Positions 1-64,000 of a DNA stretch of 64,000 nucleotides are shown here, one piece after another. The stretch's first letter is position 1. Each line of letters opens with the position of its first letter. A model generated the notes under the pieces. It made no database searches and had not been told where the DNA came from. It saw only the letters and a program-made list of their open reading frames with translations. Source of the DNA: Astropecten irregularis. Lineage: Eukaryota; Echinodermata; Asteroidea; Paxillosida; Astropectinidae. The stretch is taken from positions 8,066,745 to 8,130,744 of the forward strand of contig OZ020262.1 of the NCBI GenBank assembly GCA_963971285.1. The letters run 5' to 3'. The position numbers and the translations under genes are program-made.

Positions 1-703
1 TCACGTAATTTGTTCGTATGTAAAACTGATCCTATTGCCACGTACAAAAAAAACAAATTATGGATCATTGCACTTTTCCATACAACTCTTTAAGTTGTAC
101 ATGTATAGCTAATATTAACGCGACCCATAAAATGATGTACAATACTCCGCAACCTACATCGATAACATTTCGATATTTAGTGCTGGTATTTAACGATATA
201 TAAAAGTCTTACATGAAAATGTCTATGGCAAGATTATAAACGAAGTTTTGATCGAGTCACGCAATCCGCGGACATTATTATGAGTGGCATACACACACAC
301 AGTGCAGTGAAATACGTACGTACAGTGCAGTGCACATGTATGGGGAGAGTTGAGTCATTCGAGCATCATATGTTTTGTACATGACCATATTGTCACGTTA
401 TCTGTGTACAAAGACAACGGGGAGTGAGAAATATTAAAAAATTCATATAAAATCAAGTCATGACGTCATGATGTCGAAAAGTTTCGGGAGACAACTACCC
501 TATATGGACTTCCTTCAGACCAAGTTTGGATAAAATCGGCTGTTTAAAAGTGACCAAAGTGGGGTCTAGAATGCCCCCGTGCTTTGTCTATGGGAATTTT
601 GGCGACAAGAAGAGGAAGAGGAAGAAGAGGAAGAAGAGGAAGGAAGAAAAAAAAAAAAAAAACAGAACAGAAATAAAGGCTTTTCGCTAGCGCGAAAAAG
701 CCA
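1..703 (+). repeat. 3' portion of a rolling-circle-type repeat ending in a stem-loop
   Basis: This stretch is almost the same as 27,647-28,294 (shared run from the TTGTTCG / AAACTGATCCTATT region through GACAACTACCCTATATGGAC). It ends with a GAAGAGGAA microsatellite (about 609-645), an A-run, and a stem-loop at 678-702 with arms GGCTTTTCGC and GCGAAAAAGCC. The next element (ACTAGAG) starts directly after it. It is the distal part of one of the non-autonomous elements that dominate 23-52 kb. The apparent short ORF here is microsatellite read-through. The beginning lies outside the window. Confidence 0.75.
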
Positions 704-950
704 ACTAGAGGTTGTGTCTGTTGAAAACAGAACACATGGCTTTTCCGCATTATGATATAAAAAATCGTCACAACCTATGAAGCTTTCAAGTTATAGAAGA
801 GTGCGCCTTTAATCTTAAGTCACGTAACTTTTGGTTGTGTTTGTGTCACAATTAAGGAAATACCTTGCCTAACATTGACTTTTGTCGAAAGAATCATGAA
901 TGATCCTAGCTCTTACCACTTTTGAATGAGGAGCTACTTAAAAAATCGTA
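704..950 (+). repeat. 5' fragment of family-1 HINE-like element
   Basis: It begins ACTAGAGG, then a bulged hairpin (GTGTCTGTT / AACAGAACAC around loop GAA), then GGCTTTTCCG, exactly like the starts at 34,798 and 36,151. About one 129-bp internal unit follows (CTTACCACTTTTGAATGAGGAGCTACTT), after which similarity stops near 950. It is truncated on its 3' side. Confidence 0.75.
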
Positions 951-1587
951 TGCTTTTAGGCTAGACAAAATTCATTCATCCGATAGCGACTATTGCGGCC
1001 GACGGATATTATGCATAATCCACGCTCGCGATGTATAAAACAAAACTTGAGAGATCAACTGGCACAATTAGGCTTCCGTACAACAACCACCGTACTGCGC
1101 ATGTCTTAGGCCGCGTTCCGACGTCTGCAGTCAATGGCTAGTGGCTGCTATAGGTACGTGCGTAATTTGCAGCCACAGCCATAGAATTGGGACACGGGCT
1201 TACTTCCAGGTGCATTTTGGTCGTGTATCCTGTCTCAATGAGAGTGTTTACTAGCTACAGCTTGGAGGAGAACAATCTATTCATGACAATAGTGTTTTTT
1301 CACCACGCCAAGTAAGTAAGGTTATGAATGCTTTATGAGATTAAAATGTTTGTTTTTGTGTAGGATTTCAGTGAATAGTGCGAGGTACATGTAGCATCTA
1401 AGTCTTTATAAACTAGCGTCTGTTGCGATTGCCATAATAATATGTTTGAAGAGGATTTCGGTAAACAAATAATTTGATGCAAAGGCTAACGTTATGAACT
1501 TGGGTACGTAGGCCTATTGTGACAATGACTAACTTATGCTTCCTGAGTAATGTCTTGTTATGTTGTTGTGGTTCAGTGTACACGTAT
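951..1587. other. intergenic, nothing recognised
   Basis: No long ORF, RNA gene or clear repeat was seen. There are short CpG-containing stretches around 1010-1130, but no promoter motif that I would defend. Confidence 0.5.
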
Positions 1588-1743
1588 ATAAGCCTTATCG
1601 CAAATACCGCCTGGTTGATTTTGGACAATAGTCGAAAGGCACTGTGGGAAGGGAAAAGGTACAAAATATGCCCCTTTTTCCTTCCCATGGTGCCTTCCAC
1701 CATTGTCCAAAATCAACCAGGCGGTATTTGCGATAAGGCTTAT
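1588..1743. repeat. 156-bp palindromic foldback element (MITE-like)
   Basis: The first half (ATAAGCCTTATCGCAAATAC...) is the reverse complement of the second half (...GTATTTGCGATAAGGCTTAT). About 42 bp of each outer arm match perfectly and the match degrades toward the centre near 1665. The near-identical peptides read from both strands here are a by-product of the palindrome. A TA or other short target duplication is not clear. Confidence 0.85.
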
Positions 1744-2529
1744 GAACATGGTCATGCTATATAGCTATGGTCAGTATGGATTATTGCCTTTGTGGGATCT
1801 TGTATAGTTTTGCTTCAATTGGAATCTATCCATCCATGGGGGGTCTAGCCATTCATTTATGTCATAAATTAAACATGGATGATAACAATTAACGTTAATT
1901 CAATAATTATTTTATTAATTAATGTTCAGTATAATCATGGAGAAATGACTCCTCATTAATTTAGGACGTCTGCATATTTACTTATTTTTCCTTTTTTTTT
2001 ACATAAACATTATGTCCTTCATACCTGTACATTATTGTGCTGTAGCACACTTTTTGACTGTTGGGTGTATAACCAGTGGCTTATCTCACTTGTGTTTGAA
2101 TCATATTCAACATTTTATGTAAATTTAAGGATTTTTAGTCAATGGTTTATATTTCTGTTATTGATTTGTTTGATTGAGTCTGTCAATGGTAATATTCTTA
2201 ATAAGATAATTATGAAAATCATGATTAATTCTTGTACTTTTTTGCACTTGTCCAGTACACAAAAGTTATTCTTTTTGTTCTGATTATGTATTGGTGCTTT
2301 GAATTGAAGTAATATCTGCACTTTATACTATACTTGGACATTTATGTCACTTGTGTATGTCACTTGAACAGCATTTCAGTATAGAGGAAATCAAACAGTG
2401 TCTTTGTACAATAACTTGTTAACAAAAATTATGAAAAACCTTGAACAAGGTAGAATATGAATATGCTTTGAAATAAACAACTACAGAAGGCCTCGGAAGT
2501 TGACGGCATTTGCTTTAGTCAAGAAGAGC
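1744..2529. other. A+T-rich intergenic
   Basis: Very A+T-rich, with TTAATTAA-type runs around 1885-1925. The small ORFs look random. It may include 5' flank or leader of the Helentron, but no terminus is recognisable. Confidence 0.4.
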
Positions 2530-2625
2530 CAAGAAATCTGACTGAAGGAGGACTTGAACCTGCAACCTCCTGGTTACTGAACCAGCTTTCGACTGACCTG
2601 CATTGTCCAGCCCTACATTGGCAGC
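2530..2625 (-). repeat. tRNA-derived SINE head (degenerate)
   Basis: On the minus strand, 2550-2560 reads GGTTCAAGTCC, a good Pol III box B / T-loop. Upstream of it on that strand a CTGGT/ACCAG stem occupies the anticodon-arm position. Box A is weak. It resembles a tRNA-derived SINE promoter rather than a working tRNA, because no paired acceptor stem is visible. Confidence 0.45.
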
Positions 2626-2901
2626 GTCCTAAATTGTACCTTTATTTGTTTTCAGTCAGAAGCTGTGAAAGCAGACATTACTGTATGTTGCTTTATCTGA
2701 AGGATCAAAACCGAAAACACTGATTGAAGTCATTTAAAGAAGAAGAACAAATCACTGACTGAAACAGTTGAACCTGAAAAACATAAATGATTCCAAATGA
2801 TATAAAAGACGGCCCTGAATGAATTGGCCATCTTGCTACAGTGTGAGTAGTGTGGGTTAGGAAAACATTCCTTTAATGTGTTGTCTGTCAACTGATGTCA
2901 A

Positions 2902-5900
2902 ATGTTTGTGTTTTTCTTTTCAATTTGTTTTCAGGACAAAATGCCAAAGTACCAGCGACCCAAGACGATGAAGGATGGGATGGGGTTCCTGAGGATGACG
3001 AAGCCAGTTCGTGGAGCGTCTGTTTTCTCTCACACTTACATGTTTGTTGCTGACTTCTCTAGCCTTTCTTTTCTCAGCTCTTGTGTTTCTCACTCTATTT
3101 CTTGCTATTCCTCTTTCCTTTCTTTTCCCACTCAAGTCCACACTGGGCTTGTGACTCAAGCACTCTTGCTTGAGGACGTTGTTGAGAACCAGGCACCTGC
3201 GGTTCTCAGCAACAGCCATACAAGTAGAATGACAATGAAGTTGAATAATAGTCCTGGTATAAAAAATCGTTTATGTCATGGTTTGAAAAAACGTTTATGT
3301 CATGGTTATACGATATGTTATCATATCACGTACGTTGAAAGAAGGAGTTACCTGAAGATGAAACCTGAGATGAGCCATGAGACGAACGGTGAGGTGAAGT
3401 TTGAGATGATTGAGAGTCATGTGAGTGGTCACGAGGTAAGCAGTCATGAGGTAAGCAGTCATGAGGTAAGCAGTCATGAGGTAAGCAGCTGTGGAATGAG
3501 GCATATGATGGGCTGTGAGAAGAGATGTAAGGTGAGGGCTAGAAGAAGTCATGATAAGAGCCATATGAGAAGATACAGGAGAGGTCAGGATAAGTGTAAG
3601 AACCAGGTGAGAGGTGTATTCACAATACCATTGAAGCAGAAGTGTCCTCGTACATTGAAGAGACAAGTGATAGCAACATGTACATGTTCAAATAGTTGGA
3701 AGTGTCGACAACAGAAGACTCGAAGGTGCCAAACAACTGGATACACGGTTTCAAAGCGAGTAAGAATGACAAGAAAGGCCAGGAAACATGTGATGTATAA
3801 TTACAGAAGAAATGGTAAATCAATTGAGCAGCGTATGTCAAAGGAGGACAGGCAAATACATGAAGAAGTAATGAAATCTACTTTTGGTCACACAAGAAGA
3901 TGTATAAGCAAAGTTATTCATGTAAGACAGACTGTAAACAGAAGGAGAGGAAAGAATGTCTGTGAAATGTCCAAAGTTATGAAAGGAAGCAAGAAGAGAA
4001 AGACCTGTGTAGTAAGAGAGGAGGAAGTCAAGGTACTGGAAACAGAAAGTGATAATGGCAATGTGTGTTGGGTTTGTGATCAAAGTGATAGGTGTAGCAA
4101 AAGGAAGATACAATGTGATAAATGTTGTGTGTGGTTTCATACAACTTGCACAGGTATTTTGAACATTAAGGAATATTTGACTGGTAAGACATTCACTTGG
4201 GTTTGTTGTAAATGTGGACATAGTAATTACTCTGACAGTTTGTTTCACAATTTTGGTATTTGTACAGATGACAATCAGTTTGAAATGCCGGACAGTGCAG
4301 TAGACCAGTGTTCAGGTGGACCTATTTATCAAGTGTCTGACAAGGACAACAGAAGGAATGATACACCAGAGACAGGAAATGGGTATGTTAAACTAAGTAC
4401 TGGTAAACAGTCAATAAGACAACAGAGTGGTGGTTACTTCTTAAGAAAGAGAAAATCAATTTCACCTAATACTTCAAGTGAAAAGGAGAAATGTACTGAT
4501 AATCAAACACAGCCCAGAGAGTGTCCAAAAAAGTGTGAGAGACATCAAAGTGAGAAATCCTTGCCCCACATTGATGACACTAGACAAAAAGAAAGTCACA
4601 GCAGAAACAAGGATGGCACTAAAAATGATGTCAAGAAAACTGGAATTAGATCTGTAAATAATGCAAGCAAATTTAATGTGAAAGGAATACATACAAATAC
4701 CAGGAGAAAGAGAAAGGTTGATGCAGATTTGAAGAATAAGATAAATGAAATGCAGTCTAATGATGTGGTTAAACCTGCCAAAATGAAGTGTTGTAAGACA
4801 GTGAATAGTACAAAAATAAATCATGAAGCAGTTGATCAATCAATTGTTGCACAAGGCAGTTGTCATCAAGGAGATGTACGGTTTGGAAGAAATATTGGAA
4901 AGCAATGTGTAGCCATGTCCTTGAGTGCAATTATGAAAAGCCAGACAAAATGTATGAATAATTGGGGAAGGAATGACATGGACAATGTGCTGAACACTGG
5001 CAATGAACTGTATGGATTGTTGCAGCAAAGTTCAACTATGAATAATGATTATCTGCTTATCAATGAATTACCAACTGATTTGAATGTGTATGAAAACAAC
5101 TTTAGCATGAATTATGCGGAACCTGTAGTAGGAACATTCAATGAACAGGATTCAACTTTGGCAGAGTTCAACATGATTTCACTGAAACTAGCTATAGAAC
5201 AAACAATTCAGAAATATCAAGCATGTTTCATATGTTTTCATGGAAACACTTTTGCAGTGATTTCCCACGGTGGAATTTATTATGTATTTGATTCACATTC
5301 CAGAAGTGTTCATGGCCGTCAAGTTCAAGATGGGACAAGTATTTTGCAGCGTTCTTTGACATGGCAAGGTGTGTACAGGTATTGTACTGAACTTGGACAT
5401 TCTATGAATCTGTCTGATAGTGAGCAATTTGAAATTACAGGTGTTCATATTTGCGTTAGTCATAACCTCAGTATCTGTAGTGAACAACATGTTGACAACA
5501 CTAAAGGTGCTTGTTGCAGCAGTTGCACACAAGGCGTAACAACACGAGGTGTAAATGAGACAATGGAAACTAATGAAGTCCAGAACAATGATGGAAATTA
5601 TGGAGTTGGAGAAGATACACTACACAGTGTTTTGCCAGATAATATTCATAACACAGATTTTAATCATGAATTAAGTTATAATAACAAGAGTGATAATGAT
5701 TTGGAAATATTACAAGTTACTGAACCAGTTCCTTTGAAATTTTTGCCACTGACTAAAGAAAGGAAGATAACATTGTGTCAACAATTTGAGTTGAGCAAAG
5801 TACGTTTGAATACTGATGAGATTTCCACAAGATGTGAGAACATGGGAAGACCTGACACTATAAGGAAGATAAAAGGTGATGGGAACTGTTTCTTTAGAGC

Positions 5901-8900
5901 CATTTCTTGTTCTATATCAGGAACTGAAGAAAATCATAGACATGTGAGAACTCTTACTGTTAATCATTTGCTGAAATATGCTGATAAATTCAAGTGCTTT
6001 TTAAGAGAAGGTTTTTCTACAGTGGAGGATTATGTGGTTAGGCAGAGGTTGTTTCATAATGGTACATGGGCCACAGAGGTAGAAATCATAGCAATGGCTG
6101 ACATGTTGGGTGTTGATTTATACACATATAGTGAGGCAAATAAGTGGTATGTGTTTTGTCGTTCATTCACCAATACGGCGAGATTGTCAGATTGTGGAAT
6201 TTATTTGTATCATAGAAATGAAGTTCATTATGATTTAGTTGTGAATGTTCATGAACATGTTTCAAGTAATCCAGGTGACAATTTGGAAAACTGTTGTAAT
6301 AGAGATTTGTTATCCGAAGCTACTTGTACGGACTCACTCAGTAATGTTCATGGAAATCAAAGTAATACTAGAAGGGAAGACATTAAACCGCATTCTCAGC
6401 ATAAGAGAAAGAGACGTAAACGTGTAAATGTGGCATTGAAACTGAAATTAAAAAGAGATAAAGCAAGAGAAACATACAAGAAAAAAAGAAATGCCGAAAT
6501 TGTAGAAGAGAACAGTGCATACAGGAAAAAGAAGAATGCACAAAGACAGAAATATGCTAATTGTAAAGAGTTCAGAGAAAAAAAACTTGAATATGAGAGG
6601 AAAAAAAATGCACAAAATGGTGTCAAAAAACTGAAATTGTTAAAGGAGAAGTATCACAAAGATAGTGCACACAGAGAAAACAAATTAAATCATGACAGAA
6701 CCAAGTATAACAAAGATAGTGTACATAGAGAAAGAAAAGTTAGAAGAGAGAAAGGAAAGTATCATAAGGATAGTGGCTACAGACAACAAAAGATTAATAG
6801 TACAAAAGCCAGGTATTATGAAGATGCTGCATATAGACAAAAAATAATAAACAGTGCCAAAAATAAGTATCATATTAACCGAACATACAGAAATGCTGTT
6901 ATTAATTCTGTCAAGAAAAAGTATTGGAGTAATCATGTGTACAGAGCAAATTTGATGAAAAATCTTAAATGCAAGTATCGTCATGATGCACAATATCGTA
7001 AGAAAATAAAGCAAAGGGTTTTAAGAGAAAGACGTATAAAATCTCAACAAGCAAGGAACTTGAGGAATGTTATCAGAAATTGGAAGAATGAAGTGTCAAC
7101 AGGACCTGAGTATGTTTGTGCAGTTTGTTGCAAACTTTTGTTTAAGAAACAAGTTATTAGATGCAATAAAGACAAATACAGCATCGTTAGTTGTATATCT
7201 GACAAATATTTACATAAATGTATATGTGCAAAAGACTGTGGAAATGAATGTCTTGTATCAAAATCAAGCAGGTCTAGATTATGGATATGTTACACATGTC
7301 ATAGGACATTATTGCAGAAGAAAGTACCAGTAGAAGCATGTACAAATAATTTACAAGTGATAGACATTCCTCAAGAATTGGATTGTTTGAATATATTAGA
7401 GGAACATCTCATTGCAATTAATATACCTTTCATGAAAATGGTAGCCTTGCCGAAAGGTGGACAGAATGGAATACATGGTCCTGTTGTATGCGTACCATCT
7501 AACATTACAGATACAGTGACAGCATTGCCAAGATGTAGAAATGAAAATCAGTTAATTAGAATAAAATTAAAGAGAAAATTAACTTACAAAGGATATTATC
7601 AATATCAATTTGTGACCAAGGAACATGTGGAATCTGCATTAAGTTATCTTAAGCAAAACAATGCATGGTATAAAGATATTGAAATCAATTGTGATTGGAA
7701 TGATCCCCTGTTAGATGATGAATATGATGAAGAACATGAAGATGACCTAGTACATGAATCTGATGAATCCAGTGTAAGTGATGAAGAAACAGATGAGGAT
7801 CGTTTGTTTGGCATTCCACTTGATACATGCTTGCAGCCTATAGATATTGGACAAGAAGTGCTTGATCAATACTTTGATGATGTTCTCTGTGTTGCACCTT
7901 GTGAAGGAAACAATCCAGTTAGAGTATTAATGGAGAAAGGTAATGAGGCCAAATGTTTTCCAGCATTATTCCCAGAAGGATCACCTATCTTTGATGATAA
8001 ACGTGATGGAAAGCTGACACGCTTGAGATATTTTCATAATAGATTGATGAATGCAGATAACAGATTTGCCAAATGTACTCAGTATATCTTTTATGCCCAG
8101 TATTTATCAGAAATTGAAAAGGTGATGTCTGGTGTTTCAATTGCTATGCGTCAAAGTTCAGGGAAATTGCATTGTGGTCAGTGTGTTAATTCTAGCATGA
8201 TTAAGAATAGAGATCAATTGAATGATATTTTACAGTCTGATAGTGGGTATAGATTTATGAAACCAATTAGAGGTACACCATCATATTGGCAATCAACTCA
8301 GAGAGATGTCATGGCTATGATTAGACAACTTGGAATACCAACATGGTTTTGCTCATTTTCTGCAGCTGATATGAGATGGCCTGAAGTCATTAATACAATA
8401 TTGAGACAACAAAGAGATTTCAGAAATATCGAAGACTTGGATTGGAATGATAAATGTGAAATATTGAGAAGCAATCCAGTGACTGTTGCTAGAATCTTTG
8501 AGAATCGATTTCACACATTTTTGAAAGATGTTATCATGTCTAGTGCAGAACCCATTGGGAGAGTCAAGGACTATTTTTACCGAGTAGAATTTCAGCAAAG
8601 AGGATCTCCGCACACACATTGTTTGTTTTGGATTGAGAATGCTCCAAAATTGGAAACAGATGATGATGCTGATGTAATAACTTTTATTGATAAATGTATC
8701 AGTTGCAAGTTACCAACTGAGGAAGAAGATGAGGAATTGAATGAAATAATCAGTCATGTACAGCAACATAGTAGGAAACATACCAAGTCTTGTAAAAAGA
8801 AGGGCACTGAATGTAGATTTAATTTTCCAAGACCACCTTCTGATAGAACATTTATTGCCAGTTCTGATCCAGCAGATGACCACGATGATGAAAACAGTGA

Positions 8901-11900
8901 GGATGATGCATATAATCATGAAGAAAGTACTTCCATGAATAATGATGAAAAGAAACGCAAAGCAGCCAAGGAATTATTGCAATCAGTATGGAATGCAATC
9001 AAGGATGAGAAGAATCAACACATGTCCACATCTGAATTATTTCAAAGCATTAATATTACACAGACTGATTTCGAAAAGGCCAATGATGTTTTGAGTAGGA
9101 AACCTACTATTGTTTTAAAGAGAGAGCCTCAAGATGTATGGGTGAATCTTTATAATCCTGATTTAATAAGAGCCTGGAATGCTAATATGGATATTCAATA
9201 CATCACTGATGCATATGCCTGTGCAGCATACGTAGTATCATACATGTCAAAGTCAGAACGAGAATTGGAACAGTTGTTAGCAAATGCACAGAATGAGGTC
9301 AAAAAGGGGAATTTAGATGCTAGACAGAGTATGAAGGAAATTGGATGCGTGTATTTACACAATAGAGAATTATCAGCTCAGGAAGCAGTGTTTCGTGTTT
9401 GTGGTCTGAGGTTGAAAGAGGGTTCTAGAAAAGTGGAGTTTATACCTGTAGGTGAAAATCCTGTTCGAATGAGTTTGCCATTGAGTGTAATTCAGAACAA
9501 ATGTGAAGATGATGATGATATTTTCATGACTAGTAGAGTTGATCGTTATAAAGCAAGGCCGGATAGTAATGAATTTAATGACATGTGTCTGGCAACATTT
9601 TGTTCAGAGTACAGAATTATTTATAATGGAGGTACATGTAATGTATCCAGAAAGTCACCAGTATATGCATTGGAACATGGTTTAGGTCACATACAGAAAC
9701 GTACAAGAACTGAACCAGCAGTCATAAGATATCCAAGGTTTTCAGTGACTAAATATCCAGAGAAATATTACCACAGTATATTACAGTTGTTTCTTCCATA
9801 TCGTGTTGATGCTCAACTGAAGCCATCACAGTTTGATGATTATGAACAATTTTATATGAATGGTTTTGTTAGTCTAAATAACCAGATGGAATCTGTTAGT
9901 GTTGTTGTGGAAAGCAATCGGTCTAGATATGAGAAGAATGCTGAGGCTCTTGAAGCAGCTAAACAATATGTAGAAAGACATGGTATGCAGGAAGATGCAT
10001 GGGCTTTGATTTCACCGATATCTGAGCAGGAAAGACTGGAATGTGAAGCAGAGCGTGAGCCAGTATTATCAGAAGATGATGATTTGAATATTCCTGACCT
10101 ACAATCTGACAAAAAAGAGGAATTTTGTAATATTGAACCACATTCGGTCAAAATATCAAAGCAAGATGCACTAAGTTTATTGAGGTCATTGAATGCACAG
10201 CAAAGGGAAGTGTTTAATCAGATTCGAGACTGGTGTTTACAGAAGGTACACGGCAAAAATCCTGAACCATTTCATGTCTTTATAACTGGTGGAGCTGGAA
10301 CTGGGAAAAGTCATTTGGTTAAATCAATACATTATGAAGCAACAAGAATCTTCACAAGAATGATTCATAATCCTGATAATGTGTCTGTAATGATAACTGC
10401 ACCTACTGGAGTTGCAGCTTTTAATATCAATGGAAGTACAATTCATAGTGCGTTGTCAATCCCCACTGATGCACGTTTGCCTTATCAACCTCTTGGTGAG
10501 GAAAAATTGAATACTTTAAGGAATGAATTGCAAGATCTTCAGATTGTTATTATTGATGAAATATCAATGGTTGATCACAAAATGTTGTGTTACATTCATG
10601 GACGTCTGCGTCAGATTAAGCAAACACGTGATCTTAAGCCATTTGGAAAAGTGAGCATCTTAGCTGTTGGTGATTTTTATCAGTTACCCCCAGTCAAAGG
10701 GAAATCATTGTATCAGAGAGATATTACAGTAGATTTGTGGAATGATTCTTTTCAGAAAGTAGAGTTGAGAGAAATTATGAGACAAAAGGATGATATGCAG
10801 TTTGCTGAAACTTTGAATAGAATACGTGTCAGAGCTAAGCAGGATAGGTTATTGGAAGAAGATATAGCAATGTTACAATCACGGGAAACTGGAGAAGAGT
10901 GGGATGATGCTTTACATATATTTCCATGTAATAAACAGGTTGATGAATACAATCAGAAGATACTATTTGCAAAGTGCAATGATTATTTCTGCATTTTAGC
11001 AAATGATTTTCAAAAAGATTCCCATAAAAAGACGGGCCGAGTGAAAATACCCCCAAAATCAGTAAGAACAACTTTAGCTGAATCATTGTGGCTAGGTACT
11101 GGTGCAAGAATAATGCTGACTAAAAATCTTGATGTTTCTGATGGTCTTGTTAATGGAGTATTTGGAACTGTTTGTGAAATTATTCTGTCACATGATGAAT
11201 CCACCCCTGAATACATACATATTATATTTGATAGTAAAAGTGTAGGATCCAAAGTGAAAAGGAAAAGTGCAACAAATGATGGATATATTAGAATTCAAAG
11301 GGAAGAAGAACATATAAGCAAACAGTGGATAAGACGACAATTTCCATTGAAATTAGCTTGGGCATGTACAGTTCATAAAGTACAAGGAGTGACTACAGAC
11401 AAAGCAGTGGTATCTCTTGAACGGACATTTTCACCAGGTCAAGCATATGTAGCACTAAGCAGAGTAACATCTCTAAATGGACTTGTGATTGAAGGGTTTA
11501 ATGAAAAGTTTGTTTATTGCAATAAAGCAGTAAAGGATTCATTGAGTGATATGATGGAATTTATTGAAGAATCTAATGTAAGAACACTATCATCAAATGG
11601 TGCTGTAATCATGATGCATAATATCCAAGGATTGAAAGAACACTTTAAAGACTTGGAATGTAATATTGATATGATGTCAGCAGATTTCATTTGTTTGACA
11701 GAAACATGGAGTGAGAATGAGTTTGACTGTGAGAGAGAATTAAGTGATTTCAAAAGCTACCATCAAGTCAGAAGTGCTTCATATGATAATTCATGCAGTG
11801 TTACTCGGATGTTAAGCAAACAGTGTCATGGAGGTGTTGCTGTGTATGGTAAAAGGAACAAGACATTCAGTAGACTTATCTTACCTGTACACAACTTGGA

Positions 11901-12255
11901 ATATATTGCAATACAAGTAATTTGTGAAATGTCATATTCTGTGGTAACAATTTATCGTCCAGCATCATATTCCATGATTGAGTTTCTCACCAACATGAAA
12001 CATCTACTTAATGAACTTCATAAAGTATCTAATAGATGTATTGTAATGGGTGATTTTAATGAAGATATTTTGAAACAGCATTCACAAATTGAGAAATTAA
12101 TGTGTGAGCATGGATATAAACAATGTGTGACAGATGCAACAACAGAGAATGGGACATTGATTGATCATGTATATGTGAGAAATATAGAATCAGTATGTGC
12201 AACTGTAATTCCTACTTATTACAGTTATCATGAAGGTGTGATTATTAGTGTGTGA
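2902..12255 (+). CDS. Helentron/Helitron2-type rolling-circle transposase: PHD, C76-like and OTU proteases, HUH Rep, Pif1 helicase, endonuclease
   Basis: Uninterrupted 3117-codon ORF. Domains (residues counted from the Met at 2902): PHD-type zinc finger about 389-438 (CWVC, WFHTTC, WVCCKC). Herpes-tegument-like peptidase C76 fold about 655-835, with candidate nucleophile C669 (GKQC) and a D797-S-H799 motif. OTU protease about 983-1113, with D993-G-N-C996 and H1109. Lys/Arg-rich repeats of about 21 residues, about 1240-1390. Cys-rich zinc-ribbon-like segment about 1402-1472. Acidic patch about 1610-1635. Helitron-like N region from about 1705. HUH nuclease H1904-T-H1906, with paired tyrosines Y2110 and Y2114 (YVVSY). 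Pif1/SF1B helicase about 2430-2870: Walker A GGAGTGKS (K2469), Walker B D2552-E2553, GDFYQLPP, terminal ALSRV. Exonuclease-endonuclease-phosphatase domain about 2900-3117: N2907, E2934, GDFN (D3051, N3053), D3088-H3089, H3110. Rep plus helicase define a Helitron; the C-terminal nuclease places it with Helentrons. It would nick, unwind and copy single-stranded DNA in the nucleus. The intact frame implies recent activity. Residues 1 to about 200 look unconserved and may contain an intron; the true start may be M14 (2941). The SDH motif of the nuclease reads SYH. Confidence 0.93.
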   Translation: MFVFFFSICFQDKMPKYQRPKTMKDGMGFLRMTKPVRGASVFSHTYMFVADFSSLSFLSSCVSHSISCYSSFLSFPTQVHTGLVTQALLLEDVVENQAPAVLSNSHTSRMTMKLNNSPGIKNRLCHGLKKRLCHGYTICYHITYVERRSYLKMKPEMSHETNGEVKFEMIESHVSGHEVSSHEVSSHEVSSHEVSSCGMRHMMGCEKRCKVRARRSHDKSHMRRYRRGQDKCKNQVRGVFTIPLKQKCPRTLKRQVIATCTCSNSWKCRQQKTRRCQTTGYTVSKRVRMTRKARKHVMYNYRRNGKSIEQRMSKEDRQIHEEVMKSTFGHTRRCISKVIHVRQTVNRRRGKNVCEMSKVMKGSKKRKTCVVREEEVKVLETESDNGNVCWVCDQSDRCSKRKIQCDKCCVWFHTTCTGILNIKEYLTGKTFTWVCCKCGHSNYSDSLFHNFGICTDDNQFEMPDSAVDQCSGGPIYQVSDKDNRRNDTPETGNGYVKLSTGKQSIRQQSGGYFLRKRKSISPNTSSEKEKCTDNQTQPRECPKKCERHQSEKSLPHIDDTRQKESHSRNKDGTKNDVKKTGIRSVNNASKFNVKGIHTNTRRKRKVDADLKNKINEMQSNDVVKPAKMKCCKTVNSTKINHEAVDQSIVAQGSCHQGDVRFGRNIGKQCVAMSLSAIMKSQTKCMNNWGRNDMDNVLNTGNELYGLLQQSSTMNNDYLLINELPTDLNVYENNFSMNYAEPVVGTFNEQDSTLAEFNMISLKLAIEQTIQKYQACFICFHGNTFAVISHGGIYYVFDSHSRSVHGRQVQDGTSILQRSLTWQGVYRYCTELGHSMNLSDSEQFEITGVHICVSHNLSICSEQHVDNTKGACCSSCTQGVTTRGVNETMETNEVQNNDGNYGVGEDTLHSVLPDNIHNTDFNHELSYNNKSDNDLEILQVTEPVPLKFLPLTKERKITLCQQFELSKVRLNTDEISTRCENMGRPDTIRKIKGDGNCFFRAISCSISGTEENHRHVRTLTVNHLLKYADKFKCFLREGFSTVEDYVVRQRLFHNGTWATEVEIIAMADMLGVDLYTYSEANKWYVFCRSFTNTARLSDCGIYLYHRNEVHYDLVVNVHEHVSSNPGDNLENCCNRDLLSEATCTDSLSNVHGNQSNTRREDIKPHSQHKRKRRKRVNVALKLKLKRDKARETYKKKRNAEIVEENSAYRKKKNAQRQKYANCKEFREKKLEYERKKNAQNGVKKLKLLKEKYHKDSAHRENKLNHDRTKYNKDSVHRERKVRREKGKYHKDSGYRQQKINSTKARYYEDAAYRQKIINSAKNKYHINRTYRNAVINSVKKKYWSNHVYRANLMKNLKCKYRHDAQYRKKIKQRVLRERRIKSQQARNLRNVIRNWKNEVSTGPEYVCAVCCKLLFKKQVIRCNKDKYSIVSCISDKYLHKCICAKDCGNECLVSKSSRSRLWICYTCHRTLLQKKVPVEACTNNLQVIDIPQELDCLNILEEHLIAINIPFMKMVALPKGGQNGIHGPVVCVPSNITDTVTALPRCRNENQLIRIKLKRKLTYKGYYQYQFVTKEHVESALSYLKQNNAWYKDIEINCDWNDPLLDDEYDEEHEDDLVHESDESSVSDEETDEDRLFGIPLDTCLQPIDIGQEVLDQYFDDVLCVAPCEGNNPVRVLMEKGNEAKCFPALFPEGSPIFDDKRDGKLTRLRYFHNRLMNADNRFAKCTQYIFYAQYLSEIEKVMSGVSIAMRQSSGKLHCGQCVNSSMIKNRDQLNDILQSDSGYRFMKPIRGTPSYWQSTQRDVMAMIRQLGIPTWFCSFSAADMRWPEVINTILRQQRDFRNIEDLDWNDKCEILRSNPVTVARIFENRFHTFLKDVIMSSAEPIGRVKDYFYRVEFQQRGSPHTHCLFWIENAPKLETDDDADVITFIDKCISCKLPTEEEDEELNEIISHVQQHSRKHTKSCKKKGTECRFNFPRPPSDRTFIASSDPADDHDDENSEDDAYNHEESTSMNNDEKKRKAAKELLQSVWNAIKDEKNQHMSTSELFQSINITQTDFEKANDVLSRKPTIVLKREPQDVWVNLYNPDLIRAWNANMDIQYITDAYACAAYVVSYMSKSERELEQLLANAQNEVKKGNLDARQSMKEIGCVYLHNRELSAQEAVFRVCGLRLKEGSRKVEFIPVGENPVRMSLPLSVIQNKCEDDDDIFMTSRVDRYKARPDSNEFNDMCLATFCSEYRIIYNGGTCNVSRKSPVYALEHGLGHIQKRTRTEPAVIRYPRFSVTKYPEKYYHSILQLFLPYRVDAQLKPSQFDDYEQFYMNGFVSLNNQMESVSVVVESNRSRYEKNAEALEAAKQYVERHGMQEDAWALISPISEQERLECEAEREPVLSEDDDLNIPDLQSDKKEEFCNIEPHSVKISKQDALSLLRSLNAQQREVFNQIRDWCLQKVHGKNPEPFHVFITGGAGTGKSHLVKSIHYEATRIFTRMIHNPDNVSVMITAPTGVAAFNINGSTIHSALSIPTDARLPYQPLGEEKLNTLRNELQDLQIVIIDEISMVDHKMLCYIHGRLRQIKQTRDLKPFGKVSILAVGDFYQLPPVKGKSLYQRDITVDLWNDSFQKVELREIMRQKDDMQFAETLNRIRVRAKQDRLLEEDIAMLQSRETGEEWDDALHIFPCNKQVDEYNQKILFAKCNDYFCILANDFQKDSHKKTGRVKIPPKSVRTTLAESLWLGTGARIMLTKNLDVSDGLVNGVFGTVCEIILSHDESTPEYIHIIFDSKSVGSKVKRKSATNDGYIRIQREEEHISKQWIRRQFPLKLAWACTVHKVQGVTTDKAVVSLERTFSPGQAYVALSRVTSLNGLVIEGFNEKFVYCNKAVKDSLSDMMEFIEESNVRTLSSNGAVIMMHNIQGLKEHFKDLECNIDMMSADFICLTETWSENEFDCERELSDFKSYHQVRSASYDNSCSVTRMLSKQCHGGVAVYGKRNKTFSRLILPVHNLEYIAIQVICEMSYSVVTIYRPASYSMIEFLTNMKHLLNELHKVSNRCIVMGDFNEDILKQHSQIEKLMCEHGYKQCVTDATTENGTLIDHVYVRNIESVCATVIPTYYSYHEGVIISV
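2905..2940 (+). promoter_or_regulatory. candidate 3' splice site upstream of likely start codon
   Basis: A pyrimidine-rich tract ending TTTGTTTTCAG is followed by GACAAA and the ATG at 2941. This looks like an intron acceptor, so the true coding exon may begin here and the Met at 2902 may not be used. Inference only; no donor was assigned. Confidence 0.4.
3433..3490 (+). repeat. 15-bp tandem repeat (4 copies) inside the Helentron N-terminal region
   Basis: The unit GTAAGCAGTCATGAG is repeated and encodes HEVSS four times. Each unit contains GAG|GTAAGC, a strong match to the animal 5' splice-site consensus, at 3433, 3448, 3463 and 3478. It may be a coding repeat or a cluster of alternative splice donors. 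Confidence 0.75.
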
Positions 12256-12654
12256 TATTTTCTACTACATTTATCACAATTATTGTCACACTGAGTTATA
12301 GATTTTAGTTGAACATGCAATTTAAGAAAGATATATGAACAGTTGCTTCTAATGATATCATGGTTTGGAAGGTAGTAAAAACACATTCACAATTAAGTGC
12401 ACCTGTGTGTGTATATTTATATGAATGACACCAAATGTCCGACCATATTACAAACATGGTATAATTTCACAAATTAATTTTTCTCAACTTTTGATTTTTC
12501 AGGTGTGAATTTAACACATTGCTGAAAAAAATGAAATAGAAGTATGAATATGATGCGCATTGTTAACAGGCTGAACACGTCATCAACATATTTATTTCAT
12601 ATAATGAAGGTTTATTTTGATATATTACACAGATATATGACTGGTACACTCATC
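12256..12654 (+). other. 3' flank of the Helentron ORF
   Basis: A+T-rich, no gene. No canonical AATAAA was spotted close to the stop, and no Helitron 3' stem-loop with CTRR was recognised. Confidence 0.45.
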
Positions 12655-13672
12655 ACTCAGCAGGGCCATGTCAACCCATGGCCAGTCTGCACTGGCTGTG
12701 ACTGATACCCTCAGCAGGGCCATGTCAACTCATGGCCATGCAGTATTCTCTACAGTTGTCATCTTGCCACCATGGCTGTGACTGATACCCTCAGCAGGGC
12801 CATGTCAACCCATGGCCATGCAGTCTTCTCTACAGTTGTCATCTTGCCACCATGGCTGTGACTGATACACTCAGCAGGGCCATGTCAACCCATGGCCAGT
12901 CTGCACTGGCTGTGACTGATACCCTCAGCAGGGCCATGTCAACCCATGGCCATGCAGTCTTCTCTACAGTTGTCATCTTGCCACCATGGCTGTGACTGAT
13001 GCACTCAGCAGGGCCATGTCAACCCATGGCCATGCAGTCTTCTCTACAGTTGTCATCTTGCCACCATGGCTGTGACTGATGCACTCAGCAGGGCCATGTC
13101 AACCCATGGCCATGCAGTCTTCTCTACAGTTGTCATCTTGCCACCATGGCTGTGACTGATGCACTCAGCAGGGCCATGTCAACCCATGGCCATGCAGTCT
13201 TCTCTACAGTTGTCATCTTGCCACCATGGCTGTGACTGATGCCCTCAGCAGGGCCATGTCAACCCATGGCCATGCAGTCTTCTCTACAGTTGTCATCTTG
13301 CCACCATGGCTGTGACTGATACACTCAGCAGGGCCATGTCAACCCATGGCCAGTCTGCACTGGCTGTGACTGATACCCTCAGCAGGGCCATGTCAACCCA
13401 TGGCCATGCAGTCTTCTCTACAGTTGTCATCTTGCCACCATGGCTGTGACTGATGCACTCAGCAGGGCCATGTCAACCCATGGCCATGCAGTCTTCTCTA
13501 CAGTTGTCATCTTGCCACCATGGCTGTGACTGATGCACTCAGCAGGGCCATGTCAACCCATGGCCATGCAGTCTTCTCTACAGTTGTCATCTTGCCACCA
13601 TGGCTGTGACTGATGCACTCAGCAGGGCCATGTCAACCCATGGCCATGCAGTCTTCTCTACAGTTGTCATCT
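12655..13672 (+). repeat. hairpin minisatellite, mixed 54-bp and 80-bp units (14 copies)
   Basis: CAGGGCC recurs at 12661, 12715, 12795, 12875, 12929, 13009, 13089, 13169, 13249, 13329, 13383, 13463, 13543 and 13623. The spacings are therefore 54, 80, 80, 54, 80 five times, 54, then 80. The short unit lacks 26 bp of the long one. Most units hold a perfect stem GGCCATG / CATGGCC with a six-base loop. It begins 400 bp after the Helentron stop codon. Helentron-related elements often carry such tandem repeats, so it may lie inside the element. Confidence 0.9.
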
Positions 13673-14520
13673 TCTCTGTGAGGTCATAACAATTTCAGGT
13701 ATGACTGCTATTAATAATTTGTTAGCATTTTGTGTTGATGTTTATGGGAAAAGTAGCAGCAAAAACAGTTTAAATATTGTGTCTGGTTCTGATTCCAATC
13801 CTACTCTATCAGCTTCAAGATAATCCAATCAGTTTCCCTTGTGGTTATTTAATAATTGAAAAATGTCTGTACAATAACATTTCCAAAGAAATGTTTGTTG
13901 AAAATCTTGTGAAGTACATCTGTAGTACATCTGTACTGTTTTTTCTGTTCTTTGCGAAAAATTTACAGATCGATTGACATAACTTGTATTACAACGCCAA
14001 CATCGCCTTAATTTTCAAGTGCTTCTTTTGGCTTTTTATTCCACCTTCTCAAAATTCAGATTGGAACATTGGACCTCTTTCAACACAACGATCACCAGCA
14101 GCAGACAGTCAACATTGTAAGCAGTAAGGGCTGCACATAGAGACTAACCATCTGTGCGTTGCTTCATGGCATATATTCAGCAACCCTAATTGACTGCTAC
14201 CATCATTGCTGAAGAGATTGACATTATGCAACATCAAGCAGATAGGACATTCCCCTCTTTGTCAACCAGCCAGGCTCACATCTGCTAGAGACTTTGTGCA
14301 TCAACAGTGTAGCAATCAACAGAGGATCAGTCATCAGTATTACACTTTCCCCAAAAGGGGAAGGGAAGCAGTTTTTGAATCTTCATTTTGTTCTTCATTC
14401 AGAACATCTGCAGGAATAACTTTTTCTGTGAAAGCATTTTCCTACAAAACAAATTTACCAAATTTGAAAGGCATGATATAGGTCAATAATCTAAAAGACA
14501 TTTTTCTACCTACCAGCTTA
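13673..14520. other. intergenic, nothing recognised
   Basis: Moderately A+T-rich. The ORFs (for example 14206-14481) have no recognisable domain and no repeat signature. It may contain the 3' end of the Helentron. Confidence 0.4.
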
Positions 14521-14849
14521 TTAAAGGTAATATCATACTTTTGTTTTTGTCAAAGAAATGCAGAGTCATTGGCACATATATCAAGGAGGATATAGTAACA
14601 GTCATCTGTGAAAATTTCAGTCCCATACGGTGCCTACTCTTTTTGAGAAAACAGTGAAAAAAAGCCACAGTATTTCTGAAGTCTTTTCTCTTTATTTTTG
14701 ATCACTGCTTTTACTCTTTTCTGGAGAAATGCAGCATTTCAGGCAGGGACATTTTAATGGTATGTTTCTACTATTACCATCTTTATACCCTGTAAGTTAT
14801 AGGTAAATTTCTGTTTCGGTATGCTACCAAAGTATGATACTACCTTTAA
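14521..14849 (+). mobile_element. TTAA-flanked MITE (piggyBac-like target site)
   Basis: TTAA at 14521-14524 and 14846-14849 encloses an element that begins AGGTAATATCATACTTT and ends AAAGTATGATACTACCT, imperfect inverted repeats of about 17 bp. The body matches copies at 16,327-16,675 and, inverted, 60,267-60,578 (shared ACAGTCATCTGTGAAAATT and CAGTCCCATACGGTGCC). There is no coding capacity. A TTAA target fits piggyBac or Kolobok; I cannot say which. Confidence 0.8.
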
Positions 14850-14884
14850 AAAGTGGTGCTGTGACCTAATGTTCCAAGGTAGTC

Positions 14885-15165
14885 TTATTTGTCGTACTCA
14901 AGATCTTGTGGTCAATCTACAGATTGTGGGTTCGAGTCCAGCAATAAGTTAAGTGGTGCTTGCGTCCTTGGACAAGATGGTCAGGCACATTGCTGAATTG
15001 CTCCTCTTCACTAGGCTGTAAATGGGTAGTTTTGAGAGTAGAGATGGCTTTGTGTTTGATTAGCCTGAGTAGTATACTTCCCAGGGAGTTTTGTTTGGAT
15101 GGTTTCAAGAATGTACAGCCCGATGGCCTGGCATAATAGTAATATGCACATAGAGACATCATACA
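14885..15165 (+). repeat. tRNA-derived SINE
   Basis: A perfect Pol III box B, GGTTCGAGTCC, lies at 14929-14939. Downstream come GTCCTTGGACAAGATGG, ATTGCTCCTCTTCAC and TGTAAATGGGTAG, a body that I recall from SINEs of sea urchins and other marine invertebrates. It ends near GGCCTGGCATAATAGTAATA. Box A is degenerate. Confidence 0.7.
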
Positions 15166-15704
15166 TTAATTGTAATACAAATTGCATACAGGTTACATGT
15201 ATGCACTTTATAATACTAAAGCAATTTATATTATTATGTCGTCATTCTTGTACAGACTATACCTAATCCCCATCTGAAATGTCATCATCAAGGAAATTGT
15301 ATGTGAAGACCTCTGAAATCCCTTTGGCTTATTTTGATGCAATGGAAATGCACCATATTAATAGTACAAACAATTTATCATTCTATGCAATAGGATTGCT
15401 TTAACAACAAAGAACATGTATTGCACCTTTCTTTTCACCTACCTGTAGCAGTTAATAGTAGATTTTTTTTCCATGCTTAGCAATTCCATAGTGATAAGCT
15501 AAAGTGTGATGTCATTCAAGGCAAAACAGTACTGTCTTTATTATTTTGTGTACTTTGTGTACATTTTATATGTGGACATAAGTTACCATTTATATTTTGT
15601 TGCAGCATCCATATTTGACTTGATGGACATGTTCATTACTGTTTTATGGCTTCTGACTGGCAAACGAACAAAGATTGACTATTTGGGACACCTCTAACAT
15701 AAGT
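15166..15704. other. intergenic, nothing recognised
   Basis: A+T-rich; no repeat partner or gene was seen in the window. Confidence 0.4.
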
Positions 15705-15860
15705 CAGGTCAGCTAGCTCAATCGGCAGAGCGCTGGTATTATTGGTAGGGTCACTGGTTTGTATCCCCTTCAGTAATTTTTTGGTGTGGTCACTTTCCAA
15801 TAATTTAAGATCAACCCAGTCAATTTCCCTGTAATGATTCTTTTATTTCAACTCTAGAAC
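15705..15860 (+). repeat. second tRNA-derived SINE (tRNA-like head)
   Basis: Box A TAGCTCAATCGG (15713-15724) matches the consensus. A D-stem GCTC/GAGC is visible, and box B is decayed (GGTTTGTATCC). No paired acceptor stem or CCA context is present, so this is a SINE promoter, not a tRNA gene. The tail runs through TTTTTTGGTGTGGTCAC. Confidence 0.6.
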
Positions 15861-16326
15861 CTTTTTGTGAATTTCAATAACAAATTAACAAATACCGAGT
15901 GTTCACCACATGCATGAAAGGACTAGGCCTACTATATGTGGGATCACAAAAGGGATCGCAGGCCTGCAGTTATTTATCGAAGGATTTTGTATAAATCACC
16001 CTTTATATTGTTTTTATAGTCCTGTCATATTTAGGGACTAAAGTATTGTAAGTGCAAACTCTTCGAGCTGAATGCGTACTGTACATGTATTTAGGGATTG
16101 TGAAACTTCAGATTTTAATCTGATTTCAGATTTGTTTGTTTAGATTTTAACTCAGTATTTTCGCTTTTTCTCCTTGTTGTTTTCATTTTTTTTTCTTGCC
16201 ATCACATCCCTGTGTAAATGTATATTTACATTATTTATATTACAACCAGTGAATATTTCAGAAGGAATATGTGCATATTATTCGAATTATTGTACATGTA
16301 TCTGAAAATATTGTAACCAGTTATCC
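15861..16326. other. intergenic, nothing recognised
   Basis: A+T-rich with no repeat partner noted. Confidence 0.4.
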
Positions 16327-16675
16327 TTAAAGGTAATACATATGTATCATACTTTGGTTATTGTCAAAAAATACAGATTCATGGGCAAAAATATCAAGGA
16401 AAATACAGTAACAGTCATCTGTAAAAATTTCAGTCCCATACGGTGCCCACGTTTTGAGAAATCTGTGAAAAACGGTCACATCATATCTCAAGTCTTTTCT
16501 CTTTTTTGGTCACTGGTTTTACTCTTTTCTGGATAAATACAGCATTTAGGCAGAAAAATTTTAACGGTATGTTTCTACCATCACCATCATTATACCCTTT
16601 ACGTCATAGGTAAATCTTTGAAGATTTCTGTTTTGATAAGAAAATGTATGATTATAATACATGTACTACCTTTAA
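16327..16675 (+). mobile_element. TTAA-flanked MITE, second copy
   Basis: TTAA at 16327-16330 and 16672-16675 flanks an element starting AGGTAATACATATGTATC and ending GTACTACCT. The body is shared with 14,521-14,849 in the same orientation, including the CCCATACGGTGCC and ACGGTATGTTTCTACCATC segments. Confidence 0.8.
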
Positions 16676-17590
16676 GGAAAAGCATTACGAGTGCACAGCA
16701 AAGAATTACATTAGATAGCTCTGTGCAATGGACCGTTCCAGCTTTGCAATTAAGCCCCGCCCACATGTGTGTTTTACATAGGGCTGTGACCGAGTTTGAC
16801 TGAGGCTTTCGTGGTCGCCTAATTAAAAGGCGTCCTCCGAGTGGTCAATGCGCACTTCTTTGATTGACAGGCCGGAAGGGTCCATTGTAATTTGACTCAT
16901 GTCATTGGAATTGGTGTCTTGATGGTCACTCCATAACATGCTGAATCGAATGGATGCATTTTCTACCGTGTTTGCACCCTCCATGTTAAATCATATTTTA
17001 TATGTAGGTTTCAGACGAAACATGTACATGTATCTACAGTCTGAAGCAAAATGTAATGATTTCGGATTGTTTCGAAAATTTTGAATACAATATATTCCAT
17101 TGCAAAGATGTGTAATGAATTGTTCTATTGTTGTGTTTCGGAGTCCTTAATAGGAGTATATACCTCCCCTCTGTCCCATGTCCATAATGGAAACCTCGCC
17201 AACATCATCCCGTTGTTAACATTTATACGAATTTATGTAGAAATCTCTTGTAAGTTGTAGGTAACCAGCGAAGAAGAGAAGGTAAATCAGAATTTAATAT
17301 CAAAGAAAAGTATTGATTTCTCCGCCGTCTGTGCAACTGACATTTGTTGCGTATATGCGAGTTCAATACGCCTCGTTTCTCAAATCTTCAAGCATGGCGC
17401 GCAATACAGTGTATGTACTGGGTGGACGTACGTGTGCAAGCACCACTGGTATGCCAATAATAATTATTGGTTGTTGTTTTTTCAGATGAGGGCGCACTTC
17501 AACTATTGTTATCACAAGCTGAACAGGACACATGAAAAAATGGCATACTAAACTTCGCAACATATGAATATTTTGTTTAAAAATTAAATA
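16676..17590. other. intergenic, nothing recognised
   Basis: No gene or repeat was resolved. It contains a CpG-bearing patch at 17,360-17,440. Confidence 0.4.
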
Positions 17591-18691
17591 AGAAGACGTA
17601 TATACGTTCGTTGTCTATGGGGAAAATAATTATGTATGATACGAATTTATGGGTTCTAATCGTGCATCATACTTATCGTATATGTTTTATCTTAGAGCTA
17701 GGGAAAATACATACCATGGAGAAAAAAAGGAGATGGACCAATAGTAATACGTTGTATATGGGGAATTCAATCGGGAATATCACATCGTATGTTTTACACA
17801 TGGACACGACGGACGTACCGTACATAGATGTAGATTGTTTATGGGGCCGGGGGAATAATTGGGTCAATCGATGCACCACATCGTAAGTTTTATTTACAAG
17901 GAAAAAGACGTACAATTTATGGGGGTATTGACGTTGAGTCAATCGAGCGTCACATCGTATGTTTTTGCTGGTAACAAACACTGAGCTGTTTCACGTAATT
18001 CGACCAGTGGCAGCTAAACGAATGCACCCATTGAAAACGGTCCAAGTAGATAATTGCGTTACGCTGGCAACTATGATACGGAAATGAAGGAGAATACGGC
18101 ATATATAATGCAGGCAAACAACGTCTCCCACGCCTCGCATGAATGGTGCTTAAATCGTATGTTTATGACCAGTATTTTCACGTACAAAGCTCTGTACAAG
18201 TCAATGGGCTAGCGTGAAAAAGATTTTTAAAAATCATAAAAAATCAAATGATGACGCCGTCTTGACGTAACTTCATAATTACGATCCCCAACCTCCATTT
18301 TCCAAACCTACCAATTTTCGGGGTGATCGGCCGTTCCTACTATGTGTTATAAAAATCGCATTTTTTATGACGTCATGATGACGTCACAGAATTTGTGTCT
18401 ATGCAGTGTTCATCTAAGGTGTATGCTGAAGAATTATCAAAAAGAAATTCAAAGATATCTTGTTTCGTTTACTAGATATCGTTAAACGAACTTTAATGAC
18501 CCCAAATTTCAATAAATCATTAAAAAATCAGGGAATGACGTCATGATGACGTCATTGCAATTTTTCGATATAACACTTCCCGACTTAGATACATACCAAG
18601 TTTCAACTTAATCGGACTTAGGGTTCGTTCATAATTGATGCCTGAAGTTTGCCCCTTTAAGACACTGTCACGTGACACCTGATGACGTCAT
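17591..18691 (+). repeat. diverged rolling-circle-type repeat, left of DNA transposon insertion
   Basis: It holds CATCGTATGTTTTA-type modules shared with 1-400, 24,830, 25,830 and 43,950. From about 18,190 it aligns with 50,222-50,715 (AAGTCAATGGGCTA, ACGTAACTTCATAATTAC, TTTTTATGACGTCATGATGA). It is split by the 1325-bp element at 18,692 and resumes at 20,017. Confidence 0.65.
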
Positions 18692-20016
18692 CACGCGCGG
18701 ATCCAGGGGTGGGCCGCGGGGGCACGTGCCCCCCGGTAAAATTGGCGAGGGAAAAAAAAATTGTGCCCCCCGGTAAAATTTGACGAAATAACAAATGAAA
18801 GCAGAAAGAAGGGAGAAGGAGCAGAAAATCATCATTCTTCAGTTCATTCTGTCGGCCGCACAAAGAAAAACTGACAACAGGCTAATGTCTCGGCTCGCCT
18901 TTTTGCCAGTGCGCACGTTAACAGAAACTCCTTTTCACTGTACACAGACGTGGTGGATTTAACACAAGTACTGTACGGATGGGCGGCACAGTACGATTCT
19001 CCTAATCTTGCCTATCACTTTATTAGCAGTGATCCAAACATAACTTGTATTGTCCTTCCTCAAGTCCACCATAGTAACTAACACTCACTTAATAACTCCA
19101 CTAAATAAAATAATGGACACTGTTCTTACTTTTAAAAGGAAGTCCGAGACTTCGTTCTGGACGACCGTGACTGCGATTTCTGTCATGCAAAAAAAGGAAC
19201 ATGTCTCGTCGTTCTGTCTGGATTTCATTTAGATTTTCTAGGAAATTCTATGTTTATTGAAAAGCAATTCATTTGAATGTTTAGAAATGAAACATTTTCA
19301 GAGTGTCGACTACACAGCTTTGTACGGAAGCCCATTAGTGACAGATGAATATATTTATTTGACATCGGGTGTGAATATTATCACATTTCGCGGTTGCGTA
19401 AAAACATTTCTTTGCCTGGGGTGTGAATGTTTTTTGTAGCGGCCGCCAGATAACTGATACAAAATAATTGCCGTATTTCTTCAAAACGGGTGCAACCGGC
19501 ATGGCTTTATAATATATTTGTTTCATATTTCTTAATATGGTTCAAAGAAATGTTACTGGTGGAATGATTATTTCATTTTGGTCCTTCGTCTAAATGAAAA
19601 CTGTATGAAAACAAATTTGCCATCCCAAAATATAAAAATCCTTTGGTTAAATGTCTCTAAAATCCTAAATTAAAAATGAAAAGAAAAAATTCCATCCTAT
19701 TTTCATGTCAAAAAGCTATCAAAAAGGGCCCAGAAATACTCTAGAATTCATCAGAGCTTATATAAGATAAAAAAAATTCCGGGGCCCTTAAGCGGGCCCC
19801 GCACCCCACGCAGCGGCTTCGCAATGTTTTTCTTTTAAACACCCCCTTGGAAAAATCCGGCGTACTCCACTGCTCCCCCTGTATGACACGCATGTACATG
19901 TATATAGGCGCTTCATTGGATCTTCGTCCATGTACCATGGAGGTAGGGAAAATTGACATTCAGAGGTTTCACTTTGAGTGTGCCCCCCGTCTTGAAAAAT
20001 CCTGGATCCGCGCCTG
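18692..20016 (+). mobile_element. 1325-bp non-autonomous DNA transposon with 5-bp TSD (copy 1)
   Basis: The termini are CACGCGCGGATCCAGG and, on the opposite strand, CAGGCGCGGATCCAGG. The 5-bp direct repeats GTCAT lie at 18687-18691 and 20017-20021. The paralogous unfilled site reads CCTGATGACGTCATGATGACG at 50,709 onward, which confirms the boundaries. An almost identical inverted copy of the same length lies at 41,683-43,007. Short ORFs are present but no transposase motif. The ends recall hAT-type elements, but 5-bp duplications are unusual there, so the superfamily is open. Confidence 0.88.
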
Positions 20017-20275
20017 GTCATGATGACGAAAAGTTTCGGGAGACAACTACCTTATATGGACTTCCTTCAGACCAAGTTTGGTTAAGATCGGTTGTTTTAA
20101 AGTGACCAAAGTGGGGTCCAGAAAACCCCTGTGTAAAGTCTATGGGAATTTTGGAAGAAGATGAGGAAGAAAAAAAAAAAAAAACAGAACAAAAACAAAG
20201 GCTTTTCGCTTACGCGAAAAAGCCAAAAAATCAGAACAAAAACAATACCTTTTCCGATTGAAATCGAAAAAGCCA
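20017..20275 (+). repeat. rolling-circle-type repeat, right part with two stacked stem-loops
   Basis: Continuation of the repeat interrupted at 18,692: GACGAAAAGTTTCGGGAGAC, GAAGATGAGGAAG, then two 3' stem-loops. One starts near 20,201 (GGCTTTTCGC / GCGAAAAAGCC). The other starts near 20,248 (CTTTTCCGATT / ATCGAAAAAG). Two different stem types stacked at one terminus are notable. Confidence 0.7.
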
Positions 20276-21595
20276 AAAATGATGGAGAATTCATCCTGGA
20301 AAAATGGCAGTGTCGTTGACTGCATCGAACATGATGCATCCGCTCACATGCGGCCGGGATCACACACTACAAAAGAATATATGTTATCAATGTAATCAAT
20401 TTGAATCTGAAATCACCCAAAACAGAGAACTCCTTCTTCTCCAAAAGTGAGTGATCCTGTGATTCCTTTGTCTATAGAATTCCGCAATAAATACTGAGTC
20501 CAAACGGAACATGACTAGTTTAAGGCAACAGTGTCAGTGATTTAACGTAGACCTAGTTAGGCCTAACTTAATCATGTCAGGCCCCTAATAAAATAACGTC
20601 CGACGTCAGCCTCGTACTATAGTAGTCAGAATAAACATCCTTAGAAATGTGAAACAATTAATAACACACTAACACACAACTTTAATTAAAGGACTTTAAT
20701 GTAAAGCATTTTAAGTGTTATTACCAAATGTAAAGCCGGTCAGTAGGCATCAGTATTCATAAACACGTCTGTTGTCGTGTTCAGCACACTGCGCAGGCGC
20801 ACCATACCGGCTGAGGTAAGTGACGTAGTACCCACTATAAGTGATGACATGTAAACATTGGTCGCGCAATCGGTCTATTGTGAGCATGCGCGCGCGCTGT
20901 TGACTTGAAGACCGATTCTCAAAAGTCTCGCATTTGAGATCCGAGAATCCCTCTGGCCTGCCTGAAAACAGTAAACTGTAACTGAAGCATCAATTCAAAA
21001 GAGAACGGAAGGTGTGGGATAGTTGGTGTGGGTGTGTGTGTGTGTGGGGGGGGGGGGGGTGGAACTATGCCCGTTAATGAAAAAAAAAGGGTTTAGGAAC
21101 ACATGTTGTATTAATTTACGGGTAAAATATACCCCTGCTCACCCTTAAGCACACCCAAATTGAGAATGAACAATGCATTGGGAAAAACCAGCTGATAAAT
21201 ATATCTCGAAAAAACAAATATGTATAAAATATGTATCTCGAAAAAAAAACAACACATTTTGAAATTTATACTTCACTTTTTCAGAATATATACTTGATGG
21301 GCTTTCGTAATAACATGCATAACACATTTCTTGCATGCCGCCATTTTGTGTTATCCTCAATCCCATAACAAATGACCTTAAGAGTTTCATGCATACAGAG
21401 ATAATGCAACCTTGTTCTCAAATGAATGGAAGCCATTAAATGACACCTCAGAATAAATTATGATTTTTAAACTAAACATTCTTTTTCACTGGCAATTATC
21501 AGACATGGGTAACAAGTTAATTTCATTTTTCTTTATGTGTATTAAAATACACATAAAGAACACTTACAAGTGACTTGCACTTAGTTACCAGATAA
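20276..21595. other. intergenic with GT/G-run microsatellite
   Basis: No gene was recognised. A simple repeat of GTGTGTG followed by 13-14 G residues lies at about 21,024-21,060. The remainder is A+T-rich. Confidence 0.5.
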
Positions 21596-21840
21596 CCTGG
21601 GACCAATTTCATGGTGCTTAACAAAGCACAAAAATTTGCTAAGCACAACAATGTCTTGCCCAATAAAACAACGCTAAAAATTTCATTTGATATTCATGGT
21701 CAGCAAACAACACCCAAAGAACAATCACCAGCGATACATAACATTATGGAAATTTGATTGTTAACCCTGTTTTTATTAAGACAAAAATGTCACGCTTAGC
21801 AAATTTTTGTGCTAAGCAGCGCCGTAAAATTGGCCCCAGG
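21596..21840. mobile_element. 245-bp MITE with TAA target duplication (PIF/Harbinger-like)
   Basis: The ends are CCTGGGACCAATTTCATGG and, inverted, CCTGGGGCCAATTTTACGG, flanked by TAA at 21593-21595 and 21841-21843. Inner arms AAAAATTTGCTAAGC / GCTTAGCAAATTTTT extend the palindrome. A 3-bp TWA duplication fits Harbinger. Non-coding. Confidence 0.8.
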
Positions 21841-22213
21841 TAACCCCTCCCCAGTACGTATTTTCGTGACGTACATTTTCAACCTGAACAACTTGTATAC
21901 ACCATTTTACTTACCGTGCCAGTTGTACGTTCATGACTAAGACTACAACGGCAAGGCAACTCGTGGTAAGCATGACTTCTCACGACCGATTCAGATCTGA
22001 AATAAAGTGATTAGTGGGCTTGATCTAAAAAGTATACAGGCTTGTATATAGATTTAACACCAATTAAGTTTGGTAATGATAAAATAATGATATTAAGCTG
22101 CAAACTGGTGCGCGCAAGGTTATGCCTATGCCCAAATATGCTGTGCGCTTTAACTTGACGAACCACAAAAAAAAAAATCATAATGACCTATCCTTATTCA
22201 ATGACCTGCATAT

Positions 22214-22450
22214 CACCAGGGGCCATTTTCATATAGAGCTGCTTAATTGCATCAAAATTTGCTTAAGCACCAAACACCTTGGTAAATAAAATCAGTATGC
22301 CAGCCAAAACTCCCTGTGAACTTATGTTCTGCAAACAATGGCCAAAAACAAGTTAAAAGCAATGAACATTACATGGAATTTGGTTGGTAATTCTGTCTGG
22401 TCAAGAAAGACTTTTCGTGCTAAGCATTGTTTTTGCTTTAAGCATGAAAC
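22214..22450. mobile_element. diverged second copy of the Harbinger-like MITE
   Basis: It begins CCAGGGGCCATTTTCATATA, then GAGCTGCTTAATTGC and AAAATTTGCTTAAGC, and ends near GTGCTAAGCATTG. It is clearly related to 21,596-21,840, but the termini are eroded. Confidence 0.6.
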
Positions 22451-23343
22451 TTATCATTGACTTCTATCTCACATATTGACGATCTCAATCAGATCTATGC
22501 CATAGTCACGGTTTTCAATAAGTTCCTTTAGTTCCAAACTTACCTTATCAATGATAGCAGACTGCAGTGTGCAGAATGAACGTCATTGGACGCTGCAGAA
22601 TACAGTAATGAGTTGGTAATTAAGATTCGACCACTCACATACGACAGGTATGTCACGCCTCGTCGGGCAAAGCAGCACTAGAACGTACGATTATCAAATT
22701 GGGTTAGTTCCCTGAAGTATATATCGTAAAAAGAGGAAGATAACCAATTTCCCGGAAAGGTTTTATGCGAGCTTATAAATCTACTACAGTCAAAAGTCCC
22801 GACCAGTACTGAATATCATTGGGTGAAGGTCTCACCTTCAACCGGCATGCAACCTTATGTAAGTCGGGTCACTGACATTCACATTTACATGTACAGTATT
22901 CCAAGCAGTTCAGTATGACTCGGGCTGCGGTCGACGTTCTGGTTTGTGCACAAAACATTTACTGCACTTCATAAGCCAACTACATGTACATGGGACCCAG
23001 AAAACAGAAACTTCACCACCATAATCCATACAAAGTAACAAAGCTTAAAATTCTTTGAAAATGCGATTTTGAAAGCAATGACAAAGTAGCCTCCTTGGCT
23101 ATTCTCTGAATGTACATGATATATAACCCGTCACAAAAAAAAAAAAAAAAAACACTCCACGTACAGACCATGTATGGAGGTATCAATAGATCCCCAACAA
23201 TAATGCCTTATATATCAACTTGCTGAAAGGTCTCTCGTGGTTTACCCATTATGTACTTACAGTAAAAGGCATAATAATACATGATTGGTAAAGGTCACAG
23301 AACAGCACTCACACTTTGTCTGATCAAACATGTACATAGAAAA
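22451..23343. other. intergenic, nothing recognised
   Basis: No gene was seen. It includes an A-run at about 23,135-23,151. It ends at the first ACTAGAG boundary. Confidence 0.4.
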
Positions 23344-24441
23344 ACTAGAGTTTATGGCTGTTGAAAACAGCACATATGGCTTTTCCGCATATGATATAAA
23401 AAGTCTTCTTAATAATTGATGCTACTTCAGAAATTTGGATTCTCATTCTTACCTCTTTTAAATGAGGAGCTTCTTCTAGCTTCTTCTAGGGCTTGTTAAT
23501 TCTTAATTGGCATATAAAGTTTGCCCCTTAAAAGCACTGTCACGTGACACACAATTAATTTGCATTTAAACAAAAATATTAACTCTTCCCGACTTAGATA
23601 CATACGAAGTTTCAGCCCAATTGGATACATCGGTTTTTCTTAATTGGCATGTGAAGTCTGCCCATTTAAGGGGCTGTCATGTGACGCAAGATGACGTCAT
23701 GCTGATGCCATTGCAATATTTTGATATAACACTTCCCGGTTTAACACATACAAAGTTTCAATTCAATCGGACCTAGGGTTCATTTGTTATCGATATGTGA
23801 AGTTTGCCCCTTTAAGGCGTTGTCACGTGACATTCGATGACGTCACAATGAAGTCATTGCAAATTTTCGATATAACACTTCCCAACTTAGACACATACAA
23901 AGTTTCAAGCCAATTGAACATGGGTTTGTTTATAATTGACGTGTGAAGTTTGCCCCTTTGAGGCGCTGTCACGTGATGCACGATGACGTCATGATGACGT
24001 CATTGCATTTTTTCGATATCACACTTCCCGACTTAGATACATACCAAGTTTCAACCGAATCGGACCTAGGGCTCGTTCATAATTAATGTGTTAATTTTGC
24101 CCCTTTAAGGCGCTGTCACGTGACGCACGATGACGTCATGATGACGTCAGTGTAATTTTTCGTTTCACCCTTCCCAACTTAGATACATACCAAGTTTCAA
24201 ACCAATCGGTCGTAGGGTTCGTTTATAATTGATGTATGAAGTTTGCTCCTTTTAGGCATTGTCACGTGACACTCGTTGACGTCATGATGACGAAAAGTTT
24301 CGGGAGACAACTACCTTATATAGACTTCCTTCAGCTTAAGTTTAGTTAAGATCGACTGATTCAAAGTGACCAAAGTGGGGTCCAGAAAACCCTGTGCTAA
24401 TTCTATTTGATATTGGCTGAAGAAGAAGATGAGGAAGAAGA
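23344..24441 (+). mobile_element. HINE-like element carrying 146-bp repeats
   Basis: It starts ACTAGAGTTTATGGCTGTTG with hairpin arms TTATGGCTGTT / AACAGCACATA and GGCTTTTCCG. The body matches 32,394-33,446 (AGTCTTCTTAAT, TGATGCTACTTCAGAAATTT). Central tandem units of about 146 bp are followed by a GAAGAAGATGAGG microsatellite. A 3' stem-loop is absent. The next ACTAGAG abuts at 24,442. Confidence 0.78.
23540..24300 (+). repeat. 146-bp tandem repeat with E-box and CRE palindromes
   Basis: TCACGTGA or a one-base variant recurs near 23541, 23677, 23823, 23969, 24116 and 24262, giving spacings of 136, 146, 146, 147 and 146. Each unit contains CCAACTTAGAYACATAC-type sequence, and several have TGACGTCATGATGACGTCA. 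The same units recur at 32,575-33,190. Confidence 0.8.
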
Positions 24442-24778
24442 ACTAGAGTTTATGGCTGTTTGAAACAGCACATAAAGCTTTTCCGCATATTTTAAATTGA
24501 AAATAGATATTTAATATGATATACAAAGAAAGCGATCCCTCAATGGACAAATGGAAAAAAAATCATGATCCTAGCTCTTACCACTTTCTAATGAGGAGCT
24601 ACTTCCTGTTTGGCCGGAAGAAGAGGTCACAGAGGTCAAGCAATGTGTCACAAAGAAAGACCTTGCCTAATATGGACTTTTGGTTAAAGGATCATCATCC
24701 TACCTCTTACCACTTTTAAAGGAGGAGCTACGTCCGGTTTGGCTGGAAGTATAGGTCAGAGAGGTCAAGCAATGTGTT
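24442..24778 (+). mobile_element. 5' part of HINE-like element (two 129-bp units)
   Basis: ACTAGAG plus the GCTGTT-type hairpin and GCTTTTCCG, then two 129-bp units with CTTACCACTTT and GAGGAGCTAC. Similarity switches to another repeat near 24,778, so it is truncated or recombined. Confidence 0.7.
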
Positions 24779-26043
24779 TTACCCAGGGAAAAGACGTACA
24801 TGTTGTGTATATGGGAATTGATTCAATAATTAGCACATCGTATGTTTTATAAATGGCCATCACCATATCATACAAAACTCTGTTCACAAACAAAAACACA
24901 TGTACGAATCCATGGATCATTGCAGTTTTTTCTTACACAACTCATCTATTAAGATGTTTTTATAAGCTTAAGAGCACCCATGAAATGACATACAATACTC
25001 CGCAACCTACGTCGACAGCATTTCGGTTAAGATTGTATGGTTTGTAAATAATATAAAAAAAGACTTGCTTGCATTGTCTATGGCAATAAACATGTAAGTT
25101 GTACATACTGTATACAATGTTTTACACATGTTTGGGGGAATTGAGTAATATCGTACCATTTTACTATGACCATTATTTTCAGGTCAATCGGGTAGCGTGA
25201 GGCAAAAAAAAAAAACCAAGTTGTTGTACGGCATGAACTTGACAGGAGCATGCCGTGGACCGTACATACTTTGACATACAATACTTACACGTACACCGAT
25301 GGACTATTCTGGTCTAGTAAGATTTTGTTTGAAAATTATTTTTAAAAAGACGTACGTGCATTGTCTATGAGGGAAAATATAGTTTTCAGCCCATGGCCCC
25401 TCGAAAATTGTTCCATCGATCATGCCCTCAAAATCCTTTTGTCGAAAACATTACGTCAACTCGCAAACATTGCGTCAACTCGTCAACATAACGTCAACTC
25501 GCAAACATTGCGTCAACTCGTAAACATTACGTCAACTCGCAAACATTACGTCAACTCGCAAACATTACGTCAACTCGCAAACATTACATCAACTCGCAAA
25601 CATTGCGTCAACTCGCAAACATTGCGGCAACTCGCAAACATTACGTCAACTCGCAAACATTACGTCAACTCGCAAACATTACGTCAACTCGCAAACATTA
25701 CGTCAACTCGCAAACATTTTGTAAATAATTCTGAAAATTCAACAGACATACGGATTCGACAATAAACATGTAAGTTTTACATACTGTAAACAATGTTTTA
25801 CACATGTTTTGGGAAATTGAGTCAATCGAGCATCACATCGTATGTTTTACTATGATCATTATTTTCCTGTCAATCGGGTAGCGTGAGAAAGATTGAACAA
25901 TTTATAAAAAACTAAGTGATGAAGTTGTCATGAATTCATATTACAATCGCCAACCTCTATTTCCCAAACCTACCAATTTTCGAGGCGATCGGCCGAATTC
26001 CTTCTATGTGTTATAATTTTTTTTTTGAAAATGATATAAAAAA
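24779..26043 (+). repeat. CATCGTATGTTTTA-type interspersed repeats
   Basis: Mosaic of modules also seen at 1-600, 17,600-18,200, 27,300-28,250 and 43,600-44,000: GACGTACRTGCATTGTCTATG, CACATCGTATGTTTTA, GGTCAATCGGGTAGCGTGA. No gene. Confidence 0.6.
25445..25720 (+). repeat. 19-bp minisatellite (about 14 copies)
   Basis: The unit CGTCAACTCGCAAACATTA is repeated head-to-tail with few substitutions (GTAAACATT, GCGGCAACT). Because three units equal 57 bases, all frames stay periodic and one stays open, producing a spurious 134-codon ORF at 25361-25765. Confidence 0.92.
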
Positions 26044-27296
26044 ACTAGACCTGTGTTTGTAGCAACAAACACTGAGCTGTTTCGCGTATGTTTTATAAAA
26101 TGTAAAAAACAAACGTACACAATTGGCCCAGGACAGAGAAATAGTTTATCAGCGGTGTCTTTATTGTTTTTAACAACTACATGTACATGTATCAGGAACG
26201 TCGTCAGTCGCCCATCAATACACGTATACAGAATCATAAACACCATGAGAAACACAGAAATGGCCGAGTCTACTATATGCCAACCCGCGTAGTATGTATG
26301 GTTGTGCATATGAGTTGTGAAAACAGCAAAATTACTGATTTTCTAGCTCGCCGTGCTCCGTTCACGTGTACACAATTGGCCCACTACCACGGATAGCCAT
26401 ATCAGCAGTCCAAAAAGTTCCAAAGCACGTGTTTTGTGTTATGTTTGACTCTAAATGGCAAAATTAATTATTCAAAAAAATTAATAAAAAATCAGGCGAT
26501 AACGTAATCGTGACGTCACCTCACAGTAGGGATACTAATACCATTTCCTACCAACCCACCAAGTTTCATTACGATCGGATGTTCGCTTATATGCGTTTCT
26601 GGGAAAAAATGGCAAAATTAAATATTCAAAAATCAATAAAATATCAGCCGATGACGTCATCGTGACGTCACTTCACATTTAGGATACTAGTACCATTCCC
26701 TACCTACCCACCAAGTTTCATCACCATCGGATATTCCCTTATATATGAATCTGAAAATCGGCTTTTTGATGACGTCATCATGACGTCACCACTTTTTGAT
26801 ATTTTATGGCACGTGCCTATAGCCCAACAAACATTTTACCGAAAGAATTTCGAAAATACGATTTGTCGTTCATGAGATATAAAGAAAAGGTCCAAAAATT
26901 GAATAATTCGTATAAAATCACACGATGACGTCATCGACACGTGACTGCAATTTTTGTCTATAACACGTCCCCATATACTTGCATACCAAGTTTGAGTTGC
27001 ATCGGACTTGCCGTTCCGGAGATAAAGAGCCCTAAAATTTGCACTTTTATGATGACGTAATTGTGCACGTGATGACGTCACGATGACGTACTTACGCGGG
27101 ACACTATTCGGGGTGGTGGTCTAACTATGTGCCAAGTATAAAGTTGATCGGAATTGGCATAATGGTAGAAGTGGCTCTTAGAAAACCCCTGTGTTATGTC
27201 TATGGGAAAAAAGTGGAAAAAGAAAAAAAAAAAAAAAAGGAAAAAAGAAAAAAAAATAACAAAAACAAAAGCTGTTCCGCCGCATGCGAAACAGCT
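26044..27296 (+). mobile_element. family-2 HINE-like element with its own matched ends
   Basis: It starts ACTAGAC. The 5' hairpin GTGTTTGT (26053-26060) pairs with ACAAACAC (26065-26072). Sub-terminal AGCTGTTTCGC (26075-26085) is the exact inverse of GCGAAACAGCT (27286-27296), the outer arm of the 3' stem-loop at 27,270-27,296. The body has GATGACGTCATCGTGACGTC-type units and an A/G-rich tract before the 3' end. The architecture is identical to family 1, but the end sequence differs. Confidence 0.8.
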
Positions 27297-28294
27297 AAAA
27301 AGACGTACGTGCATTGTCTATTAGGGACAATACAGTTTTGAGTCAACGGTCATTCGGATATCACGTCCCGGCCCAGTGCGCAAGTCAAAGTCGGGCCGCC
27401 GGCGGTTCAGCAGCGGCAAAGCGGCATCGGCACGCCGCCCATCCACCGACCGTGGTCCGCCGGTACATGGTGGTTGCCACTATAAATCGGCCGTGTAAAA
27501 CGGACCACTGTGTACTAATGGTCGTCCAGCCGACTGTATTTTGCATTGAAATAGGCCTACGGAATAGAATATTTATACAAAATTATATCGAGAACATGAA
27601 ATCACTCTGATGACACTAAAGTCTAGGGGAAAGGACATGACAATATGTCACGTAGTTTGTTCGTGTGTAAAACTGATCCTATTACCACGTACAAAAAAAC
27701 AAATTATGGATCATTGCACTCTTCCATACAACTCTTTAAGTTGTACATGTGTAGCTAATATTAACGCGACCCATAAAATGATGTACAATACTCCGCAATC
27801 TACATCGATAACATTTCGATATTTAGTGCTGGTATTTAACGATATATAAAAAGTCTTAGTACATGGAATCGTCTATGGCAAGATTATAAACGAAGTTTTG
27901 ATCGAGTCTCGCAATCCGCGGACGTTATTATGAATGTAATACACACACGTACAGTGCAGTGAATTACGTACGTACAGTGCAGTGTACATATGGGGAGAGT
28001 TGAGTCAATCGAGCATCATATGTTTTGTACATGACCATATTGTCACGTAATCTGTGTACAAAGTTAACGAGCTGTGAGAAATATTAAAAAATTCATATAA
28101 AATCTAGTCATGACGTCATGATGACGAATAGTTTCGGGAGACAACTACCCTATATGGACTTCCTTCAGACCAAGTTTGGTTAAAATCCGTTGTTTAAAAA
28201 TGGCCAAAGTGGGGTGCAGAATACCCCTGTGCTTTGTCTATGGGAATTTGGAGACAAGAAGAGGAAGAGGAAGAAGAGGAAGGAAGAAAAAAAA
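27297..28294 (+). repeat. interspersed repeat, copy of window positions 1-600
   Basis: From 27,647 it repeats 1-650 almost base for base, up to the GAAGAGGAAGAAG tract. The first part contains an unusual GC-rich patch at 27,360-27,490. It lacks a 3' stem-loop; the tandem array begins at 28,295. Confidence 0.75.
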
Positions 28295-29330
28295 ACTAGA
28301 GTTTATGGCTGTTAGAAACAGCGCATAAGGCTTTTCCGCATATGGTATTTTAAATTGATATAAAGATATATATAATATGCTATAAAAAGAAAGGGATCAT
28401 CCTCAACGGACAAATGGAAAACAAATCATGATCCTAGCTCTTACCACTCTCTAATGAGGAGCTACTTCCTGCTTGGCCGGAAGTAGAGGTCAGAAAGGTC
28501 AAGCAATGTATCACAAAGAAAGACCTTGCCTAACATTCACTTTTGGTGAAAGAATCATGATCCAATCTCTTACCACATTTAAATGAGGAGCTACTTCCGG
28601 TTTGACCGGAAGTAGAGGTCAGAAAGGTCGAGCAATGTGTCACAAAGAAATACCTTGCCTAACTTTGATATTTGGTGAAAGAATCATGATCCTATCTCTA
28701 ACCACTTTTAAATGAGGAGCTACTTCCTGTTTGACCGGATGTAGAGGTCACAGAGGTCAAGCAATGTGTCACAAAGAAATACCTTGCCTAACATTGATAT
28801 TTGGTGAAAGAATCATGATCATAGCTCTTACCACTTTTAAATGAGGAGCTACTTCCTGTTTGACCGGAAGTAGAGGTCACAGAGGTCAAGCAATATGTAA
28901 CAAAGAAAGACCTTGCCTAATATTGATATTTGGTGAAAGAATCATGATCCTAGCTCTTACCACTTTTAAATGAGGAGCTACTTCCTGTTTTACCGGAAGT
29001 AGAGGTCACAGAGGTCAAGCAATGTGTCACAAAGAAAGACCCTGCCTAACAGTCACTTTTGGTGAAAGAATCAACTTAATATCTCAAACCGTTGATTTGT
29101 TGTTGATTTTTAAAGATTTTGATTATTAAATTCAAATCGCTGGTCACATGACACCTGATGACGTCATAATGATGAAAAGTTTCGGGAGACAACTACCCTA
29201 TATGGACTTCCTTCAGACCAAGTTTGGTTAAAATCGGCTGTTTAAAAGTGACCAAAGTGGGGTCCAGAATGCCCCTGTGCTTTGTCTATGGGATTTTGGC
29301 GACAAGAAGAGGAAGAGGAAGAAGAAAAAA
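28295..29330 (+). mobile_element. HINE-like array unit 1 (5 internal repeats)
   Basis: ACTAGAG and the GCTGTT-type hairpin, then internal units with GAGGAGCTACTTCC at 28456, 28585, 28714 and 28843 (exact 129-bp period) plus one more. Then TAATATCTCAAACCGTTGAT, AAGTTTCGGGAGACAACTAC and a GAAGAGGAAG tract. No 3' stem-loop. Confidence 0.82.
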
Positions 29331-30480
29331 ACTAGAAATTGTGTCTGTTGAAAACAGAACACAAGGCTTTTCCGTTTTATAGAAAAATCAACATAACCTT
29401 ATACACACAAAGACATTTGATTAAGATCTTATGTTTTATACTTTTGAAGTATGCACCTTTAATCATACACTCACGTGACTTGGTCATATTTCTGTCACAA
29501 AGAAAGACCTTGCCTAACATTGATATTTGGTGAAATAATCATGATCCTAGCTCTTACCACTTTTAAATGAGGAGCTACTTCCTGTTTGACCGGAAGTAGA
29601 GGTCACAGAGGTCAAGCAATGTGTCACAAATGGAAGACCTTGCCTAACATTGTCTATTGGTGAAAGAATCATGATCATAGCTATTACCACTTTTAAATGA
29701 GGAGCTACTTTCTGTTTGACCGGAAGTAGAGGTCACAGAGGTCAAGCAATGTGTAACAAATGAAAGACCTTGCCTAACATTGTCTATTGGTGACAGAATC
29801 ATGATCTTAGCTCTTACCACTTTTAAATGAGGAGCTACTTCCTGTTTGACCGGAAGTAGAGGTCACAGAGGTCAAGCAATGTGTCACAAATGGAAGACCT
29901 TGCCTAACATTGTCTATTGGTGAAAGAATCATGATCAAAGCTATTACCACTTTTAAATGAGGAGCTACTTGCTGTTTGACCGGAAGTAGAGGTCACAGGG
30001 GTCAAGCAATGTGTAACAAATGAAAGACCTTGCCTAACATTGTCTATTGGTGAAAGAATCATGATCTTAGCTCTTACCACTTTTAAATGAGGAGCTACTT
30101 CCTGTTTGACCGGAAGTAGAGGTCACAGAGGTCAAGCAATGTGTCACAAAGTAAGACCCTGCCTAATAATCACTATTGGTGAAAGAATGAATTTAATATC
30201 TCAAACCGTTGATTTTTGGTTGATTTTTGAAGATTTTGATTATTAAATTTGAATTGCTTGTCACATGACACCTGAAGACGTCACAATGACGAAAAGTTTC
30301 GGGAGACAACTACCCTATATAGACTTCCTTCAGACCAAGTTTGGTTAAAATCGGCCATTTAAAAGCAGCCAAAGTGCCGTCCAGAAAAAGTCTATGGTAA
30401 CTCAAACGACAAGAAGAAGAAGAAGAAAAAAAAAAATCAGAACAAAAACAATACCTTTTCCGTTGAACACGGAAAAGCCA
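29331..30480 (+). mobile_element. HINE-like array unit 2, complete type element
   Basis: ACTAGAAATTGTGTCTGTTG hairpin. Sub-terminal GGCTTTTCCG at 29365-29374 is the exact inverse of CGGAAAAGCC at 30470-30479. The 3' stem is CTTTTCCG / CGGAAAAG with loop TTGAACA. Five 129-bp units lie inside, followed by an AAGAAGAAGAAG tract. The next unit starts at the adjacent base. This is the best reference copy for the family. Confidence 0.87.
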
Positions 30481-31504
30481 ACTAGAGTTTATGGCTGTTT
30501 GAAACTGCACATAAGGCTTTTCCGCATATGATATAAGTTGCTTGTCAATCAGATCGAATTGTGTCATTAGAAAGAACTTCCCTTACATTGACATTTGGCG
30601 AAAGAATCATGATCAAAGCTCTTACCACTTTAAAATGACTAGCTACTTCCTGTTTGACCGGAGGTAGAGGTCACAGAAGTCAAGCTATGTGTCACAAAAG
30701 AAAGATCTTGCCTAACATTGATATTTAGTGAAAGAATCATGAATTTAGCTCTTACCACTTTTAAATGAGGAGCAACTTCCGGTTTGACCGGAAGTAAAGG
30801 TCACCGAGGTCAAGTTATGTCTCACAAAGAAAGAGCTTGCATAACATTGATACTTAGTGAAAGAATCATGATCCTAGCTCTAAACACTTTTAAATGAGGA
30901 GCAACTTCCGGTATAACCGGAAGTAGAGGTCACAGGGGTCAACCAATGTGTCACAAAGAAAGACCTTACCTAACATTCACTTTTGGTGAAAGAATCATGA
31001 TCCAAGCTCTTAACACTTTTAAATGAGGAGCTACTTCCTGTTTGACCGGAAGTAGAGGTCACAGGGGTCAACCAATGTGTCACAAAGAAAGACCTTACCT
31101 AACATTCACTTTTGGTGAAAGAATCATGATCCAAGCTCTTAACACTTTTAAATGAGGAGCTACTTCCTGTTTGACCGGAAGAAGAGGTCACAGAGGTCAA
31201 CCAATGTGTCACATAGAAAGACCTTACCTATCATTGACATTTAGCGAAGGAATCAATCTAATATCTCAAACGGTTGATTTTTTGTTGATTTTTGCATATT
31301 TTGATTATTAAATTCAAATCGCTTGTCACGTGACACCTGATGACGTCATTATGATGAAAAGTTTCGGGAGACAACTACCCTATATGGACTTCTTTCAGAC
31401 CAAGTTTGGTTAAGATTGACTGTTTAAAAATTACAAAAGTGGCTCCGAGAACACCCCCGTGCTTTGTCTATGGGTTTTTGGCGACAAGAAGAAGAAGAAG
31501 AAAA
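30481..31504 (+). mobile_element. HINE-like array unit 3
   Basis: ACTAGAGTTTATGGCTGTTT start. Five to six 129-bp units, several with an intact CTTCCGG...CCGGAAG palindrome. Then TAATATCTCAAACGGTTGAT, TGACGTCATTATGATG and a GAAGAAGAAG tract. The 3' stem-loop is missing. Confidence 0.8.
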
Positions 31505-32393
31505 ACTAGAGTTTATGGCTGTTGAAAACAGCACATAAGGCTTTTCCGCATATGATATAAATTCCTTTTCAATAAGAAATTTGCCGCTAAGAACGACCTT
31601 CCCTAACATTGCCTTTTGGTAAAAGAATTATGATCCTAGCTCTTACCCCTTTTAAACAAGGAGCTACTTCCTGTTTGACCGGAAGTAGAGGTCACAGGGG
31701 TCAACCAATGTGTTACAAAGAAAGACCTTGCATAACATTTACTTTTGGTGAAAGAACCATGATCCTAGCTCTTTACACTTTTAAATGAGGAGCTACTTTC
31801 GGTTTGACCGGAAGTAGAGGTCACAAAGGTCAAGCAATGTGTCACAAAGAAAGACCTTGCCTAACATTGATATTTGGTGAAAGAATCATGATCCTAGCTC
31901 TTACCGCTTTTAAATGAGGAGCTACTTCCTGTTTGACCGGAAGTAGAGGTCACAGGGGTCAACAAATGTTTCACAAAGAAAGACCTTGCCTAACATTCAC
32001 TTTTGGTGAAAGAATCATGATCGTAGCTCTTACTACTTTTAAACGAGGAGCTACTTCCTGTTTGACCGGAAGTAGAGGTCACAGAGGTCAACCAATGTGT
32101 CACATAGAAAGACCTTACCTATCATTGACATTCAGCGAAGGAATCAATCTAATATCTCAAACGGTTGATTTTTTGTTGATTTTTGAATATTTTGATTATT
32201 AAATTCAAATCGCTTGTCACGTGACACCTGATGACGTCATTATGATGAAAAGTTTCGGGAGACAACTACCCTATATGGACTTCCTTCAGACCAAGTTTGG
32301 TTAAGATTGACTTTTTAAAAATTACAAAAGTGGCTCCGAGAAAACCCCTGTGCTTTGTCTATGGGTTTTTGGCGACAAGAAGAAGAAGAAGAA
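31505..32393 (+). mobile_element. HINE-like array unit 4
   Basis: Same plan as unit 3 with about four 129-bp units. Its distal 250 bases are nearly the same as those of unit 3 and of 51,560-51,830. It ends in GAAGAAGAAGAAG without a stem-loop. Confidence 0.8.
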
Positions 32394-33446
32394 ACTAGAG
32401 TTTATGGCTGTTGGAAACAGCACATAAGGCTTTTTCACATATGATATAAAAAGCCTTCTTAATATGATGCTACTTCAGAAATTTGTATTCTCATTCTTAC
32501 TACTTTTAAATGAGGAGCTAATTCTTCTAGGGTTTGTTAATTCTTAATTGGCATATAAAGTTTGCCCCTTTAAATCCCTGTCACGTGACACACAATGTTT
32601 GCATAGGGCCTATAAACAAAAATATAAACTCTTCCCGACTTAGATACATACCAAGTTTCAACCGAATCGGACCTAGGGTTCGTTTATTATTGATGTACGA
32701 AGTTTGCAACTTTAAGGCATTGTCATTTGACGCACGATGACGTCATGATGACGTCATTGCCTATTTTTGTTATAACACTCCACGACTTGGATACATACCC
32801 AGTTTCAACTCAATCGGACCTAGGGTTCATTTATTATTTATGTGTAAAGTTTGCTCCTTTAAGGTGTTGTCACGTGACACTCGATGACGTCACTATAAAG
32901 TCATTGCAAATTTCCGATATAACTCTTCAAGACTTAGACACATACAAAGTTTCAATCCAATCAGACCAAGAGTTCGTTTATAATTGATGAGTGAAGTTTG
33001 CCCATTTAAGACGTTGTCACGTGACACACGATGATGTCATGGTGACGTAATTGTAATTTTTTGTTTTAACACTTCCCGCCTTAGATACGTACCAAGTTTC
33101 AACCAAATCGGACCTAGGGTTCGTTTATAATTGATGTGTGAAATTTGCCCCTTTAAGGCATTGTCACGTGACACTCCATGACGTCATGATGACGAAAAGT
33201 TTCGGGAGACAACTACCCTATATGGACTTCCTTCAGACCAAGTTTGGTTAAGATTGACTGTTTAGAAATTACAAAAGTGGCTCCGAGAATACCCCCGTGC
33301 TTTGTCTATGGGTTTTTGGCGACAAGAAGAGGAAGAAAAAAAAAAAAATAACAGAACAAAAACAAAGGCTTTTCGCTTCCGCGAAAAAGCCAAAAAAAAA
33401 AAAAACAGAACAAAAACAAAGGCTTTTCGCTTCCGCGAAAAAGCCA
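32394..33446 (+). mobile_element. HINE-like array unit 5 (146-bp repeats, two 3' stem-loops)
   Basis: The body matches 23,344-24,441 with four to five 146-bp CRE/E-box units. It ends with two stacked stem-loops starting near 33,367 and 33,421 (arms GGCTTTTCGC / GCGAAAAAGCC), then AACTAG. Confidence 0.82.
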
Positions 33447-34797
33447 ACTAGAGTTTATGGCTGTTGAAAACAGCACATATGGCTTTTCCGCATATGATAT
33501 AGAATATTTCTCTAATTAAATACACATCGCTGATGTTGTTTGATTCAGCAAATAAATGATATCGTCTTCGGGAAATGATTTCTCGTTTTAATCAAAAGAG
33601 GGCGTTATTCAAAACCGTGCGCTCGGAAAATACGGGTGCAGCCAAGTAAATACATGTAGTGGCAAAATGGGTCCGCCGAGCTCATGAATAAAAGTTAAGC
33701 ACTCAATATATTTGAAATAAGAGAGTTGTGAGAGCTATGAAAATGAAGGATTGAAGAAATATGGCACTGGACCTCCTGCCCGGTCTCTGGGCTTCCATTT
33801 GTGACCATTTTTGATGCAATTGGGTGAGAAAGTGGGTCTATTTCAGCCGCTTTGCAGAGGGATGTTTTTTTTTTAATGGCTTCTTTGACTGGAGTGATCC
33901 GTACCTTGTTTTAGGGGCGGTCAGCTGAGAATGAGTATAACTCAAAAATTCAACGGTCTCCCTACCATAAAATGAAAAGAAAATGAAAGGTTACATGTTC
34001 ATCATCATTTTTCTGTGCAACTTGAACAGCTGTGAGAGTTCTGTATATTTTTTAACGATTTTTGAAGTTTGGGGATTTATCACTGTTGTCCACGGGAGTT
34101 TATTTACTTGGGTGCAACCTTACGTACTGAAAACGGTATAAGTAGATTGCTGCGCGTGCGTGGTTGTCTGGTCAAAACACGGCTCAAAATCAGCATTTAC
34201 GCTGCTTTGCTGGCAACTATGGTAAGGAAGTAAATAAAAAAACGGCATATATAATCCAGGCAATCAAACATCTAAACGCGCCTTGTATTTATGTTGTTTA
34301 AATCGTATGTTTTATTTAATGACCAATATTTTCACGTACAGAGCAACCTACATCGATAGCATTTCGATTAAGATTTGGTGCTGGTATTTAATGATATATA
34401 AAAGGAATTACGTGCAAACTATGGCAAGTGTAAACGACGTTTTGTATCACGCAATCGGACATGTGCATTGTATGTTACAAACAGTGAATTGCGTACGCAG
34501 GCCTACATGTACACTGTACATAGTGTATGGGGAATTGATCAAGCTTTATGTTTAGTACAACGACCATGTTCACGTAATCTGTGTACAAAGTGAACGGGCT
34601 AGTTTGATAATTAAAAAAAATCATATAAAATCAAGTTTTGACGTCATGATGACGAAAAGTTTCGGGGAACAACTACCCTATATGGACTTCATTCAGACCA
34701 AGTTTGGTTAAGATCGGCTGTTTCAAAGTGACCAAAGTGCCGCGGACAAAAATCTGTGTACAAAGTCTATGGGCCACAGCACAAACTCAAAAAAAAT
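33447..34797 (+). mobile_element. HINE-like array unit 6 (first of 1351-bp triplet)
   Basis: 1351 bp, nearly identical to units 7 and 8 except for the first 50 bases. There it has the GCTGTT/AACAGC hairpin, while the others have TCTGTT/AACAGA. It ends CACAAACTCAAAAAAAAT without a stem-loop. The short ORF repeated in all three copies has no recognisable domain. Confidence 0.85.
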
Positions 34798-36150
34798 ACT
34801 AGAGGTTGTGTCTGTTGAAAACAGAACACATGGCTTTTCCGCATATGATATAGAATATTTCTCATATTAAATACACATCGCTGTTGTTGTTTGATTCAGC
34901 AAATAAATGATATCGTCTTCGGGAAATGATTTCTCGTTTTAATCAAAAGAGGGCGTTATTCAAAACCGTGCGCTCGGAAAATACGGGTGCAGCCAAGTAA
35001 ATACATGTAGTGGCAAAATGGGTCCGCCGGCCGAGCTCATGAATAAAAGTTAAGCACTCAATATATTTGAAATAAGAGAGTTGTGAGAGCTATGAAAATG
35101 AAGGATTGAAGAAATATGGCACTGGACCTCCTGCCCGGTCTCTGGGCTTCCATTTGTGACCATTTTTGATGCAATTGGGTGAGAAAGTGGGTCTATTTCA
35201 GCCGCTTTGCAGAGGGATGTTTTTTTTTAATGGCTTCTTTGACTGGAGTGATCCGTACCTTGTTTTAGGGGTGGTCAGCTGAGAATGAGTATAACTCAAA
35301 AATTCAACGGTCACCCTACTATAAAATGAAAAGAAAATGAAAGGTTACATGTTCATCATCATTTTTCTGTGCAACTTGAACAGCTGTGAGAGTTCTGTAT
35401 ATTTTTTAACGATTTTTGAAGTTTGAGGATTTATCACTGTTGTCCACGGGAGTTTATTTACTTGGGTGCAACCTTACGTACTGAAAACGGTATAAGTAGA
35501 TTGCTGCGCGTGCGTGGTTGTCTGGTCAAAACACGGCTCAAAATCAGCATTTACGCTGCTTTGCTGGCAACTATGATAAGGAAGTAAATAAAAAAACGGC
35601 ATATATAATCCAGGCAATCAAACATCTCAACGCGCCTTGTATTTATGTTGTTGACATCGTATGTTTTATTTAATGACCAATATTTTCACGTACAGAGCAA
35701 CCTACATCGATAGCATTTCGATTAAGATTTGGTGCTGGTATTTAATGATATATAAAAGGAATTACGTGCAAACTATGGCAAGTGTAAACGACGTTTTGTA
35801 TCACGCAATCGGACATGTGCATTGTATGTTACAAACAGTGAATTGCGTACGTAGGCCTACATGTACACTGTACATAGTGTATGGGGAATTGATCGAGCTT
35901 TATGTTTAGTACAACGACCATGTTCACGTAATCTGTGTACAAAGTGAACGGGCTAGTTTGATAATTAAAAAAATCATATAAAATCAAGTTTTGACGTCAT
36001 GATGACGAAAAGTTTCGGGGAACAACTACCCTATACGGACTTCATTCAGACCAAGTTTGGTTAAGATCGGCTGTTTCAAAGTGACCAAAGTGCCGCGGAC
36101 AAAAATCTGTGTACAAAGTCTATGGGCCGCAGAACAAACTCAAAAAAAAT
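34798..36150 (+). mobile_element. HINE-like array unit 7 (second of triplet)
   Basis: 1353 bp, direct tandem copy of unit 6 with few substitutions (for example an extra GGCC near 35,030). It begins ACTAGAGGTTGTGTCTGTTG. Confidence 0.87.
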
Positions 36151-37501
36151 ACTAGAGGTTGTGTCTGTTGAAAACAGAACACAAGGCTTTTCCGCATATG
36201 ATATAAAATATTTCTCAAATTAAATACACATCGCTGATGTTGTTTGATTCAGCAAATAAATGATATCGTCTTCGGGAAATGATTTCTCGTTTTAATCAAA
36301 AGAGGGCGTTATTCAAAACCGTGTGCTCGGGAAATACGGGTGCAGCCAAGTAAATACATGTAGTGGCCAAATGGGTCCGCCGAGCTCATGAATAAAAGTT
36401 AAGCACTCAATATATTTGAAATAAGAGAGTTGTGAGAGCTTTGAAAATGAAGGATTGAAGAAATACGGCACTGGACCTCCTGCCCGGTCTCTGGGCTTCC
36501 ATTTGTGACCATTTTTGATGCAATTGGGTGAGAAAGTGGGTCTATTTCAGCCGCTTTGCAGAGGGGTGTTTTTTTTTTAAATGGCTTCTTTGACTGGAGT
36601 GATCCGTACCTTGTTTTAGGGGTGGTCAGCTGAGAATGAGTATAACTCAAAAATTCAACGGTCTCCCTACCATAAAATGAAAAGAAAATGAAAGGTTACA
36701 TGTTCATCATCATTTTTCTGTGCAACTTGAACAGCTGTGAGAGTTCTGTATATTTTTTAACGATTTTTGAAGTTTGGGGATTTATCACTGTTGTCCACGG
36801 GAGTTTATTTACTTGGGTGCAACCTTACGTACTGAAAACGGTATAAGTAGATTGCTGCGCGTGCGTGGTTGTCTGGTCAAAACACGGCTCAAAATCAGCA
36901 TTTACGCTGCTTTGCTGGCAACTATGATAAGGAAGTAAATAAAAAAACGGCATATATAATCCAGGCAATCAAACATCTCAACGCGCCTTGTATTTATGTT
37001 GTTGACATCGTATGTTTTATTTAATGACCAATATTTTCACGTACAGAGCAACCTACATCGATAGCATTTCGATTAAGATTTGGTGCTGGTATTTAATGAT
37101 ATATAAAAGGAATTACGTGCAAACTATGGCAAGTGTAAACGACGTTTTGTATCACGCAATCGGACATGTGCATTGTATGTTACAAACAGTGAATTGCGTA
37201 CGCAGGCCTACATGTACACTGTACATAGTGTATGGGGAATTGATCAAGCTTTATGTTTAGTACAACGACCATGTTCACGTAATCTGTGTACAAAGTGAAC
37301 GGGCTAGTTTGATAATTAAAAAAATCATATAAAATCAAGTTTTGACGTCATGATGACGAAAAGTTTCGGGGAACAACTACCCTATATGGACTTCATTCAG
37401 ACCAAGTTTGGTTAAGATCGGCTGTTTCAAAGTGACCAAAGTGCCGCGGACAAAAATCTGTGTACAAAGTCTATGGGCCACAGCACAAACTCAAAAAAAA
37501 T
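36151..37501 (+). mobile_element. HINE-like array unit 8 (third of triplet)
   Basis: 1351 bp, direct tandem copy of units 6 and 7; the hairpin is of the TCTGTT/AACAGA type. It is followed immediately by ACTAGAG at 37,502. Confidence 0.87.
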
Positions 37502-38662
37502 ACTAGAGATTGTGTCTGTTGAAAACAGAACACAAGGCTTTTCCGTTTCCGCTTTTATTGAAAAAAATTGTCATAACCACATACACACAAAGGCAGTTGA
37601 TTATGATCTTATGTTTTATAGCTTTGAAGTGTGCACCTTTAATCAAAAACTCACGTGAACTGGTCATATTGTGTCACAAAGATAGACCTTGCCTAACATT
37701 GACTTTTGACGAAAGAATCATGATCCTAGCTCTTACCACTTTTAAATGAGGAGCTACTTCCTGATTGACCGGAAGTAGACGTCACAGAGGCCTGTCAAGC
37801 AATGTGTCACAATTGAAAGACATTGCCTAACATTGTCTATTGGTGAAATTAAGAATCATGATCATAGCTCTTACCACTTTTAAATGAGGAGCCACTTCCT
37901 GTTTGACCGGAAGTAGAGGTCACAGAGGTCAAGTAATGTTTCACAATGAAAGACCTTGCCTAACATTTTCTATTGGTGAAAGAATCATGATCATAGCTCT
38001 TACCACTTTTAAATGAGGAGCTACTTCCGGTTTGACCGGAAGTAGAGGGCACAGAGGTCAAGCAATGTAACAAAAATGAAAGACCTTGCCTAACATTGTC
38101 TATTGGTAAAAGAATCATGAGGGGAGCTCTTACCACTTTTAAATAAGAAGCTACTTCCTGTTTGACCGGAAGTAGAGGTCAAAGAGGTCAAGCAATGTGT
38201 CACAATTGAAAGACCTTGCCTAACATTGTCTATTGGTGAAATAATCATGATCATAGCTCTTATCACTTTTAAATGAGGAGCTACTTCCTGTTTGACCGGA
38301 AGTAGAGGTCACAGAGGTCAAGCAATGTTTCACAAAGAAAGACCTTGCCTAACAATCACTTTTGGTGAAAGAATAAACTTAATATCTCAATCCGTTGATT
38401 TGTTGTTGATTTTTAAAGATTTTGATTATTAAATTCAAATCGCCGGTCACGTGACACCTGATGATGTCACAATCACGCAAAGTTTCGGCAAACAACTACC
38501 CTATAGGGACTTCCTTCTGACCAAGTTTGGTAAAAATCAGCGGTTTAAAAGTGACCAAAGTGCCGCCGACAAAAACCTATGGTAACTCAAACGACAAGAA
38601 AAAGAAAAAAAAAAAAAATCAGAACAAAAACAATACCTTTTCCGAAAAAATCGGAAAAGCCA
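37502..38662 (+). mobile_element. HINE-like array unit 9
   Basis: ACTAGAGATTGTGTCTGTTG hairpin, five to six 129-bp units with more indels than elsewhere, a GACAAGAAAAAGAAA tract, and a 3' stem-loop CTTTTCCGA / TCGGAAAAG ending just before the next ACTAGAG. Both ends are present. Confidence 0.83.
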
Positions 38663-39521
38663 ACTAGAGATTGTGTCTGTTGAAAACAGAACACAAGGCT
38701 TTTCCGTTTCCGCTTTTATTGAAAAAATTGTCATTACCACATACACACAAAGAGAGTTGATTATGATCTTATGTTTTATACCTTTGAAGTGTGCACCTTT
38801 AATCATAAACTCACGTGAATTGGTCATATTTGTGTCACAAAGAAAGACCTTGCCTAATATTGACTTTTGACGAAAAATCATGATCCTAGCTCTGACCACT
38901 TTTAAATCAGAAGCTACTTCCTGTTTGACCGGAAGTAGAGGTCACACAGGTCAAGCACTGTGTCACAAATGAAAGACCTTGCCTAACATTGTCTTTTGGT
39001 GAAAGAATCATGATCATAGCTCTTTCCACTTTTAAATGAGGAGCTACTTCCTGTTTGACCGGAAGTAGAGGTCACAGAGGTCAAGCAATGTGTCACAATT
39101 GAAAGACCTTGCCTAACATTGTCTATTGGTGAAAGAATCATGATCCTAGCTCTTACCACTTTTAAATGAGGAGCTACTTCCTGTTTGACCGGAAGTAGAG
39201 GTCACAGAGGTCAAGTAATGTGTCACAAAGGAAGACCCTGCCTAACAATCACTTTTGGTGAAAGAATCAACTTAATATCTCAAACCGTTGATTTTTTGTT
39301 GATTTTTAAAGATTTTGATTTTTAAATTCAAATTGCTTGTCATGTGACACCTGATGACGTCACAATCACGAAAAGTTTCGGCAAACAACTACCCTATAGG
39401 GACTTCCTTCTGACCAAGTTTGGTAAAAATCGGAAGTTTTAAAGTGACCAAAGTGCCGCCGACAAAAAGTCTATGGTAACTCAAACGACAAGAAGAAGAA
39501 GAAGAAGAAGAAGAAGAAGAA
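38663..39521 (+). mobile_element. HINE-like array unit 10
   Basis: Same 5' end as unit 9 and three to four 129-bp units. It ends in a long pure (GAA)n tract at about 39,491-39,520 without a stem-loop. Confidence 0.82.
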
Positions 39522-40279
39522 ACTAGAGATTGTGTCTATTGAAAACAGAACACAAGGCTTTTCCGTTTTATGATATTCAAATAAATTGTCAAAACCTTTT
39601 ACACACAAAGACATTTGATTAAGATGTTAAGCCTATTATACTTTAAATATACTTGGTCATGTTTGTGTCAAAAAGAAAGACCTTGCCTAATATTAACATT
39701 TGGTGAAAGAATCCTGATCATAGCTCTTACCACTTTTAAATGAGGAGCTACTTCAGGTTTGACCGGAAGTAGAGGTCAAAGGGGTCAACCAATGTATCAC
39801 AAAGAAAGACCTTACCTTACATTCACTTTTTGTGAAAGAATCATGATCCTAGCTCTTACCACTTTTAAATGAGGAGCTACTTCCTGTTTGACCGGAAGTA
39901 GAGGTCACAGAGGTCAAGCAATGTGTCACAAAGAAAGACCCTGCCTAACAATCACTTTTGGTGAAAAAATCAACTTAATATCTCAAACTGTTGAATTTTT
40001 GTTGATTTTTAAAGATTTTGATGATTAAATTCAAATCGCTTGTCACATGACCTCTGATGACGTCATGATGAAAAAAAGTTTCGGGAGACAACTACCCTAT
40101 ATGGACTTCCTTCAGACCAAGTTTGGTTAAAATCGGCTACTAAAAAATGAGCAAAGTGCCGCAGACAAAATTTGTGTACAAAGTCTATACAAATTGAGGA
40201 GAAGAAGAACAAGAAGAAGAAGAAAGAAATAAAAACAGAACAAAAGTAATACCTTTTCCGATCACAATCGGAAAAGCCA
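39522..40279 (+). mobile_element. HINE-like array unit 11 (shortest)
   Basis: 758 bp with only two 129-bp units. The 3' stem CTTTTCCGAT / ATCGGAAAAG has loop CACA. Both ends are intact, so the size difference from unit 12 is mostly internal repeat number. Confidence 0.84.
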
Positions 40280-41482
40280 ACTAGAGATTGTGTCTATTGA
40301 AAACAGAACACAAGGCTTTTCCGTTTTATGATATTCAAATAAATTGTCAAAACCTTTTACACACAAAGACATTTGATTAAGATATTAAGCCTATTATACT
40401 TTAAATATACTTGGTCATGTTTGTGTCAAAAAGAAAGACCTTGCCTAATATTAACATTTGGTGAAAGAATCCTGATCATAGCTCTTACCACTTTTAAATG
40501 AGGAGCTACTTCAGGTTTGACCGAAAGTAGAGGTCAAAGGGGTCAACCAATGTATCACAAAGAAAGACCTTACCTTACATTCACTTTTTGTGAAAGAATC
40601 ATGATCCAAGCTCTTACCACTTTTAAATGAGGAGCTACTTCCTGTTTGACCGGAAGTAGAGGTCACAGAGGTCTAGCAATGTGACACAAATGAAAGACCT
40701 TGCCTAACATTGACCTTTGGTGAAAGAATCATGATCACAGCTCTAAACACTTTTAAATAAGGATCTACTTCCTGTTTGACCGGAAGAAGAGGTCACTGGG
40801 GTCAACCAATGTATCACAAAGAAAGACCTTGCCTAACATTCACTTTTGGTAAAAGAATCATGATCCTAGCTCTTACCACTTTTAAATGAGGAGCTACTTC
40901 CTGTTTGACCGGAAGTAGAGGTCATAGAGGTCAAGCAATGTGTCACAAAGAAAGACCCTGCCTAACAATCACTTTTGGTGAAAGAATCATGATCCTAGCT
41001 CTTACCACTTTTAAATGAGGAGCTACTTCCTGTTTGACCGGAAGTAGAGGTCACAGAGGTCAAGCAATGTGTCACGAAGAAAGACCCTGCCTAACAATCA
41101 CTTTTGGTGAAAAAATCAACTTAATATCTCAAACTGTTGAATTTTTGTTGATTTTTAAAGATTTTGATGATTAAATTCAAATCGCTTGTCACATGACCTC
41201 TGATGACGTCATGATGAGGAAAAGTTTCGGGAGACAACTACCCTATATGGACTTCCTTCAGACCAAGTTTGGTTAAAATCGGCTACTAAAAAATGACCAA
41301 AGTGCCGCAGACAAAATTTGTGTACAAAGTCAATACAAATTGAGGAGAAGAAGAACAAGAAGAAGAAGAAAGAAATAAAAACAGAACAAAAGTAATACCT
41401 TTTCCGATCACAATCGGAAAAGCCAAAAAAAAAAAAATCAGAACAAAAACAATACCTTTTCCGATTGAAATCGAAAAAGCCA
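40280..41482 (+). mobile_element. HINE-like array unit 12
   Basis: The first 300 bases are nearly identical to unit 11, but with about five 129-bp units. It ends with two stacked stem-loops: CTTTTCCGAT / ATCGGAAAAG, then CTTTTCCGATT / ATCGAAAAAG. Confidence 0.84.
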
Positions 41483-41677
41483 ACTAGAGGTTGTGTCTCT
41501 TGAAAACAGAACACATGGCTTTTCCGCATATGATATAAAATATTTCAAAAATTTATACACATCGCGTATTTTGTTTTTGGTTTAAAAGTGACCATGTCTC
41601 AATGTTGTTTAACCCATTATAGTCGCATGGTTAATGGATCTAGTCCCTAATTGAAGACACTGTCATTCAGTTGGACA
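41483..41677 (+). mobile_element. 5' fragment of HINE-like element
   Basis: ACTAGAGGTTGTGTCTCTTG (one hairpin base changed) and GGCTTTTCCG. The body leaves the family near 41,580, just before the DNA transposon at 41,683. Confidence 0.7.
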
Positions 41678-41682
41678 TTATA

Positions 41683-43007
41683 CAGGCGCGGATCCAGGAT
41701 TTTTCAAGACGGGGGGCACACTCAAAGTGAAACCTCTGAATGTCAATTTTCCCTACCTCCATGGTACATGGACGAAGATCCAATGAAGCGCCTATATACA
41801 TGTACATGCGTGTCATACAGGGGGAGCAGTGGAGTACGCCGGATTTTTCCAAGGGGGTGTTTAAAAGAAAAACATTGCGAAGCCGCTGCGTGGGGTGCGG
41901 GGCCCGCTTAAGGGCCCCGGAATTTTTTTTATCTTATATAAGCTCTGATGAATTCTAGAGTATTTCTGGGCCCTTTTTGATAGCTTTTTGACATGAAAAT
42001 AGGATGGAATTTTTTCTTTTCATTTTTAATTTAGGATTTTAGAGACATTTAACCAAAGGATTTTTATATTTTGGGATGGCAAATTTGTTTTCATACAGTT
42101 TTCATTTAGACGAAGGACCAAAATGAAATAATCATTCCACCAGTAACATTTCTTTGAACCATATTAAGAAATATGAAACAAATATATTATAAAGCCATGC
42201 CGGTTGCACCCGTTTTGAAGAAATACGGCAATTATTTTGTATCAGTTATCTGGCGGCCGCTACAAAAAACATTCACACCCCAGGCAAAGAAATGTTTTTA
42301 CGCAACCGCGAAATGTGATAATATTCACACCCGATGTCAAATAAATATATTCATCTGTCACTAATGGGCTTCCGTACAAAGCTGTGTAGTCGACACTCTG
42401 AAAATGTTTCATTTCTAAACATTCAAATGAATTGCTTTTCAATAAACATAGAATTTCCTAGAAAATCTAAATGAAATCCAGACAGAACGACGAGACATGT
42501 TCCTTTTTTTGCATGACAGAAATCGCAGTCACGGTCGTCCAGAACGAAGTCTCGGACTTCCTTTTAAAAGTAAGAACAGTGTCCATTATTTTATTTAGTG
42601 GAGTTATTAAGTGAGTGTTAGTTACTATGGTGGACTTGAGGAAGGACAATACAAGTTATGTTTGGATCACTGCTAATAAAGTGATAGGCAAGATTAGGAG
42701 AATCGTACTGTGCCGCCCATCCGTACAGTACTTGTGTTAAATCCACCACGTCTGTGTACAGTGAAAAGGAGTTTCTGTTAACGTGCGCACTGGCAAAAAG
42801 GCGAGCCGAGACATTAGCCTGTTGTCAGTTTTTCTTTGTGCGGCCGACAGAATGAACTGAAGAATGATGATTTTCTGCTCCTTCTCCCTTCTTTCTGCTT
42901 TCATTTGTTATTTCGTCAAATTTTACCGGGGGGCACAATTTTTTTTTTCCTCGCCAATTTTACCGGGGGGCACGTGCCCCCGCGGCCCACCCCTGGATCC
43001 GCGCGTG
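41683..43007 (-). mobile_element. 1325-bp non-autonomous DNA transposon with 5-bp TSD (copy 2, inverted)
   Basis: Inverted, nearly identical copy of 18,692-20,016. The ends are CAGGCGCGGATCCAGG and, inverted, CACGCGCGGATCCAGG. Direct repeats TTATA lie at 41678-41682 and 43008-43012. Two copies with different 5-bp duplications establish the target-site length. No transposase is recognisable. Confidence 0.88.
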
Positions 43008-43084
43008 TTATACCATGACATCATTATGATGACGTTGGAGGACCTGGGTGCTTTTGAGGATACATCATTATGCAAATGACACAA

Positions 43085-43530
43085 AATCATTTTGCGAGTA
43101 CAAAATAGTTAGCGTATACAACATCATTAACAAAAACAACATCATTAGCCAATACAAATTCATTTGTGAATACAAATTCATTTGCAAATAGAAAATCATT
43201 GGCGAACACAAAATCATTTGCGAATACAAAATCATTTATTGCCAGTACGTAATTATTTTGTGTATTCATTTGTCGAAGACGATATCATATGCGAATACGG
43301 AAAATTATTTTATATTCGTTAATAATGATCTTCTTCGACTTTCTTGAAGGCGATATCAGATGCGAATAGAAATCATTTGCAAATACTAATTCATATGTGA
43401 ATACAAAATCATTGTGCATATTCGCATAATCGTCTACGACAAATGATTGCGTGAAGATGACATCTTTTGCGAATTGAAATCAATATCGAATACCAATCAT
43501 TTGGAGAACATGATTGCATGAAACGTATTT
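43085..43530 (+). repeat. degenerate 17-18-bp tandem repeat
   Basis: Variants of AAATCATTTGCGAATAC recur, most regularly at 43,130-43,235 and scattered to 43,505. The reverse strand reads as repetitive FVFAND-type peptide, which is not a gene. Confidence 0.75.
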
Positions 43531-44228
43531 GCCTCCATGTAATGAACTTCAGTATTAAACTGATTGCCACGTATAGAAAAACACGCCTACAAGGTCTAGG
43601 GGAAAGGACGTGACATTTACTTGTTCATGTGTAAAACTGTATGATCAAATTGCCACGTACAAAAAGACAAAGTCTATGGATCTTTGCAGTTTTCCTATAC
43701 AACTCTTTCCAAGTATTACATGTACAACTTAATATTATTAAGTTGTACATGAATTTACTTAACACGACCCATAAAATGACGTACAATACTCCTCAACCTA
43801 CATTGAAAACATTTAGATTAAGATTTTGGATGCTGGTATACGTACGTGCATTGGCAAGATGAAATACGAGTTGTAAGTCACGACATTGTTTTACACAGGG
43901 AAAGATTGACGTAGGTACAGTGTATGAGAATTCCCGAATTCGAGCAACATAATGTTTTGTACATGACCATTAATTTCACGTAAACTGTGTACAAAGTTAG
44001 AGACCAGTAAATAGGTTCAAATCAGTCCGCAGAGCTCATTAATTTTTTGTATACCCTCAAAATGTTTCTTTATAAGAACATTTTCTGAACCTTACATGGG
44101 AATTCCTGTAGAACACAATTAAACAACTTGGTCACTAGAGTTTGGACTTTTACTTTTAAGTTGTTTGGATGAAATCCGACCCTAAATTCGCTCTACTTTT
44201 GCATGCAGTGGAGGGATAATCCAGACAA
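43531..44228 (+). repeat. diverged interspersed repeat
   Basis: 43,600-43,990 resembles 1-400 and 27,640-28,040 (AAAACTGTATGATC, CGACCCATAAAATGACGTAC, ACATAATGTTTTGTACATGA) but with many changes. The remainder leads into the 910-bp array without a recognised 5' end. Confidence 0.55.
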
Positions 44229-47200
44229 GCCAAAAATACAAGTTTTCGAACTTTAGAGGGCGTCTTACCATTTCTTTTATACGCAGTCGGAAAATTCGAA
44301 AGGCTTGCGGCGTGCATTTTCTGAACAAGTCATGCAACGCAGGGCTCCCCAAATGCCTTGAAATGAAATATTTTTAGGGTATACACAAAATGTATGAGCT
44401 GGCGAACAGAATTGGGCCTATATGCAAGTCTTGTCCCGGTAATGAAGATGCGCGCATACCGTAAAGTTAGAATTTGCTAGAGATAAAGAAAGCTTACAAT
44501 TTTCATAAAATCGTAAAAAATTCAATCAAGATGCCGTCGTGTCGCCGTTTCACATTTAGCATCCCGGACACACATACTTAATACCCACTAATTTCCATGA
44601 CGATCGGACAATGTCTTCATGACGATCGGCCTATCGGCTATTGTGTTACCAAAATCTCATTTTGATGACGTTATGATGACGTCACAGTATTTTGCTCCGA
44701 AAATGTTGATCTCTGTTGCACATTTAAGAATTACAAAAAGAATTTTAAAGATTCCATCTTTCGTTCACTAGTTATCGTTAAAATAACTTTAATGACCCAA
44801 ATATTCAATAAATCATAAGAAATCGGAGGATGACGTCATGATGACGTCATTGCAATTTTTTGATATAACACTTCCCGACTTAGACACGTACCAAGTTTCC
44901 ACTCAGTCGAACCAAGGGTTCGCTCATAATTGGCATGCGAAGTTTGGCCATTTATGGCACTGTCACGTGACCCATGATGACGTCATGATGACGAAATTGT
45001 TCGGCACACATCCGCACTATAGGGACTTTGTTTTGACCAAGTTTGGCTGATATTGGCTGTTTAAAACTAAACAAAGTGGGGTGTAGAAAGTCTGTGCACA
45101 AGCCTATGACAGAACAAAAAGAAAAGCTTTTCGCTTCCGCGAAAAAGCCAAAAATACAAGTTTTCGAACGTTGAGGGCGTCTTACCAATTTTCGTTTGCA
45201 GTCCGGAGAAGACTTGCCGGCGTGCATTTTCTGAACAAGTCATGCAACGCAGGGCTCCCCAAATGCCTTGAAATGAAATATTTTTAGGGTATACACAAAA
45301 TGTATGAGCTGGCGAACAGAATTGGGCCTATATGCAAGTCTTGTCCCGGTAATGAAGATGCGCGCATACCGTAAAGTTAGAATTTGCTAGAGATAAAGAA
45401 AGCTTACAATTTTCATAAAATCGTAAAAAATTCAATCAAGATGCCGTCGTGTCGCCGTTTCACATTTAGCATCCCGGACACACATACTTAATACCCACTA
45501 ATTTCCATGACGATCGGACAATGTCTTCATGACGATCGGCCTATCGGCTATTGTGTTACCAAAATCTCATTTTGATGACGTTATGATGACGTCACAGTAT
45601 TTTGCTCCGAAAATGTTGATCTCTGTTGCACATTTAAGAATTACAAAAAGAATTTTAAAGATTCCATCTTTCGTTCACTAGTTATCGTTAAAATAACTTT
45701 AATGACCCAAATATTCAATAAATCATAAGAAATCGGAGGATGACGTCATGATGACGTCATTGCAATTTTTTGATATAACACTTCCCGACTTAGACACGTA
45801 CCAAGTTTCCACTCAGTCGAACCAAGGGTTCGCTCATAATTGGCATGCGAAGTTTGGCCATTTATGGCACTGTCACGTGACCCATGATGACGTCATGATG
45901 ACGAAATTGTTCGGCACACATCCGCACTATAGGGACTTTGTTTTGACCAAGTTTGGCTGATATTGGCTGTTTAAAACTAAACAAAGTGGGGTGTAGAAAG
46001 TCTGTGCACAAGCCTATGACAGAACAAAAAGAAAAGCTTTTCGCTTCCGCGAAAAAGCCAAAAATACAAGTTTTCGAACGTTGAGGGCGTCTTACCAATT
46101 TTCGTTTGCAGTCCGGAGAAGACTTGCCGGCGTGCATTTTCTGAACAAGTCATGCAACGCAGGGCTCCCCAAATGCCTTGAAATGAAATATTTTTAGGGT
46201 ATACACAAAATGTATGAGCTGGCGAACAGAATTGGGCCTATATGCAAGTCTTGTCCCGGTAATGAAGATGCGCGCATACCGTAAAGTTAGAATTTGCTAG
46301 AGATAAAGAAAGCTTACAATTTTCATAAAATCGTAAAAAATTCAATCAAGATGCCGTCGTGTCGCCGTTTCACATTTAGCATCCCGGACACACATACTTA
46401 ATACCCACTAATTTCCATGACGATCGGACAATGTCTTCATGACGATCGGCCTATCGGCTATTGTGTTACCAAAATCTCATTTTGATGACGTTATGATGAC
46501 GTCACAGTATTTTGCTCCGAAAATGTTGATCTCTGTTGCACATTTAAGAATTACAAAAAGAATTTTAAAGATTCCATCTTTCGTTCACTAGTTATCGTTA
46601 AAATAACTTTAATGACCCAAATATTCAATAAATCATAAGAAATCGGAGGATGACGTCATGATGACGTCATTGCAATTTTTTGATATAACACTTCCCGACT
46701 TAGACACGTACCAAGTTTCCACTCAGTCGAACCAAGGGTTCGCTCATAATTGGCATGCGAAGTTTGGCCATTTATGGCACTGTCACGTGACCCATGATGA
46801 CGTCATGATGACGAAATTGTTCGGCACACATCCGCACTATAGGGACTTTGTTTTGACCAAGTTTGGCTGATATTGGCTGTTTAAAACTAAACAAAGTGGG
46901 GTGTAGAAAGTCTGTGCACAAGCCTATGACAGAACAAAAAGAAAAGCTTTTCGCTTCCGCGAAAAAGCCAAAAATACAAGTTTTCGAACGTTGAGGGCGT
47001 CTTACCAATTTTCGTTTGCAGTCCGGAGAAGACTTGCCGGCGTGCATTTTCTGAACAAGTCATGCAACGCAGGGCTCCCCAAATGCCTTGAAATGAAATA
47101 TTTTTAGGGTATACACAAAATGTATGAGCTGGCGAACAGAATTGGGCCTATATGCAAGTCTTGTCCCGGTAATGAAGATGCGCGCATACCGTAAAGTTAG

Positions 47201-49699
47201 AATTTGCTAGAGATAAAGAAAGCTTACAATTTTCATAAAATCGTAAAAAATTCAATCAAGATGCCGTCGTGTCGCCGTTTCACATTTAGCATCCCGGACA
47301 CACATACTTAATACCCACTAATTTCCATGACGATCGGACAATGTCTTCATGACGATCGGCCTATCGGCTATTGTGTTACCAAAATCTCATTTTGATGACG
47401 TTATGATGACGTCACAGTATTTTGCTCCGAAAATGTTGATCTCTGTTGCACATTTAAGAATTACAAAAAGAATTTTAAAGATTCCATCTTTCGTTCACTA
47501 GTTATCGTTAAAATAACTTTAATGACCCAAATATTCAATAAATCATAAGAAATCGGAGGATGACGTCATGATGACGGCATTGCAATTTTTTGATATAACA
47601 CTTCCCGACTTAGACACGTACCAAGTTTCCACTCAGTCGAACCAAGGGTTCGCTCATAATTGGCATGCGAAGTTTGGCCATTTATGGCACTGTCACGTGA
47701 CCCATGATGACGTCATGATGACGAAATTGTTCGGCACACATCCGCACTATAGGGACTTTGTTTTGACCAAGTTTGGCTGATATTGGCTGTTTAAAACTAA
47801 ACAAAGTGGGGTGTAGAAAGTCTGTGCACAAGCCTATGACAGAACAAAAAGAAAAGCTTTTCGCTTCCGCGAAAAAGCCAAAAATACAAGTTTTCGAACG
47901 TTGAGGGCGTCTTACCAATTTTCGTTTGCAGTCCGGAGAAGACTTGCCGGCGTGCATTTTCTGAACAAGTCATGCAACGCAGGGCTCCCCAAATGCCTTG
48001 AAATGAAATATTTTTAGGGTATACACAAAATGTATGAGCTGGCGAACAGAATTGGGCCTATATGCAAGTCTTGTCCCGGTAATGAAGATGCGCGCATACC
48101 GTAAAGTTAGAATTTGCTAGAGATAAAGAAAGCTTACAATTTTCATAAAATCGTAAAAAATTCAATCAAGATGCCGTCGTGTCGCCGTTTCACATTTAGC
48201 ATCCCGGACACACATACTTAATACCCACTAATTTCCATGACGATCGGACAATGTCTTCATGACGATCGGCCTATCGGCTATTGTGTTACCAAAATCTCAT
48301 TTTGATGACGTTATGATGACGTCACAGTATTTTGCTCCGAAAATGTTGATCTCTGTTGCACATTTAAGAATTACAAAAAGAATTTTAAAGATTCCATCTT
48401 TCGTTCACTAGTTATCGTTAAAATAACTTTAATGACCCAAATATTCAATAAATCATAAGAAATCGGAGGATGACGTCATGATGACGTCATTGCAATTTTT
48501 TGATATAACACTTCCCGACTTAGACACGTACCAAGTTTCCACTCAGTCGAACCAAGGGTTCGCTCATAATTGGCATGCGAAGTTTGGCCATTTATGGCAC
48601 TGTCACGTGACCCATGATGACGTCATGATGACGAAATTGTTCGGCACACATCCGCACTATAGGGACTTTGTTTTGACCAAGTTTGGCTGATATTGGCTGT
48701 TTAAAACTAAACAAAGTGGGGTGTAGAAAGTCTGTGCACAAGCCTATGACAGAACAAAAAGAAAAGCTTTTCGCTTCCGCGAAAAAGCCAAAAATACAAG
48801 TTTTCGAACGTTGAGGGCGTCTTACCAATTTTCGTTTGCAGTCCGGAGAAGACTTGCCGGCGTGCATTTTCTGAACAAGTCATGCAACGCAGGGCTCCCC
48901 AAATGCCTTGAAATGAAATATTTTTAGGGTATACACAAAATGTATGAGCTGGCGAACAGAATTGGGCCTATATGCAAGTCTTGTCCCGGTAATGAAGATG
49001 CGCGCATACCGTAAAGTTAGAATTTGCTAGAGATAAAGAAAGCTTACAATTTTCATAAAATCGTAAAAAATTCAATCAAGATGCCGTCGTGTCGCCGTTT
49101 CACATTTAGCATCCCGGACACACATACTTAATACCCACTAATTTCCATGACGATCGGACAATGTCTTCATGACGATCGGCCTATCGGCTATTGTGTTACC
49201 AAAATCTCATTTTGATGACGTTATGATGACGTCACAGTATTTTGCTCCGAAAATGTTGATCTCTGTTGCACATTTAAGAATTACAAAAAGAATTTTAAAG
49301 ATTCCATCTTTCGTTCACTAGTTATCGTTAAAATAACTTTAATGACCCAAATATTCAATAAATCATAAGAAATCGGAGGATGACGTCATGATGACGTCAT
49401 TGCAATTTTTTGATATAACACTTCCCGACTTAGACACGTACCAAGTTTCCACTCAGTCGAACCAAGGGTTCGCTCATAATTGGCATGCGAAGTTTGGCCA
49501 TTTATGGCACTGTCACGTGACCCATGATGACGTCATGATGACGAAATTGTTCGGCACACATCCGCACTATAGGGACTTTGTTTTGACCAAGTTTGGCTGA
49601 TATTGGCTGTTTAAAACTAAACAAAGTGGGGTGTAGAAAGTCTGTGCACAAGCCTATGACAGAACAAAAAGAAAAGCTTTTCGCTTCCGCGAAAAAGCC
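44229..49699 (+). repeat. 910-bp satellite-like tandem array, six near-identical copies
   Basis: Boundaries AGCCAAAAATACAAG occur at 44229, 45147, 46057, 46967, 47877 and 48787, and the array ends in AAAAAGCC at 49,699. Every unit closes with the stem-loop GCTTTTCGC / GCGAAAAAGC. Copies appear identical except TGACGGCA for TGACGTCA near 47,573, and a diverged first 80 bases in copy 1 (918 bp). Each unit holds four TGACGTCA and one TCACGTGA. The same two short ORFs recur in every unit without recognisable domains. Confidence 0.93.
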
Positions 49700-49700
49700 A

Positions 49701-50951
49701 ACTAGATATTGTGTCTGTTGAAAACAGAACACATGGCTTTTCCTTTTTATGATATTAAAAAATTCTCAAAACATTATACACACAAAAAATTTGATTAAGA
49801 TATTAAGCTTTATCCTTTTTAAGAGTGCAACTTAAATCTGAAGTCACCTGACTTGGTCATGTTTCTGTCACAGGGAAAGACCTTGCCTAACATTTACTTT
49901 TGCTGAAAGAATCATGATCCTAGCTCATACAACTTTTAAATGAGGAGCTACTTCCTGTTTGACCGGAAGTAGAGGTCACAGAGGTCAAGCGATGTGACAC
50001 AAATGAAGGAAATTGCCTTACATTCACTTTTGGTGAAATAATCATGATCATAGCTGTAACTACTTTTAAATGAGGAGCTACTTCCTGTTTGACCGGAAGT
50101 AGAGGACACAGAGGTCAAGCAATGTGTCACAAAGAAAGACCTTGCCTAACATTGATATTTGGTGAAAGAATCATGATCCTAGCTCTTACCACTTTTAAAT
50201 GAGGAGCTACTTCCTGTTTGCCCTGTACAAGTCAATGGGCTATAGCGTGAAAAATATTCAAAAAATCATAAAAAATACAAAAATGACGCTGTCTTGACGT
50301 AACTTCATAATTACAATTCCGAACCTCCAATTCACCAATGTACCAATTTTCAAGGCCATCGGCCGGTCCTACTATGTGCTATAAAAATCGCATTTTTTAT
50401 GACGTCATGATGACGTCATTGAATTTTTGTCTATGCAGTGTTCATCTATGGTGTATGCTGAAGAATTATCAAAAAGAAATTCAAAGATATCTTGTTTCGT
50501 TTACTAGATATCGTTAAAAGAACTTTAATGACCCAAAATTTCAATAAATCATAAAAAATCAGGGAATGACGTCATGATGACGTCATTGCAATTTTTCGAT
50601 ATAACACTTCCCGACTTAGATACATACCAAGTTTCAACTCAATCAGACCTAGGGTTCGTTCATAATTGATGTCTGAAGTTTGCCCCTTTAAGACACTGTC
50701 ACGTGACACCTGATGACGTCATGATGACGAAAAGTTTCGGCAACCAACTACGCTGTGGGGACTTTGTTTTGACCAAGTTTGATTAAAATCGGCAGTTTAA
50801 AAGTGGCAAAAGTGGCACCGAGAATGCACATGTGCTTTGTCTATAGGATTTCCAACGACAAGAAGAAGAAGAAGAAGAAGAAGAAGGAAGAAGAAAAAAA
50901 AAATCAGAACAAAAACAATACCTTTTCCGTTGAACACGGAAAAGCCAAAAA
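49701..50951 (+). mobile_element. chimeric HINE-like element
   Basis: It starts ACTAGATATTGTGTCTGTTG and has three 129-bp units. At about 50,221 (CTGTTTG|CCCTGTACAAG) it switches to the body type of 18,190-20,230. It contains the unfilled GTCAT site of the 1325-bp transposon at about 50,716. It ends (GAA)n plus stem CTTTTCCG / CGGAAAAG. Confidence 0.78.
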
Positions 50952-52179
50952 ACTAGAGTTTATGGCTGTTTGAAACAGCACATAAGGCTTTTCCGCATAT
51001 GATATAAATTGCTTGTCAATCAGATCGAATTGTGTCATTAGAAAGAACTTCCCTTACATTGACATTTGGCGAAAGAATCATGATCAAAGCTCTTACCACT
51101 TTTAAATGAGGAGCAACTTCTTGTTTGACCGGAAGTAGAGGTCACCGAGGTCAACTTATGTATCACAATGAAAGACCTTGCCTAACATTGACTTTTGGTA
51201 AAAGAATCATGATCCTAGCTCTTACCACTTTTAAATGAGGAGCTACATCCGGTTTGACCGGAAGTAGAGGTCACAGAGGTTAACCAATGTGTCACATAGA
51301 AAGACCTTTCCTAGCATGTACCTTTGGTGAAAGAATCATGATCCTACCTCTTACCACTTTTAAATGAGGAGCTACTTCCGGTTTGACCGGAAGTAGAGGT
51401 CACAGAGATTAACCAGTATGTCACATAGAAAGACCTTGCCTAGCATTGACTTTTGGTGAAAGAATCATGATCCTAGCTCTTACCACTTTTAAATGAGGAG
51501 CTACTTCCGGTTTGACCGGAAGTAGAGGTCACAGAGGTCAACCAATGTGTCACAAAGAAAGACCTTACCTATCATTGACATTTAGCGAAGGAATCAATCT
51601 AATATCTCAAACGGTTGATTTTTTGTTGATTTTTGAATATTTTGATTATTAAATTCAAATCGCTTGTCACGTGACACCTGATGACGTCACGATTATGAAA
51701 AGTTTCGGGAGACAACTACCCTATATGGACTTCCTTCAGACCAAGTTTAGTTAAGATTGACTGTTTAAAAATTACAAAAGTGGCTCCGAGAAAACCCCTG
51801 TGCTTTGTCTATGGGAATTTTGGCGACAAGAAGAGGAAGAGGAAGAAGAGGAAGAAGAGGAAGAAGAGGAAGGAAGAAAAAAAAAAAAAAAACAGAACAA
51901 AAATAAAGGCTTTTCGCTTCCGCGAAAAAGCCAAAAAAACAGAACAAAAACAAAGGCTTTTCGCTTCCGCGAAAAAGCCCCCCAAAAAAAAACAGAACAA
52001 AAACAAAGGCTTTTCGCTTCCGCGAAAAAGCCAACAAAAACAGAACAGAAATAAAGGCTTTTCGCTTGCGCGAAAAAGCCAAAAAAAACAGAACAGAAAC
52101 AAAGGCTTTTCGCTTGCGCGAAAAAGCCAAAAATAAAAACAGAACAAAAACAAAGGCTTTTCGCTTGCGCGAAAAAGCC
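50952..52179 (+). mobile_element. terminal HINE-like element with stacked 3' ends
   Basis: ACTAGAG and the GCTGTT-type hairpin, four 129-bp units, the TAATATCTCAAACGGTTGAT module, a long GAAGAGGAA tract, then six successive stem-loops. It closes the array; sequence from 52,180 belongs to a different (AGGTA-type) MITE. Confidence 0.85.
51890..52179 (+). repeat. six tandem 3' stem-loop termini
   Basis: Stem-loops start at 51908, 51955, 52008, 52055, 52104 and 52155, each preceded by ACAGAACARAAAYAAA. The arms GGCTTTTCGC / GCGAAAAAGCC are invariant. The four-base loop is TTCC in the first three and TTGC in the last three. Confidence 0.92.
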
Positions 52180-52410
52180 AATAAACCTGTGAAAATTTGA
52201 GCTCAATCAAACATCTGAGTCACGAGAAAATAGCTTTTTAAATACAAACAATGGTTTTGATCTTACCCCGAGATCAAAACTCGTTTCGGTCTTTGTTTGA
52301 CTAATTTCTGGATAAAAACAGCATTTTAAGCGGAAATATTTAACGGTATGTTTGCACCATTTTCATACTCTGAAAGTTTGCGTAAATCTGTGAACATTTC
52401 TGTTTGGGTA
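52180..52410 (-). repeat. fragment of AGGTA-type MITE family
   Basis: In inverted orientation it matches 56,048-56,310 (AAATTTGAGCTCAATC against GATTGAGCTCAACTT; ATTTAACGGTATGTTTGCACC). Only one side of the element is present; the rolling-circle array adjoins its other side. Confidence 0.6.
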
Positions 52411-52726
52411 GGCCTACATGTATGTTAGCAGTACTATGCTGTACTGTTAAGGTTTAATTTTACTGTCTATTAACAAAGTTTAGGCCTACGATTTTCACAT
52501 TTTGGGTGTGATCATTGAGTAAGTATAAAGTGTGATCCTCAATGGCGTGAAAGGTATTATTGTTTGCCTTGTCAGCACGTAAAACATCCCGGGTCAAGTT
52601 TATACAGTACGAAATACGTATCCCATGGTTCAGGCAACGTGATAAAAAGATTATTCCACAATAACGCACATGTCTATATATTAACACGAGGGCCCATAAT
52701 TAACCTGTGCATGACATTGTCGAAGA

Positions 52727-52822
52727 CAATACACGGGTTTACACTTCGGGGGTTTTGATTGCGACTTCAAAACGAGGCACTATCACGCATGCGCACTTTT
52801 CGAAGTGTAAACCCGTGTATTG
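52727..52822. repeat. 96-bp foldback element with 22-bp perfect arms
   Basis: Left arm 52727-52748 begins CAATACACGGGTTTACAC. Right arm 52801-52822 ends GTGTAAACCCGTGTATTG. The arms are perfect inverse repeats with a 52-base interior. It is probably a small MITE; no clear target duplication. Confidence 0.85.
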
Positions 52823-53532
52823 AAAGTTTCCATCATCTGGCGGATCTTAGCATATTTTTTTTTTCCTGTGCTGTTTTCAGAAAAGAGTAGTTGACTTGTC
52901 ACATGGTCAGGCCATAATCAGGTTGGTCCTACTTCCCTTATTGTAATGGCTGTCATCCAGCAGGAAAACAGGAAAGATGTTCGTTCAAGCATACAAGTGG
53001 TCCAATGGAGTTTCGGTGTCATTGCCCTTTGCACGCCTTTGTCCGGTCAGTGTAGTGTAGGCCTACAACTTGCACTCATGGGGAAAATCGGTGTGATAGG
53101 TGGTTCGTTACCATAGGGTCCTACCTCCTTTAATTAAATAATGAGTTGGAGAGGACCGTCAGAGGAATTGTCTCGCTGTTCCAGACAGTGTAGTCTGGCC
53201 ATCTCGGGAGAAAGTTGGGACGGCCCTGAGAGGACACTGGCCGGAGCGTCGAGATAATTTCCCACGCGTTCTTGTCAGAGCCACTATTTAAGGAAAGAGT
53301 TTCATGGTGTCTCCGCAAAGCTTCTTTAATTCTTATTTAATTTCCGCCAAGTTACCCTTGACTCAACACGAGACCGGAACTTAAATGGCTGCAGTGTTGA
53401 AGGTAATTATTATCATCATTTGATTTTTGTCAAAGAAATGCAGATTCATGGCCAAGAATATACTTTTAAAAACTGTTGCCCGTTATTTTTGTATCTTTAA
53501 CAAGATCTAAATTGTTTCTGGTCATTGGTATT

Positions 53533-53735
53533 TAAGTAGGTTTTGAAGCTTTGCATGGTGGAAGTCACATAATAAGGAAAGGTTTGCGGAGGCACAATGT
53601 ATAATCTCTTTGATGGATGTGTGGTTCGGAAAAGAACCGGTGAGAAGTTGATCTCGACGTTCCGGCCAGAGTACACTGGCCGGAACGTTATACATGGTGC
53701 CTCCGCAAACCTTTCCTTATTACGTCATTGGTATT
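53533..53735. mobile_element. palindromic insertion flanked by 12-bp direct repeats
   Basis: GTCATTGGTATT occurs at 53521-53532 and again at 53724-53735. Copy B has a single related GTCATTGGTTTT at about 58,879. The insert contains inverse arms AAGGAAAGGTTTGCGGAGGC / GCCTCCGCAAACCTTTCCTT. A relative of the arm sits at 53,275-53,325. Confidence 0.72.
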
Positions 53736-54473
53736 ACTAAAACGTTCTGCTGAAATACTGCACTTCAGGCAGAAAGTATTGACGGTTTGTTTCTACCATC
53801 GTCATCTTTATACACTGTAAGTTATAACTAAATCTGTGAATATTTCTCTTTCGGTATGCTACCGAAGTATCCTCATCTTCATCCTATCCCGTAATCATGG
53901 TTGACTGTAGGCGGCACCACTGGGGAGTTTCTCAACCAGTCCCCCCGTCTGTTATCCACCTTTCTCGGGGTGATACTAAGTTTCAGGCCTGTTCATTCAA
54001 TATTGTCTCTTTTGTACGGACCTCGATGAGTGCTATTCTACTTATCCAGATAACCACACGATTTATCTCACCAAGTCGACTTGTTGAGCCCTAAAAGTCA
54101 ACTTATTGAGATAATTTACATGTATTCGTACAAGATGACTTAGTGAAAACTAAGAAGCCTGCTATTCATAAGCTGACAATCTTGCCAATACGACTTACTG
54201 ACCGAAGGAAGTCAACTTGTCCCGATAGTTTTCCTTGTAGAGACGTCTTAATAAAACTGAGGTTATTTATCAGGATAAGACTACTTTTTAAATGCACATC
54301 ATTGACTTGCCCAGACAAATGATTATCAGTATTAGTCCACTTCAATCTCGTTTTCCCTAAAAGACATCTTGTTGAGATAATTAATGAGACAAGACGACAT
54401 CCACCACTTAAAAATTCGACTTGACGAGTAAAATTATGTGCCGGTTATCTGAATAAATGGTTCTCCGGCGGGG

Positions 54474-54522
54474 GGTTGGGGGGGTGGGGCTAGGGAGGGG
54501 CGGGAGGGGGGGGGGGGTTGTA
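54474..54522 (+). other. G-rich tract with G-quadruplex potential
   Basis: Runs of 7, 4, 4 and 14 G residues among others on the plus strand. Simple-sequence origin is likely; quadruplex formation is inference. Confidence 0.6.
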
Positions 54523-54639
54523 GCCCCCAAAATGTGCACCTGCACCTTCTATACTGTGCCTTATAAAATTGTTTTGCCAAGACCTGAAGATCTTGATACA
54601 TGCCATATCACTTTAGTTTGTGTTCTTTAACAGTTATCA

Positions 54640-55200
54640 TCAGGTCTTTGTAGGGCCAGGGCCCTCTTGCTTGGCAGATTCTGTTTCTGACTTCTTCGTT
54701 GGTAATGTGATCTTTGTAGGAGATTCCGAGTATTTATTCGATAGCATTTCATTTGCATGGCATTGATTCTTCTTTCTGTATCGGCCGTCATAGTTCATGT
54801 TTTGCAGACGTACAGGGATATGGATATGACCAGTGAGTGCTGCTGCATCAGTCTGATTTTGGAGCAGAGCTTGATGTTTCTGTCGTTCCAAATAGTCTTC
54901 AGTTTTGTGGGTTTGGCCGATCCTGGAGAGTATTTCAGGTTTGAAGCCTTTATCAAAGACAATTGCTCCAAGATATTTAAAGCCTACTCACTGTTTCCCG
55001 TTTTTCTAAACTCGCTCTGATGTCGGTATTGATGCCTTTGATGTTGCTGGTATTTTATTTGCATGCTATATGCTGTGGAAGTTATGCCTTGGTGCTCATG
55101 ATCCACTAAATTATATAGGTTTTTCCTTCCCCGGCACAGCCGTCTGTTTCATCGGCAAAGCGTAAGTTGGTGATTGCTCTTCCACCAATACTGACTGTCC
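54640..55200 (-). pseudogene. LINE reverse transcriptase 3' remnant (copy A)
   Basis: Reading the minus strand, the RT active-site region appears as NLRFADE (about 55,150-55,175), where a functional non-LTR element would have FADD. This is followed by frame-broken thumb/C-terminal sequence (QTDAAALTGH, HANEMLSNKYSES). It is homologous to 59,265-59,775 but more shifted. The family resembles RTE/Jockey-type LINEs from memory; the clade is not certain. Dead. Confidence 0.65.
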
Positions 55201-56304
55201 CTTACCTTTAATACTTTGAAGAAAACTAGAAGTGGACCACTTTTTTTTCACTTTAGAAATGAGTGAATGTAACTTCAAACTACATTAAAACTCGACTAAA
55301 TTACCGTATGGTTGACGGTTGTTTAGAAAGTTGCCAAATCTGTTTCGAGGAAATCAAGAACAACATACGAAAATGGGGAATGAAACCATGTAGGTTTGTA
55401 AGTAGTTCATATTTGTTGGATATGGATCGGGGCATCGATAAACACCTTGGTAAGAATATGAGCACATCTATATAAACGCTTGTAGAGTTATTAATAATAT
55501 AAATTAATATTAATTGATCAGATAACACGGATATGCCAATGGCCGCAAAACAAGGTTACTAGATAGATACCCCGGACAGGATGCACGCAGGATGCAATGC
55601 ATGCAGGATGCCGCTGATGTGTGGTTCATGGCTAGAATGAAACACATTCCTCAAGGGACATGTGTTCTTCTCATCAGTTATCTGTACATCAGATCAGCCA
55701 TGTATATTCACCCTTAAACCACAAATCACCCAAACAAAACACAAACAAGAACTCAATTTACAGGATTCTTTATTTCTCTCTTCTTCTTCTTTTGTTTTAT
55801 TTAGTACTTTCTGTATTATTCTTCAATTTTACAAATTAAAATTCAAGAACTTTGCTTCATTGTTTATATTAGATGGGTTTCAGCTTCTTGGTCAGGTGAG
55901 TGCCTCCCAGAACCGCGGATACCAACAGATCCATCTTCTCGTACACTTTGCGATCGTAACCAGCGAAGAATTGGGCCAGCTAATAGGCTTCTATATTCAC
56001 TTTTCAGCATTTAATATGGGCATGTACAACGAACATTGGTAACAAACCAAAACAGAAAATTATTTACGTATAATTTTCAGGGTATGAAGATGGTGCTGGT
56101 AGAAACATATCGTTCAAATAATTCCCGCCTGAAATGCTGTATTTATCCAGAACGAGTAAAACCAAACACCAAAAAACATTTTTGATCTTGGCAATTAGAT
56201 CAAAAGCATTCTTTATGTTTTAAAAGAAAAAAATGAGTTTGGTTTTCGCTAATTTTCTCGGGACTCAGATGTCCGATTGAGCTCAACTTCACGGGCATAT
56301 TATT

Positions 56305-58040
56305 TCATGTACATGTGAATCGTACTAAGGCCAGAAGTTCCTTGCGCGTGGTACAATACCTTCTCTGTGAGGGGGAGAGAACATAACTTCCATAGCGAAT
56401 GACCCTTTCTTCACCATCCTGAATTTCAATTAGCTCTGCACCTATTGCGGTATCTGATGCATCGGTGTCAAGGATGAATAGATCTGTACTATTTCGGGGG
56501 AAAGAGAGTACTGATGATGCGGTAAGTGCAGTCTTTAAGTCCCCGAATGATTGCTCGTGTTTTTCAGACGAAGTGAAAGATGCGCTTTTCCCCATGAGAT
56601 CGTAGAGAGGCTTAGTAAGCTCGGCAATGTGTTTTATGTGTGCCCTGTGATAGTTATCTAATCCTGGGAATCTTTGTACTTCTTTGCTTGTTTTGGGTGT
56701 CGGCCACTCCCTTATGACCGAGATGCTCTCTGGGTTCGGCCTTATACCTCCCTTACTCACTAGATTCCCTAGGAAAAGTACCTCTAGCTGGAACAAGTCG
56801 CATTTTGGGGTTTTAGCTTTAGCGATGTCGTCAAGATAGGCTAGCGCCTCTTTAAAGTTAATTTACTGAGGATAAGGATCATTGCCCTTTTAAATGTTGC
56901 CGGGGCATTGCACAAACCAAACGGCATGCTTTGATATTCATACAAGCCATACTTGGTTAAGAAAGCTGTTTTGTGTCTATCTGCATAAGCTAATTCGATC
57001 TGATAATACCCACAGCACATATCTAAGGTGCAAAAGAACTCAGTCCCTTCCAGAATATCTAGACATTTGTCAATGTTAGGGAGAGGGAACGCATCTTTAG
57101 TTGTTACATTATTGAGTGCACGATAGTCAATGCAACAACAGTATCTTTTTTCTTCACCAGAACTTGGGAGAGGCCCATTCGGACGAAGATGGTTGGATTA
57201 CCTCTGACTCAAGCTCTGAATGTGCCTTTTCCTCAGCCTCAAAGCCTAGACGGTGCTCGTCTCCTTTTCTGTTTGATTGTAGTGGCATCTTCTATGTGAA
57301 GTGGGTGTTTAATTTCTGCAAAGCGCCCAAGGTCCATATCATTTTTTGAGAAGGTGTCTGCATAGTTTATCAAGACGTTGGCTAGAATTTGAGTTTGTTC
57401 GCGAGACAAATGCTCTGCCGATCTTTTCCACAGATCAACTATATGAGGAGGAAGTTCATTCACTTGTCTTACTTTGTTATGTAGGGTCCAACTGCAGCCG
57501 GTCCCTACTTCAAGTCGAGGGTTCGTGTCCAGCAGACGCCGGTCACACCCCTCTGTATGAGTCTGTGTGGTGTAAGAATCGTCAAGAACGTCCTCTATTT
57601 GCTCCGCCTTACCTATAATATGCCCATTCTTCAAACGAAGGATTTTGTCAGTGTTATTGCGTAATGTTATAGCCACCTTGGTTGTATTTGGGGAAGAATT
57701 TTTGAGAGAGACTACGGCGTATGGAATTAGAATTCCCTTGTGGTCTCGTTCTGGGGAATGGATCATGTACGTCTTTTCCCGATTCTGAGACTTTACTGAA
57801 TTCAGTACAACTTGAGTCCTTACCATAGTATTGGGGGAACCACGACCCTTTTGTCTAGAACAACCTTATGAACAGAATATCTTTCATCCTTTATTTTTCC
57901 TCATGTGTGCTTGAATTAGTGAGTCTCTTAGACGCACCGTATCATCGTCTAAGTTGATGACCGCTGAGTGGAATTTTAAGAAGTCCAGTCCTAAAATAAG
58001 TTTATCCTCAATAGGGGCTGATAATAGGGGCTGAAATGTG
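56305..58040 (-). pseudogene. broken Ty3/gypsy pol (protease end, RT, RNase H start)
   Basis: On the minus strand, from 58,040 downward: protease C-terminal motif ILGLDFL (about 57,980). Then the linker (WKRSAEHLSREQ, about 57,410). Then RT box LDMCCGYYQI (about 57,010), MPFGLCNAPATF (about 56,915) and YLDD (about 56,840). Then FLGNLVSKGGI, PLYDLM and RNase H LDTDASDTAIGAEL, ending near RYCTTRKELLAL (56,320). Stops and frame changes separate the pieces, and about 30 residues are missing just after YLDD. gag, integrase and LTRs are absent. It lies exactly between the two 3.2-kb duplicate copies. It is an old retrotransposon fragment with no working product. Confidence 0.87.
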
Positions 58041-58500
58041 CTTCTGAAAAGACTGAATCGATGAGGAATTGCCTCGATGTTTCGGCCAGTGTAGTCTGGC
58101 CGCCTCAGCAGAGAGTGGGGACGGCCCTGAGAGTACACTGGCCGGAGCATCGGCACAATTGCTCTCTGGTTCTTGTCAGAACCACTTTTCTAGAAAAGAA
58201 TTTTTAGAAAAGAGTTCCATGGTGTCTCCGCAAACCTTCCTTAATTCTTATGTTACTTCCGCCATGTTGCCCTTGACTCAACACGGGACCGGAACTTAAA
58301 TGGCTGCAGTGTTAAAGGTAATATCTTTTTTTTTTTTTTGCCAAAGAAATGCAGATTCATGGGCAATAATATAAAGGAAGATGCAGTAATATTCAACTAT
58401 GAAATTTTCAGTCCAATACATGGCAACTTTTTTGAGAAAGCAGGAACACGCCCACAGTATTTATTTTGAATTGTTCACTGTTATTTTGTATCTTCGAAGG

Positions 58501-58856
58501 TAATACCATACTTTAATTAGTATCAAAGAGATAAAGATTCATGGGCACACATATCAAGACAGATACAGTTACTGTCATCTGTGAGAATTTCAGTCCTATA
58601 CGGTGCCAACTTTTTGAGAAAACAGTGAAAAACAGCCACAGTATTTCTGAAGACTCTTCTCTTTTTTTTTATCTTTTAAAAGAGCAAACAGATTTTCGGT
58701 CGTTGTTTTACTAATATCTGGATAAATACACCATTTCAGGCGGAAACATTTTAACGGTATGATTCTACCACCACCATCTTCATATACCCTGTAGGTTATA
58801 CGTAAATCTGTGAACATTTCTGTTTTGGTTTCTTTCCAAAGTATGATAATACCTAT
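58501..58856 (+). mobile_element. TTAA-type MITE nested in an older copy
   Basis: It begins AAGGTAATACCATACTTTAA and ends AAAGTATGATAATACCT. The surrounding text is another copy of the same family that starts TTAAAGGTAATATC at 58,312. Copy A has the uninterrupted GTATCTTTAACAAGATC here, an unfilled TTAA site. Confidence 0.7.
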
Positions 58857-59264
58857 GAAAAGATCAAAATTGTTTGTTGTCATTGGTTTTACTCTTTTCT
58901 GGAAAAATACAAAAGAGAGTCTTTACGGTATGCTTCTAACATCGCCATCTTTTTCCCTGTAAGTTAAATCTCTGACGATCTCTGTTTTGGTTTGCTGCTA
59001 CAGTAACCTCCTCCTCCCATCCCGTAGTCTGGTTGACCGTAGGGGCACCACTGAGGTGTTTCTCAACCAGTATTCTCTACTCCTGTCTGTAATCTGCCTC
59101 CCTCGAGGTGAGACTCATTTTAAGGCCTGTCCATTCAGTGATATTGTCATCCCATCTCTTGTTCTGTCTGCCTCGCCAACTCACAACTGCTACTGTGCCT
59201 TTCAAGATTGTTTTGGCAAGTCCTAAATATCGTGATACATACCAATACCATGCACTTTAATTGC

Positions 59265-59775
59265 GTTCAGTGGTTAGCAGGTCTTTGAATGGCCCACTTG
59301 CTTGACTGATTCAGTTTTTGACTTCGTTGGTAATTTGATCTTTTTAGGAGATGCTGAGAATTTTTTTCGGAGGCATCTCATTTTCATGGCATTAATTCTT
59401 CTACCTGTGTCGGCTGTTATAGTCCATGTTTCACAGGCGTAGAGGAACATGGATATAACCAGTGAGCGCATCAGTCTGATTTTGAAGCTGAGCGTGACTC
59501 TGGAGAGTATTCCAGGTTTGGAGCCTTCAGAGACAATATTGCTCTAATATATTCAAAGCTACTCACTGTTTCCATTTTTTTTTTGCCTCTTACTCTGATG
59601 TCGGTATTGATGCATTTAATGTAACTTGTCATCACTTTTGTTTTATATGTATTTATTTGCATGCCATAATGCTGTGGAAGATCTGTCTAGGCGCGCCACC
59701 AACTTAGCTGGTTTATCTCTTCCCCGGCAAAGCGTTAGTTGGTAATTGATCTGCCACCATTGCCGAATGTCCTAT
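59265..59775 (-). pseudogene. LINE reverse transcriptase 3' remnant (copy B)
   Basis: The minus strand carries ETVSSFEYIRAILS (thumb region) and then SLVISMFLYACETWTITAD, typical of the RT C-terminal part of RTE/Jockey-like LINEs. Upstream, the active-site segment is deleted (NXRFAGEE). Frames are interrupted. It is duplicated together with copy A. Confidence 0.75.
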
Positions 59776-60266
59776 GGTACCGTTAATATTGCGAGAAAAT
59801 GAGTGAACTAGACTTCTTCTTTTTTTTTGCGTTTGAGGAATGAGTGAACTAGACGTCGAACTTCTTTCAAACTCGACTAAATTACCTTATAATTGACACT
59901 TGTTCAACTAATTAAATTAATATTGGAAAGTTGCCAGGTCTGTTCCGATACATTCAAGAAGAACTTTACGGAAATCGGGAATAAAACCAAAGGCATCGTA
60001 TTTGTTGGAGATGGATCGGGGCATCGATAAACACCTTGGAAAGAATATGAGCACATCTTTTAAACACTTAGTTGACCCAATAACATTGATATGCCAGTGG
60101 CCACAAGACAAGGTTATTAGATAGATACCCCGAACAGGATGCATGCAGGATGCAATACAGGATATGCAACTGATGTTTGGTTCATGGCTAAAATGAAACA
60201 CGTACCTCAAGGGACATGTGTTCTTCTCATCAGTTATCCCAATGCCACGTAATCAAGATTCCACCT

Positions 60267-60578
60267 TTAAAGGTAGTATCATACTTTGGTAGCATACTGA
60301 AATCTTCACAGATTTACAAATTTACAGGGTATGGTGATTTTCTTTTCTGCCTATAATGTTGTGTTTATCGAGAAAGGAGTTAAACCAGTGACCAACATTT
60401 TTTTTATCTTAAAAAGATTACAAATAGAACAGACCGTTTTTCACGGTTTTCTAAAAAAGTGGGCACCGTATGGGACTGACATTTTCACAGATGACGGTAA
60501 CTGTATCGTCCTTGAAATGTTTGCCATGAATCTGTATTTCTTTGCCAAAAACCAAAGTATGATAATTGTTACCTTTAA
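60267..60578 (-). mobile_element. TTAA-flanked MITE, inverted copy
   Basis: TTAA at 60267-60270 and 60575-60578. The ends are AGGTAGTATCATACTTTGG and, inverted, AGGTAACAATTATCATACTT. The body is the reverse of 14,521-14,849 (CCGTATGGGACTGA against TCAGTCCCATACGG). Confidence 0.82.
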
Positions 60579-60850
60579 CTGCAAATCACGCAAACAGAAC
60601 GCAAAGAAGAACTCAATTTACAGGATTGTTTATTTCTCTTTTCTTCCGTTGTCTTAAAGTTATTTTGTTATTATTGTTCAATTCTACAAATTTATATGCA
60701 AGAACTTTGTTTCATTGTTTTAATTTGATAGGTTTCACTTTCTTGGTCAGGTGAGTGTGTCTCCCAGAACCGCGGATACCAACAGATCCATCTTTTCGTA
60801 CACTCTGCGATCGTAACCAGCGAAGATTGGAGCCAGCTAATTGGCATCTA

Positions 60851-61368
60851 CAGTGTGTCCCCCAAAAAAGAAGATTTTCAAAACATTATGAAAAGAAATT
60901 GTATGTTTGTAGGTATTTGATTTTTAGTTTTACGCGTTCAATATCTTACAGGCCATGTTCTGTCGAAATTTTAATGCAATCCATTAATGCATCACTGAGC
61001 AATTACTGATTGTCTGGAAAAGTCCATTTTGCTACCATTACAATTGAGTTACAATGGTGGTCATCTTAACGTTCTTAGTTTTGATCTGTAAATCTCCCTT
61101 CATTGTGGCCGCCCCCATTCACTACACACAGATCACTACTAAGATGACCACAACTGTAACTCATTTGTAATGGTATTAAAATGGACTTTTCAAGACAATC
61201 AGTAATTGCTCGGTAATGCATGAATGGATTGAATTGATGTTTGGTCAGAATATACCCAGTGAGATAGTGAATGCAATAGGCTAAAAATCAAATAGCTGAA
61301 TACATACAACTTCTTCTCATAGTTTTTTGAAAATGGGTATCGTTTTTTTTCTAGGACACACGTCACTG
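60851..61368. mobile_element. 518-bp Tc1/mariner-like foldback element
   Basis: TA at 60849-60850 and 61369-61370. The ends are CAGTGTGTCC and, inverted, CAGTGACGTGTGTCC. Long inverse arms of about 200 bp include AATTACTGATTGTCT / AGACAATCAGTAATT. Copy A of the duplication has the unfilled site TTCTATATTCACTT at about 55,988. No transposase. Confidence 0.87.
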
Positions 61369-61715
61369 TATATTCACTTATCAACATTTACGAGGAATAA
61401 TAGCTCCTCTTAAAGGGCATGTACAACATTGGATAACAAGCCAAAACAGAAACGTTCACAGACTTACGTAAAACTTCCAGGGTATGAAGATGGTGCTTGG
61501 AGAAACATATATTTGAAGTATTTCTGCAGGAAATGTTGTATTTATCCAGAAAGAGTAAGACCAACGCCAAAAACATTTTTGATCTTGGCAATTAGATTAA
61601 ATAATTCTTTGTGTTTTATAGTAAAAAGTGAGCCGGGTTTTCGCTATTTTTCTCGGGACTCAGAAGTCCGATTGAGCTCAACTTCACAGGCTTATTATTT
61701 CAAGTACATGCTTGA

Positions 61716-64000
61716 TTAGACAAATTGTGAGTGCTGTTCGGTCACCTTAACCAACGTTTTACACGCCCTTACAGTGCATGCAGTCATTTTTTTATTGTGC
61801 ATAATGTTTGCCATTTATTTTGGGAAACCTCTCATCGCCGTAGTTTCATGTGGGAAATAGGAACGGCATATCAACGAATGTAATATTTATGCCCAACCTA
61901 TGTAGAGTTGGGAGATCGCTCACAAACCCACGTCCGGGTGTACTTTAAAGACCCAAGGTCAACCCTGACAACAAACCACGAACGTGCAGGAAAACAAAGG
62001 GAAGTACCACACAAAAAGGGACGAATACCCACTGTGAAAATATAACAATAAACGGTTCCTTGAAAATTGCCACTACTAAAATGTCTTGCCTCAGTCGGGT
62101 GATCTGAAAATAAAACGTTAAAACCGCAACTGATAAGGGCCTACATGGAGGACAGTATAGTGAATAGTTTCGAAAGGTCAAAATGATATTGTCTACCGTT
62201 ACTACGGTCTCGAATACTGAGTCCCTTGTTATACATCTAGCTGCATGGCGGTGTAAGGAAGTGTATTTTAATACTTGAAAGGGGTCAGTTTAATTTTCAT
62301 GGGAATGCAATCAATCAAAGCGTTCATAACTTCAAAGGTTTGAATACTTGTAAAAGAAGTCCAATTTCTAATCATTGTGACTGCTCTAGATTATATGTGA
62401 TCATATAGAGTATGTTCTTACTGAGTAACTCCATGGCTGAGATCATGGATCGAGGGGGATGGTACCTTAGGGAGACTTTCCGATAGGGTCGTGAACAAAC
62501 TTTACTTACTTATTTCTAAACATCCTCCAAACCAATAAACTTAAAATTTACATAATGTCCATATTGAGCGTTTTCTCTGACTACTTCTATGTAGCTTGTA
62601 CCTTAGGAACACATCTAAAAGTCCCGAATTCTCCCTAGTGTTCACTTGTATATGCTAACGTGTCTTCCCAATACACTATTTGTAATTATAGTAATGCATA
62701 CATTTATAAAGCGCATAATAACAAGGATCATCCATGTTGTTAGATGCATGATCTACACTGATATTCAACTTAACGTCTACATGACAGAAGCAGCCTCAGC
62801 GCCGTCCTTCAACAGCGATTGGAGTCACTCGCCTCACACTCAGTGCTCACAATTTTGGTTCACGGCCAATAAGGTAAATTGAATTGTGACAACACTGAAG
62901 TCATTCACATCACCTCCAATCTTATGCAACAAGCACCAATTGACTGTCTCTGCATCTCCCCGACTCCTACAACAGACCCTGTCTCCAGCAAATTGTTGCT
63001 CAGGCTTCTTAGCACTCCACAGATTAGGTTTAATTGTCTTTCGCCGAAGATGGAAGAAATTCGAAACTTACTTGACTAACAAATGATGTCCGGCTTCGGC
63101 CATGCTTTTATCTCTTGCTGCTTTGATTTCTACTAGTTTATGTTCATTTTATAACCTACAGCTATACATTGTACAATGACATAAAGGTGTGGTTAATAGT
63201 CCGTGGGCCGTGAGGCCAAATTCGCTTTAGTTTTTGAGTTACGTGACCATCATCACCGAATTTGTTCCCATTCGGCATGGATGTAGATCTGACATTACTG
63301 AACAAGAATTGATTTGTTCCCACGTCCAATTTGTGTTCACTAAAGAGAAATTTGCGATAGAAAATCGTCAAATTTTACGTACAGAAAAAACATAAGAACA
63401 AACAGCGCCCTCAATCGGTGGAAAGTAATTATCTATATAATAAAACTATAGGAACTGCGTACCCGTGCTTATTTTATTCCCGATGTAAAACCCTTTACAT
63501 GATTGGAAACTGATCAAACTTCAACGTAATTATTTCTAGGGACATTTTATTTGTCGTTTTAAACATGGGAAAATTAGGTGAATGGTGGATGAAAAATATG
63601 ACACATGTTTTTGAAGATGTTTCTCCCAGCAAATTTCTAAATGATGAGGAAGTAACAAACTGCTGCAAATTGCTCATCAATCAATTGAGCCTAAAATAAT
63701 CTTGGGAATGCCTGACGTTTTGAACCTACCAGAATATTTAATCTAAATAAAATTATAATAAAAATATTTGATGACAAAGAAAACAAAACAATTATCACAA
63801 TGAAGTTGAGACTTCAATATAGTTGCATACATGACTTTATTCCCACAAAGGAATCTTTATTTCAAGCCACACACACTGTATGATCTCACATGATTTTGCT
63901 GTTAAAATAGTTTGGTCCAAAATGCTTATTATAAGATGTATATTTCTTTTTTAGAAAACACTAACAGAAATATCTTGTCACGCATGATCAAAACTACAGT
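61716..64000. other. intergenic, nothing recognised
   Basis: A+T-rich, with no domain-bearing ORF, tRNA or clear repeat partner in the window. The short ORFs are unremarkable. Confidence 0.45.

Follow-up and report, generated by a model that had tools for sequence, protein, structure and literature searches.

The question raised by this locus is how a long head-to-tail array of rolling-circle elements is built. Helitron arrays with this layout have been ascribed to concatemers that form when termination is bypassed. The array lies in a window, by which we mean the whole stretch of 64,000 nucleotides analysed. The original prediction was of twelve gap-free units, each with an ACTAGA start, and an incomplete thirteenth. 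All twelve starts, and the next at 41483, are exactly where they were placed, and the gap-free layout is borne out. Each start fits the 5' module (37 informative positions) with 0-3 mismatches. The array is longer than noted, extending from ~23344 to 52179 with 17 starts; those added are on the upstream (23344 and 24442) and downstream (49701 and 50952) sides. The thirteenth unit does begin at 41483 but, rather than being a fragment, it reaches 49700. The components are listed below. Note that "closer" denotes the hairpin assigned, in last-in-first-out (LIFO) order, to a unit with a split tail.

23344-24441, forward strand: first unit of the second array, split tail; LIFO closer 52089-52128
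24442-28294, forward strand: split-tail unit; LIFO closer 52041-52080; a family-3 Helentron lies within the body
26044-27296, forward strand: the complete family-3 element; start ACTAGACCTGTGTTTG..., hairpin AGCTGTTCCGCCGCATGCGAAACAGCT
28295-29330, forward strand: unit whose tail the following unit has split; LIFO closer 51993-52032
29331-30480, forward strand: unit carrying a P hairpin of its own at 30438-30479, followed by an exact fusion
30481-31504, forward strand: split-tail unit; LIFO closer 51940-51979
31505-32393, forward strand: split-tail unit; LIFO closer 33406-33445
32394-33446, forward strand: unit with its own Q hairpin (33352-33391), then the closer of 31505
33447-37501, forward strand: three 1351-bp-class units (33447, 34798 and 36151), no hairpin, end CTCAAAAAAAAT
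37502-38662, forward strand: unit with its own P hairpin, then exact fusion
38663-39521, forward strand: split-tail unit; LIFO closer 41439-41481
39522-41424, forward strand: sister units 39522 and 40280, joined end to start
41483-49700, forward strand: larger unit; 1.3-kb foreign insertion (41683-43007) and 910-bp repeats, each ending in a hairpin
49701-50951, forward strand: unit with its own P hairpin (50905-50946)
50952-51932, forward strand: last unit, own Q hairpin (51893-51932)
51940-52179, forward strand: run of five further Q hairpins

As predicted, the window units vary in body and internal repeat number. Each unit was also said to follow directly on the end of the last. This holds, as a hairpin-to-start joint, for five of the twelve junctions (GCCA/ACTAGA end-to-start fusions at 30481, 33447, 38663, 40280 and 41483) but not for the other seven. 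Four starts (29331, 31505, 32394 and 39522) come after an (AAG)n/A tract without a terminal hairpin, and three (34798, 36151 and 37502) after the fixed end of the 1351-bp class. Throughout the genome, the first 27 letters of the 5' module, with <=1 mismatch, occur 1699 times in 475.7 Mb, and the reversed-pattern control gives 0. Hence, the array starts are not chance matches. There are also 252 exact end-to-start fusions, 129 starts right after GAAGAA, and 365 hairpin-to-hairpin joints; note that the patterns behind these four counts differ in strictness. Among the first 100 starts listed, 31 of 33 neighbouring pairs within 3 kb share the same orientation. The region is rich in repeats, as might be expected of an assembly artefact. 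However, loci fetched on 11 contigs show this architecture again, built from diverse units, and the contigs are as long as 39 Mb; we find an artefact hardly credible. Solo copies are also as expected: loci L021 and L036, with one family-1 unit each, have an ACTAGA start and a single 3' hairpin.

The rolling-circle type was correctly recognised, and can now be named. The array units are non-autonomous Helentrons (HINEs), and both of their ends are common to an autonomous relative adjoining the array:

663-703, forward strand: 3' hairpin end of a preceding unit, fused GCCA/ACTAGA to the autonomous Helentron
704-20224, forward strand: autonomous Helentron
2896-12255, forward strand: 3119-aa open frame (stop to stop) with OTU, DUF6570, Helitron_like_N (HUH Rep), PIF1 helicase and C-terminal endonuclease
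20232-20274, forward strand: second hairpin, P type, after the autonomous element

At 704, the 5' module agrees with the array-unit consensus without a mismatch. On the 3' side there is a Q hairpin, at 20185, and the shared subterminal block, at 20033; a 1.3-kb foreign insertion (18692-20016) interrupts the element. Pfam matches in the 3119-aa frame are to Helitron_like_N (3.2e-35), PIF1 (2.6e-28), Exo_endo_phos (5.5e-07) and the OTU cysteine protease (PF02338, 2.5e-09), and the frame also matches the Helraiser structure 7lcc (1.3e-18) and PIF1 chains. RGSPHTH, the HUH motif of Rep, is present, as are two tyrosines. Judged by sequence, this is a Helentron, with Rep, helicase and C-terminal endonuclease in one protein, plus OTU. 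The protein may have mobilised the array units. In these units, the subterminal repeats are inverted: 5' GGCTTTTCCG is the reverse complement of 3' CGGAAAAGCC in the P type, with one mismatch in the Q type. Families 2 and 3 have the same 5'/3' relation. A 3' stem-loop is found on the array units, except the 1351-bp units, which lack it as a class. Two features offer concrete targets for studying Helentron end recognition: a 5' hairpin that covaries, and an agreement of 5' repeat with 3' hairpin that is specific to each family. Canonical Helitrons (Helitron1), defined by 5' TC, 3' CTRR and A/T insertion in the accessible part of PMC4067079, are ruled out by the ends, ACTAGA and GCCA. The same text defines Helitron2 by palindromes at both ends and no endonuclease; this class is ruled out too since, while hairpins are at both ends, the autonomous element has an endonuclease domain.

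We consider the array very probably best explained by serial insertion at A/A sites, mainly in an element-borne A-tract, with concatemers or amplification accounting for some junctions. A newcomer would insert in the A-tract directly upstream of a resident's 3' terminator hairpin. The target would be A/A on the element strand (T^T on the other), without target duplication. Were it strand-specific, the same-strand pad would make each newcomer adopt the orientation of the resident, giving a head-to-tail look. The resident would be split, leaving its body and part of the A-tract upstream, and the remaining A-tract and hairpin downstream, of the newcomer. Repeated splitting would generate hairpinless units upstream and hairpin runs downstream, in last-in-first-out order. 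Insertion at the A/A of an element boundary would instead give exact end-to-start fusions, between families too. The base before the start, for 98 starts, is A in 75 and T in 21; in the cases displayed, this T is that of a 1351-bp end. A split A-tract in L025 is compatible with the absence of target duplication. Repeated insertion at the same junction, as the original prediction had it, was close. Note, however, that the site falls about as often in the A-tract immediately before the 3' hairpin as at the end itself (27 and 26 of the 98 starts).

Alternatively, replication could have passed the 3' hairpin, the resulting rolling-circle multimer integrating at once. The 252 exact fusions fit such an origin, as does a regular array on contig C15, with a step of 1247 bp. 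So do sister units 39522 and 40280 (97.6% identical over the first 451 bp and 96.1% over the last 616 bp), which share a hairpin variant absent from all other window units. Tandem Helitron arrays in bat and silkworm are also ascribed to bypassed termination in the accessible part of PMC4067079. However, only five of the twelve window junctions are fusions, the bodies of neighbours mostly differ, and four junctions have no hairpin, with hairpins of matching subtype found downstream. Furthermore, a family-2 end is exactly fused to a family-1 start in 13 copies (10 mismatch-free; control 0). The circle of one element cannot make such fusions of two families. Not all 13 need separate events, as a 7-kb stretch of C14 holds three of them. 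Concatemer formation, also suggested originally, is thus improbable for the array as a whole. It is possible for the sister pair and the 1351-bp runs. Tests restricted both single-circle concatemers and simple amplification of a monomer to particular junctions.

Serial insertion should leave hairpins that pair with split units like brackets. There are 14 window units outside the 1351-bp class: eight have their own hairpin and six are split. LIFO order closes all six and, judged by eye, the P or Q type of each closer agrees with the unit body. One hairpin in the window array is surplus after closing: in the run of five, four close split upstream units, and 52140 has no open partner. Under nesting, the unit owning the hairpin at 20232-20274 would lie left of the window. 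Note that counts alone give a weak test, since 7% of random orders of the window hairpin counts also pass the bracket order. The pairing sample comprised the window together with 19 loci, selected for matching one unit best and cut at 10 kb; of the 20 stretches fetched, two are contiguous. Here, 28 hairpinless units outside the 1351-bp class precede another start, and 16 have a LIFO closer within the fetched sequence. For the 15 split units with a readable tail, the closer was compared with the subtype of the nearest unsplit body. The total edit distance was 11, with eight of 15 exact. Shuffled closers gave a mean of 102 and a minimum of 28, and 0/50000 shuffles reached the observed value (0/20000 in a first version with n=16). 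Shuffling within loci is a weaker test, where 1015/50000 attain it. For four of the 15 units (23344, 24442, 28295 and 3948 of L026), the nearest unsplit body is 12-15 edits off.

The bracket rule is not exact, and several loci break it. Across the sample, 91 hairpins entered the scoring, of which 68 closed a start, 18 found nothing open and five clashed in type. Equally, of 111 starts, 68 are closed, 20 belong to the 1351-bp class, and 23 are left open. The subtype-pairing test left 15 of the 31 extra hairpins without a partner, and likewise 12 of the 28 hairpinless units. The 10-kb cuts account for part of this. At L024, five hairpins accompany two starts, and the sequence to the left looks like host DNA. 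In L037, closers outnumber open starts, with four type clashes and one unclosed family-2 start. L034 is without one closer, and L033 has two like hairpins in succession. Hence, hairpin modules are also duplicated, or units lost. It could be argued that hairpin runs reflect slippage or duplication of the ~50-bp module, not nesting; the excess at L024 and L037, the like pair at L033 and the 15 partnerless hairpins are what this would produce. However, a split unit lies upstream of each of the other 16 extra hairpins, and in the 15 cases tested the hairpin agrees with the subtype of that unit. In addition, L021 and L036, each with one unit, carry a single hairpin apiece, and L041 shows an alternation of hairpins from two families, those of family 1 being of three different subtypes. 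We regard slippage as an unlikely source of the runs.

Enclosure across families is consistent with serial insertion. Two further families enclose family 1, and enclosure is complete in two of four loci: by family 3 in L026 and by family 2 in L038. In L034, family 1 is enclosed and one inner closer is missing. On C2, the closing run reads F1-F3-F1-F3-F1-F3. Most of the long window array, and parts of others, can be read as serial insertions, where the stack of hairpins would keep the order of events. With this reading, whether a concatemer or serial insertion is responsible becomes testable for each junction. Serial insertion also suggests why such arrays are mixed and in the same orientation, and how satellite-like arrays begin.

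In maize, Helitrons have reportedly inserted near other Helitrons. The accessible part of PMC4067079 describes distantly related Helitrons that directly adjoin one another, in bat and maize. Helentrons, and the non-autonomous HINE and DINE-1 elements, share much with our array as far as the available text goes (PMC4067079, PMC2374699): Rep/helicase with endonuclease, OTU, subterminal inverted repeats, palindromes at both ends, a 3' stem-loop with compensatory changes, internal tandem repeats, and a TT target without duplication. The A-tract pad before the 3' hairpin, and the long, mixed LIFO stacks, set our array apart from these elements as described there. Oyster Cg_HINE likewise has satellite-like central repeats, a preference for T-rich sites and no target duplication, and bracket-like nesting was not found in the accessible part of its description (PMC7492417). 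For composite Helitrons of Fusarium, the portion available proposes self-insertion, resulting in several 5' ends and one 3' end (PMC5148889). Those composites are few, whereas here the site is recurrent and displaced 3' ends are stacked. Truncated centromeric Helitron tandems of plants (Xiong et al. 2016, as relayed in part of PMC12628747) have multiple 5' ends and a single 3' end, like our 1351-bp runs. Unlike these, the 3'-endless unit here always abuts an ACTAGA start, and it is followed by units of diverse kinds. TE dimers (McGurk and Barbash, through the same excerpt of PMC12628747) are tandems from repeated insertion at a preferred site, as proposed here, but in our case that site is element-borne and the order of insertion stays readable. 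No description of stacked hairpins from nested Helitrons was found in the literature searched, which left most subscription papers outside; the accessible text of PMC2575219 and PMC3789558 is also without the relevant terms.

The 1351-bp class differs from other units. Those in the window are 98% identical and 1351-1353 bp long, and the hairpin is absent throughout the class. Hence, while the claim that the array is not one amplified monomer fits its diverse units, 33447, 34798 and 36151 do resemble one. Unequal crossing-over, or segmental duplication of a founding unit, would account for this likeness, for the regular step elsewhere (nine ends on C2), for the five 910-bp repeats with 0-3 base differences, and for internal 129-bp repeats that differ in copy number between units. 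As the builder of the array it is very improbable, since most units are unlike one another in their bodies, numbers of repeats and 3' types, the array contains a family-3 element, and bracket order is not predicted. Mixed units exclude it as the sole cause. Of 254 exact 1351-bp-class ends, every one directly abuts ACTAGA. It is conceivable, though on balance doubtful, that Helentrons of this genome carry a strand-specific landing pad beside the terminator, giving readable mixed-family stacks, and that the 1351-bp class, its terminator lost, ends only at the start of another element, as if the next 5' nick site served as both terminator and joining point. On C2, the first 1351-bp unit sits inside a split F3 tail. 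The F3 element at this run is large.

The original prediction placed twelve ACTAGA-type starts, and a thirteenth, in a head-to-tail array. All were located precisely when checked against the sequence. The window corresponds to C27:8066745-8130744, and the source assembly comprises 475.7 Mb in 168 contigs (C1, C2 and so on; stretches fetched from elsewhere in the genome are labelled L0xx). We scanned the window for the 5' module of these family 1 units, which spans 44 bp with 37 informative positions. The matches were as follows:

704, + strand: start of an element upstream of the array
23344 and 24442, + strand: two further family 1 starts
28295 to 40280, + strand: the twelve predicted starts
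41483, + strand: the thirteenth start
49701 and 50952, + strand: two further family 1 starts

Because modules occur beyond the twelve, this second array extends from 23344 to about 52179, and has 17 family 1 starts. The left flank (at 23344) is CATGTACATAGAAAA and the right flank (about 52179) is AATAAACCTGTG. Note that five 910-bp repeats, 0-3 bases apart and each ending in a Helentron-type hairpin, occupy positions 45155-49700, with a more diverged copy first. Hairpins with the same tail occur at a 909-bp step in L023, from C15.

The element at 704-20224 is a Helentron. Its 5' module matches that of the units with 0 mismatches, and its 3' block and hairpin are common to array units. A 3119-aa open frame contains OTU, DUF6570, Helitron_like_N, PIF1 helicase and endonuclease/exonuclease/phosphatase domains. 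The Rep part matches Helraiser structure 7lcc and the helicase part matches PIF1 chains. Among the 120 matches listed, of 682, relatives are about 49-63% identical, with sea urchin, crinoid, scallop, abalone, hemichordate, hagfish and fish proteins included. Hence, the array units are non-autonomous HINEs bearing the ends of the Helentron. Read as its reverse complement, the 5' subterminal repeat GGCTTTTCCG gives the right arm of the P-type 3' hairpin (one of two types, P and Q). The same rule applies in two further families, each with its own sequence. The Helentron also carries an imperfect inverted repeat in its 5' part (1590-1745; arms of ~70 bp, AAGCCTTATCGCAAATACCGCC..., by eye) and 80-bp tandem repeats directly behind the frame (12693-13673). 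A 1325-bp sequence at 18692-20016 (+) recurs, inverted and 99.9% identical, at 41683-43007 (-) in unit 41483; this insert is an element of probably recent origin.

The 5' module folds into a hairpin of 11 pairs with one bulged A. Palindromes at both ends are already known for HINE and DINE-1, according to passages in two papers (PMC4067079, PMC2374699). Two of the pairs change on both sides together and are intact in all 98 modules (G-C in 66 and A-T in 32; T-A in 69 and G-C in 29). Covariation was tested with the 25 commonest distinct modules, representing 91 of the 98 copies, where 95.6% of cells pair. The percentage paired, double-change cells and covariation score were above all 500 shuffles and every slide. 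In the same modules, two further measures did not stand out: 439 of 500 shuffles had at least as many pairs showing double changes, and 500 of 500 at least as many pair types. The pattern goes back to few independent events.

Junctions were classified for 98 family 1 starts, taken from the window and from 19 further loci (fetched as 20 stretches, of which L022 and L023 are contiguous); the loci were best matches to one unit rather than a random sample. Twenty-seven starts lie behind an (AAG)n/A tract without a hairpin, 26 are fused exactly to a preceding hairpin, and 23 come directly after an end of the 1351-bp class (hairpinless units with a fixed end sequence, such as 33447, 34798 and 36151). 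Seven follow a hairpin plus A-tract. The remaining 15 adjoin host or other sequence, and at least two of these (window 24442 and L028 5439) are split tails as well. For the twelve predicted units, there are five exact fusions, four split tails and three ends of the 1351-bp class.

We conclude that Helentron-type elements, themselves of a known kind, most probably built the array by inserting serially and for the most part into one another, and that local amplification added to it; what is unusual is how readable the arrangement is. Where a unit breaks off in its A-tract, a piece comprising the remainder of an A-tract, the CAGAACAAAAACAA linker and a hairpin lies downstream, beyond the newcomer's own hairpin. 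For scoring, each start opened a bracket and each hairpin closed one, with the 910-bp repeats counted once. In the window, 14 of 14 units outside the 1351-bp class close: eight with the hairpin right behind their own body, and six (23344, 24442, 28295, 30481, 31505 and 38663) with a later one. The hairpin at 52140 is surplus, with no open unit. Together, the window and 19 loci have 28 hairpinless units with another start behind, and 31 extra hairpins. Last-in-first-out pairing matches 16, leaving 12 units and 15 hairpins without a partner. For the 15 of 16 pairs that are comparable, the total edit distance between the closing hairpins and the subtypes carried by the nearest unsplit bodies is 11. 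Shuffling gave a mean of 102 and a minimum of 28, and 0 of 50000 shuffles reached the observed value; the weaker within-locus shuffle did so in 1015 of 50000. In 4 of the 15 tested pairs, the nearest unsplit body is 12-15 edits off. At L025, the split unit retains 8 A's and its closing hairpin comes after 7 A's and a T. The unsplit relative has 14, the count expected should one A be part of the element.

Nesting is not strict. For the window and 19 loci, 68 of 91 hairpins closed a unit, 18 had nothing open and 5 were type clashes (four in L037, one in L034). From 111 starts, 23 were still open and a separate 20 were scored as 1351-bp class; L039 1201, scored as that class, may be misread, and one L033 hairpin was missed. 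L024 and L037 contradict strict nesting and, hence, hairpin duplication or unit loss occurs too.

Neighbouring units tend to share orientation. The first 100 starts listed (all from C1) include 33 neighbouring pairs no more than 3 kb apart, of which 31 are same-oriented; ~0.8 such pairs are expected under uniform spread. We infer that insertion is strand specific. If insertion required A|A on the element's strand, the same-strand A-tract of a resident would force a newcomer into the same orientation.

Other Helentron-type families are involved. Family 2 has 870 starts, and its end is fused exactly to a family 1 start 13 times (control 0), three of these within 7 kb on C14. At four loci (L026, L034, L037 and L038), family 1 units sit within the split tail of an element from another family. 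Cross-family brackets are complete at L026 (family 3) and L038 (family 2), each with one further unmatched closing hairpin beyond. At L034, where family 2 encloses, one inner closing hairpin is missing; at L037, the 10 kb fetched contain nothing that closes the family 2 start. C2:521000-523000 has six hairpins in which family 1, represented by three different subtypes, alternates with family 3. The first 1351-bp unit of this C2 run is placed in the split tail of a family 3 element (C2:533500-542400; L043, L045 and L046), with frame pieces upstream that, by eye, resemble the helicase; the tail of this element is split by a run of 1351-bp units.

There are 254 copies of the exact 17-bp end that marks the 1351-bp class (control 1). 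Since the same end followed by ACTAGA likewise occurs 254 times, no exact copy ends elsewhere. The unit behind varies, with five leader kinds, by eye, in 19 cases and a further case at L041. The 5' module is of type T or G, on bodies about 95-99.8% identical; the L035 body is about 92% identical. Passages on Fusarium propose composite mobilisation that begins at the leftmost start and stops at the first hairpin (PMC5148889); for plants, a circle losing its terminator has been proposed (via PMC12628747). Either would generate a unit that lacks a 3' end. Diverse neighbours together with an invariant joint are not accounted for by one or the other alone; they would be by recombination within the shared 44-bp module or by nick-site joining.

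The 1351-bp class forms regular runs, with nine ends on C2. At C11:16338849-16349745, ends are spaced by 1340, 1364, 1364 and 1369, the set occurring twice in succession; this pattern is higher-order and satellite-like. At C15:18410732-18419523 (parts in L042 and L044), exact fusions recur six times at a 1247-bp step, following an initial step of 1309. The monomers read are composites, each with three to four hairpin-like modules. The regular step and composite monomer indicate that monomer amplification exists in this genome and, given several hairpin-like modules per monomer, that a composite was amplified. Finally, two open frames at 56305-57865 (-) in the window are, by resemblance, candidate retrotransposon pol pieces.
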